A stretch of 64,000 nucleotides of DNA from an uncultured Porphyromonadaceae bacterium (GTDB lineage Bacteria; Bacteroidota; Bacteroidia; Bacteroidales; Muribaculaceae), in the NCBI GenBank assembly GCA_947567425.1, contig CANOLV010000015.1:1-64000 (forward strand), given 5' to 3'. The notes beneath the pieces were generated by a model. That model did not search any database. It saw only the letters and a list, made by a program, of their open reading frames with translations, and was not told where the DNA came from. The number at the start of each line of letters is the position of its first letter. Positions within the stretch are counted from its first letter, which is position 1. The translations under genes were made by a program, and so were the position numbers. This document shows, piece by piece, positions 1-64,000 of this stretch.

Positions 1-51
1 TAAACCAGCAGATTTACAGTCTGCCCCATTTGGCCACTCTGGTATTCGCCC
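1..51 (-). tRNA. tRNA-Tyr (GTA), partial
   Basis: Read on the minus strand, the 5' acceptor arm GGGCGAA begins at 51. A D-arm and an anticodon loop TGTAAAT (anticodon GTA) follow. The variable arm, T-arm and 3' acceptor strand lie beyond the window start. It is downstream of the tRNA-Thr gene and probably shares its transcript. Confidence 0.9.
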
Positions 52-103
52 GATACATTAAGAAAAAGATTGCAAAACTACTTCCGTTTGTTTCTTTTTT
101 TTG

Positions 104-177
104 AGCCTCTTGTCGGATTCGAACCAACGACCCCGAGATTACAAATCACGTGCTCTGGCCAACTGAGCTAAAGAGGC
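104..177 (-). tRNA. tRNA-Thr (TGT)
   Basis: Complete cloverleaf on the minus strand. Acceptor GCCTCTT (171-177) pairs with AAGAGGC (105-111), and the T-arm carries GTTCGAAT. Anticodon loop TTTGTAA gives anticodon TGT. CCA is not encoded. The anticodon stem CGTGA/TCTCG has a central T-T mismatch. It lies 52 bp upstream of tRNA-Tyr in the same orientation. Confidence 0.93.
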
Positions 178-233
178 ATCTTTCACTTATAGTATCTTTG
201 CTTTCAAGCATCTTTGAGGCTTTCAAGCGGGTG

Positions 234-265
234 CAAAGTTACGAAGGTTTTTTCATACTACCAAA
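234..265 (-). promoter_or_regulatory. Promoter of the tRNA-Thr/tRNA-Tyr unit
   Basis: On the minus strand, -33 TTTG (262-265), a 20 bp spacer and -7 TAACTTTG (234-241) match the Bacteroidota primary-sigma consensus. It lies about 57 bp upstream of tRNA-Thr. Confidence 0.65.
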
Positions 266-422
266 TTTTTCGGAAGAAATTTATCCAAAAAGTCGATGAA
301 GTAAATCCGTCCGCAACAACAGCACCGTTTTAGTCACTCACAACTTCAATGTTCTCCTATTTCGTGGTGCAAAATTAGCGATTATTTCCATACCGACCAC
401 AATATCGCTGACATTTTTTTCG

Positions 423-430
423 TAAGTTTG
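423..430 (+). promoter_or_regulatory. Candidate -7 box of the aminopeptidase gene
   Basis: TAAGTTTG matches TAnnTTTG and lies 29 nt before the start codon at 460. No clear -33 box is visible. The rest of the 178-459 interval holds no other feature I can support. Confidence 0.45.
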
Positions 431-459
431 CAATTATTCTTCAATAACACCTTAATAAT

Positions 460-2265
460 ATGAACGAGCATATAACGTCGCGCTTAGCCAAACTACGCGA
501 AAAGATGAGACAATGCCATGTAGACTTGGCGATTATACCCCACGTGGACCCGCACCAGAGCGAATACATGTCGGACCACTGGCATCTGAGGGAATTCTTC
601 AGCGGATTCGACGGATCGGCCGGAACGTTGGTAGTCGCCCCTGAACGCACTCTGCTTTGGACCGATTCAAGGTATTTTCTGCAGGCGGCCGAACAACTTC
701 AAGGCACAGGCATAGATCTTATGAAGATAGCCCTCCCCGGCACTCCCACTATCAATGAATATGTCACCGACACCCTGTCTAACGGACAGACTGTGGGCAT
801 CGACGGAATGCTTTTTTCAGTCAACGCATACGAAGAACTGCGACGCGAGCTTTCTGCGAAAGGCATCAGGCTCGTGAGCGACTTCAAGCCAGCCGACGGT
901 ATATGGTCTGACCGTCCCGGGCTGCCCGAAAACAAAATTTTCATCCATGACGAAAGCCTGTGCGGACAGTCATGTTCCGAAAAGATTGCAGAAGTACTCG
1001 ACCGTGCCAAAAAGGCAGGAGCCGACGCCACATGCGTGTGCGCCCTTGATGCCATTGCATGGACTTTGAACCTACGCGGCTCCGATGTCAAATACAATCC
1101 CGTATTCACATCGTTCCTATACCTGTCAAAAGACGGATCGACCCTGTTCATTGACAACCGTAAGCTCACCCCCGAGGTGGAGGCCCACCTCGCCGCAAAC
1201 AAAATAGCGACAGCCCCATACGAATCGCTCGGCAGTTTTCTATCCCGACTGCCCGAATCGACAAAAGTTCTTGTCGACCCGGCATCAAGTTCGAGTTCGG
1301 TGGCAATCAGCCTCGGTGACAGATGCGTCCTCGGCGATTCACCGATAGCCCTGCTAAAGGGAATTAAAAACGCCACCCAGCTCAAAGGTATGGTCGAGGC
1401 CCACGTACGCGACGGCGTGGCACTCGTAAAAGCCATAATGGAGATACAGCGCATGCTGTCGGCCGGCGAAAAACTGACGGAAACCGGCGTTGCCAAACTC
1501 TTAAGCAAATACCGCGGCATGCACGAATATTATTTCGACGACAGCTTCGGAACAATCTGCGGCTACAAGTCGCACGGCGCCATAGTACACTACGAGGCCG
1601 ATGAAATCTCGGATGCCGAAATCCGTCCTGACGGTCTGCTGCTGATAGACTCCGGCGCACAGTATCTCGACGGAACGACGGACATCACCCGAACGATATC
1701 TCTCGGGCATCCCACCGACGACGAACGCCATGACTTCACTCTCGTGCTGAAAGGCCACATCGGTCTTGCCTGCGCCGTATTTCCGGAAGGCACCCGCGGG
1801 TCGCAACTCGACATACTGGCCCACCTCCCCCTATGGAAAGAGGGCAAGACGTATCTACACGGCACAGGACACGGCATCGGACATTTCCTAAACGTGCATG
1901 AAGGCCCCCACAGCATACGCACCAACGAAAATCCCGTGACGATACACGCCGGCATGGTAACATCAAACGAACCGGCATTCTACGTAACCGGCAAGTACGG
2001 CATACGCACCGAAAACGTCATTCTCGCAGAAGAAGCCTTCGACACAGAATACGGCAAATATCTGAAGTTCCGTACCATCACAATGTTCCCCATAGACTTA
2101 GATCTATGCGACACATCCATAATGTCGGACGACGAGATCCGCTGGATCAACGACTACCACCGAACAGTCCGCGAAACTTTGACCCCCTACCTCAACGCCG
2201 ACGAACGCGAATGGCTCAAGAACGCCACAAGAAAACTATCACGCAATTCAGAACACATTCTTTAA
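460..2265 (+). CDS. Xaa-Pro aminopeptidase, M24B family (APP1-type)
   Basis: Predicted cytoplasmic dinuclear metalloaminopeptidase that removes an N-terminal residue preceding proline. At 601 aa it has the long, three-domain eukaryote/Bacteroidota layout: two creatinase-like N-terminal domains (roughly residues 1-310) and a C-terminal pita-bread M24 domain. All five expected metal ligands are visible: D397 (LLIDSGA), D408 (TTDITRT), H471 (HGTGHGIGH), E504 (NEPAFY) and E518 (TENV). No signal peptide. It is followed 13 bp later by the gamma-carbonic-anhydrase-like gene, probably in one transcript. Confidence 0.95.
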   Translation: MNEHITSRLAKLREKMRQCHVDLAIIPHVDPHQSEYMSDHWHLREFFSGFDGSAGTLVVAPERTLLWTDSRYFLQAAEQLQGTGIDLMKIALPGTPTINEYVTDTLSNGQTVGIDGMLFSVNAYEELRRELSAKGIRLVSDFKPADGIWSDRPGLPENKIFIHDESLCGQSCSEKIAEVLDRAKKAGADATCVCALDAIAWTLNLRGSDVKYNPVFTSFLYLSKDGSTLFIDNRKLTPEVEAHLAANKIATAPYESLGSFLSRLPESTKVLVDPASSSSSVAISLGDRCVLGDSPIALLKGIKNATQLKGMVEAHVRDGVALVKAIMEIQRMLSAGEKLTETGVAKLLSKYRGMHEYYFDDSFGTICGYKSHGAIVHYEADEISDAEIRPDGLLLIDSGAQYLDGTTDITRTISLGHPTDDERHDFTLVLKGHIGLACAVFPEGTRGSQLDILAHLPLWKEGKTYLHGTGHGIGHFLNVHEGPHSIRTNENPVTIHAGMVTSNEPAFYVTGKYGIRTENVILAEEAFDTEYGKYLKFRTITMFPIDLDLCDTSIMSDDEIRWINDYHRTVRETLTPYLNADEREWLKNATRKLSRNSEHIL

Positions 2266-2278
2266 ATAAATCATAAGT

Positions 2279-2833
2279 ATGGCACTAATAAAATCCGTTA
2301 GAGGATATACACCGATTATCGGTGAAAACTGTTTTCTCGCCGACAACTGCACAATAATCGGCGACGTCACAATGGGCAGCGAATGCAGCATCTGGTTCAA
2401 CACCGTGCTCCGAGGAGATGTCAACACCATAAAAATCGGCGACAGAGTCAACATCCAGGACGGCTCGGTTCTTCACACCCTCTATCAAAAATCCACCATT
2501 GAAATAGGCAACGACGTATCCATAGGCCACAACGTAACCATCCATGGAGCAAAAATCCACGACTTTGCATTAATAGGCATGGGAGCCGTGGTGATGGATG
2601 ATGCCGTAGTGGGCGAAGGCGCTCTGGTAGCCGCGGGTTCGGTGGTCCTGTCACGCACAAAAATCGGGCCGAACGAATTATGGGGAGGCGCTCCTGCCAA
2701 ATTCATCAAAATGGTAGATCCGGTACAGAGTAAGGAGATAAATCAAAAAATCGCAAAAAACTATCTCATGTACTCGACATGGTATGATGCCGAAGCCGAT
2801 AACGCGGCCGGAGTAATCGCAGAAGAGAGCTGA
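2279..2833 (+). CDS. Gamma-carbonic-anhydrase-like hexapeptide-repeat protein
   Basis: 184 aa left-handed beta-helix protein with repeated hexapeptide (LIV-G-x4) turns. The three zinc-ligand histidines expected of gamma-class carbonic anhydrases are present at H66, H84 and H89; the last two are five residues apart as in the archaeal Cam enzyme. Related bacterial YrdA/CaiE-type proteins often lack demonstrated anhydrase activity, so the reaction is inferred. Second gene of the unit starting at 460; a strong hairpin follows. Confidence 0.88.
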   Translation: MALIKSVRGYTPIIGENCFLADNCTIIGDVTMGSECSIWFNTVLRGDVNTIKIGDRVNIQDGSVLHTLYQKSTIEIGNDVSIGHNVTIHGAKIHDFALIGMGAVVMDDAVVGEGALVAAGSVVLSRTKIGPNELWGGAPAKFIKMVDPVQSKEINQKIAKNYLMYSTWYDAEADNAAGVIAEES

Positions 2834-2856
2834 TAAAAGCAGAGCATAATATATCA

Positions 2857-2891
2857 AAGAGGGTGGAATTCAATTCGGACTCCACCCTCTT
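2857..2891. terminator. Bidirectional terminator between convergent genes
   Basis: Perfect 11 bp stem: AAGAGGGTGGA (2857-2867) pairs with TCCACCCTCTT (2881-2891), with a 13 nt loop and AT-rich flanks. It sits between the + gene ending at 2833 and the minus gene ending at 2918. Confidence 0.8.
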
Positions 2892-2917
2892 CTTATATCT
2901 TATTAATATGGTTCAGA

Positions 2918-3781
2918 TCAACGCTCAGCGACTACGAGCTTCTCGACAGCCGGCGTGAACATGTTCATCACGCTTGAATACGGAACCGTACACTCCGGCA
3001 TACCGGCCGCATACGGTGCAATCTCATACTGCTGATATACGAAATGCACTCCGTCAGGCATAAAATACGGTGAAGCTGACGGCAATGGCATGGTGTCCGG
3101 ATCTACCAGCAAGGCCGCACGAAGCTCCGCAATGTCGCTAACTTTGAAATAATCCTTCATAAGCGACTCTTTCACGATTGATTTAACAGCAGGCAACGAA
3201 TCGTGCACAAACATGTTCCATCCGTACATATCGCCGGAGTCAAGCGAAAATACAGCACCTGACGTCGTTGAACTACCATGGGCACCACCTTGATATATGT
3301 AATTTGACGCCACATAAGTCACGAACGACGGAGTCTGATATGCTTCTTTAGCACTGAACACATATTCATATACCGCAGCGAAACCCTGTTTGGCATAATC
3401 ATCAAAATCCACTTTCGAACTTGACATCAATGCCCCGGCCACAGAGTCCAAGAAAACTTTTCCGTCAGCGATGCCGTCATACACCTTGGAAGGAATACTG
3501 TCCGGCATTATCATAGCAGGCGCGGCCATACCTTTTGCAATCCAGCCACGTACATTTTTCACCAATGCCTCATTTCCCGACACAGGGTAATCAACGGTCA
3601 GGCTGCAAGTTGCCACGCTCTCGCCGACCCTTAACGAATCCACTTTAGTCAAAGAGTCCACGGCAAACGGTTCCACTTCCGTCTTTGCTCCTTTAGTGCC
3701 ACAAGCCGAAAAGAGCATCGAAACACCGAATGCGGTCAAAGCCGCACCTATACCAAATCTGCCATTACCATAAAATCCCAT
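2918..3781 (-). CDS. Lipoprotein with DUF4163/DUF3298-type (PdaC/RsiV-like) region
   Basis: 287 aa. A hydrophobic N-terminus ends in the lipobox LFSAC with acylated Cys27. The mature part resembles the DUF4163 plus DUF3298 pairing seen in PdaC- and RsiV-like proteins: a beta-rich region around residues 55-160, then a segment with YQGGAHG and a C-terminal FVYQQYEIAPYAAG stretch typical of DUF3298. These domains occur in extracytoplasmic envelope or anti-sigma proteins; the role of this one is unknown. It has its own promoter in the 37 bp gap after the upstream minus gene. Confidence 0.75.
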   Translation of the reverse strand: MGFYGNGRFGIGAALTAFGVSMLFSACGTKGAKTEVEPFAVDSLTKVDSLRVGESVATCSLTVDYPVSGNEALVKNVRGWIAKGMAAPAMIMPDSIPSKVYDGIADGKVFLDSVAGALMSSSKVDFDDYAKQGFAAVYEYVFSAKEAYQTPSFVTYVASNYIYQGGAHGSSTTSGAVFSLDSGDMYGWNMFVHDSLPAVKSIVKESLMKDYFKVSDIAELRAALLVDPDTMPLPSASPYFMPDGVHFVYQQYEIAPYAAGMPECTVPYSSVMNMFTPAVEKLVVAER

Positions 3782-3810
3782 AATATTCTTGTTTTTTAAT
3801 TAAATAACTG

Positions 3811-3842
3811 CAAATGTACTAACTATTCATTCCTCCGACAAA
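3811..3842 (-). promoter_or_regulatory. Promoter of the DUF3298 lipoprotein gene
   Basis: On the minus strand, -33 TTTG (3839-3842), a 20 bp spacer and -7 TACATTTG (3811-3818), 29 nt before the start codon at 3781. The -33 box overlaps the last codons of the upstream gene. Confidence 0.6.
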
Positions 3843-4291
3843 TGCAATGCCGAATCAGCGGGCACACTTAGCGACGTAAGCTTCAGATCGACAACTTCCA
3901 TCCTGCTATATCCTACACCATCCGTCAAGATCGAAGGATTTACGACCGTGACCGACATACTGTCTGGAATCCCGCCCTCCGGAGCCGGCAATATATCAGA
4001 AATATGCATAGTCATAATCATTGCAACAGTGCTGTCATCGGGTGCCGACACTTGAATCTGGACATTCTCAGGCTTGTCGACGATTAATTCCAATGCTTCA
4101 GCCGAAATAGTCCTATCGTCCAAAGTTGGCGCATTGACCGACGACACCACTCCGATAGTGTCACGTGGCGTGCCCCCTACCGATATAGTGACAACTCCTG
4201 CACCGGAAGAATATGCCGCCATTCCGCCACATATCAACGCCAGTCCCATCATTGCCGGACAAACAATAGCCATAGTCTTATTTCTACCCAT
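3827..4291 (-). CDS. Hypothetical exported or membrane-anchored protein
   Basis: 154 aa. A basic N-terminus (MGRNK) precedes one hydrophobic segment at about residues 7-29, so the protein is exported or anchored by an N-terminal helix. The remainder is hydrophilic and rich in Val, Asp and Ser, suggesting a small beta domain outside the cytoplasm. I recognise no family. It is upstream of the DUF3298 lipoprotein gene in the same orientation and divergent from the OmpA-type gene. Confidence 0.55.
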   Translation of the reverse strand: MGRNKTMAIVCPAMMGLALICGGMAAYSSGAGVVTISVGGTPRDTIGVVSSVNAPTLDDRTISAEALELIVDKPENVQIQVSAPDDSTVAMIMTMHISDILPAPEGGIPDSMSVTVVNPSILTDGVGYSRMEVVDLKLTSLSVPADSALHLSEE

Positions 4292-4440
4292 GATTCTGCA
4301 TGTTGATGTTTTTATTGAGTATCAACGCCCGCAACATTGAAATGGTTTACTCCACGCCCACGACTTCAAAACAAACTATTGTCCGCCCTTACGCGTTTTC
4401 AATAAAAACGCACATAAATTCATTAACCAAATTGACAGTT

Positions 4441-5292
4441 ATGAAACTACGTAAAGAACTTCTGTTTCTGGCCGCATCAGCCTTGCTTATGACCGGATGC
4501 GTGAGCCACAAGAAATACAATCTTATGCGCGATGACTACAATGCTTCACAAGTAGCCCTCGCCGAAAGCAAAGCCAACGCCAAAAGTCTGGAGTCGATGC
4601 TTGAAAATGCACGCCGCGAAAACCAAGAGTTAAGGCGTGATTACCAAGCACTGCAGAACACACTTGACCAAAGTATCGCCACAAACCAGTCGGGAAATGT
4701 CAACATATCGAAGCTTGCCGACCAAATAACCGAATCCAACAATTACATCAAACGCCTGGTCGAAGCGAAATCAAAATCCGACTCCCTTCTGATGGTACTG
4801 AGCAACAATCTGACTCGCTCGCTCAACACCGACGAACTCAAAGATGTCGATGTAAAGGTGCTCAAAGGCGTGGTCTACATATCGTTGGCCGACAATATGC
4901 TGTTTAAGTCCGGAAGCTACGAGATAAGCCCCGATGCCATGGACATATTGAGCAAAATAGCCAAAATCATTAAGGACTACAAAAACTACAGCGTCCTCGT
5001 GGAAGGCAATACTGACAATGTGCCCATCTCGCGTCCAAACATCCGCAACAACTGGGACTTAAGCTCACTTCGCGCCTCGTCGGTAGTTCAAGTGCTCCAG
5101 AACCGTTTCGATGTCGATCCGTCGCGCCTGACAGCCGGAGGACGCGGGGAGTATAATCCCATCGCCACCAACGACACTCCGCAGGGACGTCAGCTCAACC
5201 GACGCACACAGATCATAATAACTCCGAGCCTCGACCAATTCATGGATCTGATCGACAAGGCTCCCGACACAGACACTGACATATCAAGATAA
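4441..5292 (+). CDS. OmpA-family peptidoglycan-associated lipoprotein
   Basis: 283 aa from the ATG at 4441. This start is preferred over upstream in-frame codons because it gives a clean signal peptide ending in the lipobox LLMTGC (Cys20). Residues about 28-110 are Glu/Gln/Asn-rich and look like a coiled coil. The C-terminal OmpA domain (about 140-270) contains the peptidoglycan-binding motifs NWDLSSLRA and NRRTQI. The protein should sit in the outer membrane facing the periplasm and tether it to peptidoglycan. Confidence 0.9.
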   Translation: MKLRKELLFLAASALLMTGCVSHKKYNLMRDDYNASQVALAESKANAKSLESMLENARRENQELRRDYQALQNTLDQSIATNQSGNVNISKLADQITESNNYIKRLVEAKSKSDSLLMVLSNNLTRSLNTDELKDVDVKVLKGVVYISLADNMLFKSGSYEISPDAMDILSKIAKIIKDYKNYSVLVEGNTDNVPISRPNIRNNWDLSSLRASSVVQVLQNRFDVDPSRLTAGGRGEYNPIATNDTPQGRQLNRRTQIIITPSLDQFMDLIDKAPDTDTDISR

Positions 5293-5325
5293 TCTCTTAC
5301 CACTACTGATACTAAGAATTACTAC

Positions 5326-5364
5326 TTTAAGGGCCGCCGGAACAGAAATCCGGCGGCCCTTAAA
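5326..5364. terminator. Bidirectional terminator
   Basis: Perfect 16 bp stem (5326-5341 with 5349-5364; GC core GGGCCGCCGG) with a 7 nt loop ACAGAAA. The ends are TTTAA and TTAAA, so it gives a U-rich tail on both strands. It separates the OmpA-type gene from the convergent GH97 gene. Confidence 0.88.
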
Positions 5365-5395
5365 CTTAAATTGAATATGTTATGCTCCCACGCTA

Positions 5396-7564
<2,169 letters not shown>

Positions 7565-7780
7565 TTACTCTTAAGGTTAATGTTTTAAATTAAAATTTTC
7601 AAAGATTACTAAATTTCTTACAATTTGGTATTTATAAAATCCTTAAATGAATAATTTTCGTCGGCAAATATAGTAATTCCCAAAGATATAGTCCTAATTT
7701 TCAATGCTATATTTCATTAACAATATAAATTTTTATCATAAATTCATAAGCCATGGCCCGACTATGGTGTCCGGGCGGAC

Positions 7781-7823
7781 AAAAAAGCCCGGGCGGATGG
7801 CTTAAAAACCAATCCGTCCGGGC
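7781..7823 (-). terminator. Intrinsic terminator of the GH3 gene
   Basis: Stem 7787-7800 with 7809-7823 (one bulge, one G-T pair). On the minus strand it is followed directly by TTTTTT (7781-7786). It lies 41 bp beyond the GH3 stop codon. The rest of 7562-7864 is AT-rich and carries the GH97 promoter region. Confidence 0.82.
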
Positions 7824-7864
7824 CGATTGCGCTTACGCTTTGTGGTTATACCGTCAACCGTATA

Positions 7865-10747
7865 TCATTTATTATATGTCAAATTAGAATGGCGGCTTAC
7901 GAAATTAAGCGACTTCCAGTCATTACCTGCTCCCGGCACCCTGAAAGTGATAAGTTTGCTTTCTCCCGGATCAAGTTCATAATGGCGTGTATCTCCTGTA
8001 CGGACACCGTCTACATACATGCAGAGAGTTCCCGTATCGGTAAGATTGCCTGCATTTACCACCTCCACCGTCACGTCATCGGATCCGTCAGACAGCATAC
8101 GTCGCACGTCTTTGACTGCGAACTCAAATTTGGCCGATGCAGGAAGGTCATATCTTAATGTTCCCATGACACCATGTCCATCAGGATATGACAGCGAATC
8201 CTTTATATTGTCCTTCGCCACATAATCCGGACTCATGCCTCCCACCATAATTTTGAAATCACCGGATTCGACCACTCGGTCCATATCGACATTAAGCAGC
8301 GACAGGTCGTATGGCGTCAACATAAACGTCACGGTCTTAGTCTGACCCGGTTCAAGCGAAATGCGCTCAAAACCTTTCAGCTCCATCACCCGCGTCTTTA
8401 CCGATGCATACATATCCGTGACATAAAGCTGCGCCACTTCGTCGCCGGCCCGCTGGCCGGTATTGGTCACATCGGCTTTTACCTCCACATTTCCGTCAGG
8501 CAACGTGGCGATTCTTAAATTGGAATAAGCAAATGACGTATAGCTCATCCCATATCCGAATCGGTAAAGGGGATAGAAGTCCATGTCGACATATTCATAT
8601 CTGCGCCCCGATGTCTTAAAGTTGTAAGTCAGCGGAAGCTGTGCCGCGCTTTGCGGGAATGTCATAGGTAGGCGTCCGGCCGGGTTGTAATCGCCGAACA
8701 GCACATCTGCAGTCGCCAGACCGCCCTCTTGTCCGGGAAACCAGTTTACAATGATCGCCTCAGTCTGGCGCGAAGCCGCCGACAGGTCATAAGGACGACC
8801 TATCTGAGCCACCAGGACCACCGGAGTGCCGGTAGCGCTCACGGCATCAAGAAGAGCCTGCTGCATCCCTTGGAATTTCAGTGAGGCAAGGTCGTTATTT
8901 TCACCGGATGTAGCCCGCTTTTCACCTTCAATCGAAGGATGTCCGGTGTAGTCGCCGAGCACCACTACTGCCACATCTGCCTTGCTCGCGGCCTTCACCG
9001 CCTCACTCAGGCCGGATGCATCGTCATTGTTAAAGCCGCATCCTTTGGCATATATCACCTTAGTCGACGGCGACACGGCGTCCTTGATACCCTGAAGCAC
9101 AGATTTCAATTGTCCGGGCAGATCTTTTCCAGAATAATCGCCAAGCTGCAGATTGTCGGCACCGGGACCTATCACGGCTATGCTCTTGACAGTCTTAGAA
9201 AGAGGAAGTATCGAATCGTCATTTTTAAGCAATACTATCGACTGACGGGCCATCTCGCGTGCCAACGCCTTATGTTCGTCACTTTGCCATGACGGATACT
9301 GGATATCCCAATTCAGAGGTTTACATGGATTATTTTCGAAAAGTCCTTGGCGGAACATTACGCGAAGCATATCACGGCAGACATCGTCAAGAGCTTCCCC
9401 GTCAAGACGTCCATCCACGGCGGCCGCTATGACTGCCTTGTCATTATATGTATCGCCGCAGTTCGTAGCTATGCCTGCACGTAGAGCATCGTTGGCGGCC
9501 TGCACCTTATCTGTAGCCGTGTAATGTTTACGCGAGGTCATATTAGCTATAGCGCCACAGTCGCTGACTATAAAACCGTCGAATCCCCACTCATCACGCA
9601 ATATACCGCGAAGCAATTCCTTACTTTTGCCTACAGGCACACCCATGTAGTCGCCATAGGACATCATCACCGACTGAGGCTTACACCGACGAAAAACGTT
9701 ACGGAATGGGACAAGGTGCACCTCACGCATCTCACGTTCATTAAATCCCACGTCGTGGCTGTCACGGCCTCCGAGCGGGGCGCCATGTGCTCCGAAATGC
9801 TTCGGAGTGGTCATAAGTCCCTTACTTTGATAACCGTCGACCCATGCCATGCCAAGTACCGAACACAAATATGGATCCTCGCCGAACGTCTCCTCGCATC
9901 TGCCCCAACGCGCATCACATGCCACGTCGAGCACGGGCGACCATGCCTGAATGGAACCGGCGTCAAGACTCTCCTGTGCTATAGCTTCAGTCACCTTATA
10001 TATTAATGGGGCATTCCATGATGCTGCCATTCCGATCACCTGCGGAAACATGGTGGCTCCAGTACCGTAACTGTATCCATGAATGGCTTCCACCTTCTTT
10101 ATGTCAGGTATGCCCAGACGCGGCACACCCGGTATACCCCACCCCTCACGAATAAGCTCCATCTTCTCCTCAGGGGTCATCTGCGCCAGAAGAATCTCAA
10201 TGCGCCGGTCAATAGGCAACGAAGCATCAAGATATGAACGGTCGACACCGGCTCCGTCGACATCTTTCAGCAAGGCTTCTATACCGACCGACAATTCTGC
10301 CAGCGACCATTCCTTACCTATCATACCTGGCTTTATACCTATCTTCACATGCGCCCCATACTTTGGGGGAAATTTTACAAATGTAGTTCCGGAAGCCTTA
10401 TCTGCATCTACAGTAAAGTCTACGGGATCACCGAGATTCATAGGATCGTAAGTCACATAGACCTCAAGCGCCCGCTTAAGTTGCTCCGGCGAAGCTCCTT
10501 TCTGGACAAGCGTCAAGGCTTCAACATCGCCAGGATTCGCTATGGTGAGCATCAGCCATTGCGGTTGTTTCAGCGAAGCTACATCAAGGATCCATGCTGT
10601 CGACACATCGCCGTCGAAAGCCATGGACAATGACGGTTGCCCGACAGACGACGAAGCCGACATCACCGGCGATATATTCTGCGAGGCCCCGTATGCGGAA
10701 GTCAGCATCATGGCCAACAATCCGGACATCAAGAAATTTTTCATCAT
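7865..10747 (-). CDS. GH3 beta-glycosidase with N-terminal discoidin-like domain
   Basis: 960 aa, signal peptide of about 20 residues. Residues about 22-150 look like an F5/8-type C (discoidin) carbohydrate-binding domain. The GH3 N-terminal TIM barrel (about 180-480) carries the catalytic nucleophile D396 in GFIVSDCGA. The alpha/beta sandwich domain follows (about 510-740), then a fibronectin-III-like domain (about 770-850) and a C-terminal beta domain. The family covers beta-glucosidases and beta-xylosidases; specificity cannot be read here. A -7 box candidate TAAATTTG lies at 10811-10818 on the minus strand. Single-gene unit ended by the hairpin at 7781-7823. Confidence 0.93.
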   Translation of the reverse strand: MMKNFLMSGLLAMMLTSAYGASQNISPVMSASSSVGQPSLSMAFDGDVSTAWILDVASLKQPQWLMLTIANPGDVEALTLVQKGASPEQLKRALEVYVTYDPMNLGDPVDFTVDADKASGTTFVKFPPKYGAHVKIGIKPGMIGKEWSLAELSVGIEALLKDVDGAGVDRSYLDASLPIDRRIEILLAQMTPEEKMELIREGWGIPGVPRLGIPDIKKVEAIHGYSYGTGATMFPQVIGMAASWNAPLIYKVTEAIAQESLDAGSIQAWSPVLDVACDARWGRCEETFGEDPYLCSVLGMAWVDGYQSKGLMTTPKHFGAHGAPLGGRDSHDVGFNEREMREVHLVPFRNVFRRCKPQSVMMSYGDYMGVPVGKSKELLRGILRDEWGFDGFIVSDCGAIANMTSRKHYTATDKVQAANDALRAGIATNCGDTYNDKAVIAAAVDGRLDGEALDDVCRDMLRVMFRQGLFENNPCKPLNWDIQYPSWQSDEHKALAREMARQSIVLLKNDDSILPLSKTVKSIAVIGPGADNLQLGDYSGKDLPGQLKSVLQGIKDAVSPSTKVIYAKGCGFNNDDASGLSEAVKAASKADVAVVVLGDYTGHPSIEGEKRATSGENNDLASLKFQGMQQALLDAVSATGTPVVLVAQIGRPYDLSAASRQTEAIIVNWFPGQEGGLATADVLFGDYNPAGRLPMTFPQSAAQLPLTYNFKTSGRRYEYVDMDFYPLYRFGYGMSYTSFAYSNLRIATLPDGNVEVKADVTNTGQRAGDEVAQLYVTDMYASVKTRVMELKGFERISLEPGQTKTVTFMLTPYDLSLLNVDMDRVVESGDFKIMVGGMSPDYVAKDNIKDSLSYPDGHGVMGTLRYDLPASAKFEFAVKDVRRMLSDGSDDVTVEVVNAGNLTDTGTLCMYVDGVRTGDTRHYELDPGESKLITFRVPGAGNDWKSLNFVSRHSNLTYNK

Positions 10748-10997
10748 TGCAAGAAATATGTTTTTATAAGTTTATCCTCAAATCATAATCCCCTACGGGA
10801 AATAATCGTACAAATTTAATCCTCTCCACTTAATGCAGGCCATAATATTAACTTAATCCCCCCAAAAAAACGGCGCAATCCATCAATTTTACACCACACG
10901 AAAACGACATAACACCCGAAAAGCGTGTAAACTTTTTATCCTCAAACTGGATTATATATATAAACTTATTTTTAGTTAAATTAAATTCTTGTGCAAT

Positions 10998-12098
10998 ATG
11001 TCTGCGACCCGTCCATATACATTTGACCGTGTGGTGCGAATCCTTGCATCGCTTATTGTCGTGGCGGCACTGATATGGCTGATCAACATTTTAAAAGATG
11101 TGCTTCTGCCTTTCTGCGTGGCATGTCTAATAGCATATCTTCTTGAACCGTTGGTCGAATACCAGCAGAAGTTCCTGCATTTAAAGGGGCGGTTCATCGC
11201 CATAGTACTGACTTTGCTTGAGGTGACCTGCATAATCGGAGCTTTGTGCTATTTCTTCATACCATCAGCCATCAACGAACTTGAACAGCTCGACAATATG
11301 GTGAAAAACTCCAAGGATGTCACGTCGCCCTTGCTCCCGACCGAAGTACAGGATTATCTGAGAAATCTCGTAAGCTCGGAAAGTATTTCAGATTTTCTAA
11401 GCGGCAGCCATCTGGAGACTATCCTCGACAAGAGCACATCCTTGCTCACCACTGTTATCGACTTCCTCCTGCACACCCTCGAATGGCTTCTCACATTTAT
11501 TTATGTGATATTCATATTGATGGACTACGACAGATTGATGAAAGGATTCCGCATGCTGGTGCCTCCGAAATTCCGTCCGATAGCTTTCCGTGTCGGCAAA
11601 GATATAAAAAACAGCATGAACCGGTATTTCCGCGGACAGTCGTTGATAGCGATGTGCGCGGCCGTGTTCTACTGCATCGGATTCTCCATGGCAGGATTGC
11701 CCATGGCCATAATACTCGGCATAATAGTCGGAATACTCTACCTTATACCATATTTTCAATACGTCACGTTGATTCCTGTCGTGATCCTTTGCTTCATCAG
11801 CTCCTTAAGCGGAGAAGTCGGATTTTGGTCGGAATTGGGCAAATGCATACTTGTCTACGTAGTGAGCCAATGCATCTGCGATTATGTCCTCACGCCTAAA
11901 ATCATGGGAAAGGCTTTAGGGTTAAATCCCGCCATAATACTCCTGTCGCTGTCGGTATGGGGCACTTTGCTCGGCATCATAGGAATGATCATCGCACTGC
12001 CGCTTACCACTCTGCTTCTGGCTTATTACGAAGAATACGTCATCAAAAAGCCGGCCGTCGACAGACCGATTATCGACAAACCCACAACCGGCACCTGA
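10998..12098 (+). CDS. AI-2E family (PerM/TqsA-like) membrane transporter
   Basis: 366 aa from the ATG at 10998; a TTG at 10989 would add three residues and is less likely. About seven or eight hydrophobic helices fit the UPF0118/AI-2E transporter family, including a paired N-terminal hairpin, a soluble segment around residues 75-150 and a C-terminal block with the family signature PKIMGKALGLNP. Members include autoinducer exporters and Na+/H+ antiporters, so the substrate is open. Confidence 0.9.
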   Translation: MSATRPYTFDRVVRILASLIVVAALIWLINILKDVLLPFCVACLIAYLLEPLVEYQQKFLHLKGRFIAIVLTLLEVTCIIGALCYFFIPSAINELEQLDNMVKNSKDVTSPLLPTEVQDYLRNLVSSESISDFLSGSHLETILDKSTSLLTTVIDFLLHTLEWLLTFIYVIFILMDYDRLMKGFRMLVPPKFRPIAFRVGKDIKNSMNRYFRGQSLIAMCAAVFYCIGFSMAGLPMAIILGIIVGILYLIPYFQYVTLIPVVILCFISSLSGEVGFWSELGKCILVYVVSQCICDYVLTPKIMGKALGLNPAIILLSLSVWGTLLGIIGMIIALPLTTLLLAYYEEYVIKKPAVDRPIIDKPTTGT

Positions 12099-12142
12099 CA
12101 ACTTTTCCCGCCTGACATAGTGCAGTTACGGCACAAATAAGG

Positions 12143-12150
12143 TACTTTTG
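12143..12150 (+). promoter_or_regulatory. Candidate -7 box directly before the resB-like start
   Basis: TACTTTTG matches TAnnTTTG and ends only 4 nt before the ATG at 12155, so a transcript from it would be leaderless or nearly so. No convincing -33 box. Confidence 0.35.
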
Positions 12151-12154
12151 CATC

Positions 12155-13087
12155 ATGTTACCTGACAGACGGACATCCGCCCCAAAAGTGTCACCACTTA
12201 ATAGATATCGGGGAATATTGACAGGGACGGCACTCAGCCTCATCCCTATATTATCCGGAATCCTTTTGCAATGGATCGCCGGGCCCTTTGACTGGAACCG
12301 CACGGGTTATCCGGTCAACGTAATAGCAGGCATAGCATTCATATTGGTGTTATATATGGTCCATCTGATGAAATCCAAGGTTAAGATTCTGTCAAAAGCC
12401 ATATCATGCCATACTGCCGTACCGGCCATCGGAGCCGCTATGTTTATGACTTTGGCTCTTGGATGCATAGGACAAGAACCGGAATCACCGACCAGCTTAT
12501 GGCAGAATCTGCTGTCGTCCTGGCCTTTTATCCTATCCTACTCCTGGATGACGGCAATACTGGGTCTGACTGCTATAAACGACATGCTTTCTTTCAAATT
12601 CAGAAAATCGGCCTCGACACTCTGCCACGTAGGCCTGTTCATGGCGCTTACATGCGGTGCGCTTGGAGTGGCCGACATCCGGACGCTGACAATGACCGTA
12701 CATCATGGTACTGCCGAATGGCAAGCGCATGACCACGGCGGGCACCTGACGACACTGCCGTGCGGCATCGAACTGGAAAGCATCACCGCCGACAGCAGCC
12801 AGGAAACTATGCCGGGCACAGTCTCCGTCATACTGTCCATACATTCTCCCCATACCGGCACAGAACGGACGACCGTAAAAATAAACAGCCCTGCCAAAAC
12901 CGACAGATGGACCATATACCTGTCTGACTATGACAACCGCCACGGTCCGGCACATCTGCCCATGGCCACGCTCACACTCGTGTCAGATCCATGGCTTCCA
13001 GGAGTCTATTGCGGGATAATACTGCTGGCATTAGGTTCAGTATGCCTTATATTCACCCCTATGAAGCCCAACCCGCTATCAAAATGA
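12155..13087 (+). CDS. resB: ResB/Ccs1-like cytochrome c assembly protein
   Basis: 310 aa membrane protein with about four or five hydrophobic helices, a periplasmic segment around residues 180-280 and a final helix near the C-terminus. This layout and its 4-nt overlap with a CcsA gene identify it as the ResB-like half of the system II (Ccs) haem-handling synthetase. It acts in the inner membrane in attaching haem to apocytochromes c. It is shorter than many ResB proteins. A -7 box lies directly upstream. Assignment rests on architecture and partnership more than on a clear motif. Confidence 0.75.
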   Translation: MLPDRRTSAPKVSPLNRYRGILTGTALSLIPILSGILLQWIAGPFDWNRTGYPVNVIAGIAFILVLYMVHLMKSKVKILSKAISCHTAVPAIGAAMFMTLALGCIGQEPESPTSLWQNLLSSWPFILSYSWMTAILGLTAINDMLSFKFRKSASTLCHVGLFMALTCGALGVADIRTLTMTVHHGTAEWQAHDHGGHLTTLPCGIELESITADSSQETMPGTVSVILSIHSPHTGTERTTVKINSPAKTDRWTIYLSDYDNRHGPAHLPMATLTLVSDPWLPGVYCGIILLALGSVCLIFTPMKPNPLSK

Positions 13088-13866
13088 ACACCTCCATATT
13101 CTATATATCCTCAGCATGTGCCACGGCATTTTTGGCCACAGGGGCATATTATGGCTATAAGCTATGCGCTAAAAAGGCCATCGTATCGACCCTGGTCGGC
13201 GTCATTATATCCGTAGCCTACATAGGTTGGCTTTGGGTCAGCCTTAAACATCCGCCGTTAAGCACACTGGGCGAGACCCGGCTCCTGTATTCAATGCTGC
13301 TCCCCCTCATAGGGACGATCGTCTACGCACGAAGGTGCTACCGATGGATTTTGCCGTTCACTGCAGTCATGGCATCCGTCTTCACCGCTATATGCATATT
13401 TGATCCTAACATCTTCAGCAAAGGGTTGATGCCGGCACTGCGCAGTCCTTGGTTTGTTCCCCACGTGGCACTCTACATTATAGCATACGCGCTTTCAGGC
13501 ACAGCCACAATGACGGCCATTTACGGCCTATACACCCCAAGTGACACCGAGCGGACAAAATTAACGCACACATGCGACAGCCTCATCCTCACCGGAATAG
13601 CCTGCATGACTTTAGGGATGCTCACAGGAGCACTGTGGGCCAACGACGCCTGGGGCCACTATTGGACATGGGATTCCAAAGAGACCTGGGCAGCTGCCAC
13701 ATGGCTGTCATACATCGTCTACCTTCATCTGCGTCATGGATTTCCCCGCAGCATAAGACCAGCGCTATGGATACTCATAGTCTCGTTCCTACTCCTGCAG
13801 ATGTGCTGGTGGGGCATCAATCTCATACCCGCTTTTAAAGGTAACAGCCTACACCTGTATGGCTGA
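13084..13866 (+). CDS. ccsA: CcsA/ResC-type cytochrome c biogenesis protein
   Basis: 260 aa from the ATG at 13084, which overlaps the resB stop (ATGA); the longer upstream extension runs through resB and is rejected. About eight transmembrane helices. The haem-binding WWD domain is plain: WGHYWTWDSKETWAA. Flanking candidate haem-ligand histidines are in VPHVALYI and HLRHG. With ResB it would carry reduced haem across the inner membrane and ligate it to apocytochrome c at the periplasmic face. Confidence 0.93.
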   Translation: MNTSIFYISSACATAFLATGAYYGYKLCAKKAIVSTLVGVIISVAYIGWLWVSLKHPPLSTLGETRLLYSMLLPLIGTIVYARRCYRWILPFTAVMASVFTAICIFDPNIFSKGLMPALRSPWFVPHVALYIIAYALSGTATMTAIYGLYTPSDTERTKLTHTCDSLILTGIACMTLGMLTGALWANDAWGHYWTWDSKETWAAATWLSYIVYLHLRHGFPRSIRPALWILIVSFLLLQMCWWGINLIPAFKGNSLHLYG

Positions 13867-13888
13867 AATGCCACACACCAAAGCCATA

Positions 13889-14380
13889 TTACATTATCTT
13901 TAGCGCGATAGCCGCACAAGCCTCGGCATCGGCCAGCGCATGATGATGATCGGTCAAGTCGTAGCCGCATTCCAAAGCTACAGTCTGAAGCTGATGGTTA
14001 GGGAGGCGCATACATCTGCGCGATGCGGCGAGAGTACAGAAAAATGTATAGCCGGGATACTCCATGCCATAATGTTCAAACACCGCCTTAAGGCATCCTT
14101 CGTCAAACGGCCTATTGTGGGCAACAAGCGGAAGCCCCTTTATGCGGTCGCGTATCCGGCTCCATACTTCCGGGAATTCCGGTTGGCCGTCTGTGTCGCG
14201 GCGCGTCAGACCATGGACCTGCGTGGTCCAGTATGTATAATAGTTGGGCACCGGACGGATAAGGCTGTAGAATTTATCCACCACCCTGCCATCCCTGACG
14301 ATGACAATGCCGACACTGCAGACGCTTGAACGCTGCCCGTTGGCCGTCTCGAAATCTATCGCGGCAAAATCACGCAACAT
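13889..14380 (-). CDS. DEDDh 3'-5' exonuclease (DnaQ/PolC epsilon-like)
   Basis: 163 aa, the size of a single exonuclease domain. Motifs in order: ExoI FAAIDFETANG (D and E), ExoII AHNRPFDEGCL, and ExoIII HHALADAEAC with the catalytic His and Asp of the DEDDh subgroup. Predicted two-metal 3'-5' exonuclease on DNA or RNA. It stands alone, so proofreading, repair or RNA trimming are all possible. A -7 box TACCTTTG is at 14421-14428 on the minus strand. Confidence 0.9.
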   Translation of the reverse strand: MLRDFAAIDFETANGQRSSVCSVGIVIVRDGRVVDKFYSLIRPVPNYYTYWTTQVHGLTRRDTDGQPEFPEVWSRIRDRIKGLPLVAHNRPFDEGCLKAVFEHYGMEYPGYTFFCTLAASRRCMRLPNHQLQTVALECGYDLTDHHHALADAEACAAIALKIM

Positions 14381-14487
14381 AGCCGATTGACATTATCTTG
14401 AGTTGATTATTAATAATGCACAAAGGTAATACTTGCCGACGGCACCACATTTACATTTCTATTAAATTATCTAAATTCAACCATCCA

Positions 14488-14529
14488 CATGCAGCCCAGG
14501 TCTGCATGCCACGCACAGTGAACTGCATG
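14488..14529 (+). promoter_or_regulatory. Inverted and direct repeats upstream of the FAD oxidase
   Basis: CATGCAG (14488-14494) and CTGCATG (14502-14508) form a palindrome with a 7 bp centre; a second CTGCATG follows at 14523-14529, 21 bp from the first. About 60 bp upstream of the start codon at 14590. Possible dimeric regulator site; no regulator identified. Confidence 0.35.
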
Positions 14530-14589
14530 GCATGATGATTCGTTATAAACAAAAACAGATATGTTTCAACTACACTATTATCAAAGATT

Positions 14590-17373
14590 ATGGATCTGGT
14601 TAACGAACTCCGAACTTTCATAGGCAACGACCGTATTCTGACTTCCGACCTATGGCGCGAAATCTATGCACGCGATGCTTCCTACTTCAGAATACGTCCG
14701 CTTGCAATAGTGCGTCCGCGCAACACATCCGAAATCGGGAAGCTGCTCGACGTGGCCCGACGCAGGAGAATCGGCGTGACATTCCGCACAGGAGGCACCT
14801 CACTCTCAGGCCAAACCGTCAACGACGGCATAATCTGCGAATTGCGTACCGACTGGAAAAATTACGAAATACGCGACAACGGAGGAAAAGTCTGGTTTGA
14901 ACCCGGCATAACCGCCGACCAACTGAATTCATATCTCAGACCTCATCACGCCCACATCGGTCCGGATCCGGCAAGCTCGTCGGCGGCAATGATGGGCGGC
15001 ATCCTGTCAAACAACTCAAGCGGCATGCATGCCGGCGTCGAGCATAATTCCTACCACACTCTAAGCTCAATCGAATTTATGCTTGCCAACGGACACCGCT
15101 ACAACAGCGCGCTCCAAGCCGACCGAAAACGTTTTGTAGAGACAGAAACCACCCTCTGCCAAGGGCTGATGAATATAAGATCACGAATTATTTCCGACAA
15201 TTCAATACGAGAAAAGATCATCCGGAAATACCGCATCAAGAATGTCACAGGTTATGCCATGAACGCATTCGTGGACTTCGACAATCCCATGGACATATTC
15301 ACCCACGTCCTGATCGGCAGCGAGGGCACATTGGCCTACATAATTTCCGGAGAGCTGAACACCCTGCCGTTATACTCCACATACAGCAGCTGTATGCTAT
15401 ACTTTCCCGACGTGACATCGGCGGCGGCATCTGCCGCATGGCTCGGAGAGAAAGGAGCCATCGCTGTCGAACTGATGGACTATGCATCGATAGCAAGTTA
15501 CCTTGGCAAAAAGAATGACATGCCTCCAGGCACCACTGCCATGCTTGTAGACTTCGGCACAGACTCCCCGGAGGAGATGGCCCATCTGTCGTCAACCCTG
15601 ACTCCTGAATTTGAGAAAATCAAGCACTTAAGCCACATGAGCCAGTTTACCCGCACCATCTCCGAACGCGACAGCCTTTGGAAAATGCGCGACGGAATAT
15701 TTCCCTGCGTGGCAGGGGCCCGTACACCTGGGGCCACCGTCATACTCGAAGACGTAGCGGCTCCTGTCGGCGACCTCGACAGACTCGTCGACGGCGTACA
15801 GAAACTATTTAAGGAGCATGGCTACGATGGCGCCATATTCGGCCATGCACGCGACGGCAACATACACCCGATGCTGACTTCGACAATGGACAACGAAAAA
15901 GACACTCTGCGATTCCGCAACTTTATGGACGGACTCGTAACGCACGTCTTATCTCTTGACGGATCATTGAAAGGCGAACACGGAACCGGCAGAGCCATAG
16001 CTCCGTTTGTCGAGAGCGAATGGGGTCCGGAGATATACTGCATGATGAAGGAGCTCAAGCATTTGGCCGATCCCGACGGCATACTGAATCCCGGGGTCAT
16101 CATAAACGATAATCCCGACTGCTTCATAGAGCCTATGAAAAAAATGCCTCTGTTCGGCGAAAAACTGGGCTACGGACAGGCTGACAAATGTATGGAATGT
16201 GGCTATTGCGAACATGTATGTCCGACACGCGACATCACCCTCACCCCGCGACAGCGGCTTCAGGCCCTGCGCGTCATAACCGAGACCGACAGCCAGGAAC
16301 TGAAACGGCAATACCGTTATATCGGCAAAGAGACTTGTTGCAGCGACGGTTCGTGCCAAATGCCATGCCCGATGCAGATATCCACCGCCGAAGTGACCGA
16401 CCGTGTACGCGAGAACACAAACTCCACCCTATTCAAAAATGCCCTCAAAGCAAGCGCCAACAGGTACGGAGAAGTCGAATCGGCCATACGGGGAGTGCTC
16501 AGGATGGCCGTGGCATCCGAAAAAGTCATTTCGCCATATCCACTGATATGGGCCACCGACTTCATGCATAAGATATACAGTCAGGTACCGCACTGGTCAA
16601 AGCACTTTCCATTCCCGGCAAAGCTCCACTGGAATTCCGTAGCGTCGCCCGATTTCATATATTTCCCGGCCTGCGTGACACGCATTTTCGGCGGATCCTC
16701 GTTGGGCAAAGACGACATGGTGACAGTCATAATGCGCCTGGCAGATAAAGCCGGATTGAAAGTATCGCTTCCCAAAGAGATGCACGGACTCTGCTGTTCG
16801 CAGATATGGCAGCATAAAGGAGATCAGGAAGGACGAGTCCTGGCGGCCAACCGCACCGTCGAACGATTCTATAATCTTAGCGATTGTGGACGAATTCCCA
16901 TTTTCTGCGACACGTCGTCATGCACACATACCATGATTACGGGAATGCAGGAAGTACTCTCGCCGGAAAATAAAGAACGTTTCTCACAGCTGAAGATTCT
17001 CGACATAACGGATTGGCTCGAATCGGAAGTCCTGCCAAGGCTGAAAGTGACGTCGCCAAAAAATAGAGTTCTGCTCCATCCCACCTGCGCGTCGCGACTT
17101 CTAAAAAAGCAGGACACATTAATGTCGATAGCACAAAAGTGCGCACGTGAAGCAGTGATTCCGGTCAACTGCCAATGTTGCGGCGCCGCCGGCGACCGTG
17201 GTTTCATATTCCCGGAAGTGGCAAAAAGCGCGACTGAGTATGAACGCCAGGAGATAGCCGACAAGCAGTTTGACGGATGCTATTCACTCGCCCGTACCTG
17301 CGAGATATCGATGATGGGGACCATAGGCCGGCCATACGAATCAATCGTCTACCTTATCGACGAGACTACATAG
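14590..17373 (+). CDS. FAD-linked oxidase/Fe-S/CCG-domain fusion (D-lactate dehydrogenase-like)
   Basis: 927 aa cytoplasmic or membrane-associated flavoprotein. The N-terminal PCMH FAD-binding domain (about 35-265) has RTGGTSLSGQTV and SNNSSGMHAG; an FAD-oxidase C-terminal domain (about 270-515) includes GHARDGNIHP and GEHGTGRAIAP. Then comes a ferredoxin region with CMECGYCEHVCP and a second Cys cluster CCSDGSCQMPCP. The C-terminal third has two CCG-type motifs (CCSQIW; CQCCGAAGD), as in GlpC/LldE. This matches the YdiJ/D-lactate dehydrogenase fusion family that oxidises a 2-hydroxy acid and passes electrons to quinone. The exact substrate is inferred. Confidence 0.9.
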   Translation: MDLVNELRTFIGNDRILTSDLWREIYARDASYFRIRPLAIVRPRNTSEIGKLLDVARRRRIGVTFRTGGTSLSGQTVNDGIICELRTDWKNYEIRDNGGKVWFEPGITADQLNSYLRPHHAHIGPDPASSSAAMMGGILSNNSSGMHAGVEHNSYHTLSSIEFMLANGHRYNSALQADRKRFVETETTLCQGLMNIRSRIISDNSIREKIIRKYRIKNVTGYAMNAFVDFDNPMDIFTHVLIGSEGTLAYIISGELNTLPLYSTYSSCMLYFPDVTSAAASAAWLGEKGAIAVELMDYASIASYLGKKNDMPPGTTAMLVDFGTDSPEEMAHLSSTLTPEFEKIKHLSHMSQFTRTISERDSLWKMRDGIFPCVAGARTPGATVILEDVAAPVGDLDRLVDGVQKLFKEHGYDGAIFGHARDGNIHPMLTSTMDNEKDTLRFRNFMDGLVTHVLSLDGSLKGEHGTGRAIAPFVESEWGPEIYCMMKELKHLADPDGILNPGVIINDNPDCFIEPMKKMPLFGEKLGYGQADKCMECGYCEHVCPTRDITLTPRQRLQALRVITETDSQELKRQYRYIGKETCCSDGSCQMPCPMQISTAEVTDRVRENTNSTLFKNALKASANRYGEVESAIRGVLRMAVASEKVISPYPLIWATDFMHKIYSQVPHWSKHFPFPAKLHWNSVASPDFIYFPACVTRIFGGSSLGKDDMVTVIMRLADKAGLKVSLPKEMHGLCCSQIWQHKGDQEGRVLAANRTVERFYNLSDCGRIPIFCDTSSCTHTMITGMQEVLSPENKERFSQLKILDITDWLESEVLPRLKVTSPKNRVLLHPTCASRLLKKQDTLMSIAQKCAREAVIPVNCQCCGAAGDRGFIFPEVAKSATEYERQEIADKQFDGCYSLARTCEISMMGTIGRPYESIVYLIDETT

Positions 17374-17481
17374 CCGTCAGTATGTCAACGCATTTAATAA
17401 GATATTTAGAAATAAAAACACTAATTTTGCGGTCAGAGAACTGTATATAATCCATAAAAAACAAGAATAGACACAACCGTT

Positions 17482-17892
17482 ATGAATTATACCCCTGAGA
17501 ATATCTCTCATCTGGAGCCGGACGACATCTTCGTATTCGGCAGCAACCTGCAGGGAATGCATTGCGGAGGTGCGGCGCGTGTAGCCCTTCAGAAGTTTGG
17601 AGCCGTCATGGGACAAGGAGTCGGCATCCAGGGCCAGTCATACGCCATACCTACAATGCAGGGAGGAGTCGAGACTATCAAACCATACGTGGATGAACTC
17701 ATTGACTTGGCACGTGAATGGGACCAGAACACATTCTACGTCACACGTATAGGATGCGGGATCGCCGGATTTACCGACGAAGAGATCGCACCGCTTTTCG
17801 ACAAGGCGTACGACCTCTACAATGTCCGCTTGCCCAAATCATTTGCCGACATCATCAGACGTAACCGCGAAAACAAAAAGCCCAAAGACTGA
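17482..17892 (+). CDS. Small macro-like protein (A1S_2505/phage-like family)
   Basis: 136 aa with the motif run FVFGSNLQGMHCGGAA, then SYAIPTMQGG and TRIGCGIAGF. These resemble a compact macro-domain-like fold of a family often called A1S_2505 or phage-related. The glycine-rich loops suggest nucleotide or ADP-ribose binding, but no activity is established. Stands alone with a -7 box candidate TAATTTTG at 17422-17429. Confidence 0.75.
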   Translation: MNYTPENISHLEPDDIFVFGSNLQGMHCGGAARVALQKFGAVMGQGVGIQGQSYAIPTMQGGVETIKPYVDELIDLAREWDQNTFYVTRIGCGIAGFTDEEIAPLFDKAYDLYNVRLPKSFADIIRRNRENKKPKD

Positions 17893-17988
17893 ACCGCACT
17901 TTATGCCGGCATCAACCAGTTTTACGGATATCGATACCCAAATCGCATATCGCAGGCGCGTCGTGTCAATATGTAAGGAATTAAGCGT

Positions 17989-17996
17989 TAACTTTG
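17989..17996 (+). promoter_or_regulatory. Candidate -7 box directly before the AraC start
   Basis: TAACTTTG ends 4 nt before the ATG at 18001, the same spacing as the box before the resB-like gene. A transcript starting about 5 nt downstream would be leaderless. Confidence 0.4.
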
Positions 17997-18000
17997 TGGC

Positions 18001-18906
18001 ATGGAAAATAAAATCACAGTTATTGACTCAATCGATGCCTACAACAAACTGTTCGGGTTAACCACATTCCACCCCCTTGTCTCAGTCATCGACCTGAAAC
18101 AGGCCACCCGCTCAGTGAATCATATCCGCATAAGCTATGGGATATATGCCCTGTTCCTGAAAAACAGTGTCAGCTGCTCCATAAAATACGGACGCAGACA
18201 ATATGATTACCAGGAGGGCACAATAGTAAGTTTTTCTCCAGGTCAAATAATCGATGTGGAGATGATCGACGACGAGCTTGCTCCGGATGTGGTCGGACTT
18301 CTCTTTCATCCGGATCTGATATACGGCACGCCTTTGGCCGACAAAATATCATCGTTCAGCTTCTTCGACTATTCCGAACTGGAATCACTGCACCTGTCCG
18401 AGGCTGAGCGCGCGCAGTTCCTCGACTGTCTTGCAAGAGTTAAGGAAGAGACTATGTACCCGGTAGACAGCCATTCTGCGGCGTTGATAACCGCCAACAT
18501 ACAGGTCCTGCTTGAATATCTGCACAGATTCTATGACCGACAATTCATCACCCGGCATAAAGTCAATTCCGACATAGTGGCGCGATTCGAACGCGAACTA
18601 AAAGCATATTTCCAACAGCCCCCCCAGACTATCCCCAATGTAGCATACTTTGCCGAAAAAGCCAATCTTACTCCGGGATATTTCGGCGATCTCATCCGCA
18701 AAGAGACCGGTTCTACCCCAAAAGATCTGATCACGCTGCACATTGTGTCAGAGGCAAAACGTCGTCTCGCGTCTACCAACGACGACATCAGCATAATAGC
18801 TTACGATCTGGGATTTGAATATCCTGCCCACTTCTCGCGAATGTTCAAACGATCTACCGGACAAAGCCCCACCGACTACCGGATCTCGCTTGCCGAAGCT
18901 AATTAA
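18001..18906 (+). CDS. AraC family transcriptional regulator
   Basis: 301 aa. Residues about 1-190 form an AraC-type N-terminal sensing region with a beta-rich, cupin-like start. The last about 100 residues hold two helix-turn-helix motifs; the family signature is clear in IIAYDLGFEYPAHFSRMFKRSTG followed by SPTDYR. The next gene, a CMD-cupin fusion, starts 46 bp downstream and is its likely target. The track of -7 box to ATG suggests a leaderless mRNA. Confidence 0.9.
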   Translation: MENKITVIDSIDAYNKLFGLTTFHPLVSVIDLKQATRSVNHIRISYGIYALFLKNSVSCSIKYGRRQYDYQEGTIVSFSPGQIIDVEMIDDELAPDVVGLLFHPDLIYGTPLADKISSFSFFDYSELESLHLSEAERAQFLDCLARVKEETMYPVDSHSAALITANIQVLLEYLHRFYDRQFITRHKVNSDIVARFERELKAYFQQPPQTIPNVAYFAEKANLTPGYFGDLIRKETGSTPKDLITLHIVSEAKRRLASTNDDISIIAYDLGFEYPAHFSRMFKRSTGQSPTDYRISLAEAN

Positions 18907-18952
18907 CGTCACCCCCCAATTTATCACATCCACAAAAAACAGCAACAAATCA

Positions 18953-19795
18953 ATGAGACGATTATTCATATCGACAATCATCATAACATCAAGCATAATC
19001 ATGGCTTATACACAAAATCCGACAAAACTGACAGCGGCTCCGACCGAAACAAACCAAACCGCAGGAAGAGCTCAACTTGGAGAGTTCGCACCTAAATTCG
19101 CAGAGTTAAATGACGACATTCTTTTCGGCCAAGTATGGAGCCGGACCGACAAACTGGCGCTTCGCGACCGCAGCATAGTTACAGTCACCGCCCTCGTGGC
19201 CAGTGGCATCATCGACCAATCACTGACATTTCATCTCCAGGAAGCGAAGAAAAACGGCATCACGCGCACCGAAATCGCAGAAATTCTCACACAGGTGGCT
19301 TTCTATGCCGGTTGGCCTAAAACCTGGGGAGCGTTCCGCCAGGCCAAAGAAGTCTGGGCAGACTCCACGGATGCCTCCGATGCCCGCCAACGTTTTGAAC
19401 AGGAACTGATGTTCCCTATCGGAGAACCTAACACCGCCTACGCAAAGTACTTCATCGGCAATAGTTATCTCGCCCCCATCTCAACCGAACAAATCAAGTT
19501 CTTCAATGTCACCTTTGAACCGCGATGCCGCAACAATTGGCATATACACCATGCCACTAAGGGTGGAGGACAGATGCTTGTAGGCGTCGGTGGCCGAGGA
19601 TGGTATCAGGAGGAAGGCAAGAACCCCGTAGAAATTCTTCCCGGCACCGTAATCCATATACCCGCCAATGTGAAGCACTGGCATGGAGCCGCGGCCGACA
19701 GCTGGTTTTCGCATCTTGCATTCGAACTGAATGGAGAAAACACGAGCAATGAATGGTGCGAACCCGTATCTGACGAAGAGTACGACAAACTATAA
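18953..19795 (+). CDS. Exported carboxymuconolactone decarboxylase-cupin fusion
   Basis: 280 aa from the ATG at 18953, which gives a signal peptide (MRRLFISTIIITSSIIMAYTQ region). An upstream in-frame start inside the AraC gene is rejected. Residues about 45-140 are a CMD/AhpD-like domain (RDRSIVTVTALVASG; FYAGWPKTW), but without a CxxC pair. Residues about 160-270 are a cupin with WHIHHATKGGG and a second-motif histidine in VKHWHG. Such fusions are common in Bacteroidota beside AraC genes; proposed roles include oxidative or xenobiotic stress. Function inferred only. Confidence 0.85.
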   Translation: MRRLFISTIIITSSIIMAYTQNPTKLTAAPTETNQTAGRAQLGEFAPKFAELNDDILFGQVWSRTDKLALRDRSIVTVTALVASGIIDQSLTFHLQEAKKNGITRTEIAEILTQVAFYAGWPKTWGAFRQAKEVWADSTDASDARQRFEQELMFPIGEPNTAYAKYFIGNSYLAPISTEQIKFFNVTFEPRCRNNWHIHHATKGGGQMLVGVGGRGWYQEEGKNPVEILPGTVIHIPANVKHWHGAAADSWFSHLAFELNGENTSNEWCEPVSDEEYDKL

Positions 19796-19828
19796 CTGCA
19801 ACATATACGGAAGAACAAATAAAAGCAT

Positions 19829-19836
19829 TAAATTTG
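19829..19836 (+). promoter_or_regulatory. Candidate -7 box of the M50 gene
   Basis: TAAATTTG, 35 nt before the ATG at 19872; no clear -33 box. Confidence 0.45.
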
Positions 19837-19871
19837 CAATAAAAAAGTGCTTTACTTAGAGTGTGCTTTGG

Positions 19872-21008
19872 ATGAAGACAATATTAAAACTATTAGCGGG
19901 CCTGCTCATCGGTATTGCCGCCGGCTTTATGATAGGAGCCATTTTCATTGTAGCCTTCACGGACACCACATTATCCGGTTTTATTGCAAATCTAACCACC
20001 GCCGATGCCGCCGGATCTGTAACGGCCGCCATTGTCGGAATGGCATCGTTCCTGGTGTCGCTGGCCATACTTATTCCCGCGCATGAAGCGGGACACCTCG
20101 TCTGCGGACTACTGTCCGGATATAGGTTCGTATCATTCAGGATTCTCAATTTCACTTTTATAAAAATAGACGGCAAGATACACGTCAAGCGTTTTTCAGT
20201 AGCAGGCACCGGCGGACAGTGTCTGCTACTGCCACCTGAACGTCCTTTGAATCAGATTCCAACTGCATGGTACAATGCTGGAGGAGTATTGGCCAATCTG
20301 ATTCTATTATTGGCCGCCGTATGGCCTATGGTTTGTTTGGACCTCAATGCACTAACATTTGAGGCATTGGCTATATTCTGCCTTACAGACGGCATAATAA
20401 TCCTGATGAACGGCATCCCCATGAAGCTCGGCGGAATAGGGAATGATGCCTACAACATGCTGTATCTCCGACACAATCCGCTCAGCAAACAGGCATTGGT
20501 CCTGCAGTTGCGCACAAATGCCCTGATTCAAGACGGGATGCATCCGAAAGATATGCCGGATGACTGGTTTGAATGGAAGACAGACATAGACTATTCAAAT
20601 CCACTCGAAGTATCGATACCATTAATGTATGCCTCCCGCCTCGTCGACGAGATGAGGTGGGAAGAGGCATACACCAAATTTGCTAAACTGTACGGACATA
20701 AAGCCGATATAATACAATTATATGTCAACGAAATCGCCTGCGAATTGGCCTTTTGCGCAATGGTCACCGGGCGAAACGACGAGGCCAAGAGGATTATCGA
20801 CCCCAAACTAAAGAAATATATAGAGACGTACCGCAATGTCATGTCGTCAAAACAACGGATTTTATGTGCGGAAGCCTTGTACATGGATCTCGACCGACAG
20901 AAAGCATACGACATATACAGTTCAATGAAACAATCCAGAGATAAATATCTGCTTAAAGGTGAAGTCGAAAGCGATTTGGACATAATGGAGAGGATTCTGG
21001 ACATATAA
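19872..21008 (+). CDS. M50-like (site-2 protease type) integral membrane protein
   Basis: 378 aa from the ATG at 19872; a GTG at 19863 would add three residues. Four or five hydrophobic helices fill the first about 190 residues. Helix three carries the zinc motif HEAGH within IPAHEAGHLVCG. A later segment NGIPMKLGGIGND could supply the third ligand, but differs from the usual LDG motif. The last about 190 residues are soluble and helical, resembling TPR-like repeats. Probable intramembrane metalloprotease or a non-canonical relative; substrate unknown. Confidence 0.75.
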   Translation: MKTILKLLAGLLIGIAAGFMIGAIFIVAFTDTTLSGFIANLTTADAAGSVTAAIVGMASFLVSLAILIPAHEAGHLVCGLLSGYRFVSFRILNFTFIKIDGKIHVKRFSVAGTGGQCLLLPPERPLNQIPTAWYNAGGVLANLILLLAAVWPMVCLDLNALTFEALAIFCLTDGIIILMNGIPMKLGGIGNDAYNMLYLRHNPLSKQALVLQLRTNALIQDGMHPKDMPDDWFEWKTDIDYSNPLEVSIPLMYASRLVDEMRWEEAYTKFAKLYGHKADIIQLYVNEIACELAFCAMVTGRNDEAKRIIDPKLKKYIETYRNVMSSKQRILCAEALYMDLDRQKAYDIYSSMKQSRDKYLLKGEVESDLDIMERILDI

Positions 21009-21042
21009 GCTCAACGCCTTATTATCATCCTAAACTGTCAAC

Positions 21043-21645
21043 CTACTTCAATTCCCGGCCGTCGTGGAAAGCATTGCCTACCCGCGATCCGAGAGCGATA
21101 TAACCGTTGTGAACCGGGTCAAAAGTAATCAGGTGCATTTTCTCCACATCAGGCTTGCCGTCAGGTGCAAGATATTTCTCATCGCACACTATATTCAGTA
21201 TATCGGCGATGATATAATAGCCGGTCTCCGACTCATATAGTTTCTCCTTGATACGGCATTCCAATGTCATCGGGAAGACATCGAACACCGGTGCATTCAC
21301 ATTATCAGCCTTAACCGACTTCCAACCGGTCTTGGCAATTTTGTCATGGTGCTTCTTTCCGCTGACTATGCCCACATAGTCAGCCGCCACCACCGTTTCT
21401 GCCGTAGCGAAGGCGACAGTAAAGTCCGGGCAACGGTTAAGGTTCTCCGTAGTGGCATGACTGCCCATCGAGATCATAATCTGTGTCATGTCCCATTGTC
21501 CCGCCCATGCGGCATTCATAGCATTGGGCGTACCGTCGGCATCATAAGTGCCGATCATAAGTACAGGCTGTGGAAGAATCCACGCACTTGGTTTGAAATT
21601 TTTCATTGTATATACTGTTTGGTTATTCATAGATGACCTGTTCAA
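21043..21645 (-). CDS. Flavin reductase family protein (FMN-binding split barrel)
   Basis: 200 aa. The split-barrel flavin reductase fold is indicated by ILPQPVLMIGTYDADGTPNAMNAAWAGQ near the N-terminus and by the SMGSHATTENL segment that contacts flavin in this family. Likely binds FMN and transfers electrons from NAD(P)H or acts as a flavoredoxin. The start may be at the internal Met of MKNFKPSAW. A -7 box TATCTTTG lies at 21780-21787 on the minus strand. Confidence 0.88.
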   Translation of the reverse strand: MNRSSMNNQTVYTMKNFKPSAWILPQPVLMIGTYDADGTPNAMNAAWAGQWDMTQIMISMGSHATTENLNRCPDFTVAFATAETVVAADYVGIVSGKKHHDKIAKTGWKSVKADNVNAPVFDVFPMTLECRIKEKLYESETGYYIIADILNIVCDEKYLAPDGKPDVEKMHLITFDPVHNGYIALGSRVGNAFHDGRELK

Positions 21646-21807
21646 TATCAGTCCTCTGCCGCTTTAGACTACAATTTACGTGTCAGGATTGTTCACGGAT
21701 GAATTTGAAAGTCGTACCTTAGGGAATTCAGCCCCGGAAGGAAAGCTATTGATGTATCATTATTGGTTAATTCTCTGTGCAAAGATACAAAAAATCATCT
21801 TTTTATA

Positions 21808-21815
21808 TATCTTTG
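21808..21815 (+). promoter_or_regulatory. Candidate -7 box of the 21899-24038 operon
   Basis: TATCTTTG, 83 nt before the ATG at 21899. Divergent from the minus-strand -7 box at 21780-21787. Confidence 0.5.
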
Positions 21816-21898
21816 CATCAATGGTAAGCGCCCATCCGCTTGATGGCGGTAAACAGACATAACATACTGGCCGTACAAAATCATAAGATAGAGTGAAC

Positions 21899-22885
21899 AT
21901 GAACGGAATTTTTAAGACATCAGACATTGATGAACTTCGCGAGTACCTGTCGGGAAAAACTGACGTGGAAGCATTGCGGGAACAGCTTTATGCCGAATTT
22001 CTGAAATATTCACAATACGCCAACGCTGCAGAATGGAACACCGCCGTAAGAATCTGCGAAGCACTTGCCATCATCGGTTGGGGAGACCATGAGGCGGTGG
22101 AAGCCATCAAAGGGAAGTGGTTCAACGGAAATCCTGAAACATTCTTTATCGACCGTTATGCCAAACCCCGTTATTTAGATGCTGTATGGAGCAGACGCAA
22201 AGACGGATATGCCATCGACTATAGCCTCTCTTTTATTCATGGCAACCCGGAAAATCCATCGGATGCGCCAATCCGTCCTGAAGGTTCTTTCGGCGAACCG
22301 CGGGACATACACCTCAACAATCAGCGCAACTGGATACCTAAAAATCCGATACGCATCATCCGGGGACTAGTGAATTGCTACGAAAACTCAAAGACGGTGA
22401 TCGAAAGCATCGAAAATGAACTTATGCCCGAACTGGAGCAAACGATGCATCCTGAATCATACGGCTCCGCAATCGACACAATAGTGATCAATCTTTCGTT
22501 CAGTTTCTATGACGGGCCCCACTGTAAGACCAATTATATCATAGCCGACGAAGGCCTGAGTCTAAAGCAGGCCGATTTCTACCCGAAGCTTCTTGAGATG
22601 TACTCAGAGGAAGAGATAGACAAAAACGGCTATTATCTGCGAAACCGTTTCACATACAGCCCTTTCCGAAAAGAACGCGGAACGGCACGCATACACATCG
22701 TGTTGGAAAAAGAGTTCAGTCAGATGACAACGCAACACCAAAAGCAACAGTTAAGCGAATATCTAATCCATGCTGTCGAACAAACTGCAAAACGGTTGGA
22801 ACGCAAAATAAGTTACGACTTTACTCTGCTGATCTCAGACTTCAAATCAGCTCTGGCATCATGGTCCAAACATCCCACCGAATAA
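21899..22885 (+). CDS. Hypothetical protein, first gene of a three-gene operon
   Basis: 328 aa from the ATG at 21899 (a GTG at 21893 is possible). No signal peptide or membrane segment, so cytoplasmic. The first about 110 residues are helical and charged; the rest is mixed and includes IDTIVINLSFSFYDGPH. I do not recognise a family. It is followed 16 bp later by a lipoprotein and then a YjbR-like gene, and reads as one transcript with them. Confidence 0.6.
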   Translation: MNGIFKTSDIDELREYLSGKTDVEALREQLYAEFLKYSQYANAAEWNTAVRICEALAIIGWGDHEAVEAIKGKWFNGNPETFFIDRYAKPRYLDAVWSRRKDGYAIDYSLSFIHGNPENPSDAPIRPEGSFGEPRDIHLNNQRNWIPKNPIRIIRGLVNCYENSKTVIESIENELMPELEQTMHPESYGSAIDTIVINLSFSFYDGPHCKTNYIIADEGLSLKQADFYPKLLEMYSEEEIDKNGYYLRNRFTYSPFRKERGTARIHIVLEKEFSQMTTQHQKQQLSEYLIHAVEQTAKRLERKISYDFTLLISDFKSALASWSKHPTE

Positions 22886-22901
22886 CATAAACCTTTGAAA
22901 A

Positions 22902-23681
22902 ATGAAAAAATCAAATTCTCACATCACCAAGCGCCTTAACCTGCCGTTATGCGTATGTATATGCGCCATTATGTTACCGGCTTTATTGGCGGGATGCAGA
23001 TCCGGAGAAAAGTACTCCATCTACCAATACGATAACGGCGACGATTATATCTGCGAAGGATTACGCCGGATAATTGACGATGACGGGATGATCGGGTTCG
23101 CCGACAGTCTCGGCAATGTTGTAATTGCCCCGCAGTTTGCCTTCGCTTTCCCATTCCGCGGAGGATATGCCAAAGTAACAGACGCAGGGCATTCAGAAGC
23201 TGTCGACAAAAGAGGTGAATATCATCGTTGGGTCAGCGATTCATGGTATTATATAGACAAGACGGGAACTGCCCGGCTCAAACTCCATAGCCACTCTACC
23301 AATGACAAATTCACCATGACCATCGGAAATCCCGGCGACCTGAAAATACCCATAGATTCACTCGTACTGAATCTTAAAAACAATTCCGACGAGGAAGCCG
23401 TCTATGGCGACTGGTTCATAATACAGCAGAAAGACAACAAAGGAAATTGGAAGGAAGTCCCATTTGATGAAAAATACCGCGACAAAGATGGGTGCATAAA
23501 CATCATATACAATGCGGTAGCCTATATTCTTGAGCCGCACTCACACGGAAATAAGGTCGAACGTCCCTGGATGTACGGCCAAAACATCAACAAGGGCACA
23601 TATCGCATAGTAAAGGACTTTTGGATCGGTAAATATACCGGACAACAGGACACCGCTTATGTCGAATTTGAAATACTCTGA
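22902..23681 (+). CDS. Lipoprotein with WG-repeat-like and Ig-like regions
   Basis: 259 aa. The signal peptide ends in lipobox LLAGC (Cys at about 32). Residues about 55-125 resemble WG repeats (MIGFADSLGNVVIAPQF; SWYYIDKTGTA). The C-terminal half (about 140-259) resembles an extracellular Ig-like domain, with TMTIGNPGDLKIPIDSLVLNL-type strands followed by a G-T-Y-R ending. Role unknown; it sits in the outer membrane or periplasm. The next gene begins 6 bp downstream. Confidence 0.65.
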   Translation: MKKSNSHITKRLNLPLCVCICAIMLPALLAGCRSGEKYSIYQYDNGDDYICEGLRRIIDDDGMIGFADSLGNVVIAPQFAFAFPFRGGYAKVTDAGHSEAVDKRGEYHRWVSDSWYYIDKTGTARLKLHSHSTNDKFTMTIGNPGDLKIPIDSLVLNLKNNSDEEAVYGDWFIIQQKDNKGNWKEVPFDEKYRDKDGCINIIYNAVAYILEPHSHGNKVERPWMYGQNINKGTYRIVKDFWIGKYTGQQDTAYVEFEIL

Positions 23682-23687
23682 CAACAA

Positions 23688-24038
23688 ATGAACATAGAAG
23701 ACCTCAGATTATATTGCCTCTCATTCGAGGGGGTCACCGAAAAGACTCCGTTCGGTAAATTTGCTTCAAGATTTGATTCGGTCCTCGTATTTTATGTATG
23801 CGGCCACATGTTCTGTATGTTTGACATGGACAGTTTCGACGGCGTTACAGTCAAAGGCCACCCGGACAGAATTGCAGAATTGCTTGAAACTCGCTCGTCA
23901 TGTCTGTCACACAGAAACATGAGCAGGAAATATTGGATTCAACTAAACGCAAACGGAGACATCTCCGATCACGAAATCCTCGAAATGACCAGACAATCCT
24001 ACGAAATCGTCAAAGCCAAATACTCCACGAAGAAATAA
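23688..24038 (+). CDS. MmcQ/YjbR family protein
   Basis: 116 aa, the family's usual size. The N-terminus (YCLSFEGVTEKTPFG) and the C-terminal KYWIQLNANGDISDHEI stretch are typical of YjbR/CyaY-like DNA-binding proteins. It is last in the operon; the minus-strand UvrA-like gene ends 8 bp beyond it. Confidence 0.88.
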   Translation: MNIEDLRLYCLSFEGVTEKTPFGKFASRFDSVLVFYVCGHMFCMFDMDSFDGVTVKGHPDRIAELLETRSSCLSHRNMSRKYWIQLNANGDISDHEILEMTRQSYEIVKAKYSTKK

Positions 24039-24046
24039 AAGCGCCA

Positions 24047-26539
24047 TCAGATAAATCGCCCGGTGACACTCTCCTTGCATGATTTTATGTCATCGGGAGT
24101 ACCGGCCACAACGACACGTCCACCCGCGCCGCCACCTCCAGGACCCATATCTATTATATAGTCGGCGCTGCGGATCACATCAAGATCATGCTCAATGACG
24201 ATGACAGTGGCTCCGGACTCAATCAACCTACGGAACACCTCAAGCAGCTTCCTTACATCAAGCGGATGAAGCCCGATGGTCGGTTCGTCAAAGACAAACA
24301 CCGAATTGGTCTGTTCGCGTCCCATCTCCGACGCCAGCTTCAATCTCTGCGCCTCGCCTCCGGATAGACTTGGTGTGGCTTCCCCAAGCGTCAGATAGCC
24401 GAGTCCGATGGAATCAAGAGTACGGATACGCGCCTCCACATTTTTTAAATCGGCACACATCACCATTGCCTTGCTGATGTCGGCCTCCATCACTTCTGGA
24501 AGAGAAAACGAATAGCCGCTTTTGCTATGACAATGAATCAAAGATGCCTCACGCGAATATCTTGACCCATGACACTCCGGACATGGTATATCGACATCCG
24601 GCAGAAACTGCACATCAAGGCTGACACTGCCGGTACCGTCGCACACGGGGCAACGAAGCCGACCGGTGTTGTACGAAAAATCTCCGGCCTTATATCCATG
24701 GGCCTTAGCCTCTTCTGTGCGGGCGAATATCTTCCGCAGTTCATCATGGACATTGGCATAAGTAGCTACAGTCGAACGCACATTAGCCCCTATAGGTGTG
24801 GAGTCAATCAGTTTGACATGCTCAATACCCGGAGCACTTATACTTTTCACGTGAGCCGGCAGTGGCTTGCCGGCGAGTTCCGCCTCAAGCGCAGGCACAA
24901 GGCTTTCGAGTATGAGTGTGGTCTTGCCGGAGCCTGAGACTCCGGTCACAACCGTCAGACGCCCTTTCGGTATGAATACGTCCAATGCTTTAACAGTGTG
25001 GACAGCATCGGTAGAGAGCGCGATGCGTCCGAGCGCGAATAATTCGTCAGCAGCGACTTTGGGGATTATCGAGGGCAATACCTCGCCAGACAGAAACGGC
25101 CCGATAAGCGAAGCCTTGTCCTGTTCAATCCCGGAGACAGTTCCCTGAGCCACGACACGTCCTCCGTCGGTACCCGCTCCCGGACCCATCTCCACGATCC
25201 AGTCGGCATGTTCAAGAATCTGAGTGTCATGGTCGACTAGCAACACGGAATTACCATCGGCAATAAGATCGTCCATGACACCCGTCAGACCCTGGATGTT
25301 TGCCGGATGTAGCCCGATCGAGGGTTCATCAAGCACATAAAGCACTCCGGTGGTACGGTTGCGGACGGCCCGTGCAAGCTGCATGCGCTGCCGCTCTCCT
25401 GTAGACAAAGTCGATGCGGCTCTGTCAAGGCTCAGATAATCAAGTCCGAGATCCACGAGACGCCGCGATATCGACAAAAATGACTCACAGATATTCGTTG
25501 CCATCGGACGCATCTCTTCAGGCAGTGTGTCCGGGACATGCCGTACCCATGAAATACATTGTCCTAATGTCATTTCGCAGGCTTTGTCAAGTCCGATGCT
25601 GTCTATCCTCGGTGCACGCGCCGCATCTGAAAGGCGCGTGCCACGGCATTCCGGGCACACGTCGCTGCGCAGGAACCGCTCTACCCGCTTCATTCCCTTC
25701 TCGTCGGTCACTTTGCCCAGCGCATTCTCCACGGTCCGCACTGCATTATAGTATGTAAAGTCGAGTTCCGTAGCCTGATCGGAACTCTTAGGCCGATAAA
25801 GTATATGCTTTTTCTCCGGAGGTCCGTTGAACACTATGTCGCGTTCTTTAGGCGTCAACTGATCGAACGGCACATCGGTTCTAACTCCCATCTCCCTGCA
25901 TACATCCGTCATAAGCGACCACATCAATGAATTCCAGGGAGCCACGGCGCCCTCGTCAATCGTCTTCGTCCGGTCAGGAACAAGCGTGGACATGTCGACA
26001 GTCATCACAGTACCCGTGCCTCCGCATCGTTTACATGCTCCCGTACTGTTAAACGACAAATCCTCTGCCGACGGACCATAAAAGTGTTCGCCGCATTTGT
26101 CGCATATAAGCTCCTTTTCAGCCGCAACATCAAGTGACGGCTCATGGTAATGACCGCACCGCGGACAGCGGTGGGATGCAAGTCTGGAAAACATCAGCCT
26201 TAGGCTGTTGAGCAGTTCCGTGCCGGTGCCGAACGTGCTTCTTATTCCCGGGACACCCGGACGCTGATGCAAAGCTATCGCAGCCGGTACATAAAGCACT
26301 TCATCGACATTGGCTTTCGGAGCCTGAGTCATCCGTCGGCGCGTATACGTCGACAGCGCTTCAAGATACCTGCGGGAACCTTCAGCGTAAAGCACGCCGA
26401 GAGCCAACGAGGACTTTCCGGAACCTGACACCCCGGCCACACCGACTATGCGGTTCAAAGGTATATCCACATTTACGTTTTTCAGATTGTGAACACGCGC
26501 ACCGACAATCTTAATAGCCTCCGGTCTGTTTTTAGACAT
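24047..26539 (-). CDS. UvrA-like ABC ATPase (UvrA2/DrrC type)
   Basis: 830 aa, shorter than canonical UvrA (about 940). Both ATPase halves look intact: Walker A GVSGSGKSSLA near residue 35 and GVSGSGKTTLI near 540; signatures STGERQRMQLA and LSGGEAQRLKLA; Walker B with LDEPSIGLH and FDEPTIGLH. Zinc-finger Cys pairs are present (CPRCGH...CDKCG; CPVCDG...CPECHG). The short length fits the UvrA2 class, linked to drug resistance or accessory repair rather than core excision. It is the second gene of an operon, 2 bp after an HxlR regulator. Confidence 0.88.
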   Translation of the reverse strand: MSKNRPEAIKIVGARVHNLKNVNVDIPLNRIVGVAGVSGSGKSSLALGVLYAEGSRRYLEALSTYTRRRMTQAPKANVDEVLYVPAAIALHQRPGVPGIRSTFGTGTELLNSLRLMFSRLASHRCPRCGHYHEPSLDVAAEKELICDKCGEHFYGPSAEDLSFNSTGACKRCGGTGTVMTVDMSTLVPDRTKTIDEGAVAPWNSLMWSLMTDVCREMGVRTDVPFDQLTPKERDIVFNGPPEKKHILYRPKSSDQATELDFTYYNAVRTVENALGKVTDEKGMKRVERFLRSDVCPECRGTRLSDAARAPRIDSIGLDKACEMTLGQCISWVRHVPDTLPEEMRPMATNICESFLSISRRLVDLGLDYLSLDRAASTLSTGERQRMQLARAVRNRTTGVLYVLDEPSIGLHPANIQGLTGVMDDLIADGNSVLLVDHDTQILEHADWIVEMGPGAGTDGGRVVAQGTVSGIEQDKASLIGPFLSGEVLPSIIPKVAADELFALGRIALSTDAVHTVKALDVFIPKGRLTVVTGVSGSGKTTLILESLVPALEAELAGKPLPAHVKSISAPGIEHVKLIDSTPIGANVRSTVATYANVHDELRKIFARTEEAKAHGYKAGDFSYNTGRLRCPVCDGTGSVSLDVQFLPDVDIPCPECHGSRYSREASLIHCHSKSGYSFSLPEVMEADISKAMVMCADLKNVEARIRTLDSIGLGYLTLGEATPSLSGGEAQRLKLASEMGREQTNSVFVFDEPTIGLHPLDVRKLLEVFRRLIESGATVIVIEHDLDVIRSADYIIDMGPGGGGAGGRVVVAGTPDDIKSCKESVTGRFI

Positions 26540-26541
26540 AT

Positions 26542-26928
26542 CTACCTTTTATTTGATTTTCTGTTGGATTCAATTTCTTTATAGTGGGCCACGGTCCAGG
26601 CAATCATATCCTTTATGACCACCATCAGACTTTGACCAAGCTCCGAGAGCGAGTATTCCACCTTAGGCGGAATCTCCGCATACATCTTACGAATAACGTA
26701 ACCGTCGATCTCAAGGTTTTTAAGCGTTTCGGTCAGGACCTTGGGAGAGAGATCAGGGATGGCTTTACTTATGGCGTTGAAGCGCGTCGCGCCGTTCTCG
26801 GCAAGAACACAAAGGACAAGCATCTGCCACTTACCCGAAAATCGGGATATTACATTCCTGACGGGACATTCGTCTATACAAGTGAATTTTTTTAAACTTT
26901 CCGGCAATTCCAAAGCTTTCATAATCAA
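26542..26928 (-). CDS. HxlR family transcriptional regulator
   Basis: 128 aa winged-helix regulator. The HxlR signature is present: CPVRNVISRFSGKWQMLVL at about 21-39, then ISKAIPDLSPKVLTETL and PPKVEYSLSELGQSL. The N-terminal Cys in ECPVRN could serve as a redox sensor, as in some HxlR/HypR members. It is first in an operon with the UvrA2-like gene and divergent from a cupin gene; the palindrome at 26954-26967 is its likely operator. Confidence 0.92.
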   Translation of the reverse strand: MIMKALELPESLKKFTCIDECPVRNVISRFSGKWQMLVLCVLAENGATRFNAISKAIPDLSPKVLTETLKNLEIDGYVIRKMYAEIPPKVEYSLSELGQSLMVVIKDMIAWTVAHYKEIESNRKSNKR

Positions 26929-26953
26929 TAATAGTTACGTCAAAGTAAGTGCC

Positions 26954-26967
26954 TTACATTCTTGTAA
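26954..26967. promoter_or_regulatory. Palindromic operator candidate between HxlR and cupin genes
   Basis: TTACA-N4-TGTAA inverted repeat in the 137 bp divergent interval. It lies just upstream of the cupin -33 box and close to the HxlR promoter, a position that suits repression of both. Confidence 0.45.
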
Positions 26968-26970
26968 CGT

Positions 26971-27002
26971 CTTGTCTGGGACATCTGTTTTTAATATCTT
27001 TG
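26971..27002 (+). promoter_or_regulatory. Promoter of the cupin gene
   Basis: -33 CTTG (26971-26974), 20 bp spacer, -7 TATCTTTG (26995-27002); 63 nt before the start at 27066. Confidence 0.6.
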
Positions 27003-27065
27003 CACTATCAAAACGAAAGCGACTTACTGCTGTAAAGGTAGTGAATAATTCCAAATACTTAAAAT

Positions 27066-27476
27066 ATGAGCGAAGTAAAAGTTTTAGACAAAGGAGAAAA
27101 ATTTTCCCATGCCTCAGTCGGGCCACTGCATGGTTTCGAAGGCAAGCAGTTTTTAAAAGATGCCACAGAAGCAACCTCTTGTGAAATTTCCTTCGGCACT
27201 CTTCCCTCCGGAGCATCCGTGCCTTTCTTCCACAGTCACAAAGAGAATGAGGAGAACTACATCATTCTTACCGGAAAGGGCAAATTTCAGATAAACGACG
27301 AAGTTTTTGACGTAGCTGAAGGCTCCGTAATACGCGTGGCCACAAACTGCGACCGCAATATCAAATGCACCTCTGCCGAACCGATGACCTACATCTGCAT
27401 TCAGGCAAAGGAAGGTTCAATCGGAGGCTACACAATGACAGATGCCGAGATTAACGAACGTGAGAATCTACTGTAA
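27066..27476 (+). CDS. Single-domain cupin protein
   Basis: 136 aa beta-barrel. Cupin motif 1 is seen in PFFHSHKENEENYIILTGKG (His, His, Glu) and motif 2 in DVAEGSVIRVATNCDR, where the usual His is replaced. Metal binding may be weakened. Small cupins next to HxlR genes are often sensors or enzymes for small quinone or aldehyde ligands; the ligand here is unknown. Confidence 0.88.
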   Translation: MSEVKVLDKGEKFSHASVGPLHGFEGKQFLKDATEATSCEISFGTLPSGASVPFFHSHKENEENYIILTGKGKFQINDEVFDVAEGSVIRVATNCDRNIKCTSAEPMTYICIQAKEGSIGGYTMTDAEINERENLL

Positions 27477-27570
27477 TACAATCCATTGAAATACAGGCTC
27501 ATCGCCACCGCAACAGATGTTGCGATGGCGATTGCCGGAAATGGACGGCAACGCCTGCTTGACTATTGAC

Positions 27571-28035
27571 ATGCTGAAAATAGAAGAATATTCCGGTGAC
27601 ATAAAACCCATCATGCCATTACTCCTGCTTGGAGATGAATCGTATGAAATGATCAGCCGCTACATACATGCCGGCCGAATTTTTGCAGGCTATGTCGACA
27701 ACGAGGCCACAGCGGTATGCGTGGTCATAGAGGACTCCGACAATTGGATCGAAATCAAAAATCTCGCAGTAGCCACAAAGATGCAGCGGCAAGGCATCGG
27801 ACGCGCCATGCTGGCTTATGCCGAATCTAAATACCCCGGCAAAAGTTTCCGTCTCGGCACCGGAGAAACCCCGTCGACATTACGGTTCTATGAATCATGT
27901 GGCTACAAGTACTCCCACCGGATAGCCGACTTCTTCATTGACAACTACGAACACCCGATAATCGAGGAAGGCGTCAGGCTTAAAGACATGCTGTATTTAG
28001 TGAAAGACAACACTTCGGCAGACGACCGGCTATAA
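27571..28035 (+). CDS. GNAT family N-acetyltransferase
   Basis: 154 aa from the ATG at 27571; the in-frame ATG at 27541 would add ten residues with no homology-like character. The GNAT core is visible: acetyl-CoA loop MQRQGIGRAML at about 75, then the FYESCGYKYSHR motif typical of the C-terminal strand. Acceptor substrate unknown. It follows the cupin gene by 94 bp and may share its transcript. Confidence 0.88.
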   Translation: MLKIEEYSGDIKPIMPLLLLGDESYEMISRYIHAGRIFAGYVDNEATAVCVVIEDSDNWIEIKNLAVATKMQRQGIGRAMLAYAESKYPGKSFRLGTGETPSTLRFYESCGYKYSHRIADFFIDNYEHPIIEEGVRLKDMLYLVKDNTSADDRL

Positions 28036-28047
28036 TGTCCGGCACAT

Positions 28048-29391
28048 CTACCTGCGGGCAAAAAGATAAGCCAATACAATAACCGTCAGAGTCATCAGCT
28101 CAGCCACCGGTATTGCAAGCCAAAGTCCGGAAACCCCAACAGCATAAGGCAAGAAGATGAATCCGGGAGCCATGAACACTATGCCCCGAAGCATCATATA
28201 AATGATTGAGCGCACAGCCCGTTCGCAACTTTGATAATAGCCGATAAAAGTAATATTGAGGGCAAACGGCAGTGCACAAAGCCCGAGCAATGGCAAACCG
28301 GCTTTGGCAATGTCGTAGGCATGCTCCGACGAATCAAGAAATATCCCGGCCAACAGTCCGGAACCAGACCACATTCCAAAGGAAATAATCATTCCGCTGA
28401 CTACGGCAGTAAAGAGCGCAATGTTAAGAGCCTGTCTGACTCGATCCATCCGTCCCGCACCATAGTTGTAGCTTATTATCGGTTGCGACGACTGCGCCAC
28501 GGCATTGCTTATGGAGAATATGAGCGGGAAAAGATAGCACCCTACACTGTATGCGGCCACCCCTGCCTCGCCGAGATAAGACATAAACATATAATTGCCG
28601 ACAACCATCGTCGCCCCTATCGCCACCTCTGCTATGAATGTAGCCATTCCTACCTTTGCCATATATCCGACATTGCGCAACGACAGCATCAGAGATTTCA
28701 CAGAAAGACGCAGACGGTAGAATTTCAGCTTATCTGAAAAGAATAAGAAATATGCCACAACCATGATCCCGGCCACAATACAAGAAATAGACGTTGCCAT
28801 GGAAGCACCCCTTATACCCATTCCGAGCGGAAACACCATATACCAGTCAAGGAATATATTCAGCACGGCGGCGACTATCTGCACACTCATGGCATAACGT
28901 GGCGAACCGTCAAGGCGTATAAGCATCATTCCGGCGCACTGCAGGTAAAAGAAAACAAGTCCGGGCAGAAGCCAAAGCAGATAATCAGACGCAAGCCCTT
29001 CAAGAGCCGGACTGCAACCAAGCATATAAAGCACCTGCCGCGTGAACAGCAGCGACACAAGAATCACGACACCGAATATCACCGCACCGGCTATGTATGC
29101 CTGAGTCATTATGATTCTCGCCGCTTTGACATTATTTTCGGCAAGACGGATACCGCCAATAACCGAAGCTCCAATTCCGAACATCAACCCCAATCCGGCA
29201 CATATCAGGAACAGCGGAGCTACGATGTTAATAGCGGCAAGGGCATTACTGCCGACTCCATGACCGACGAACATTCCATCGCAGATATTAAGCGCGGAAT
29301 TGAACGCCATCCCGATCAGTGTAGGGAAAAACATGGCACGGAAGAGTTGCCCTATTTTCCCGTTTCCAAAGTCAAGTTTATCTCTTTCCAT
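28048..29391 (-). CDS. MATE family multidrug efflux transporter
   Basis: 447 aa inner-membrane protein with 12 predicted helices in two six-helix halves. The N-terminal GKIGQLFRAMFFPTLIGM and the loop SQPIISYNYGAGR are typical of MATE proteins. Expected to export cationic compounds using Na+ or H+ gradients. A minus-strand -7 box TAACTTTG lies at 29435-29442. Divergent from an AraC regulator that may control it. Confidence 0.93.
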   Translation of the reverse strand: MERDKLDFGNGKIGQLFRAMFFPTLIGMAFNSALNICDGMFVGHGVGSNALAAINIVAPLFLICAGLGLMFGIGASVIGGIRLAENNVKAARIIMTQAYIAGAVIFGVVILVSLLFTRQVLYMLGCSPALEGLASDYLLWLLPGLVFFYLQCAGMMLIRLDGSPRYAMSVQIVAAVLNIFLDWYMVFPLGMGIRGASMATSISCIVAGIMVVAYFLFFSDKLKFYRLRLSVKSLMLSLRNVGYMAKVGMATFIAEVAIGATMVVGNYMFMSYLGEAGVAAYSVGCYLFPLIFSISNAVAQSSQPIISYNYGAGRMDRVRQALNIALFTAVVSGMIISFGMWSGSGLLAGIFLDSSEHAYDIAKAGLPLLGLCALPFALNITFIGYYQSCERAVRSIIYMMLRGIVFMAPGFIFLPYAVGVSGLWLAIPVAELMTLTVIVLAYLFARR

Positions 29392-29434
29392 ATATTAGAG
29401 TAAAATAAGTTATGCCATTGTCTAAATGCGGGTA

Positions 29435-29442
29435 CAAAGTTA
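29435..29442 (-). promoter_or_regulatory. -7 box of the MATE gene
   Basis: TAACTTTG on the minus strand, 43 nt before the start codon at 29391; no clear -33 box. Confidence 0.5.
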
Positions 29443-29505
29443 CAGAAAACATTAGTATTATACATGGTGTAAATCACCACAATCCGGGTACTTTTTATAA
29501 CTTCG

Positions 29506-29537
29506 TTTGGCATCTCCGCCAAAACTGACTAACTTTG
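29506..29537 (+). promoter_or_regulatory. Promoter of the AraC gene at 29562
   Basis: -33 TTTG (29506-29509), 20 bp spacer, -7 TAACTTTG (29530-29537), 24 nt before the start codon. Consensus Bacteroidota promoter. Confidence 0.7.
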
Positions 29538-29561
29538 CGATAAGAGCCATCCTCATCAGCA

Positions 29562-30419
29562 ATGAAACTCCTGAATTCAAAATCCACACAACACTTCGCC
29601 ATCGAAACTATCCATGGAACCTTTTGGGAACTTGGACATACGCTCTCAGTCCAAGGATGTATGATAATGATTTGCACAAAAGGAAGTCTGGATATAACGA
29701 CAAACTCCCGCCGATTCACAATGACAGATGGAGATATGGCATTTTTTGTCTTCGACATGGTCATAGTACCAATCAATGTCTCTGAGAATTTCGAGGCAAA
29801 ATTCATATCGATGGATTTTGACACAGCACAGGATATCTTCTTCCTTACCACATCCAACCGTTTTTGGGAATATGTGTATTCCTATCCTATATTCAAATTA
29901 TGCGATTCACTGAACGGTGCCGTACACCACTGGTTTGCAATGATTGACTGGATTACCGACAAATGCTCTGACATGACGGCAGAAAAAGCCCTGCGCAACG
30001 AAATGGAGAATTTCACACTTATAATGTCGGAACAAGTAGAAACAAGCCATGGCCGGTTAGGTACTAATCCCCTTAAAAACAAGGCATGGATGATTGTCAA
30101 TGAATTTCTCGGACTGCTCAACCACTATTATGCACATCGCCACGACGTAGCTTTCTATGCCGATAAGCTGAGCATAACTCCTAATTACCTTAATATAATT
30201 GCAAAAAGGAATTTAGGTGTCACCGCTAAAGAACAGATTAATATTCAGTTAGGTCTCGTTGTAAAAATGCTTCTCGACACAACCGACCTAACCGTAAAGG
30301 AAATTGCCCAAAGACTTCATTATGACGATCCATCGTACCTGTGCCGAATATTCAGGAAACAGACCGGACTTTCTCCGATTCAGTACAGGAACCAACTCCG
30401 GGACATAAAAAAAGTCTGA
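29562..30419 (+). CDS. AraC family transcriptional regulator
   Basis: 285 aa. N-terminal sensing region of about 170 residues; C-terminal double helix-turn-helix with LSITPNYLNIIAKRNLG and VKEIAQRLHYDDPSYLCRIFRKQTGLSP. It is divergent from the MATE efflux gene with a 170 bp interval, so local control of that pump is a reasonable inference. Lower GC than the xylan locus. Remnant genes follow directly. Confidence 0.9.
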   Translation: MKLLNSKSTQHFAIETIHGTFWELGHTLSVQGCMIMICTKGSLDITTNSRRFTMTDGDMAFFVFDMVIVPINVSENFEAKFISMDFDTAQDIFFLTTSNRFWEYVYSYPIFKLCDSLNGAVHHWFAMIDWITDKCSDMTAEKALRNEMENFTLIMSEQVETSHGRLGTNPLKNKAWMIVNEFLGLLNHYYAHRHDVAFYADKLSITPNYLNIIAKRNLGVTAKEQINIQLGLVVKMLLDTTDLTVKEIAQRLHYDDPSYLCRIFRKQTGLSPIQYRNQLRDIKKV

Positions 30420-30456
30420 AAAGATTCAATCAGCCATACGGGCTGAATCATCAGAT

Positions 30457-30608
30457 CTATCGCGGCTGTCCGTACTTTTTCTCAAATATCTCAAAATGTT
30501 CCTCTCCCCAGCGAAGCATCGCATCAATGATAGGCAACAGAGTTTTTCCAAGCTCGGTGATCCTGTACTCTGAACGCCATGTAGAGAACGACTCACTGAT
30601 ATGCCTTC
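30457..30608 (-). pseudogene. 3' fragment of an HxlR regulator gene
   Basis: On the minus strand this encodes an HxlR C-terminus (EYRITELGKTLLPIIDAMLRW, ending KKYGQPR and a TAG at 30457-30459). The winged-helix N-terminal half is absent, because at about 30609 the sequence changes to an unrelated gene fragment on the other strand. Not translatable as a functional regulator. Confidence 0.7.
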
Positions 30609-30811
30609 CCATTAAAGCTCTGTTTGACTATTATGACGAAACCGGCAAACATCCTGCGTCGTACGATATATCAGAAATAAGCATATCGGGAATTGTGGCC
30701 ATGGTCCGTATCGAATCAAAATTCGGAGATTCTGAATTCTGTGATATGTTCAATCTTTTAAAAGCAGATGACGGATGGAAGATAGTAAGCAAGATTTTCA
30801 GTGTAAAATAA
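30609..30811 (+). pseudogene. 3' fragment of an NTF2-like/lumazine-binding-type gene
   Basis: The plus strand encodes IKALFDYYDETGKHP and a C-terminal FNLLKADDGWKIVSKIFS, the typical end of small NTF2-like (Put_lumazine-bd) proteins. The N-terminal half is missing. A longer reading frame runs in from 30341 but its first part overlaps the AraC gene and is antisense to the HxlR fragment, so it is not a real gene start. Confidence 0.65.
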
Positions 30812-30858
30812 ACCTGAGCACAATACCGTTTGTTTAAAGTACCAAATACTATAATCCG

Positions 30859-31488
30859 ATGAAAATATTAGTAATAAACGGGAGTCCTCATCTGAACGGA
30901 TGCACCGACCGAGCTTTGCGTGAGGCCGAAAACACGCTAATAGACAATGGCATAGAGATTGAGCGCGTCAACATAGGCAATAAAGACATACGAGGTTGCA
31001 TTAGCTGCAATTTCTGCCGTGAACATGGGCGTTGCGTATTCAATGACCTCGTCAACGAGACTGCTCCCAAATTTGCCGAAGCCGACGGACTTATTGTCGG
31101 CAGTCCAGTATATTATGCAGGTTGCAACGGACAGCTTCTCGCGTTTCTCGACCGTCTGTTCTACAGTACTTCGGGGACAATCGACAAGACTATGAAGATT
31201 GGCGCCGCCGTAGTATCATCACGTCGCGCCGGTTCAACATCGGCCTTTGACGAGATCAACAAATACTTCACCATCAGCGCGATGCCAATAGCGTCAAGCA
31301 CATATTGGAATGAAGTACATGGCTTTACAGCCGAGGATGTAGAGGATGACTTGGAAGGGCTACAGACTATGCGCAATCTCGGCCGCAACATCGCTTTCAT
31401 GGTAAAAGCCTTTGCTTCGGCACGTAAAGAAAACGGATTTCCCCAGCAGGAACGCTCTTCGTTCACCAGTTTCCACACTGAAGGTTGA
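30859..31488 (+). CDS. NAD(P)H-dependent FMN reductase/flavodoxin-like oxidoreductase
   Basis: 209 aa flavodoxin-fold protein. The FMN phosphate loop is GSPHLNGCTDRALREAE at the N-terminus. CISCNFCREHGRC around residues 49-62 is the Cys-rich loop seen in the iron-sulfur flavoprotein family and related reductases. SPVYYAGCNGQ is the second FMN contact. Cytosolic; electron acceptor unknown. It follows the HxlR and NTF2-like remnants; such flavoproteins are often paired with HxlR regulators. Confidence 0.9.
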   Translation: MKILVINGSPHLNGCTDRALREAENTLIDNGIEIERVNIGNKDIRGCISCNFCREHGRCVFNDLVNETAPKFAEADGLIVGSPVYYAGCNGQLLAFLDRLFYSTSGTIDKTMKIGAAVVSSRRAGSTSAFDEINKYFTISAMPIASSTYWNEVHGFTAEDVEDDLEGLQTMRNLGRNIAFMVKAFASARKENGFPQQERSSFTSFHTEG

Positions 31489-31547
31489 TCCGCCATACTC
31501 AAGATATAGCCACCAGTTCCCAACAATAAATATAAAGACTCAAAATA

Positions 31548-31583
31548 ATAGGCAGTGGCCACCGACTATTGGCCATTGCCTAT
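31548..31583 (+). terminator. Hairpin in the 31489-31773 interval
   Basis: 14 bp stem (31548-31561 with 31570-31583, one G-T pair), 8 nt loop, no clear U-tract. It lies 60 bp after the flavoprotein gene and probably ends its transcript. I see nothing else in this interval. Confidence 0.5.
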
Positions 31584-31773
31584 CTATACCCTTTGGAATC
31601 ATCCTTATACTGCGAAGATGATGGAATTCCATAAATCCGACTTAACATCGGCCTATTGAATCTTATATTATGCCGTCTCGGAATCAGTCCATGCATAAAT
31701 GAACTAATCCATATATAATCGCCAGCACATTTTGCTCCTGATTTCAGACACTTCAGATAGTAGCAGATCAGTC

Positions 31774-32649
31774 TTATCGGATTAAAGGCAACTGTGCCAG
31801 CATATTCTTCAATCTTATTGCAAGTCTTGGCATAGGCTCCGCCACAGTCAAAGCGACAAGTTCCTTATAAGATGCAATATCATTTATTAGGCGCACTACT
31901 TCGGTCAATTTCAATCCACCTTCCGGGCCGTCAGCTACAGCCGCAAGAATGTCGGACGGATCCATCACGTCCATATCGAAATGAATCATCACCTTCGATT
32001 TACCTGAATTTTTCAGCCAGTCAATCACAGGTTGGCTCGTTCCAGCAAGTTGTTGCGGCGAATAATGTACCAATCCAAGTTCCTCAACACGCTTTTCGAT
32101 ATATGGATATTCACACTCTCTCAATCCGGCAAGGCACACGGCTTCCGGTGACACATTTGCTGGAAGTTGACCGACTATATCCTCGTCTCCCATGCCCATG
32201 CAGGCTGTAAGCGCCATGGCATGATAACCATTATAGTCATCGCCGGGCAATGTTATGTCGGGATGGGCATCAATCCATACAATCGCCACATCTCCCTCGT
32301 ATTTTTCCGCGAGATAAGAAAATACCGGTACGCTTACCGAGCATTCGCCTCCGAGAGTCACAACCTTGCCGGGATTTGCTATGCGCAGGGTGTCAAGAGC
32401 GGCTTTCGTTTGCTTTTTGATAATGTCATGGTCGAGCACGCCGTTCTTCTCGATTCTTTCTGATATGTCGGTGGATACTGGAACCTCGAATGTCTCATTC
32501 CCGTTTTCCGGTGCAAGGAAATTAAGCAACATCGAACCGAGATAATATCCACGTGAAGCATCATCGGCTGGAATATTGGGAATCCAACGGGCTATATTTC
32601 CTCCTTGCCATTGGGGATATACTAATCGTATTGTTTTCATTGTGTCCAT
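31774..32649 (-). CDS. Arginase/ureohydrolase family protein
   Basis: 291 aa. Ureohydrolase motifs: WIDAHPDI (Asp, His, Asp) and HFDMDVMDPSDI (Asp, Asp). The first metal motif, normally GGxHS, reads GGECS, so the usual Mn-ligand histidine is a cysteine. The enzyme may therefore not be a standard arginase, agmatinase or formimidoylglutamase. Cytosolic. The start may be the internal Met of MKTIRLVYP. Confidence 0.85.
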   Translation of the reverse strand: MDTMKTIRLVYPQWQGGNIARWIPNIPADDASRGYYLGSMLLNFLAPENGNETFEVPVSTDISERIEKNGVLDHDIIKKQTKAALDTLRIANPGKVVTLGGECSVSVPVFSYLAEKYEGDVAIVWIDAHPDITLPGDDYNGYHAMALTACMGMGDEDIVGQLPANVSPEAVCLAGLRECEYPYIEKRVEELGLVHYSPQQLAGTSQPVIDWLKNSGKSKVMIHFDMDVMDPSDILAAVADGPEGGLKLTEVVRLINDIASYKELVALTVAEPMPRLAIRLKNMLAQLPLIR

Positions 32650-32683
32650 TGTCTTATTTGATAGTAAGAACGGACATTATACC

Positions 32684-33253
32684 TCAATAGTTGAGCAGGC
32701 GGCCAAAGTCATGCCAATCGCCAATCATTTCACCTCTGGCACTTGACTCAATCAATTTTTTAAGGCGACTGTTGAACAGTTCCGGCTTTGATTTTACTCT
32801 GTGGATATTGTCTATCCGCACACGCTGATAGAGCGACGGCATCGCTTGAAAATTCTCCCATGCAGTGGGTGTTTTCTTAAAAGCCCTGACTATCTCCTTC
32901 ATAATCTCAAATCTTGCATTGAGGTCGGGACAAGCCTTGCGGCCGCTGTCGGTCATCAGTCCTAATTTTTCTAACCGGCGACACCTCTCCTTGTTGAGTT
33001 CAGTCCATTTGCCGGATTTAGTTCTCGGCCCGAAGCGTTGCAGCGGTTCGCCGTTGACGCTTTTCAATGTTGAGTCAATCCAACCGAAACACAGAGCCTC
33101 CTCGACCGCATCAAGATACCAGAGTGCATCCTCCGGCGGAGTCTTGCCACGCTTCGCCACAACCCAGCACTCCCGTTCTGTGGTATGATTCTCAATCAGC
33201 CACTGCCGGAATTGCGCCCGGTCTTTTATGTCGAGGATATTTACTGGTATCAT
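32684..33253 (-). CDS. YdeI/OmpD-associated family protein
   Basis: 189 aa. FRQWLIENHTTERECWVV at the N-terminus, the motif EALCFGWIDSTLKSV, and a C-terminal Arg/Lys-rich YdeI-type tail. Similar proteins are cytosolic and linked to polymyxin or stress phenotypes in some species, but biochemical function is not known. Confidence 0.85.
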   Translation of the reverse strand: MIPVNILDIKDRAQFRQWLIENHTTERECWVVAKRGKTPPEDALWYLDAVEEALCFGWIDSTLKSVNGEPLQRFGPRTKSGKWTELNKERCRRLEKLGLMTDSGRKACPDLNARFEIMKEIVRAFKKTPTAWENFQAMPSLYQRVRIDNIHRVKSKPELFNSRLKKLIESSARGEMIGDWHDFGRLLNY

Positions 33254-33372
33254 GTGCTGTATTATTGTATTTATTCACTGCAGGTTTATCTCATCAGTAG
33301 TTTTGTCTGACTTCTGAACTACATTTTATAGGGCCTATTTAGCGGTGTTTTTATAATTACACTTAGTCGGCT

Positions 33373-33771
33373 CTATCCTTTGATTGTGTCTCTCGCTAAT
33401 GAGCCACACCCATTTTTAACCTTTTCAATTATATGGCGACATCGTGCTGTGTCCATTTTGATTTTGGTACCCACTGCTATGAAATCGTCAAGCGTTGGTT
33501 CTCCCTTGCCGTTGACGCTTGTTGCATGTTGCCCATTATATCCTTCGGTAGATAAGGTGTGGTCATAAATGCCAAAGTTGCCATAGAAAGGATTGGCCTT
33601 GGCTATGAATACACCGGGCTTCAGTGGCAGTTCGAGAGGAGATATACTGAATCCACCGGCAAGCCATGCCGGAGAGTATTCAAACACACAAAGCCGATTG
33701 TCGGGTGTGAGAGAAAGATACTCTACCAATTGGCCATGATATTTCACTTCGAGTCGGTCAATCTTTTTCAT
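33373..33771 (-). pseudogene. Internally deleted hipA-like kinase gene
   Basis: 132 aa from the Met of MKKIDRLEVKYHG. The first about 75 residues are the HipA N-terminal subdomain (SISPLELPLKPGVFIAKANPFYGNFGIYDHTL). It then passes directly to a HipA C-terminal stretch (GQHATSVNGKGEPTLDDF...RCRHIIEKV). The central Ser/Thr-kinase core with ATP-binding and catalytic motifs, about 200 residues or more, is absent. Its start overlaps the hipB-like remnant by about 14 bp, as in an intact hipBA operon. Confidence 0.7.
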
Positions 33772-33982
33772 CTTTCTTCTGTTTGGAATAAGCTTTCTTC
33801 TTTCCGGTGTTCTTTCGTATTTGTGCCAATTCCTCCATTGTCGAGAATTTAGGTTCGGAGAAAACGCCTTTAAGTTCAGCGGTGTAACCGAGGGCAACGG
33901 CAAGCCTGATAAGGTTGGTCAGCGAAATCAATCCCTTCTGCTCAAACCTCGCAACATTACTCAACGGCACATCAGCACCCAA
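33758..33982 (-). pseudogene. Truncated hipB-like XRE antitoxin gene
   Basis: About 74 aa: VPLSNVARFEQKGLISLTNLIRLAV is the second half of an XRE helix-turn-helix, then a tail ending KKKAYSKQKKDEKD. The first helices are missing: the in-frame sequence upstream (RSRHCLAKLG) degrades to a stop at about 34016. With the deleted hipA-like frame it is a decayed toxin-antitoxin locus. Confidence 0.65.
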
Positions 33983-34019
33983 TTTGGCGAGACAGTGCCG
34001 ACTCCGTTACTCTACATCG

Positions 34020-34493
34020 TCACAGATTCGCCTTTCCAGGACCAGGCAGTTCCATTATGTAATTTTTCAGGAATACACCATTTCTTTCTACAAGTTGTTC
34101 TTTCACAATTCTGTATCCCCGCTTTTCAAAGAATGGCTTTGCGGTTATTGATGCGTGGGTCACGATTGTCAGGTCTGCATCTATCATTGATTCGAGTTTG
34201 TTGCATATCAGAGTTGACACACCTTGTCTCAGATAATCATGATGGACATACAGCCTGTCCAGATAGCCGGAATCATCAATGTCTCCGAATCCAATTATAA
34301 CATCGCCTTTGACCGCCACAAATGTATAATGTTCAGACAAGGTTTTATCCCATTCATACATATCAATAGAATCCGGGGCCCACACATCCACCTGCTCTTG
34401 GGTATAATCCTTGATATTTACCTTGTGAACAGTATTATGGAAAATCATAATTATCTTTTCCAAGTCGCCCTTCTCATACCTTCGTATTTCCAT
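34020..34493 (-). CDS. GNAT family N-acetyltransferase
   Basis: 157 aa with the GNAT layout: VAVKGDVIIGFGDID strand, LDRLYVHHDYLRQGVSTLICNKLE containing the acetyl-CoA loop, and AKPFFEKRGYRIVKEQ near the C-terminus. Resembles the YafP-like branch. Starts 6 bp after another GNAT gene; the pair is likely one transcript. Confidence 0.9.
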   Translation of the reverse strand: MEIRRYEKGDLEKIIMIFHNTVHKVNIKDYTQEQVDVWAPDSIDMYEWDKTLSEHYTFVAVKGDVIIGFGDIDDSGYLDRLYVHHDYLRQGVSTLICNKLESMIDADLTIVTHASITAKPFFEKRGYRIVKEQLVERNGVFLKNYIMELPGPGKANL

Positions 34494-34499
34494 TGCGCA

Positions 34500-34928
34500 T
34501 TAAAGTTCAAGATGAAGAATTGGAAATGGTCTGCCGTCGCTGTCAAATTCATCACGACTGACGACATGAAATCCATTTGCTTGATAAAACCCCAGTGCCT
34601 TAGGGTTTTGCTCATTGACATCGACTGAATCAGCTCCTAATGATTTTGCAAATTCGATGAGTTGAGTTCCCAGTCCCTTTCCCATGTACATGGGATCTAC
34701 AAATAACATCTCAATGTTATTGTCGTACAGTCCCATGAAACCGGCAATAGTCTCTTCGTCATAAATAACATAAAGGCTGACCGCCTTAAAATATTTAGAT
34801 ATGAGAGACTCCTTAATCCCCATTATGTCTTTTTCTGTCAGAAACGAATGGGTCGCTCTTACCGAACGCTCCCAAATCTCTACGAGCGTCTGATAATCTT
34901 TTTGATTGCAAGGTTCAATTCTGTCCAT
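34500..34928 (-). CDS. GNAT family N-acetyltransferase (YjaB-like)
   Basis: 142 aa from the Met of MDRIEPCNQ; an ATG at 34943 would add five residues. GNAT signals: FVDPMYMGKGLGTQLIEFAKS (acetyl-CoA loop) and ALGFYQANGFHVVSRDE. Like YjaB, it has the WERSVRATHSFL segment. First gene of a two-GNAT unit. Confidence 0.9.
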   Translation of the reverse strand: MDRIEPCNQKDYQTLVEIWERSVRATHSFLTEKDIMGIKESLISKYFKAVSLYVIYDEETIAGFMGLYDNNIEMLFVDPMYMGKGLGTQLIEFAKSLGADSVDVNEQNPKALGFYQANGFHVVSRDEFDSDGRPFPILHLEL

Positions 34929-35059
34929 ATACAAAGATAACACTTTTTCAGGTATTTCCGTACCTAATCGGTTTATCGCTCCGCTTAGCGAAGAGCAATG
35001 TAATCCAAAAGATGGGAGTATGTATGGTTGTCGGTTACAACTGAATTAAGAAATTAAGA

Positions 35060-35101
35060 AAGTCCATAACTTGCTAATATTTTCAGCGAAGTTATGGACT
35101 T
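35060..35101 (-). terminator. Terminator of the lipoprotein gene
   Basis: Perfect 13 bp stem (35060-35072 with 35089-35101), 16 nt loop. On the minus strand it is followed by a U-rich stretch (TTCTTAATTTCTT). It is 26 bp past the stop codon at 35127. Confidence 0.75.
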
Positions 35102-35126
35102 CTGTAAGGTCGCGAAAAGACGCTTA

Positions 35127-35795
35127 TTAAAGGCGTCTCATTATGAAAGTCGACGTGAATTTGCCTGATTCATCTTCTTCATAATTATTTGAATATCTCA
35201 TCTCATTACCAATAACTACGAATTCTCCTATAAGGTAATCATCGTGGCCATATTCTGTATCAAAATACAGTGTGAGTTTCGATCCGTTTACTTTCCACTC
35301 AAAACCTCCGGGTTCAATTGATTCTCCAGGTTCATAAACAACTTCAAATTTGCCATTGCTCAATATATTAATGGTATAGAACGACGGAAACTGTGAACGA
35401 TTTATCAACTCCCATTTACCAATTAGGGAGTTATTGATTGAAGAACTCTTATTTAGGGTATATTCAACTCCGCAGAATTCGAGAGTAAGTGTATTGTTGT
35501 TTTGAACATACTTGTTTTTAACTTTTGACTCTTTTTCTCCATTTGCGAATGTGACATCGTATGAGTATTGATTTTCCGCATCATTAATGGAGTATGCGCC
35601 GGTAAATACACCTTTGTTACTAAAACCTGCTAATTTGTTATGTGTTTGGAATTGAACACCAAAATCTGTTGTGATCCACTGGCTATCAACCTCAGGCACC
35701 TCAACATTGGGCTCATCATCGTCGCTACACGACACAATCGCCAACGACGAAGCGGCAAGGACTGCCAATACCATTAACTTGAATAGTTTACTCAT
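35127..35795 (-). CDS. Lipoprotein, lipocalin-like
   Basis: 222 aa from the ATG at 35795, chosen because it gives a signal peptide ending in lipobox LAIVSC and the Asp-rich export signal CSDDDEP typical of surface-exposed Bacteroidota lipoproteins. The C-terminal half (GKWELINRSQFPSFYTINI onward) resembles a lipocalin-like beta-barrel domain. Function unknown. AT-rich compared with the xylan locus. Confidence 0.7.
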   Translation of the reverse strand: MSKLFKLMVLAVLAASSLAIVSCSDDDEPNVEVPEVDSQWITTDFGVQFQTHNKLAGFSNKGVFTGAYSINDAENQYSYDVTFANGEKESKVKNKYVQNNNTLTLEFCGVEYTLNKSSSINNSLIGKWELINRSQFPSFYTINILSNGKFEVVYEPGESIEPGGFEWKVNGSKLTLYFDTEYGHDDYLIGEFVVIGNEMRYSNNYEEDESGKFTSTFIMRRL

Positions 35796-35819
35796 TGTAT
35801 TATGTTTTATTATTTTTTG

Positions 35820-35827
35820 CAAAGATA
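35820..35827 (-). promoter_or_regulatory. -7 box of the lipoprotein gene
   Basis: TATCTTTG on the minus strand, 24 nt before the ATG at 35795. Confidence 0.5.
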
Positions 35828-35888
35828 CAAAGAACATGAGACATCACCCCCCTAATCGTTAAATAATGTAAAAACCACTACTGAGCCT

Positions 35889-35902
35889 TGTGTCGCGACA
35901 CA
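35889..35902. repeat. 14 bp perfect palindrome TGTGTCGCGACACA
   Basis: Perfect inverted repeat in the gap between the lipoprotein promoter and the intron-like remnant. Could be a regulator site or an element end; nothing decides between them. Confidence 0.5.
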
Positions 35903-35909
35903 CACATTG

Positions 35910-36270
35910 GTGATTAACATTTCAAATCATTCGGACCGTAGCCTTGACATACACGATGTCGGCTACTTCGGCCTCTACTGACTCCTCGGCATTCGTTGTT
36001 ACCATGCTCATGAGCTACTTCCGAGGACTCACGGGATAAGTCTCGCATCTTTCATCGTTTACTCGCCCGATTTACGCATCAAGGTTACGGTTGCCTTTGC
36101 GAACTTCAATGTCTTCGGCCATCTTGTCCGCTTGATACGCCTTGATTTCTGATTTCTGTCCGTCAAGCCACGATTTGGCTATCGCTTCTTCTCTTCTAAG
36201 GGTCACCCATTGAAACTTGCGAGCCGCTATAGGGTTCGTCATCAACTACGTCCCTCGTGGACTTTCATCA
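35910..36270 (-). mobile_element. Probable group II intron 5' remnant (no maturase)
   Basis: No open reading frame. On the minus strand the order of short motifs resembles domain I-IV of a bacterial group II intron: GACGAACCCTATAGCGGC near the start, then GAGACTTATCCCGTGAG, AACGAATGCCGAG, AGTCAGTAGAGGCCGAAGTAG and GGTCCGAATG just before where a maturase would begin. No maturase and no domain V/VI are visible, so it would be a truncated copy. Identification is by remembered motif resemblance only. Confidence 0.4.
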
Positions 36271-36390
36271 CAGATACATGATATGCCCGTCATACTAAAA
36301 AAAGGGAACATCCATTTCTGAATATTCCCATAACTTTGCCCCACTTTTTGCCCCACACTTTTGTAAGTGTGTGATAATCAGCAAGGGTTG

Positions 36391-36786
36391 TGGAGCTGGA
36401 GGGGATTGAACCCTCGTCCAAACGTGGAATTAATGAGCTTTCTACATGCTTATTCGCGACTTGATTGTAGGGCATCGGCAGGATTGCGACTACCAACCGG
36501 TACCTTAGCCTCTAAGTTTTCGGAAACCTTCCGAGGCTGTCGGCTTCCTATTCCCGATTTATCTGCACCGCCTTGTCGATCCGTCTCGGAAAAAGGACAA
36601 TCGGGCGATGTCTTGTCTCTGCCACTGTGGCGGAGATTAAGCTAATCTACTGTGCTTCGATTAAGCAGCAAGAGCGTAGTTATTTTCGCCATTTATAATT
36701 TTGATAACGGATATTATAGAGCATTGCTATCATAGCTCTGCATGCTTACACACCACTTCTACACGCTGTCAAAGCCAGTCAGCCCC
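36391..36786 (-). ncRNA. ssrA: tmRNA (SsrA)
   Basis: 396 nt. The 5' end GGGGCTGACTGGCTTTGACAG (36786 downward) pairs with CAGCTCC plus discriminator A at the 3' end; the T-arm reads GAGGGTTCAATCCCCTC. The internal frame encodes the tag GENNYALAA then stop. Rescues stalled ribosomes. CCA is not encoded. A -7 box lies just upstream. Confidence 0.97.
36661..36690 (-). other. tmRNA tag-peptide reading frame
   Basis: Codons GGC GAA AAT AAC TAC GCT CTT GCT GCT TAA give GENNYALAA plus stop. With the alanine charged on tmRNA the tag is AGENNYALAA, as in other Bacteroidales such as Porphyromonas. Confidence 0.93.
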
Positions 36787-36809
36787 GTAGTTTTCAATGT
36801 TTAAGTGCG

Positions 36810-36817
36810 CAAAGATA
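36810..36817 (-). promoter_or_regulatory. -7 box of ssrA
   Basis: TATCTTTG on the minus strand, 23 nt before the mature 5' end, leaving a short leader for RNase P removal. Confidence 0.5.
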
Positions 36818-36915
36818 GTAATTTTCCCATGTATATCAGCTATACTTAAAAAAAAATCACATCTAAATATATCTTTTTACGCCGTATCACGACTATATTA
36901 ACAAAAAAGCATAAA

Positions 36916-37431
36916 ATGAACTTTATAGATATGAGATCCAAATTCAAAAATCATAAAGATGTACTCAGTCTTCTTAACACTGAATATGACAACATGTTCA
37001 GATATGCATGTTACCGTATCGGCGATGCATCAGATGCCGAAGATGTAATGCAGGACCTATATATCGCCATCAGCCAACAAAAAGATATAATTAACCTGAA
37101 AAGTTATGCCTACAAAACTCTTTCAAATATCTGCAATGAACACTTTCGAAAAATACAGTCAAGACCAAATGTAGACATTTCCAAATGTCCCGATCTCATT
37201 GTCGACGAAACCTATCCAAATGATTTTGACGAAGAATTCATTCTAATCAACACGCTTCTCTCAAAATTACCACAAGAGCAGAGCGAGACTATAAGGCTCA
37301 AAATCCATTGTTCGCTGACATTCGACGAAATCGCATTGGCCATGAATGTTAAAGTCTCTACGGCCAAAGCCCGTTTCAGGTATGGAATAGAAAAACTCAG
37401 AGACATGCTCAAGTTCAAAGGAACACTATAA
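36916..37431 (+). CDS. ECF RNA polymerase sigma factor
   Basis: 171 aa, sigma-70 region 2 (YDNMFRYACYRIGDASDAEDVMQDLY, about 25-50) and region 4 (LPQEQSETIRLKIHCSLTFDEIALAM, about 115-145). Start may be the internal Met of MRSKFKN. The next gene, 24 bp downstream, encodes a single-pass protein that is probably its anti-sigma factor. Confidence 0.92.
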   Translation: MNFIDMRSKFKNHKDVLSLLNTEYDNMFRYACYRIGDASDAEDVMQDLYIAISQQKDIINLKSYAYKTLSNICNEHFRKIQSRPNVDISKCPDLIVDETYPNDFDEEFILINTLLSKLPQEQSETIRLKIHCSLTFDEIALAMNVKVSTAKARFRYGIEKLRDMLKFKGTL

Positions 37432-37455
37432 CCACAATCATAAACATATACACGC

Positions 37456-38241
37456 ATGAACATCAATTTGAACAAAAATGAACAAGATGAATTCAACAAA
37501 GTCATCAACCTATTGACACCCAAGCACTCACCGACTTCGAGCAAAAGGGCAAATGTGTCATTTAATACGCGACATAGAACTATCCACAGATTTTTCAAAG
37601 TAAGCGTAGTGGCCACAATCTGTGCCGTAATAGCTACAGTTGGGATAGCTTTCAAATGGAGTGTGCGTACCGAAGCAATCCCGGCATCCCAAATTGTGGA
37701 ACATTCACTTGCTGACATCGCCAAAGCAAAAGGTTATAAAATCACCTTTACGCTAAGAGGCTCCAAAAGAAACAAAGACGAGATCTATACGCCAAATCCA
37801 AATGGCGACATGATTCGCGGCACACTATACATTGCCGTCGAAAACAACACTCCTTTAACTCGAATCGACTGGGACGACACTGAACGCAATACAATAATAT
37901 TTTCGAATGGCACCTACACACACCTTCAAGGCAATAAAATCATAAACAGCAAGAAGTCACTGCCACTCACCGCCCTCTACGATCTCGTATCATTAAAAAC
38001 ACTTCCTTCGGACTTAAAAGACTCGTCAAAAACAGAAATCGACGAATCCGGAGACGAAATCACATTAACAACGAAAGGGAAGGAGCAAATTCGGTTCAAG
38101 GCCACATTCTCCCGAAGCGAGAACCGACTTAAAAAAGCTTCGGCTACAGCATTTATCGGATCGGAACCAATAGAACTTCTGACTACCGACTCTATCGACT
38201 ATTCATCCGCAATTCCCTTAAATCTATTCAAGGTTAATTAA
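37456..38241 (+). CDS. Single-pass membrane protein, likely anti-sigma partner
   Basis: 261 aa. A cytoplasmic N-terminus of about 50 residues, one transmembrane helix (about 51-67: VSVVATICAVIATVGIAF), then a beta-rich periplasmic domain of about 190 residues that resembles the LolA/RseB-like fold in length and strand pattern. Position after the ECF sigma gene and topology suggest an anti-sigma or sensor role; no zinc-binding anti-sigma motif is seen in the N-terminus. Confidence 0.6.
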   Translation: MNINLNKNEQDEFNKVINLLTPKHSPTSSKRANVSFNTRHRTIHRFFKVSVVATICAVIATVGIAFKWSVRTEAIPASQIVEHSLADIAKAKGYKITFTLRGSKRNKDEIYTPNPNGDMIRGTLYIAVENNTPLTRIDWDDTERNTIIFSNGTYTHLQGNKIINSKKSLPLTALYDLVSLKTLPSDLKDSSKTEIDESGDEITLTTKGKEQIRFKATFSRSENRLKKASATAFIGSEPIELLTTDSIDYSSAIPLNLFKVN

Positions 38242-38252
38242 TTACAATCAGG

Positions 38253-38294
38253 CGCGGGCATGACTGTTCGTAAAATCGGACAGCCATGCCCGCG
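38253..38294. terminator. Bidirectional terminator
   Basis: 18 bp stem with one mismatch (38253-38270 with 38277-38294; core CGCGGGCATG), 6 nt loop. Sits between the convergent sigma operon and the esterase gene. Confidence 0.82.
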
Positions 38295-38298
38295 GATC

Positions 38299-39186
38299 TT
38301 AGTCTACCGTCTTATTAAAGGTTCTGCTTACGAAAGGCAGGCATGTATACAGAGCCGAATGCCAGTACTCCCAGTCGTGCGCTCCGTCGCGCACCCGGAA
38401 CTGGCATGGGATTCCTGCATTGCGCATCGCCTGATAAAATTCTATATTGCGGTCAAGAAGGAAATCGTCGTCGCCACAATCAACAAACCATGCCACGCCC
38501 CGCAGACTCTCTTTCCGGGCATCGTCAGCTTCTCTAACATAACTCACACAGCTGTTCTTCTTTACAGAGTCCGTCAATTTGGCCAGTTTACCATCGGCAC
38601 TTGCCGGCTCGGCTCTTCCGTAATCCGGAATGTCCATCAAAGCGCTCATAGCATACACCGCGCCAAACTTATCGGCATGACGCTGGCCATAAGAAGCCGC
38701 GCCTCCACCGCCCATCGACAGTCCGGCCACAGCACGATGGCGCTTGTCGCCTACTGCGCGGTATCTCTTTTCTATTTCGGGCATAAATTCGTCAAAGAAA
38801 AACGTTTCATAGTCCCAGCCCGGCATATTAAAATATCCATTCTGAAACTCCTCAGGATTACCACCGCCCGCATCCGGAGTCACGATGATCATCTCGTCGG
38901 CCTCCCCTGACGCCACGAGCCTATCCATGACATCTTTCAGCCGTCCGGTTCCGGTCCAGTCATCGTTCTTGCCCCACATGCCGTGGAGCAGATACAGCAC
39001 CGGATATTTGCGAGACTTTTCAATGTCAAAACTCGCCGGGAGATACACGTCATAGGCCCTCGGAGCATTAAGGACCTTACTATAGACCGTATCGGTCAAT
39101 ACACGGCTCACTCTGTGCGGCTGAGCGAAAGCGCCTACACCGACCAGCGACACAAACATGAGCAAAAAGATTAATTTTTTCTTCAT
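38299..39186 (-). CDS. CE1-like carbohydrate esterase (acetyl-xylan/feruloyl esterase type)
   Basis: 295 aa from the ATG at 39186, which gives a signal peptide ending AFAQ. Alpha/beta hydrolase of the esterase D/CE1 group: YLLHGMWGKNDDW oxyanion loop, nucleophile Ser in GLSMGGGGA, acid in VDCGDDDFL, His in DGAHDWEYW. Likely removes acetyl or feruloyl groups from xylan or oligosaccharides in the periplasm. Divergent from the first GH43 gene of the locus. Confidence 0.88.
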   Translation of the reverse strand: MKKKLIFLLMFVSLVGVGAFAQPHRVSRVLTDTVYSKVLNAPRAYDVYLPASFDIEKSRKYPVLYLLHGMWGKNDDWTGTGRLKDVMDRLVASGEADEMIIVTPDAGGGNPEEFQNGYFNMPGWDYETFFFDEFMPEIEKRYRAVGDKRHRAVAGLSMGGGGAASYGQRHADKFGAVYAMSALMDIPDYGRAEPASADGKLAKLTDSVKKNSCVSYVREADDARKESLRGVAWFVDCGDDDFLLDRNIEFYQAMRNAGIPCQFRVRDGAHDWEYWHSALYTCLPFVSRTFNKTVD

Positions 39187-39225
39187 AAATTTACTTGAAG
39201 TTAATTGTAACAATTTGTTTCAATG

Positions 39226-39233
39226 CAAAAATA
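39226..39233 (-). promoter_or_regulatory. -7 box of the esterase gene
   Basis: TATTTTTG on the minus strand, 39 nt before the ATG at 39186. None of the phased TGTTAC hexamers sits at the expected distance for this direction. Confidence 0.5.
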
Positions 39234-39304
39234 GCTAATTTAGCTTATATCCACACCCGGAATGTCCACAAACATATACACTACCGAGTCCATCAGGCAA
39301 CAAA

Positions 39305-39413
39305 TGTTACATAGGCAAAGATATTTGTTACAGTCCAGGCGCACCATGTTATCCCATCAAAGACAAATGAAACACCGCCGCGACATAGCAGTCACACCGT
39401 ATACGTAACTTTG
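39305..39413 (+). promoter_or_regulatory. Operator/promoter A: four phased TGTTAC hexamers and -7 box
   Basis: Hexamers at 39305 (TGTTAC), 39326 (TGTTAC), 39347 (TGTTAT) and 39368 (TGAAAC), each 21 bp apart. The -7 box TAACTTTG is at 39406-39413, 32 bp after the last hexamer. No -33 consensus. Drives the GH43-GH5 unit. Same architecture as operators B and C. Confidence 0.8.
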
Positions 39414-39450
39414 TATTTGACAATGACAGCTTAACCAATCACTCATAACC

Positions 39451-41526
39451 ATGTCTAAATTATCAAGATTCAATGTAGCACAGAAAGCTCTGCTTTCGAT
39501 GTTTTTAGCCACCGCGGCCACTTCCCAGGCCGAAGCACAGGACGCCGTCGCCGCCAATCCCTATCTGCCGTTGTACGAGCATCTGCCCGACGGCGAACCC
39601 CGCGTGTTTGAAGATCCAGATGCACCGGGCAAATACAGAGTATATATAATCGGTTCGCACGACATGCGCACCACCGAATACTGCGGGGCAGACATCCGCA
39701 TGTGGTCGGCTCCCACCGACAATCTTAACGACTGGCGCGACGAAGGACCGATATTCACATATCAAGTCGACGGAAAATGGGATGTAATGTATGCCCCTGA
39801 TCTGGTCGAGATAAACCGACCCGACGGAACACGCGAATATTACCTCTACCCACATAGCCGCGGACCTCGCCGCGAAGCTATGGTATGCAAAGGAACGCGC
39901 CCCGACGGACCGTTTACGCCGGTCAATCTGAACCAGGAAGGCACCGCCACGGTGGCAGGAAGCATTCTCGGATTTGACCCGTCAATTTACGTAGAGACGA
40001 TAACCGATCCGTCAGACCCTGATTTCGCTCAAGGATTCAGAGCTTATGGGTTCTGGGGATTCCAGCGGTCACTCGCCGCCGAACTTGATCCCGCCACCAT
40101 GTACTCCGTGCGCCCCGGCACCGAGGTCATACCCTATTTCATACCCGCAAGCCACCGCTATGGAAGCATACGTGATCCCAAAGGCACTACGTATCCTGCC
40201 CTATACCGCGGACAGAAGCCCGAAGACTTCAACTTCTTTGAAGCTTCGTCCATAAGAAAAGTCGGCAACAAATACATCATGATATTCTCCGGCTATTCTG
40301 GTCCCGACTACGGACTTGGAAGCACCAACTCCACCCTACGCTACGCCTACGGAGATTCGCCGCTCGGACCATGGCGAAGCGGCGGTGTACTGGTCGACTC
40401 GCGCGGCATAGTTCCCGACAAGGACGGCACAAAACTGCAGTGCACCAACGCAGCCCACAATACCCACGGAAGCCTTCAGGAGATCAACGGACAATGGTAC
40501 GTGTTCTACCACCGACCTCCACGCGGATTCGGCTTCGCACGCCAGCCGATGGTGGCACCAGTCAAAATAGTGTGCGACGAGACTCCGGTCAAAGATGGAG
40601 GCCGCGTACTGATCACCGGCTACGACCCGTTTGCCGACAATGAAACGTGGACTGCATCCGCCTCAAACGGCGACTGCTACCAGGGCGCTGAAGTCACCTC
40701 GGAAGGATTCAATATCTTCGGCCTCGACCCCTACCGCTACTACTCCGCCGGATACGCCTGCTATCTGTCGAATGTAGGAAGCCAACAGGATTCATGGGAC
40801 ATCTGGGACAATAATATGCCTATCGACTTACGCGACAGCGATATTGTCGGATTCAAATATTTCGGTTTCGGCGGCCTTGATACGCCCACTAAAGGAATCA
40901 GACCGTTCAAAGGCACACGAAAAGGAAACGACACCGCATTCAACATATTCCTGACACCGACTACCGACAAATCATTCAAAATAGCCATCTGGCTCGACGG
41001 ACCATGGGACAATGCCGTCTGGAAAGGAAAGAAGATCGGCGAAATCACTGTTCCGGCCAACTCCGCCGGCGATATCACCAAATTTACGGCAGACGTGTCG
41101 GAAGCGGTAGACAATCTCGATAAAAAGCATGCCGTATTCCTTGTGGCCGAGGGTGATGCATCCTGCCGGCTGTGCACACTCAACGGAATTGGATTCAGCT
41201 CACGCCATAAGGACATCGAATATCCCCGCACTCCCAAACTGACCATCACAGTCAACGGCAACGAAGTAGCGCTGCCGACAAAGCCCGTATTTTCGACGAA
41301 CGACAATGGACTCACTGAATTAGACCAATATGAAGTGCGCCATACACTTACCGGCAAAAATACTAAAAAGGCAAAAGTAAAAGCCTCGGCCGACATGAAG
41401 GGAGTAAAGATCGACATTGCTCAACCGGATGAGTCCAACGGCACAGCTAAAGTGACATTCGACTATCTCGGCAAGAAAAAGACATACACCATCCATCTCG
41501 AGCGACCGGTCTTAAGCCAACGATGA
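39451..41526 (+). CDS. GH43-like glycosidase with C-terminal beta-sandwich domains
   Basis: 691 aa, signal peptide of about 29 residues (ends AEAQ). Five-bladed beta-propeller (about 35-390). Candidate catalytic carboxylates: FEDPD near the N-terminus (base), LGFDPSIYV (pKa modulator) and NFFEASSIR (acid). Residues about 395-580 look like a carbohydrate-binding beta-sandwich, followed by an about 100-residue Ig-like C-terminal domain. A xylan-side-chain or arabinofuranoside role is inferred from context. First gene of unit A; the GH5 gene starts 37 bp downstream. Confidence 0.82.
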   Translation: MSKLSRFNVAQKALLSMFLATAATSQAEAQDAVAANPYLPLYEHLPDGEPRVFEDPDAPGKYRVYIIGSHDMRTTEYCGADIRMWSAPTDNLNDWRDEGPIFTYQVDGKWDVMYAPDLVEINRPDGTREYYLYPHSRGPRREAMVCKGTRPDGPFTPVNLNQEGTATVAGSILGFDPSIYVETITDPSDPDFAQGFRAYGFWGFQRSLAAELDPATMYSVRPGTEVIPYFIPASHRYGSIRDPKGTTYPALYRGQKPEDFNFFEASSIRKVGNKYIMIFSGYSGPDYGLGSTNSTLRYAYGDSPLGPWRSGGVLVDSRGIVPDKDGTKLQCTNAAHNTHGSLQEINGQWYVFYHRPPRGFGFARQPMVAPVKIVCDETPVKDGGRVLITGYDPFADNETWTASASNGDCYQGAEVTSEGFNIFGLDPYRYYSAGYACYLSNVGSQQDSWDIWDNNMPIDLRDSDIVGFKYFGFGGLDTPTKGIRPFKGTRKGNDTAFNIFLTPTTDKSFKIAIWLDGPWDNAVWKGKKIGEITVPANSAGDITKFTADVSEAVDNLDKKHAVFLVAEGDASCRLCTLNGIGFSSRHKDIEYPRTPKLTITVNGNEVALPTKPVFSTNDNGLTELDQYEVRHTLTGKNTKKAKVKASADMKGVKIDIAQPDESNGTAKVTFDYLGKKKTYTIHLERPVLSQR

Positions 41527-41563
41527 TCAGCAGTCAGCCATACAACTCTAAAACTCGATCAAC

Positions 41564-43621
41564 ATGAGATTTACAATTCAATCATTACGCATAGCCATCT
41601 TATCAGCCATGATAAGCTGCGCCCTCGGACTAAAAGCTTGGGAAGGAATGGCCATGCCCGAGCTGCACGTCAGCGGCAGGTATCTCGTCGACGATCAGGA
41701 CAAGGTGGTCAATCTTCACGGATTCGCACAGACCTATAGTCCCTGGTTCAACGAACAAGGCTCAAAATGGAGCAACTATGATGTCAACGGATGCCTTAAG
41801 TACAATAAAGAAAAGATTGACCAGATCCTCGCCGCGGGCTGGAAAATGAACTTCATCCGACTGCACATGGATCCATATTGGTCCAATAAGCCCGGAGCGC
41901 AGACAACCGGCGAAAACGACATCTCGGCGTTTGACTTCGACCGATTCACCAAATACCTCAACCAGGTGTTTATACCTATGGCCGAATACGCAGTCGGCAA
42001 AGGCCTTTACGTGGTGATGCGTCCGCCAGGCGTATGCCCTGAGAAAATCGCCATCGGCGACAAATACCACCAGTACCTCCTTAAAGTATGGAAACACGTG
42101 GCCTCGCACATCAAACTGAAGAATCATCCCAACATCATGTTTGAGTTGGCAAATGAGCCTATCAACATACTCGGCATAGACGGCACTTACGGAGGGAATT
42201 CACCCGGACATTTCGAGAATCTAAGCAAATATTTCCAGCAGATTGTCGACGTTATGAGAGCACAAGGATGCAGAAACATCCTGTGGGTGCCGGGACTCGG
42301 CTACCAATCATCCTACTCAGGCTATGCCCAATATCCTATTCAAGGCGAAAATATCGGCTACGCCGTACACGCATACCCCGGTTGGTATGGCAGCGACGCC
42401 GAAGAACCGAGCCATGAACTCGGAGGTGTGATGGGCGGTGGATATGAAGGGTTCCAGCGTGGATGGGACAATCAAGTGATGCCTGTGGCCGACTTTGCCC
42501 CCATCATGGTCACAGAGATGGACTGGGCTCCGGCTAAATATGATGCATCCTGGGGCAAAAGCATCACCGGCGTGGAACGCGGCACAGGATTCGGAGCCAA
42601 CTTCAAGTACATAGCCGACCGCACCGGCAACGTCAGCTGGTTGCTGTTCACCGGATGCGAACTTCTTGCCCAATTCAAGGACGACCCCGCCGAAGGCAAC
42701 ACCTTCCTTACCGACCCGGAAGCATGTCCATGGCCTATATACCATTGGTTCCTTGACTATGCCGAGAAATCAGACCAACCGGCCATCCCTCTCAGCCACC
42801 TTGAGATAGAGCCTGCGAGCGACAAACTGACACTCCTGACCGGCGACTCACGAAGCATCACCGTCATGGCAGTCTACACCGACGGGCATAAAGAGGACGT
42901 GACCGTAATAGCCTCATACGAATCGGACGACCCCGAAACCGTAAGACCCATCAATGGACGTCTCTCCGCACTGCGCGACGGAACCACTCAAATCCATGTC
43001 ACATTTACGGGTCGGTACGGCGACACCAAAAGCGTCAGCCAGACCGTAGAAGCCACAGCCTTCCCGTTTATCAGCGGACTTTTCAATCCGTCAATCTGGG
43101 AAACCGGCACTTTCGACGAGACGACGCATGAGATAAAAGTAGGCAAATACGGATTCGCAGGATGGCAATATTCAAGCGGCATCGACCTGTCAGGCTACAA
43201 ATACTGTGTGGCCAAGCTCTCAGGTCCTAACAGCGACAATGTGTCGTTCCGCCTGTTCGACATCAACAACTATTGGAGCGACCCATGCGAAAACGGATTT
43301 AACTCCGACGGCATTGCAGCCGTGGATCTCCACAAGATGAAGTCAAACAGCGGACGCGACATGGATCCGTCGCATCTGTACATAATCGGCTTCTGGGGAA
43401 TGGGCAATCATCCGTTCACCATAGAGAAAGTCTACTTGACCAATTCCGACGACCTGACCGACGGCATCAGCGAGATAATTTATGACGGCGAAGTTCTGGT
43501 CGACGTATATTCGATAACCGGCATACCGGTAAAAATGCAGGTCAAAAGATCTGAGGCCCTCGACGGACTATCAGCAGGCATTTACATCGTGGGCAGAGAG
43601 AAAATGGTGGTACGCAAATAA
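41564..43621 (+). CDS. GH5-like endo-glycanase with C-terminal module and sorting-like tail
   Basis: 685 aa, signal peptide of about 24 residues. Clan GH-A TIM barrel at about 40-405: acid/base E198 in FELANEPI, nucleophile E318 in MVTEMDWAP, plus AVHAYPGW. A BIG2-like Ig domain follows (about 412-495). Residues about 500-635 are a beta module starting FNPSIWETGTF that is also present in the esterase at 62052. The last about 40 residues (VYSITG...GIYIV) resemble a T9SS-type sorting tail. Probably a surface or secreted endo-acting enzyme; substrate could be xylan or another beta-glycan. Confidence 0.85.
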   Translation: MRFTIQSLRIAILSAMISCALGLKAWEGMAMPELHVSGRYLVDDQDKVVNLHGFAQTYSPWFNEQGSKWSNYDVNGCLKYNKEKIDQILAAGWKMNFIRLHMDPYWSNKPGAQTTGENDISAFDFDRFTKYLNQVFIPMAEYAVGKGLYVVMRPPGVCPEKIAIGDKYHQYLLKVWKHVASHIKLKNHPNIMFELANEPINILGIDGTYGGNSPGHFENLSKYFQQIVDVMRAQGCRNILWVPGLGYQSSYSGYAQYPIQGENIGYAVHAYPGWYGSDAEEPSHELGGVMGGGYEGFQRGWDNQVMPVADFAPIMVTEMDWAPAKYDASWGKSITGVERGTGFGANFKYIADRTGNVSWLLFTGCELLAQFKDDPAEGNTFLTDPEACPWPIYHWFLDYAEKSDQPAIPLSHLEIEPASDKLTLLTGDSRSITVMAVYTDGHKEDVTVIASYESDDPETVRPINGRLSALRDGTTQIHVTFTGRYGDTKSVSQTVEATAFPFISGLFNPSIWETGTFDETTHEIKVGKYGFAGWQYSSGIDLSGYKYCVAKLSGPNSDNVSFRLFDINNYWSDPCENGFNSDGIAAVDLHKMKSNSGRDMDPSHLYIIGFWGMGNHPFTIEKVYLTNSDDLTDGISEIIYDGEVLVDVYSITGIPVKMQVKRSEALDGLSAGIYIVGREKMVVRK

Positions 43622-43633
43622 TTAGGCCCTGCA

Positions 43634-43742
43634 TGTTACGTACATAGAGAAATATGTAACGCAACAACCCTACGATGTAACATCGGCAAAGATACGTGTC
43701 ACACATTCATTCCTGACGTGTGGCACGTACTTTTTATCTTTG
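43634..43742 (+). promoter_or_regulatory. Operator/promoter B: four phased TGTTAC hexamers and -7 box
   Basis: Hexamers at 43634 (TGTTAC), 43655 (TGTAAC), 43676 (TGTAAC) and 43697 (TGTCAC), 21 bp apart. -7 box TATCTTTG at 43735-43742, 32 bp after the last hexamer. Drives the GH43 gene at 43779. Confidence 0.85.
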
Positions 43743-43778
43743 CCGTTGCAATCATTATCATAACCACAGCAACAATTT

Positions 43779-45389
43779 ATGAAAACGAGAACACTCATAG
43801 CCACCATCGGCATACTCGCGGCATCGACTGCAGCGCATCTGCACTCAGTGGCCGAACCGGCCCGAATGCAGAATCCCGTAATGTGGGCCGACGTGCCGGA
43901 TCCCGACGTAATCCGCGTGGGCGACGACTACTACATGGTGTCGACCACCATGCACCTCATGCCAGGATGCCCCGTCATGCACTCCAAGGATCTTGTCAAT
44001 TGGGAGACGATCAGCTACGTGTTTGACACGCTTGACGACACCCCCTTCTACAATCTCGACGGAGGGACCGTCTACGGCAAAGGACAGTGGGCCACATCGA
44101 TCCGCTACCATGACGGACGGTTCTACGTGCTCTTTTCGCCCAACGACCACCCTTACAAGTCCTACATCTACACAGCTACAGACCCGGCCGGTAAATGGGA
44201 AATTCTGAGCCGCACCAACCATTTCCACGACTCATCATTCTTATTTGACGACGACGGCAGAGTCTACGTGTTTTCCGGATCCGGGAAGATTCATCTTACC
44301 GAACTCAATCCCGACCTCAGCGGAGTCAAAGCCGGAGGTATAGACCAGACAGTGATCGAGCCGGACGAAGAAACCGCCGGACTTCATGAAGGAAGCAGAG
44401 CCATCAAGCACGACGGAAAATACTATGTAATGGTAATCAACTGGCCGGCAGGACGCCCGCGCAGACAGCTATGCTACCGCGCGGACTCCATCACAGGTCC
44501 ATACGAGCGCATGGTCGTGCTCGAAGACAATTTCGCGGGATTCCCCTACGCCGGACAGGGAACCATCGTCGACGACCCGGACGGAAATTGGTGGGGAATG
44601 ATATTCCAGGACCGAGGAGCCGTCGGACGCGTACTCACCCTTATGCCGTGCCGATGGACCGACGGATGGCCGATGCTCGGCGATGCCGACGGGAAGATTC
44701 CTGCTACAATGGACTACGACAAGAAGTCGTCACACCCCACCGACATCGTGACTTCAGATTCATTCGACAGCCCCGAGCTCGGCAAAAACTGGCAGTGGAA
44801 CCACTGCCCCGACAATGAAGCCTGGTCGCTCACTGACAGAAAGGGACATCTGCGACTACGGACATCACGTACCGTATCAAACATATATGAGGCACCTAAC
44901 ACCATCAGCCAGCGCATGGAAGGCCCCGTATGCCAAGGTGAGATAAGCATGGACATATCACACATGAAGGATGGCGACGTGGCCGGATTCGGAGCCTTTA
45001 ACGGGCATTCGACCCTCATGTCAGTAAGAAAGCTTGGAAAGAAGACTTATCTGGTAAAACATAACACTCAGGTAAATTTCAAAAAGGACTCCAAGGTCAT
45101 AGCAGGCATCGACAATGAGGACGAAGCCTCCCTGGAACTCAAATCATCACGGATATATCTCCGCATAATAGCCGACTTCCGTCTGGGACGCGACATAGCA
45201 CAATGCCAGTACTCCACCGACGGCAAGAACTGGACCGACATCGGCCACAACTACAAAATGCGCTACGACTACACCCGCCTGTTTATGGGAAGCCGTTTTG
45301 CCATCTACAATTACGCGACCGCGACACGAGGAGGCTACGTGGACATCGACAGATTTGACTACACGCTCCTGCCCGACAAATCAGAATAG
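43779..45389 (+). CDS. GH43 beta-xylosidase/arabinofuranosidase (two-domain)
   Basis: 536 aa, signal peptide of about 26 residues. N-terminal propeller (about 30-320) with DVPDPDVIRVGDDYYMVS (base Asp), SSFLFDDDGR region and LHEGSRAIK (acid Glu). C-terminal about 200-residue concanavalin-like GH43_C2 sandwich, typical of xylosidase-type GH43 such as subfamily 12. Releases xylose or arabinose from xylo-oligosaccharides; exact specificity is inferred. Sole gene of unit B, ended by the hairpin at 45477-45519. Confidence 0.9.
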   Translation: MKTRTLIATIGILAASTAAHLHSVAEPARMQNPVMWADVPDPDVIRVGDDYYMVSTTMHLMPGCPVMHSKDLVNWETISYVFDTLDDTPFYNLDGGTVYGKGQWATSIRYHDGRFYVLFSPNDHPYKSYIYTATDPAGKWEILSRTNHFHDSSFLFDDDGRVYVFSGSGKIHLTELNPDLSGVKAGGIDQTVIEPDEETAGLHEGSRAIKHDGKYYVMVINWPAGRPRRQLCYRADSITGPYERMVVLEDNFAGFPYAGQGTIVDDPDGNWWGMIFQDRGAVGRVLTLMPCRWTDGWPMLGDADGKIPATMDYDKKSSHPTDIVTSDSFDSPELGKNWQWNHCPDNEAWSLTDRKGHLRLRTSRTVSNIYEAPNTISQRMEGPVCQGEISMDISHMKDGDVAGFGAFNGHSTLMSVRKLGKKTYLVKHNTQVNFKKDSKVIAGIDNEDEASLELKSSRIYLRIIADFRLGRDIAQCQYSTDGKNWTDIGHNYKMRYDYTRLFMGSRFAIYNYATATRGGYVDIDRFDYTLLPDKSE

Positions 45390-45476
45390 TGAATGACATC
45401 AATCAATAAAAATAGGTTATAGTAAAAAAGATTGGATTAGAATAATATTTAGTTTAGGTCCCTATGAATTCACTTT

Positions 45477-45519
45477 GCGAGCCGGACAGTCAGGAGTTAC
45501 CGCTGTCCGGCTCGCCTTT
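45477..45519 (+). terminator. Terminator of the GH43 unit B
   Basis: Perfect 13 bp stem GCGAGCCGGACAG (45477-45489) with 45503-45515, 13 nt loop, followed by CTTTT. It isolates unit B from operator C. Confidence 0.85.
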
Positions 45520-45558
45520 TATCACAAATCGGCCTAACCGGCTGACAGTCACCACACA

Positions 45559-45667
45559 TGTTACGTACGAAGAGACATTTGTTACACCCTTTGTAGCAAA
45601 TGTAACCTGCTTAAAGAAATGCGTAACACATTTAAATCACAAACACGCGTGACGGAATGTAAATTCG
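45559..45667 (+). promoter_or_regulatory. Operator/promoter C of the xus operon
   Basis: Hexamers at 45559 (TGTTAC), 45580 (TGTTAC), 45601 (TGTAAC) and 45622 (CGTAAC), 21 bp apart. At the conserved 32 bp distance the -7 position reads TAAATTCG (45660-45667), one base off TAnnTTTG. Drives the GH43-xus operon. Confidence 0.8.
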
Positions 45668-45713
45668 CATACTTTTAAATTTCTTAACGAAATCAACAAT
45701 ACCGATCAACGAC

Positions 45714-47441
45714 ATGACAATGGACAAAAGACTTTCATCCTGCATCGTTACAGCATCGTTGCTGATGACCGCAACAGGATGCTCGACACAAAAAAGCGGC
45801 ACCATCGAACCCCAAAGTTCGGTGGCCATATTCGATTCATTCTCCTACAAGGGCATGGACGACTTCTACTCCGAGAATCCGCTTCCGGACGCAAGCTCGT
45901 TCTACAATCCTATTCTTCCAGGATGGTATTCCGACCCTACGATATGCACTAATGGAGAAGGCGACTACTTCATCGCCACATCGACATTTACCTACGTGCC
46001 GGGAGTACCTCTGTTCCATAGCCGCGACCTGGTCAATTGGCGACAGATAGGACACATACTCACCCGTGAATCTCAGCTCAACAACTTCCAGCATCAGCAC
46101 GTGAGCGGCGGCATATTCGCCCCCGACTTAAAATACAATCCGGCCAACAAGACATATTACATGATCACCACCAATGTCGGTGCCGGCAACTTCTTCGTGA
46201 AGACTACCGACCCGTTCAGCGGCGAGTGGAGCGACCCCGTATATCTTCCGGAAGTACAGGGAATCGACCCGTCGTTCTTCTTCGACAACGACGGCCGGGC
46301 ATACATCGTCAACAATGACGACGCTCCGGAAGGCAAAGCCGAGTACCCTGGCCACCGCACAGTCAGAGTCGTAGAATTCGACACCAATACAGACAAGTGC
46401 ATCGGCCAACGCAAAATAGTGGTCAATAAAGGCTGGCGTCCGCAGGACAAACCAATCTGGTGCGAGGGTCCGCACATTTATAATATAAACGGTACATACT
46501 ATCTTATGACCGCCGAAGGTGGAACGGCCGAAGGCCACAGTGAAGTCATCTACAAAGGCAAGACTCCATTCGGACCATATACTCCATGGGAAGGCAATCC
46601 GATTCTCACACAGAGAGGTCTTGACAGTTCACGTCCGAATCCTGTGACCTGCGCAGGCCACGCCGACCTGATCCAGGCTAAAGAGGGCGATTGGTGGGCA
46701 GTGTTCCTGGCATGCCGTCCGATCGACGGTGAATTTGAGAATCTCGGCCGCGAGACATTTATGATGCCCGTACAGTGGACCGAGGACGGATGGCCCTACA
46801 TCACACGTGAGAACGAAGCAGTCCCGATGATACTGCGCCGCGAAGGAGCACAGCGCGACCCTGAATTCGCATTCGGAAACTTTGAATCAACCACCGACTT
46901 CACCGCCCCTGAGCTTGGCCACGAATGGATGACGCTCCGTGGCGACGCGGCGGACATGATTTCGCTGAAAAACAATCCCGGACACCTCACCATAGCATGC
47001 GCCGACGTGTCGACCGCCGACAAGGACATACTGCCGTTCATCGGCCGTCGTGTCCACAACCATAAATACGAATGTGCCACCTCAATGACATTCAATGCCG
47101 AACATCCCGACCAGAACGCAGGCCTTGTCGTGATGAAAGATGAATCACATCAATATCTGCTCGCCAAAGGATGCGACGAAGGGGGTAAACATATCGTACT
47201 CAGAAAGATCGACAGGTCGGGAAGCGAGGACCTCGCCAAAAACGCCATCGACGACTCAAACGACTCCGTATGCCTCAAAGTAGTGTCGAAAGGCAAAACA
47301 TACGACTTCTACTATTCAACCGACGGAGGCAACAACTGGAATCCCATAAAGGAAGGTGTCGATGCCCGCCACACATCGACAGCCGCCGCGGGAGGCTTCA
47401 CCGGAACCACGGTAGGCCTTTATGCATCGAACAAGCGATAA
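45714..47441 (+). CDS. GH43 beta-xylosidase-like lipoprotein
   Basis: 575 aa; an alternative ATG six bases later is possible. Lipobox MTATGC (Cys at about 23). GH43 propeller (about 60-370): WYSDPTI (base), QGIDPSFFFDNDG (modulator) and IWCEGPHIY (acid). C-terminal GH43_C2 sandwich (about 385-575). Resembles subfamily 1/11 xylosidases. Predicted membrane-anchored exo-enzyme that trims xylo-oligosaccharides. First gene of the xus operon, with a 158 bp gap to xusA and no terminator between. Confidence 0.9.
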   Translation: MTMDKRLSSCIVTASLLMTATGCSTQKSGTIEPQSSVAIFDSFSYKGMDDFYSENPLPDASSFYNPILPGWYSDPTICTNGEGDYFIATSTFTYVPGVPLFHSRDLVNWRQIGHILTRESQLNNFQHQHVSGGIFAPDLKYNPANKTYYMITTNVGAGNFFVKTTDPFSGEWSDPVYLPEVQGIDPSFFFDNDGRAYIVNNDDAPEGKAEYPGHRTVRVVEFDTNTDKCIGQRKIVVNKGWRPQDKPIWCEGPHIYNINGTYYLMTAEGGTAEGHSEVIYKGKTPFGPYTPWEGNPILTQRGLDSSRPNPVTCAGHADLIQAKEGDWWAVFLACRPIDGEFENLGRETFMMPVQWTEDGWPYITRENEAVPMILRREGAQRDPEFAFGNFESTTDFTAPELGHEWMTLRGDAADMISLKNNPGHLTIACADVSTADKDILPFIGRRVHNHKYECATSMTFNAEHPDQNAGLVVMKDESHQYLLAKGCDEGGKHIVLRKIDRSGSEDLAKNAIDDSNDSVCLKVVSKGKTYDFYYSTDGGNNWNPIKEGVDARHTSTAAAGGFTGTTVGLYASNKR

Positions 47442-47531
47442 TTAACCATTATATTTTTTAACCTTAAAACAAACGATTAAACAACCTTATTAAAAAACAA
47501 ATCAAACTAAACAATCAAACCTTAACTAATC

Positions 47532-47561
47532 CGGTCGAGGATGCTGAATGCTCCGTGACCG
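47532..47561 (+). promoter_or_regulatory. Hairpin in the xusA leader
   Basis: CGGTC...GACCG with an inner GGA/TCC pairing and one mismatch, 38 nt before the xusA start. No U-tract follows, so it is not an obvious terminator. Possible mRNA-processing or stability element; weak. Confidence 0.3.
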
Positions 47562-47599
47562 AAGAATCAAATCATCAGTAATTATAAAGACTAATAACA

Positions 47600-50500
47600 A
47601 TGAAGAATGTAAAGAATTTACATCGATGCATCACCTTTCTGCTTACGGTCATGCTGTTCGGAGTAGCTCCGATGCTGGCCGATACCGTGAAGGGTACGGT
47701 AGTTGACGACACCGGCGAACCGCTGATCGGCGCCACCGTCGCACTAAAAGGCCAGAAAGCCATCGGAACAGCAACGGACTTCGACGGTAATTACGTGCTC
47801 ACAGTTCCCGATGCCAAGAAGGCAGTTCTCATCTTCTCCTACATAGGCACACTGCCGAGAGAGGAGAAAGTCAACGGACGCGCGAGAGTAGACGTTGTGC
47901 TTGAAAGCAACACAGCCGAACTCGACGAAGTCGTAGTAGTAGGATACGGCCAACAGAAGAAAGTATCCGTGGTAGGTGCCATAACTCAGACCACAGGCGA
48001 GGTTCTTGAACGCACCGGCGGTGTGTCGAGTGTGGGAGCCGCGCTCACCGGTAATCTGCCGGGTGTCACCACCATCGCATCCACAGGCCGTCCCGGCGAC
48101 GAAGACCCACAGATAGTCATCCGCGGTGTCAGCTCCTGGAACGGCAGCGATCCACTTATCCTCGTCGACGGCATCGAACGCCCGATAAGCTCGGTCGACA
48201 TAGGTTCGGTCAAGTCAGTGTCAGTGCTTAAGGACGCATCAGCCACCGCTGTCTATGGTGTAAAAGGCGCAAACGGTGTCATACTTATCACCACCAAACG
48301 CGGTCAGGAAGGTCGTGCCAACATCTCCGTCGGCATGAACGTCACCGCAAAGGTCGTGTCGCAGCTGCCTAAGAAATATGACTCTTACGGCGCCCTGTAC
48401 ATCCGCAACCGCGCCATCGAGCGCGAACTCGGACTCGCTCCCGATTCCTGGGCAAGCATACGCCCGCTCGACATCCTTGACAAGTACCGCAATCCGGCCA
48501 ACCTCGAAGAAGCCGAACGCTATCCCAACGTCGACTGGCAGGACGAGCTGTTCAAAAAGCACGCCATGAGCTACAATCCCAACGTCAACATCTCCGGAGG
48601 TACCAAGAACGTCAAATACTTCGCCGCAGTTGACTTTCTCCACGAAGGCGACCTTTTCAAGGAGTGGGACAATAACCGCGGCTATCAGGCCGGCTACGGC
48701 TACGACCGCGTGAACGTACGTTCGAATCTGGACTTCCAGATTACTCCGTCGACAGTACTGAAGGTTAATCTGTCCGGGTCTCACGGACAGAAAAAGGGCC
48801 CTTTTTCGATCGAGTTCAATTCCTGGGCTGAAACGCAGCTTTGGCAGGCAGCCTATTCGGCTCCGTCCGACGCATTCCTGCCCCGCTACAGCGACGGCTC
48901 TTGGGGATATTATCCGAAAGACACCCAGGGAGCACCTAACTCCGTCGTAAATCTTGCCCTTGCAGGTGCCGGAAAGCACACCACCACACGAATCAACACA
49001 GACTTCACCCTTGAGCAGGATCTGTCGTTCATCACCAAAGGATTGAAGGCGAGCGCCCTCGTATCGTGGGACAACGTATTCGTTGAACGCAGGCGCGGTA
49101 TCTCAGACGACAACAACGGCACCCAGTTCAAATGGATCGATCCCGACACCGGCGAAGTCACCATCAAAGAAAAGGGCAACAGCTCCAACAACTTCGACTT
49201 CTTCGAAGAACTCAAATGGGCCACTAACGGCGGTACCGTGGACAACGGCGCCACACAGCGCAACGTATTCTATCAGTTCCAGCTCAATTACGGACGCAAA
49301 TTCGGACTGCACGACGTCACTGCAATGGCCGTGTTCAACCGCACCGAGCGCGCCACCGGCTCCAACTTCACATCATACCGCGAGGACTGGGCATTCCGCG
49401 CCACATACAACTTCGCCGACAAATATTTCGCCGAATTCAACGGCGCATACAACGGCTCTGAGAAATTCTCCAACGAGAACCGCTTCGAATTCTTCCCCTC
49501 AGGAGCACTCGGGTGGATGATCAGCCAGGAAAAATTCATGGGATTCTCCCGCGGATGGCTCGACCTGCTCAAAGTGCGCTACTCGCTCGGTAAGGTCGGC
49601 GACGACAACGTAGGCTCACGCTGGCTCTACGAGAACCAATGGGGCTACTCCAACGTGATGAACCTGTCCACAACTCCGGAGAGCAACCGCTCACCCTATA
49701 CATGGTACTATATGACCGTGCTCGGCAACCCGAACGTACACTGGGAGACCGCCACCAAGCAGAACATCGGTATCGACTACTCCTTCCTGAGCAACACATT
49801 TGCCGGATCTGTTGAAATATTCAATGAAAAGCGCACCGATATCCTCGTTGCAGGCGGAAGCCGCGCCATACCCTCATTCTTCGGAACTTCCGCTCCATAT
49901 CTGAATATGGGTAAAGTGGACTCAAAGGGTTATGAAATCGAACTCCGGTTCAACAAGACCATCGCCAACGGCATGCACTTCTGGGCCAACCTCAACATGA
50001 CCCACGCCGAAAACAAAATCAAGTCGTTTGACGATCCTCAGCTTAAACCCGCCTACCAGAAGCAGACTGGATTCGCCATCGGTCAGGACCACGTGATCTA
50101 CGACAACGGATTCGCAAACACCTGGGACGACATCATCGCGATGACCAAGCACAACACCAACGACAATCAGAAGCTCCCCGGCCAGTACTTCACAGTCGAC
50201 TATAACGGCGACGGAGTCATCGACTCAAACGACTCCACCCCGTATGGCTACACCGGTACTCCGCAGAACAACTACAATGCCACAATCGGATGGGATTGGA
50301 AGGGCTGGAGCGTATATGTCCAGTTCTACGGCGTGACCAACGTTCAGCGCACCGTAGTGTTCAACTCGCTCGGCGGACACCTCAACACCGTATATGACCA
50401 GGGATCTTACTGGAGCCCGTCAAACACCGGAGCCGACACTGCCATGCCACGATGGAACTCCACTCCTGCCTACTATTCCGGATGGGACAACATATGCAAC

Positions 50501-50740
50501 CACTACGACGGTTCATACATCCGTCTGAAAAATGCAGAAATAGCCTATACTTGGACCAAGGGATGGGTGCGTTCGCTCGGCCTTTCTTCCCTGAAACTGT
50601 ACATCAACGGCAACAACCTCTGGGTATGGAGCCGCATGCCCGACGACCGCGAATCAAACTACGCGTCGACCGGAAATGCATCGCAGGGCGCATATCCTAC
50701 CGTACGCCGTTTCAACTTCGGATTCAAGTTTGAATTATAG
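47600..50740 (+). CDS. xusA: SusC/RagA TonB-dependent transporter, XusA-type
   Basis: 1046 aa outer-membrane transporter. Signal peptide (about 1-28), CarboxypepD_reg-like domain (VKGTVVDDTGEPLIGATV, about 30-110), the SusC box LDEVVVVGYG, plug domain (about 120-235, ILVDGIERP), then a 22-strand barrel ending in a terminal Phe-Glu-Leu. Imports xylo-oligosaccharides with its SusD partner 23 bp downstream. Symbol given by synteny with xusA-E/xyn10C of Prevotella bryantii. Confidence 0.95.
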   Translation: MKNVKNLHRCITFLLTVMLFGVAPMLADTVKGTVVDDTGEPLIGATVALKGQKAIGTATDFDGNYVLTVPDAKKAVLIFSYIGTLPREEKVNGRARVDVVLESNTAELDEVVVVGYGQQKKVSVVGAITQTTGEVLERTGGVSSVGAALTGNLPGVTTIASTGRPGDEDPQIVIRGVSSWNGSDPLILVDGIERPISSVDIGSVKSVSVLKDASATAVYGVKGANGVILITTKRGQEGRANISVGMNVTAKVVSQLPKKYDSYGALYIRNRAIERELGLAPDSWASIRPLDILDKYRNPANLEEAERYPNVDWQDELFKKHAMSYNPNVNISGGTKNVKYFAAVDFLHEGDLFKEWDNNRGYQAGYGYDRVNVRSNLDFQITPSTVLKVNLSGSHGQKKGPFSIEFNSWAETQLWQAAYSAPSDAFLPRYSDGSWGYYPKDTQGAPNSVVNLALAGAGKHTTTRINTDFTLEQDLSFITKGLKASALVSWDNVFVERRRGISDDNNGTQFKWIDPDTGEVTIKEKGNSSNNFDFFEELKWATNGGTVDNGATQRNVFYQFQLNYGRKFGLHDVTAMAVFNRTERATGSNFTSYREDWAFRATYNFADKYFAEFNGAYNGSEKFSNENRFEFFPSGALGWMISQEKFMGFSRGWLDLLKVRYSLGKVGDDNVGSRWLYENQWGYSNVMNLSTTPESNRSPYTWYYMTVLGNPNVHWETATKQNIGIDYSFLSNTFAGSVEIFNEKRTDILVAGGSRAIPSFFGTSAPYLNMGKVDSKGYEIELRFNKTIANGMHFWANLNMTHAENKIKSFDDPQLKPAYQKQTGFAIGQDHVIYDNGFANTWDDIIAMTKHNTNDNQKLPGQYFTVDYNGDGVIDSNDSTPYGYTGTPQNNYNATIGWDWKGWSVYVQFYGVTNVQRTVVFNSLGGHLNTVYDQGSYWSPSNTGADTAMPRWNSTPAYYSGWDNICNHYDGSYIRLKNAEIAYTWTKGWVRSLGLSSLKLYINGNNLWVWSRMPDDRESNYASTGNASQGAYPTVRRFNFGFKFEL

Positions 50741-50763
50741 TTCAAATCTTAAAACTAACAGAA

Positions 50764-52635
50764 ATGAAAAAATTTAGCAAATATATCAGTTCCGCAGTGA
50801 CGCTTGCTCTGGCATTGGGCGCGGCATCATGCTCCGACTATCTTGACAAGGCTCCTGAAGTCGACCTGTCGGAAAGGGATGCTTTCACCAATTTCCGCAG
50901 TTTCCAGGGCTTCACTGAAGAAATCTACAGCTGTATCCCCGACTTCTGCAAACTCTACTGGACCAACAGCTGGAACTGGGGCGAGGATGAGATCATGAAC
51001 GTCGGCATAGACTACCACATGACCTACAAGGTCGACAACGGCGACTTCTGGGGCTGGCAGGCCGAACATGACGGCTGGGGATCGGGATGGCTCGACAAGA
51101 ACGGCTTCAACCCCCGAGGCGACCGCTTCAGTAAAGGTCTGTGGCCCGGTGCCTGGTACGGCATCCGCAAGGCCAACATGGGTCTGGAACATCTCGACAT
51201 GCTGACCGACGCCACCGCCGAACAGCGTAAATTTGTCGAAGGCCAGCTATACTTCTTCCGCGGATGGTTCCACTTCCAGCTGATGCAGTATTTCGGCGGA
51301 CTCCCATACATCGACACAGTGCTCGAAAATGACTTCCGCCTGCCGCGTCTGTCCTACGCCGAATGTGCCGAAAAGGCAGCAGCCGACCTCCGCAAGGCAG
51401 CCGACCTGCTCCCAATCAACTGGGACAAGACCACCACCGGTAATCCGACTATGGGCAACAACGACCTCCGCATCAACAAGATCATGGCCCTCGGCTATCT
51501 CGGAAAGTGCCTTCTTTGGGCCGGAAGCCCGCTGATGAACGAAGAGTCGACCGGATCGGCCACCTACAACGCCGACTTCTGCAACCGCGCCGCCGAAGTG
51601 TTCGGCGAACTGCTGACGCTGATCGAAAGCGGTCAGACCCAGTACTCCATGGTCGACTTCAAGGATATGCCCGAACTGTTCTACACCAAAGGAAAGAGCG
51701 GTCTGATGCCCGGCCTTACAGAAGCCATATTCCGCTGTCCTTCCGATCCGGGTTGGGGCGCGGCCGTATGGGGACAGGCCAAATGCTACGCTCCACGCGC
51801 CATCAATAAGGATGCCGGTGTGCTCTATCTCCCTACCGCCAACTACGTCAACTACTACGGCATGGCCAACGGTCTGCCTCTCGACGATCCTGAATCTGGC
51901 TTCGACCCCACGCATCCGTTCAAGGACCGCGACCCGCGCTTCTACACCGACATCGCGTTTGACGGAGTACGCGTGGTCAGAAGCGACAGCAAGGATGCCG
52001 ACGGATGCCGCTATGCATCGCTCGCATCTGACGGAACCATGCGCTCAGTGACCACCGACAGCCGTACAGGCTATCTGCTCCTGAAGTTCACCGGAGTCGG
52101 CATGAACGACTACGATCAGGACCACGGATGGTCGCCTCAATATAACCTCGCAGTGCCCTGGATGCGCATACCCGACGTATACCTGATGTATGCCGAAGCC
52201 ATCGCCAACGCCATGGGTGTACCTACAGCCAAATCGTCCAACTTCTCAAAGAACGCGATAGAGGCTGTCAACGTGGTACGCGAACGTGCCGGCGTGGATC
52301 CCGTCAACGCCAAATACACCGGAAGCCTCGACGGATTCATGAGCGAGCTTCGCCGCGAACGCGCTGTAGAGCTTTCGTTTGAGAGCCACCGCTTCAACGA
52401 CCTCCGCCGGTGGAAACTACTCGACAAGTATCCCTACAACATCAAGACTTCGCAGGAATTCACCCGCGACCCGAATTTCGACCCCGCCACCGACGATGCC
52501 TCAGAGGCACGCGTGATCGGATGGAGCGAGAAGGAGATTCTGACCCGCAACTTCACCTCGAAGCACTATTGGTTGCCGCTTAAGGTTTCTGACGTCACCA
52601 TCTATCCTGAATTCAAGCAAAATCCCGGATGGTGA
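50764..52635 (+). CDS. xusB: SusD/RagB glycan-binding lipoprotein, XusB-type
   Basis: 623 aa. Lipobox GAASC (Cys at about 23) followed by SDYLDKAPE, as is usual for SusD. TPR-rich helical body; typical late motifs YLMYAEAIANAMG, RERAGVDPV and LRRERAVELSFESHRFNDLRRWK. Binds xylan at the surface and forms the lid of XusA. Aromatic residues are abundant in the middle region, fitting a glycan platform. Confidence 0.95.
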   Translation: MKKFSKYISSAVTLALALGAASCSDYLDKAPEVDLSERDAFTNFRSFQGFTEEIYSCIPDFCKLYWTNSWNWGEDEIMNVGIDYHMTYKVDNGDFWGWQAEHDGWGSGWLDKNGFNPRGDRFSKGLWPGAWYGIRKANMGLEHLDMLTDATAEQRKFVEGQLYFFRGWFHFQLMQYFGGLPYIDTVLENDFRLPRLSYAECAEKAAADLRKAADLLPINWDKTTTGNPTMGNNDLRINKIMALGYLGKCLLWAGSPLMNEESTGSATYNADFCNRAAEVFGELLTLIESGQTQYSMVDFKDMPELFYTKGKSGLMPGLTEAIFRCPSDPGWGAAVWGQAKCYAPRAINKDAGVLYLPTANYVNYYGMANGLPLDDPESGFDPTHPFKDRDPRFYTDIAFDGVRVVRSDSKDADGCRYASLASDGTMRSVTTDSRTGYLLLKFTGVGMNDYDQDHGWSPQYNLAVPWMRIPDVYLMYAEAIANAMGVPTAKSSNFSKNAIEAVNVVRERAGVDPVNAKYTGSLDGFMSELRRERAVELSFESHRFNDLRRWKLLDKYPYNIKTSQEFTRDPNFDPATDDASEARVIGWSEKEILTRNFTSKHYWLPLKVSDVTIYPEFKQNPGW

Positions 52636-52668
52636 TGAACGTTAAAAAAACTATCAAATAAGTACACA

Positions 52669-55503
52669 ATGAAAAATAGATATAACTATATGATTCTTGG
52701 CGCGTTCCTGGCCGCACTGCCGTCAGCCGCGACCGCGCAGGATGAAGTCGGAGAGTCGACCGACTCACTGAACCAAATGGTACACGTGGCCTTCCGGGAA
52801 ATGGACCAGCGCGACATCATGGGAGGCGTGTCGTTCGTCGACATGGAAAGTCTTTTCGACAAGCGCTATTCCACCTACTCGCTTTCCGACATGATGTCGG
52901 TCACCACCAGCGACCTCTGGGACATGGGTGGCGGACTCGTGCTGGTCGACGGCGTTGAACGCCCGGCCAACGACATTACCCCGTCTGAAATCAGCCAGGT
53001 CACCTATCTGAAAGGTGCCCAGGCAGTGGTGCTCTACGGTAGCCGCGCCGCAAAAGGCGCCATCCTGATCACCACCAAGCGTGGAAAAGCCGACGGTCTG
53101 CACATATCAGTGCAGGGAAATGCTGGAATATACGTGCCGAAACGCTACCCCAAGTACCTCGCTTCTGCAGAATACATGAGCCTGTACAACGAGGCACGCC
53201 GCAATGACGGACTCGAAGAAGCATTCTCGGCCGAGGATATATACAACTATGCCTCAGGCTCCAACAAATACCGCTATCCGAGCACCAACTTCTTCTCCGA
53301 CGAATATCTGAAGAAGCACTACGAACGCTACGAAGGCACAGCTCAGTTCTACGGAGGCGGACGCTTCGCACGCTTCTACGCCAACATCGGTCTTTACAAC
53401 ACCAACGACCTGATAAACTTCGGCGAGGGAAAGAAGAACCACACCACACGCCTGAACGTGCGCGGCAACATCGACCTGACCATGAACGACTGGATCGGCG
53501 GTTGGGTCAACACAAGCGCCACGTTCTACGACGGACGCGGCGACCTCGCGAACTTCTGGGGTGAATCGGCCAATATGCGTCCGACCACACCCGGAACGTC
53601 ACCCTTCGCACCACTGATTCCGATCGACGCCATCGACCCCAACGACGAGGCATCGATGACATACGTCAACAATTCCCGCTACATAATCGGCGGCAAATAC
53701 CTGATCGGCGGTACACAGAACTACCAGACCAACCCGTTCGCCGCCATGTACGCCGCCGGCTACAACAAGTACACGAGCCGTCACCTCAACTTCGACGCCG
53801 GAATCAAGATTGACCTCGGCAAGGTGGTTCCCGGACTTAAGTTCCAGACCCAGGTGGCCGTTGACTATGCCACAAGCTACAACACCTCCATCAACAACTC
53901 TTACGCCGTATATGAGGCACAGTGGTACACTTATAACGGAAAAGACTATATCGGAGGCCTCACAAAATATGGTGAGGACAAGCGCACCGGCACTCAGAAT
54001 GTGAGCGGATCATACGAACAGCAGACCATCATGTGGGCCGGCCAATTCAACTATAACCGCAAGTTCGGCGAAGTCCACAACCTCAACGCCATGCTCGTGG
54101 CCAATGCCTACCAGCTGACATACACCGGTAAGTATCACCGCGACAGCAACGCCAATCTCGGACTCAACGTGTCATACAACTATGACCACCGCTACTATCT
54201 GGAGTTCAACGGCGCCATGATCCATTCGGCAAAGCTCGCCCCCGGACACCGCACCGGATTCTCTCCCGTCGGCACGATCGGCTGGCGCATCAGCCAGGAG
54301 GACTTCCTTAAGGACTCTTCATGGCTGAACGAACTCAAAGTTGACGTCACCTACGGCAAAATCAAGCAGGACATCGACCTTGTGGTGGATGCCAACGACA
54401 TCGACAAGAACTTCTACATGTATATGGGCAACTACACCGCATCAGGCACATGGTGGGGATGGAACGAAGTTGCCAATTCAAAACAGACGTTCCAGTCTTT
54501 GCGAGGCAACAACCCCGACCTGACATTCGTCACCCGCGAAGAGTTCAACATCGGACTTAACCTGGCCATGTTCAACGACCGCGTGCGCCTCGATGCCAAT
54601 TTCTACAACATCGTCATGGACGGTATGCCGGTGACTGCATCCACAGTTTACCCCAACTACTTCCACACCTACTGGCCGGAGACTTCGTTCATACCCTACG
54701 TCAACTACAACAAGCAGCGCCATACCGGATTCGACGCATCGCTCAATCTTAACCAGCGTTTCGGCGATTTCCATGCCACTATTGGTGTAAACGTAGCCTA
54801 CCACACCACCAAAAATCTTAAGATCAGCGAACTTGTGGAGCATGAATGGCTGAAATCTGAAGGACAGGCCATCGACGCCCTCCGCGGCTACAAGTGCCTC
54901 GGATTCTTCACCTCCGAGGATGAGATAGCCTCGTCGGCTTGCGTTGACCGCGCAAACACCAAACCGGGCGACCTCAAGTACATGGACATGAACGACGACG
55001 GCATCATCGACTCCAAGGACCAGGTGGTTCTCGGCAAGTGGGGTTCTCCGTGGTCGATGGGTGCCAACATCACTGTCGGCTACAAGGGTCTGACCCTCTA
55101 CGTGGCAGGAAGCGGACGATTCGGCGCCACAGGATTCAAGGACAACTCCTACATGCAAGTCTATGGCGACCGCAAATACTCCGACGTAGTGCGCGGACGC
55201 TGGACTCCGGAGACTGCGGCGACAGCCACATATCCGCGTCTGACCTCGCAGAACAACAATATGAACTTCGTGTCATCCGACTTCTGGACATACAGCACCG
55301 ACGCGTTCTTCCTCAACACCGTTCAGCTCACCTACACTCTCCCTTCCGCCCTTTTCCAGGACAAGTTTGTCAAGGGGCTTCAGGTGTACGTGTCAGGCAA
55401 CGACCTCGCCACAATATCGAAGCATGCCAAGTATCTGGAGACTTCAGTGGGAAGCTCGCCGCAGTGCCGAAGCTACAATCTCGGTGTCAAAGTCAACTTC
55501 TAA
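52669..55503 (+). CDS. xusC: SusC-like TonB-dependent transporter, XusC-type (short N-terminus)
   Basis: 944 aa. After the signal peptide (ends TAQ) it lacks the CarboxypepD_reg domain and the LDEVVVVGYG-type box seen in XusA. Instead a short segment MVHVAFREMDQRD leads into a reduced plug (VLVDGVERPANDITP; ILITTKRGK) and the barrel, which ends in Phe. This matches the second SusC of tandem xylan loci. TonB coupling may differ from XusA. Confidence 0.93.
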   Translation: MKNRYNYMILGAFLAALPSAATAQDEVGESTDSLNQMVHVAFREMDQRDIMGGVSFVDMESLFDKRYSTYSLSDMMSVTTSDLWDMGGGLVLVDGVERPANDITPSEISQVTYLKGAQAVVLYGSRAAKGAILITTKRGKADGLHISVQGNAGIYVPKRYPKYLASAEYMSLYNEARRNDGLEEAFSAEDIYNYASGSNKYRYPSTNFFSDEYLKKHYERYEGTAQFYGGGRFARFYANIGLYNTNDLINFGEGKKNHTTRLNVRGNIDLTMNDWIGGWVNTSATFYDGRGDLANFWGESANMRPTTPGTSPFAPLIPIDAIDPNDEASMTYVNNSRYIIGGKYLIGGTQNYQTNPFAAMYAAGYNKYTSRHLNFDAGIKIDLGKVVPGLKFQTQVAVDYATSYNTSINNSYAVYEAQWYTYNGKDYIGGLTKYGEDKRTGTQNVSGSYEQQTIMWAGQFNYNRKFGEVHNLNAMLVANAYQLTYTGKYHRDSNANLGLNVSYNYDHRYYLEFNGAMIHSAKLAPGHRTGFSPVGTIGWRISQEDFLKDSSWLNELKVDVTYGKIKQDIDLVVDANDIDKNFYMYMGNYTASGTWWGWNEVANSKQTFQSLRGNNPDLTFVTREEFNIGLNLAMFNDRVRLDANFYNIVMDGMPVTASTVYPNYFHTYWPETSFIPYVNYNKQRHTGFDASLNLNQRFGDFHATIGVNVAYHTTKNLKISELVEHEWLKSEGQAIDALRGYKCLGFFTSEDEIASSACVDRANTKPGDLKYMDMNDDGIIDSKDQVVLGKWGSPWSMGANITVGYKGLTLYVAGSGRFGATGFKDNSYMQVYGDRKYSDVVRGRWTPETAATATYPRLTSQNNNMNFVSSDFWTYSTDAFFLNTVQLTYTLPSALFQDKFVKGLQVYVSGNDLATISKHAKYLETSVGSSPQCRSYNLGVKVNF

Positions 55504-55521
55504 TCATTTCAGATTTCTACA

Positions 55522-57270
55522 ATGAAAAAGATAATTTCAATAGCTCTATGCTCTTGCGCCATCGCACTGACAAGCTGCGACGACCTCTTTGAGCCTGCGA
55601 TAGAGAACACTCAGGACATCGATGCCATCCATCGTAATCCTAACTATGCCGAAGCTCTGTTGGGCAATGCCTATACTCGTATACCGGGCTATTCGTGGAA
55701 CGATCCAGCCACCGACGACGCCGTCTCCAACGACGCCTCCAACAGCTACCGCAAGATTGCGGCCGGCACATGGACCTCATCCAACAATCCGCTTGATTCC
55801 TGGACCAACTGCCGCTCCGCCATACAGTATATCAACCTGCTGCTCGCCAACGCCGACAATGTCAACTGGGCTGAAGACCCCGTGGCCGCGGCCATGTACT
55901 GCGACCGATTCAAAGGCGAGGCCTACGCGCTCAGGGCATTCTTCATGTACCATCTGCTCCGTGCCCACGGAGGCATGACCGCCGACGGACAGCTCCTCGG
56001 TGTGCCCATCGTCAACGAACCGGAAGGAGCAAGCACCAACTTCAATATTCCGCGCAACACATTCGCCGAATGTCTGCAAGCCATCAAGGACGATGCCGCG
56101 AAAGCGCTCGAGCTGTTGCCGATCGACTATAGCGACACCAAAAATGCCTCCATGGCCTCTAAATACGAAGGTGCCGACAATAGCCACGTCGTACGCGTGT
56201 TCGGCCAGAAATTTTCAGGCCGAATCTCCGGCCGGATCGTCGAGGCCATACTCGCACAGGCTGAACTTCTTGCCGCATCGCCGGCATATCAGGCCTCGGG
56301 CGTGACCTGGGCCGACGCCGCCGATGCATCGGCAAAAGTTCTTGACCGAATCAACGGTCCGCAGGGAATCGACCCAACCGGATGGCACTGGTTCATCAAC
56401 GCCGACGACATCAAGAACCTGACCGACGGCTTGAACGTGCCTGAAATGATCTGGAGAAGCGAGAAGGACAATTCAAACAGTCTTGAGTCAGACAACTTCC
56501 CCCCGACCCTATACGGAAACGGACGCATCAACCCGACCCAGAATCTCGTCGATGCATTCCCTATGGCCAACGGTTATCCGGTAAGACATGCCGACAGCGA
56601 CTTCGACCCGGCAGATCCATACACCGGACGTGACCCGCGTCTGACCTCCTACATCCTCTGCAACGGCAAAGAAGCAGGAACGGCCAACGACATCATCTAT
56701 ACCTCCACCGACGGTGACACGAACGACGGTCTGAACGTGATCAGCACATCGACCCGTACAGGCTACTACCTGAAGAAATTCCTTCGCCAGGATGTTAACT
56801 GCAACCCCTCGAACTCAAACCAGCAGCAGCACTACACTGCCCGCATACGCTACACAGAGATATTCCTCAACTATGCGGAAGCCGCCAACGAGGCATGGGG
56901 CCCGACAGGAACAGGATCGCACGCCTACTCGGCATACGACGTGATCAAGGCCATCCGCTCGCGTGCAGGCGTGGGTACCGACAATGGCGACCCGTATCTT
57001 GAATCGGTCAAGGGCGACAAGGATGCCATGCGTCAGCTCATCCGCAATGAGCGCCGCCTGGAACTCTGCTTCGAGGGATTCCGCTTCTGGGACCTCCGTC
57101 GCTGGAAAGCCGACCTCAACGAGACCGCCAAAGGAATCCAGATAACCGGAACTACATATTCACCGATCGATGTGGACACCCGCAACTACAGGGACTACAT
57201 GATCTACGGACCCATTCCTAACAGCGAGGTGCTTAAGTTCAGCGAACTGAAGCAAAACGCAGGATGGTAA
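55522..57270 (+). CDS. xusD: SusD-like glycan-binding lipoprotein, XusD-type
   Basis: 582 aa. Lipobox LTSC then DDLFEP. SusD motifs: GEAYALRAFFMYHLLRAHGG (about 125-145), YTEIFLNYAEAANEAWG, and RNERRLELCFEGFRFWDLRRWK near the C-terminus. Starts 18 bp after xusC and is its likely partner. Confidence 0.95.
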   Translation: MKKIISIALCSCAIALTSCDDLFEPAIENTQDIDAIHRNPNYAEALLGNAYTRIPGYSWNDPATDDAVSNDASNSYRKIAAGTWTSSNNPLDSWTNCRSAIQYINLLLANADNVNWAEDPVAAAMYCDRFKGEAYALRAFFMYHLLRAHGGMTADGQLLGVPIVNEPEGASTNFNIPRNTFAECLQAIKDDAAKALELLPIDYSDTKNASMASKYEGADNSHVVRVFGQKFSGRISGRIVEAILAQAELLAASPAYQASGVTWADAADASAKVLDRINGPQGIDPTGWHWFINADDIKNLTDGLNVPEMIWRSEKDNSNSLESDNFPPTLYGNGRINPTQNLVDAFPMANGYPVRHADSDFDPADPYTGRDPRLTSYILCNGKEAGTANDIIYTSTDGDTNDGLNVISTSTRTGYYLKKFLRQDVNCNPSNSNQQQHYTARIRYTEIFLNYAEAANEAWGPTGTGSHAYSAYDVIKAIRSRAGVGTDNGDPYLESVKGDKDAMRQLIRNERRLELCFEGFRFWDLRRWKADLNETAKGIQITGTTYSPIDVDTRNYRDYMIYGPIPNSEVLKFSELKQNAGW

Positions 57271-57302
57271 AAAATCTTTAACACTCTAAACTAAGACATT
57301 TC

Positions 57303-58382
57303 ATGAAAAAATCACTTTTTGCAATGATAGCAGTCGGCATGTTAGGAGTCTCTTCATGCAAGAATTCCGACATTGACTTTCCCGACTACGTATATCAGAC
57401 CATCTACTTCGCACAGCAGACTCCCGTCCGCACTATAGTAATCGGAGAAGATGACACCGCGGTCAACGATCTTGACAATCAGCACCAGTTTCAGGTGATG
57501 GCCACGCTCGGAGGCGTGAACGACAACAACAAGTCACGCTCGGTAGATGTGAGGATCGCCCCCGAACTCCTTAACGGCGTCACTTTTGCCGGCGGTAAGG
57601 CTGTCAAAATACTCCCTGACAACTATTATACCCTGTCATCCAACACAATCAACATCCCCAAAGGCAAGGTACGCGGCGGGTCTGTAGTACAGCTGACCGA
57701 CGCTTTCTTTGAAGATGAAGCTTCAGCCGAAGTGACATACGTGCTTCCGATGATTCTGGTCAACGGCAGCGACTCGATCCTTGAAGGTAAAGCCGTAGAA
57801 GGCATCACATCTCCCAACCGCTTCATTGCCTCCGACTGGGAAGTTGCTCCCCAGGACTATCAGCTTCTTGCCGTCAATTACAAAAACCGCTACCACGGCG
57901 TATGGCTGTCGCAAGGCAAGGACGAGATAACCGTCAACGGCAACGTCACTATCAAAGACCGCGACAAGCAGTATTGGGAATATGCCGACACGTGCTGGTT
58001 CTCGACCATAAAGCTTGATGCCAGCCGCCGTCAGTTCTCCCACATAGTCACCACCATCAACGCCACCGGCGAAGAGGTCGACTCACGTCTGAACTGCACA
58101 CTCCGTCTGAACTTCAACGACAACGGCGACATCACCGTGTCGACCACCACTACCGGATGCACCGCCTCCGGCTCAGGCAAGTGGACTTACCACGGTGCCA
58201 AGAAAGCTTGGGGCGACAAGGACCGCGACATGATCACTCTCAACTACGAGTATGAGATACCCTACGTGGCCAACGAGCTTACCAATACCGTGTCGACCTA
58301 TAAAGTGAAGCGCGAGGAGACTTTGGTCATGCGCGACCGTCAGAGCAAATTCGAGACTTTCTCATTTACCTACAACCAGTAA
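57303..58382 (+). CDS. xusE: Surface lipoprotein with DUF1735-like N-terminus, XusE-type
   Basis: 359 aa. Lipobox GVSSC (Cys19). The N-terminal about 150 residues fit the DUF1735-like Ig fold common in surface glycan-binding proteins. The C-terminal about 170 residues are a second beta domain. Position between xusD and the GH10 gene is that of XusE. Probably a surface glycan-binding protein for xylan; binding is inferred. Confidence 0.88.
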   Translation: MKKSLFAMIAVGMLGVSSCKNSDIDFPDYVYQTIYFAQQTPVRTIVIGEDDTAVNDLDNQHQFQVMATLGGVNDNNKSRSVDVRIAPELLNGVTFAGGKAVKILPDNYYTLSSNTINIPKGKVRGGSVVQLTDAFFEDEASAEVTYVLPMILVNGSDSILEGKAVEGITSPNRFIASDWEVAPQDYQLLAVNYKNRYHGVWLSQGKDEITVNGNVTIKDRDKQYWEYADTCWFSTIKLDASRRQFSHIVTTINATGEEVDSRLNCTLRLNFNDNGDITVSTTTTGCTASGSGKWTYHGAKKAWGDKDRDMITLNYEYEIPYVANELTNTVSTYKVKREETLVMRDRQSKFETFSFTYNQ

Positions 58383-58402
58383 ATCCTAAACTCGATTAAA
58401 CA

Positions 58403-60511
58403 ATGAAATTATTAAATATCATATCATCCATGGCCATGTCGTCAATACTTTTGACGGCATGCGCCGATACGGACATCACCGACATCACCGTCGACAAGCC
58501 GGCCTCAATGGAGACCAATCCGGTCATCGACGCATACGGACCGCTGAAGTCGTACATCGACCGCTCGGCACATCCCGACTTCAAACTCGGAGGTGCGCTC
58601 GAAGCCGGCGACTATAACAAAATCGGAATCGTTTGGCGTCTTGCCAACGAAAATTTCGACGAACTTACCGCCGGAAACCACATGAAGTACAGCTTCTGCG
58701 TGGGAGCCGACGGAACGATGAACTTCTCCGAAGTACAGAAATTTGTCAAAAACGCATCAGCCGCCGGACTCTCTATCTACGGACATACCCTGATGTGGCA
58801 TGCGCAACAGCAGAACAAATACCTCAACGGACTGATTGCCGACGATGAAATAGATGTTGATCCAAACGAAAAGACAGAAGTCATCGACAACACGACCACC
58901 TATGCCGGACTGTCGGAATTTCCATATTTCGTAATGGATTATAAACCAGACATAATAGATGGCATATTGACAAGTGAGTATCCGGGGAAATGGTACCAGT
59001 ACTTTGTGTCTGACGGCCTGTCGTTCGTACCAGGCACCACCTACACGGTAACCGCTAAAATGCGTGGAAGCAAAGCCGGGTCACTAAAGGCGCAACTTGG
59101 AAACTGGGGTGCCCTCGTCACTAATCCCATCTCTTTCACCGACGAATGGTCAGAAGTTTCAGCAACTTTCGATGGCATAACGTCAGAGAACGGATTCATA
59201 GTTTTCCAACCTGAAAATTTTGACGGTAAGATCGAGATTGAGTGGGTACGTCTCTCTCACTTTGAGAATCCAGCCGTGTCAGTCGATGTAGAAGACTACC
59301 GTATAAATTATGGTGACTATGATAAATTCCCATTCTACGTGATGGGTTATGAACCGGAGTTCCGCGACGGACTCATGTGTTCGTCAAATCCTGGAGGTTG
59401 GTATCAATATTTCGCCGGCGACAACGTCAAGACCGAAATAGGCAATAATTACAAAGTCAACGTCAAAATCCGCTCATCAAAAGCCGGTTCATTCAATGTC
59501 AACATGGGTAACTGGGATAGTGCAGTATCAGGAACGCTCAATGTCAGCACTGAATGGGAAGTACAGACCGTAAAGATGAACAACGTTCCTGCAAGCAGTT
59601 GCTTTGTGATCTTCCAGCCCGGAGGTTTTGACGGTGACCTCGAAATGGAATGGCTCACAGTCACCCATGAGGAGGCTATGAACACCATACCAAAGACTCC
59701 GGAGGAAAAATACGACATTCTTTCCGCCGAGCTTTACCGCTGGATCGACGGTATGATGGAGGCATGCGAAGGACAGGTCGTGGCATGGGACGTAACCAAT
59801 GAAGTGATGTCCGGATCAGACCAGGACGGCGACGGATTCTACGAACCTTGGTCAAGCTCCAACACCGACGACCAATTCAAGGCCGACAACTTCATCTGGC
59901 GCGACTATCTGGGCGAACTCGACGTGGTGCGTCTGCCCGTGAAATATGCCCGCGAATGCTTCGAGAAACACGGTGGAGACCCGAGCAAACTCAAGCTGTT
60001 TGTCAACGACTACAACCTTGAGAGCGACTGGGACAACAACGCCAAAGTCAGATCATACGCCCACTGGATCACCAAATGGGAAGAAGAGGAAGGTGTGGTC
60101 ATCGACGGTGTGTCGACTCAAATGCACATCAGCTACTTCGAAAACGAGCAGGCCCTTGAAGGCAAAAAGAAGCATATCAAGCAGATGTTTGAGATCATGG
60201 CCGCCACTGGCAAGCTGGTCCGTGTGTCGGAACTCGACATGGGCTACGTGGATGCAAACGGCGTATCGCTCAAAACTCCCGAACTTACCGAAGAGCAGCA
60301 TAAGGCCATGGCCGACTACTACAAGTGGATCATACAGACTTACTTTGAAGTGGTTCCGGTCAATCAGCAGTACGGCATCTGCCAGTGGTGCATCACCGAC
60401 TCGCCGGAGTCATCCGGATGGCGTGGTGGCGAACCCGTCGGACTTTGGGATCTCGACTTCAACCGCAAATGGTCGTACACCGGATTTGCCGACGGCCTGG
60501 CCGGTAAATGA
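58403..60511 (+). CDS. xyn10C: GH10 endo-xylanase interrupted by two CBMs, Xyn10C-type
   Basis: 702 aa lipoprotein (lipobox LLTAC). The GH10 barrel starts at about 45 (FKLGGALEAGDYNK; YGHTLMWHAQQQ) and is interrupted at about 165-425 by two related CBM4/22-like domains: FPYFVMDYKPD...WYQYF and FPFYVMGYEPE...WYQYF. GH10 resumes with acid/base E467 (VAWDVTNEV) and nucleophile E610 (VRVSELDMGY). Endo-cleaves xylan at the cell surface. Last gene of unit C; a terminator follows at 60585. Confidence 0.96.
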   Translation: MKLLNIISSMAMSSILLTACADTDITDITVDKPASMETNPVIDAYGPLKSYIDRSAHPDFKLGGALEAGDYNKIGIVWRLANENFDELTAGNHMKYSFCVGADGTMNFSEVQKFVKNASAAGLSIYGHTLMWHAQQQNKYLNGLIADDEIDVDPNEKTEVIDNTTTYAGLSEFPYFVMDYKPDIIDGILTSEYPGKWYQYFVSDGLSFVPGTTYTVTAKMRGSKAGSLKAQLGNWGALVTNPISFTDEWSEVSATFDGITSENGFIVFQPENFDGKIEIEWVRLSHFENPAVSVDVEDYRINYGDYDKFPFYVMGYEPEFRDGLMCSSNPGGWYQYFAGDNVKTEIGNNYKVNVKIRSSKAGSFNVNMGNWDSAVSGTLNVSTEWEVQTVKMNNVPASSCFVIFQPGGFDGDLEMEWLTVTHEEAMNTIPKTPEEKYDILSAELYRWIDGMMEACEGQVVAWDVTNEVMSGSDQDGDGFYEPWSSSNTDDQFKADNFIWRDYLGELDVVRLPVKYARECFEKHGGDPSKLKLFVNDYNLESDWDNNAKVRSYAHWITKWEEEEGVVIDGVSTQMHISYFENEQALEGKKKHIKQMFEIMAATGKLVRVSELDMGYVDANGVSLKTPELTEEQHKAMADYYKWIIQTYFEVVPVNQQYGICQWCITDSPESSGWRGGEPVGLWDLDFNRKWSYTGFADGLAGK

Positions 60512-60540
60512 TATTTGAAAAATTTTTAATAACATCCACT

Positions 60541-60575
60541 TTTGCTCGCAATTGCGAGAATAACATTTAAATTTG
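60541..60575 (+). promoter_or_regulatory. Candidate promoter with a palindrome in its spacer
   Basis: TTTG (60541-60544) and TAAATTTG (60568-60575), a perfect -7, separated by 23 bp, slightly longer than usual. The spacer holds the palindrome CTCGCAATTGCGAG (60545-60558), where a repressor could block RNA polymerase. Followed 9 nt later by the hairpin at 60585. Confidence 0.45.
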
Positions 60576-60584
60576 TGCATCTAT

Positions 60585-60622
60585 ACTATAAAGCCCGCTG
60601 GGAAGTGGGCTTTATAGTTTTA
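60585..60622 (+). terminator. Intrinsic terminator or attenuator after xyn10C
   Basis: Perfect 12 bp stem ACTATAAAGCCC (60585-60596) with 60607-60618, 10 nt loop, then TTTTAAT. Ends the xus operon, but it also lies just downstream of a -7 box and upstream of the next GH43 gene. Confidence 0.88.
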
Positions 60623-60661
60623 ATCAATCGAATTCACTAAATTAACAAACAATATTATCAC

Positions 60662-62041
60662 ATGGAACTAAGAAGAATAATTCCCATCATGGGCTCGCTC
60701 ATAGCTTTCGGACTCTCGTCGTCGGCACAGAATCCGGTCATACAGACCTGCTTCACCACCGACCCTGCCCCGATGGTACACAACGACACTTTGTACATAT
60801 ACACCGGACACGACGAGGACGGAGCCGACTTTTTCTGGATGCAGGAATGGAGAGTCTATTCCACCACCGACATGGCAAACTGGACCGACCACGGATCGCC
60901 GCTCGCCATAGAAGACTTCACATGGGGCGACGACAGGGCCTGGGCACCGCAGTGCGTCGAGCGCAACGGCAAATTTTATTTCTATGTGCCCCTGCATTCC
61001 AAGCTGACAGGAGGAATGGCCATAGGCGTAGCTGTAGGCGACTCTCCGACTGGCCCTTTCAAGGATGCATTAGGCAAACCGCTATTTGATAATGGAAGCT
61101 GGGACAACATCGACCCGACCGTGTTCATCGACGACGACGGACAGGCCTACATCTATTGGGGAAATCCACGGATATATTACGCCAAACTGAACCCCGACAT
61201 GATATCCATAGACGGAGAGGTCGGCGAAATCATTCAAACAGAGGAATCATTCGGTGCTCCGGATCCCGGCAAGCGCGTGAAAGACGCCAAATACCGCGAC
61301 ATTTACACCGAAGGACCCTGGTTCTACAAACGGGGAGGAAAGTACTATCTCCTTTACGCCGCCGGAGGGGTACCTGAACATATCGCATACTCTATGAGCG
61401 ATTCGCCCACAGGTCCGTGGAAATATATGGGTGAGATAATGCCGCTACAGGACACCGGCTCATTCACCAACCACTGTGGCGTAACCGACTATAAGGACCG
61501 GTCATACTTTTTCTACCATACTGGCAAACTACCGCGCGGAGGCGGATTCGCACGCAGTGTGGCAGTCGAAGAATTCAAATACAATCCCGACGGCACATTT
61601 CCCACCATTAACGCCACGGCCGAGGGCGTCAAGCCGGTAGCCACGCTCAATCCTTACAAACGCGTCGAAGCAGAGACCATGGCGTTCTCCTCCGGCGTAG
61701 GCTCAGAGCAGAATGCAAAAACCGGTGTCTACGTCTCAGACATCCACAACGGCGACTACATAAAAGTGGCAAACGTAGATTTCTCCTCCAAAAAGCCTGA
61801 ATCGTTTGGTGCAATGGCGGCGAGCGCGCTCCGAGGCGGAACCATCGAAGTCCGTATGGACAGTATCGACGGTCCGGTAGTGGCTTCTCTCGACATTGCA
61901 GGAACCGGAGGCTGGGAAAGCTGGATGTATTCAGAATCCCCCTTGAAAGCCGAAGTGACAGGGACACACGACATATACTTCCTGTTCAAAGGACGCAAAG
62001 GCCCCAAATTATTCAATCTTGATTATTGGACTTTCAAATGA
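60662..62041 (+). CDS. GH43 arabinofuranosidase/xylosidase with C-terminal CBM6
   Basis: 459 aa, signal peptide of about 23 residues (SSSAQ). Propeller at about 25-320: DPAPMVHNDTLYIYTG (base), NIDPTVFIDDDG (modulator) and YTEGPWFYKRG (acid). CBM6 at about 330-459: RVEAETMAF opening, AKTGVYVSDIHNGDYIKV, and LFKGRKGPKLFNLDYWTF end. Likely secreted or periplasmic and acts on arabinoxylan. The SGNH esterase begins 10 bp later. Confidence 0.93.
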   Translation: MELRRIIPIMGSLIAFGLSSSAQNPVIQTCFTTDPAPMVHNDTLYIYTGHDEDGADFFWMQEWRVYSTTDMANWTDHGSPLAIEDFTWGDDRAWAPQCVERNGKFYFYVPLHSKLTGGMAIGVAVGDSPTGPFKDALGKPLFDNGSWDNIDPTVFIDDDGQAYIYWGNPRIYYAKLNPDMISIDGEVGEIIQTEESFGAPDPGKRVKDAKYRDIYTEGPWFYKRGGKYYLLYAAGGVPEHIAYSMSDSPTGPWKYMGEIMPLQDTGSFTNHCGVTDYKDRSYFFYHTGKLPRGGGFARSVAVEEFKYNPDGTFPTINATAEGVKPVATLNPYKRVEAETMAFSSGVGSEQNAKTGVYVSDIHNGDYIKVANVDFSSKKPESFGAMAASALRGGTIEVRMDSIDGPVVASLDIAGTGGWESWMYSESPLKAEVTGTHDIYFLFKGRKGPKLFNLDYWTFK

Positions 62042-62051
62042 CACATAAAAA

Positions 62052-63515
62052 ATGATGAGACGCATCCTAAGACCGATTATTTCGATCGCCCTCATAAGTT
62101 CTGCCGTTACCAACGCCGTGGCACAGGACCCCAACTTCCACATATACCTCTGCATCGGACAGTCGAACATGGAGGGCAACGCTCCCGTCGAACCTCAGGA
62201 CAGAACCGACGTACCGGAGCGGTTTAAAGTGATGTCAACTGTCGACTACACCAATCCTCTCCGCGAGAAAGGCCAATGGTACACCGCCGTTCCTCCGTTG
62301 GTAAGGGAAAACACCGGCCTGACACCGATGGACTATTTCGGACGCACCATGGTCGACAATCTTCCTGAAGAGGTGACCGTAGGCGTGGTTCCGGTGGCAA
62401 TAGGAGGATGCAAGATCGAGCATCTTGACAAGGACTTCGACCCTGCTACGCTCGCCAGCGAGGCAGGTTGGTTTCAGTCATTTATGGCCAATTATGACAA
62501 CCGTCCATACGCCCGCCTGATCGAATGCGCCAGAAAGGCCCAGACTCAGGGAGTCATCAAAGGCATTCTCTTACATCAAGGAGAGTCAAACACCAACGAC
62601 CAGCAGTGGCCGTCCAAAGTAAAGAAAGTTTATGACGACATTCTGAACGACCTCGGACTAAATGCCGCAGACGTGCCTCTACTTGCCGGAGAAGTCGTAA
62701 CCACCGGTGAGGGAGGTGTATGCGGTTCCATGAACTCCATCATCGACGCCCTGCCGCAGACAATCCCTACGGCCCATGTGATCTCCGCCGGAGGTCTTCC
62801 CCAAAAAGGCGACGGGCTTCACTTCACCGCCCATGCCTACAGAGTGCTCGGATGCCGGTATGCCGTGGCGATGCTCGCCACCATGGGCATTAACGACCCC
62901 AATGTCGAATACTCCGAAGACGAACCGTTCGTTCCCGATCCCGATCCATCGGACGGCGACTTTTCCTTCGACCTGAACACATTTAACCCGTCGATATGGG
63001 AGACCGGCACTTTCAATGCCTCAGACAGCACTTTCGTTGCCGGACAGTATGGGTTCGGAGGGTGGCAATACAACAAGCCAATCGACCTTTCCGGTTACAA
63101 ATACATTGTCGCCGTACTTGCCGAACCAGAGAGCAACGGTGTGGAGTTCAAGGTCTTTGACACGCCAAGCTACTGGGAGGTTCCCTACGCGGCTAAGTTC
63201 AACGGAGGCACTCTCATAGTGGCTGAGCTTGACGGAATGATGAAGAATCTCGAATTCGGCATACAAGCCCTCGACACCTCCAGAATATACCGCGTAGGAT
63301 TCTGGGCATACGGGGGCAAGCCTATACGGATCAAACATGTATATGCCACCAACAGCGATCCTTACAGCCTCGCACTGACCTTAATGCAGGATGAAGCGGC
63401 CGGTCAGGCCGTATTCGATCTGACAGGTCGAAAAGTGGCTACTTCCGACCGTAAGCAAAGCCTCGCACAAGGTATTTACATATCTGCCGGAAGGAAAATC
63501 GCTGTCGGAAGATAA
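62052..63515 (+). CDS. SGNH acetylesterase (sialate O-acetylesterase/CE6-like) with C-terminal module
   Basis: 487 aa; start could be the second ATG. Signal peptide of about 24 residues. SGNH/SASA hydrolase at about 28-280: nucleophile S38 in CIGQSNMEG, LLHQGESNTND block, catalytic D254 and H257 in KGDGLHFTAHAY. Residues about 303-445 match the C-terminal module of the GH5 enzyme (FNPSIWETGTF; YGFGGWQY; IDLSGYKY). A VFDLTG...GIYISAG tail resembles a T9SS sorting signal. Likely deacetylates xylan. Confidence 0.9.
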   Translation: MMRRILRPIISIALISSAVTNAVAQDPNFHIYLCIGQSNMEGNAPVEPQDRTDVPERFKVMSTVDYTNPLREKGQWYTAVPPLVRENTGLTPMDYFGRTMVDNLPEEVTVGVVPVAIGGCKIEHLDKDFDPATLASEAGWFQSFMANYDNRPYARLIECARKAQTQGVIKGILLHQGESNTNDQQWPSKVKKVYDDILNDLGLNAADVPLLAGEVVTTGEGGVCGSMNSIIDALPQTIPTAHVISAGGLPQKGDGLHFTAHAYRVLGCRYAVAMLATMGINDPNVEYSEDEPFVPDPDPSDGDFSFDLNTFNPSIWETGTFNASDSTFVAGQYGFGGWQYNKPIDLSGYKYIVAVLAEPESNGVEFKVFDTPSYWEVPYAAKFNGGTLIVAELDGMMKNLEFGIQALDTSRIYRVGFWAYGGKPIRIKHVYATNSDPYSLALTLMQDEAAGQAVFDLTGRKVATSDRKQSLAQGIYISAGRKIAVGR

Positions 63516-63554
63516 AACGCCCCCTGCTTTTACATTTTTTAAGCTTTAAATCAC

Positions 63555-63562
63555 TATCTTTG
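63555..63562 (+). promoter_or_regulatory. -7 box of the final GH97 unit
   Basis: TATCTTTG, perfect match to TAnnTTTG, 10 nt before the hairpin at 63573 and 69 nt before the GH97 start. No clear -33. Confidence 0.5.
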
Positions 63563-63572
63563 TAAATACAAT

Positions 63573-63608
63573 GGCTGATTCTGCCATAGCCGAATCAGCC
63601 TGTTTTTT
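63573..63608 (+). terminator. Hairpin and U-tract between esterase and GH97 (terminator/attenuator)
   Basis: Perfect 9 bp stem GGCTGATTC (63573-63581) with GAATCAGCC (63592-63600), 10 nt loop, then TGTTTTTT. Located after a -7 box and before the GH97 gene. Confidence 0.85.
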
Positions 63609-63631
63609 AACCTTATTCAATAACAATCGAA

Positions 63632-64000
63632 ATGAAACATAGTGTTTACTTAGCGGCAGTCTGCGCGATAATCTGCAATTCCGCCACCGGACTCGCGGCA
63701 GACCACACCCTTACAAGTCCCGACGGACGCATTGCTGTTGAAATCAACGATAACGGAGGCACTCCGTCATACTCCGTGACATACGATGGAAAGACATTCA
63801 TAATGCCGTCGCACCTCGGCCTTCAGACAAACGGCGCAGACCTCTCATCCGGGCTTACACTCTCTGAAATATCGCCTGTGGAAAAAATCAGCGACCGCTA
63901 TACACTTACGAATACTAAAAAAAGCGACATCGACGTATCGGCCAACCGCGCTGTATATACATTCAGCAAGGACGGCAAAAAGGTGATGGCCGTCACCTTC
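63632..64000 (+). CDS. GH97 glycosidase, 5' part only
   Basis: 123 codons visible from the ATG at 63632; it runs off the window. Signal peptide (ends GLAA) followed by the GH97 N-terminal sandwich: HTLTSPDGRIAVEIND and PSYSVTYDGK are close to the start of the GH97 at 5396-7561. The catalytic part is not in view, so retaining or inverting cannot be decided. In xylan loci GH97 enzymes often remove alpha-linked side sugars. Confidence 0.9.
   Translation, partial: MKHSVYLAAVCAIICNSATGLAADHTLTSPDGRIAVEINDNGGTPSYSVTYDGKTFIMPSHLGLQTNGADLSSGLTLSEISPVEKISDRYTLTNTKKSDIDVSANRAVYTFSKDGKKVMAVTF

Follow-up and report, generated by a model that had tools for sequence, protein, structure and literature searches.

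The xylan locus of this uncultured Muribaculaceae bacterium raises a key question: are its transcription units switched on together by a single regulator, and if so, which DNA signal and which protein would do it? In the 64,000-nucleotide stretch analysed here (the window), the locus comprises three units on the + strand. Unit 1 holds the genes for a 691-aa protein without a Pfam match (39451..41526) and a 685-aa protein with a GH5 (cellulase family) domain (41564..43621), and unit 2 (43779..45389) encodes a 536-aa GH43 protein with a GH43_C2 domain. Unit 3 (45714..63515) encodes a GH43 protein, a SusC-like protein and SusD, a second SusC-like protein and SusD, a DUF5627 protein, GH10, GH43-CBM6 and a SASA esterase, and runs beyond the window into GH97, GH95 and GH127 genes; it is probably one long operon. 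Directly upstream of the xylan units, at 36916-38910 (+), lie genes for a 171-aa sigma-70-like factor of ECF size and two ORFs without a Pfam match, and no counterpart of the factor or of the ORFs was found in the locus stretches examined of three relatives (G002, G003 and G005).

Each unit is preceded by four TGTWAC-like hexamers on the + strand which, read in pairs, form two 27-bp dimer sites of the pattern TGTWAC-N6-ARAGA-N4-TGTWAC. Array 1 (TGTTAC/TGTTAC/TGTTAT/TGAAAC, matching (TGTWAC)x4 at 22 of 24 positions) consists of a distal site at 39305..39331 (half-sites 39305, with the box AAAGA at 39317-39321, and 39326; 0 mismatches) and a promoter-proximal site at 39347..39373 (half-sites 39347, with AAAGA at 39359-39363, and 39368; 2 mismatches), and the -7 box TAACTTTG (39406..39413, +) follows 32 bp after it. 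In array 2 (TGTTAC/TGTAAC/TGTAAC/TGTCAC, 23/24), the distal site occupies 43634..43660 (half-sites 43634, with AGAGA at 43646-43650, and 43655; 0 mismatches) and the proximal site 43676..43702 (half-sites 43676, with AAAGA at 43688-43692, and 43697; 1 mismatch), again with a -7 box, TATCTTTG (43735..43742, +), 32 bp after the array. Array 3 (TGTTAC/TGTTAC/TGTAAC/CGTAAC, 23/24) has its distal site at 45559..45585 (half-sites 45559, with AGAGA at 45571-45575, and 45580; 0 mismatches) and its proximal site at 45601..45627 (half-sites 45601, with AAAGA at 45613-45617, and 45622; 1 mismatch); its -7 box TAAATTCG (45660..45667, +), likewise at 32 bp, is one base off TAnnTTTG, a variant that also occurs in the relative G011. 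An earlier sequence-only reading of this DNA had reported twelve starting positions for the hexamers, nine steps of 21 bp and, in front of the -7 boxes, three gaps of 32 bases; all were re-verified without exception. Before the SusC gene at 47600 and before 60662, no array-like pair scored above 8/12, and a separate array for that SusC gene was rejected on this basis (best pair 8/12). In G002, where the second GH43 gene is missing, the array stands directly before SusC.

The three arrays with their 21-bp step are far beyond chance. In 60 simulated 64-kb sequences generated from a first-order Markov model of the window and searched on both strands, no position scored 20/24 or better for steps between 10 and 40 bp; the real window attains it at step 21 only, among the same steps. 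The 27-bp dimer pattern with up to 2 mismatches yields 6 matches in the window versus a mean of 0.03 in 100 shuffles. As TGTWACA is nearly its own reverse complement, the hexamer by itself gives no orientation.

The search was extended to the 2.92-Mb genome, where the four-hexamer pattern with up to 3 mismatches returned 10 rows, made up of four arrays together with their opposite-strand readings and 21-bp shifts; the reversed pattern, used as a control, gave 3 matches at the same threshold. The fourth array, at C10:17488-17556 on the - strand, has TAAATTTG 31 bp on from its last hexamer, followed by a second xylan operon (SASA esterase, MFS transporter, GH10, GH43 and GH67). Since its sequence was absent from the window in which the regulon had been proposed, it is an independent success of that idea. 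The dimer pattern with up to 2 mismatches has 9 matches in this genome, eight of which are the two sites of each array, and the arrays precede xylan genes only. The sequence-only reading had also suggested a strict genome pattern, which held in part: an exact TGTNAC pair placed 30-33 bp before TAnnTTTG recovers only two of the four arrays.

Another important question is whether the four hexamers of an array are equivalent, as they had been taken to be. In the four arrays of this genome, an ARAGA-like box at +12 to +16 (scored as present with 4 or 5 of 5 matches and as absent with 3 or fewer) accompanies all copies 1 and 3 (8/8) and no copy 2 or 4 (0/8). The box was first spotted in these arrays and afterwards tested on relatives, where 13 arrays have it, with at least 4/5 matches, in 21 of 26 odd copies versus 1 of 26 even copies. 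Two of the 13 (G003c and L159) came from a pattern that itself contained the box; the 11 found via the hexamers alone give 18/22 odd versus 1/22 even copies. One further locus, G003:C1:107188, has a good proximal dimer only and was excluded from the count. The model of four equal hexamers was rejected, because copies with and without the ARAGA box alternate, and the same alternation makes the array a putative pair of tandem asymmetric dimer sites. The positions and spacing given earlier stand, and their equality is replaced by a true repeat unit of 42 bp, of which each array contains two tandem copies, TGTWAC-N6-ARAGA-N4-TGTWAC.

The distance to the promoter is equally regular. Of the 16 rows examined, 14, from five genomes, keep the four-copy register, and every one of them has its -7 box beginning 31 or 32 bp beyond the last hexamer, with three of these boxes one base off TAnnTTTG. 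The other two are single dimers in G003 (365463 and 393264) with the -7 box at 31 bp, as read from the sequence by eye. At held-out loci, which had no part in deriving the distance rule, a strict TAnnTTTG lies at 31/32 bp for 16 of 31 dimer sites and at 72-74 bp, that is, one 42-bp unit further up, for 8 of 31; the remaining 7 of 31 dimer matches have a strict box at neither distance. When 54 named loci were approached from TAnnTTTG instead, 31 hexamer pairs were found at 31/32 bp versus 1 for the mirrored hexamer. A further 19 strong pairs stand at 72-74 bp, and the pair score 41/42 bp below them averages 5.3/6.0 versus 3.0 to 4.7 at other shifts, which suggests that a degenerate proximal dimer is often present.

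Among 31 strong proximal dimers outside the genus, only three are preceded at exactly 42 bp by a second dimer of equal strength, with one more at 41 bp and two at 31 bp. The double strong site is, as far as these genomes indicate, mainly a feature of this genus, and the dimer site with its -7 distance recurs in other Bacteroidales genera. Some dimer sites, at L145 (7296 and 7327), L166 and L175, come in pairs 31 bp apart or precede TAnnTTTG by 62-64 bp; these distances are three turns instead of four.

Which protein would read these sites? The best candidate is a hybrid two-component system (HTCS) protein of 1341 aa, encoded just past the window's contig at G000:C50:989-5014 on the - strand. 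Its Pfam domains are Reg_prop, HisKA, HATPase_c, Response_reg and HTH_18, with Y_Y_Y below the cut-off (21.4 bits), so that the predicted chain unites propeller, histidine kinase, receiver and AraC-type domain. The window's contig, C15, extends 5,475 bases beyond the window and breaks off within a GH127 gene, of which it has the first 460 aa without a stop; contig C50 opens with the last 339 aa of a GH127 protein, which match the rest of an 800-aa protein of G011. Because the two halves (L028 4095-5474 and L047 1-1020, at the C15/C50 junction) correspond to one ORF in G011, the contigs adjoin within this gene, and the HTCS gene lies beside the xylan locus. The order and orientation, GH127 and then a convergent HTCS gene, are alike in C50 and in G011, where a single contig carries the locus. 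Moreover, HTCS orthologues close the same locus in all four relatives examined (G011, 71% identity; G003, 51%; G002, 48%; G005, 47%), all of which carry arrays. By this evidence the HTCS gene is placed in or beside its presumed PUL, and the regulator type that had been predicted from the geometry, an HTCS with an AraC-type output domain, is the type found at the end of the locus here and in the four relatives.

Alignment of the DNA-binding domains revealed a segment of 15 residues, SRVHLHRKLKELTNQ, in which none of the 13 aligned HTCSs of this kind has more than one change and from which the host's eight other HTCS-like proteins differ. By placement from AraC structures, we take this segment to surround the first recognition helix. 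In Dysgonomonas (L133), a perfect dimer site stands next to an HTCS with no more than 32% identity and a different recognition segment (SRTQLHRKLKEITGI).

A survey of 247 genomes of the family was used to compare the distribution of the sites with that of the regulator. An HTCS with at least 41% identity over nearly the full length, a cut-off chosen after seeing the list, is present in 12 genomes, and the four-hexamer pattern with up to 2 mismatches in 18. The ARAGA box occurs in copy 1 in seven of these 18, all seven being among the 12 genomes with the HTCS, to which none of the other 11 belongs (Fisher 7.8e-11, a value given no weight here, with related genomes taken as independent and the cut-off set after the list had been seen). 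Five of the 12 HTCS genomes are without a four-copy array at this threshold. The reversed hexamer pattern matches 33 of the 247 genomes, versus 18 for the forward pattern, and none in the genus. The hexamer pattern alone was rejected as a family-wide search tool: the 17 matches listed, in 11 genomes without a close HTCS, are without the box and include simple-sequence runs.

The dimer pattern calls for similar care. Across 13 genomes, with up to 2 mismatches, it has 70 matches versus 69 for its reverse (9 versus 5 in the own genome), and a lone 2-mismatch match therefore means little. The weight rests on exact matches, pairing, the -7 distance and the neighbouring genes. Exact dimer matches number 16 and are found in G000, G002, G003, G011, G032 and G117. 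Outside the genus, a dimer match with 1 or 2 mismatches lies less than 200 bp from the HTCS gene in three of eight orthologue genomes (G136, G189 and G237); these eight genomes contain 22 dimer matches in total, of which about 0.003 would be expected near the HTCS gene by position alone. The conservation anticipated by the sequence-only reading is borne out by this recurrence in genomes with an orthologous HTCS, as four-copy arrays in 7 of 12 and as single sites near the gene in 3 of 8. The outcome for specificity likewise favoured that reading: boxed arrays are confined to HTCS genomes among the 247, and the own-genome arrays to xylan genes.

The predicted targets in relatives were assessed from the ORFs downstream of 17 hand-chosen promoters, a non-random sample. 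Sixteen have an ORF of at least 150 aa, and 14 of these 16 encode carbohydrate-related Pfam domains: GH3, GH5, GH31, GH36, GH67, GH97, SusC, MFS, two DUF5597/GH35/42, three GH43 or GH43_C2-only and one more GH43. Of the remaining two, one is a 68.5% relative of the 39451 protein and the other has neither a domain match nor such a likeness. Two sites precede GH31 and GH36 genes, which are not plainly xylan genes. The 39451 protein itself has an 84% identical counterpart in G011, and its 68.5% relative, in G003, is encoded 1.4 Mb from the xylan locus behind an exact dimer site of its own, which suggests that the 691-aa protein is a steady member of the predicted regulon. Five dimer sites of G003 (L042, L046, L055, L172 and L173) are spread over its sequence at about 0.11, 0.37, 0.39, 1.03 and 1.74 Mb, and these sites form a predicted dispersed regulon.

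Taken together, these data favour the reading, to which we give a probability of about 0.86, that the arrays serve as operator for a xylan-responsive HTCS of the XynR kind, the product of the gene at G000:C50:989-5014(-), which would switch four promoters together. The earlier proposal that one regulator controls the three units jointly gains support from the fourth array, the HTCS at the locus end and the recurrence of the same -7 distance elsewhere, and a single sugar sensor probably turns on both the window's cluster and the second cluster on C10. In the proposed mechanism, the HTCS would be dimerized through its kinase domain and, on sensing a xylo-oligosaccharide (a ligand suggested by the genes), would phosphorylate its own receiver domain; the two AraC-type DNA-binding domains thus freed would fill both half-sites on one DNA face. 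In each 42-bp unit the upstream half-site is TGTWAC plus the ARAGA box about one helical turn on, followed 21 bp later by the half-site of TGTWAC only. The proximal dimer would sit against the -33 region and contact RNA polymerase, and cooperativity or strength would come from another dimer lying four turns (42 bp) further up, so that the four promoters, three in the window and one on contig C10, would be switched in concert. The sequences recognized by the primary sigma factor are TAnnTTTG at -7 and, near -33, TTTG (PMC7366714); because the proximal half-site would reach the -33 region, the regulator probably replaces the -33 contact. A more elaborate version, possible if rather doubtful, is that the 84-bp array acts as a co-operative switch in which two HTCS dimers set four AraC-type domains side by side with a 42-bp period, all on one face of the DNA. 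Firing of the promoters would then require activated sensors to gather in the membrane at the DNA; the proximal dimer would touch the polymerase at the fixed 31/32 bp, and further dimers upstream would be tolerated only a whole number of turns away (42 bp or, less often, 31 bp).

Could the arrays instead belong to another AraC-type protein, with the C50 HTCS controlling something else? The geometry by itself would suit any AraC-type dimer, and the genome encodes 18 HTH_18 proteins, two of them as stand-alone proteins in the window (18001-18906 and 29562-30419). The sequence-only reading had placed the regulator outside the window, correctly as far as the HTCS is concerned, and had overlooked this pair. 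However, both proteins are encoded over 8 kb upstream, where the neighbouring genes are unrelated, and nothing found here links them to the sites, whereas an HTCS is present at the locus in 5 of 5 array genomes examined and beside a site in three further genomes; we regard this alternative as improbable and rejected the stand-alone proteins as the regulator. Global carbon control, with the hexamers as sites of a Crp-like regulator such as BT4338 of B. thetaiotaomicron, appears very improbable: one arm of the published Crp motif does look like TGTTAC, and many sugar genes are under this regulator, but the arrays are 21-bp direct repeats with an asymmetric box, stand before xylan genes only in the own genome, and do not contain the published 22-bp Crp palindrome wwwTATGTTnTAnAACATAwww in the array sequences compared, on which evidence this candidate was also rejected. 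Finally, that the sigma-70-like factor at 36916-37431 drives the promoters and the repeats are incidental is hardly credible and was likewise rejected, for although the factor adjoins unit 1, the -7 boxes have the form TAnnTTTG that the primary sigma factor recognizes, the loci of G002, G003 and G005 are without such a factor in the stretches examined, and the fourth array is on another contig.

The operator of a xylan HTCS thus proposed extends a known class. Direct repeats of about 21 bp have been known as predicted HTCS motifs since 2013, when they were described upstream of PUL genes and with an average spacing of 21 bp (Ravcheev et al. 2013, PMC3878776); according to the same text, the two monomers of an HTCS dimer bind on one DNA face, and the motif sequence varies by regulator. 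HTCSs are described as dimerizing via the kinase and as restraining their DNA-binding domain up to the point of receiver phosphorylation (PMC11253607). The arrays share the marks of HTCS-type operators, a direct repeat of about 21 bp and, in the genomes compared, conservation together with an orthologous HTCS. In the literature searched (mostly titles, abstracts and open text), no description was found of an operator for a xylan HTCS in which two asymmetric dimer sites stand in tandem; the xylan operator itself, its asymmetric half-sites, their tandem doubling and the fixed distance to the promoter were likewise not found there. These results provide a predicted regulator together with its operator and regulon for xylan digestion in Muribaculaceae and, where the dimer sites are single, in further genera of Bacteroidales. 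Moreover, a loose 'direct repeat' becomes, through the half-site asymmetry and the constant spacing to the promoter, a rule for finding the targets of other HTCSs; whether membrane-bound regulators work as pairs of dimers is a question prompted by the doubled site.

Three known systems invite comparison. The Bacteroides HTCS operators of Ravcheev et al. are, like the arrays here, direct repeats of about 21 bp upstream of PUL genes; in the published text they have two sites each, whereas here two tandem dimer sites follow at 42 bp with alternate boxes and a fixed distance of 31/32 bp, and none of the 16 regulons in the table of that study is named for xylan. In Prevotella bryantii, the HTCS XynR (Miyazaki et al. 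2003) is needed for the induction of two xylan clusters, one with the XusA/C transporters and the other with an endo-xylanase, a beta-xylosidase and an inner-membrane transporter (PMC8002723). The same two-cluster division is seen here in gene content, and arrays are present at both xylan clusters, whose joint control by the HTCS is predicted. The third system is AraC of E. coli, which at araI1-I2 binds direct-repeat half-sites 21 bp apart next to the promoter, the promoter-distal half-site having both contact boxes and the proximal one being weaker. The arrays thus resemble araI1-I2 in the 21-bp direct repeat, the fuller distal half-site and the position adjacent to the promoter; AraC, however, is a soluble protein that binds arabinose and has a single dimer site at this promoter, whereas the regulator predicted here is a membrane kinase fusion with two dimer sites.
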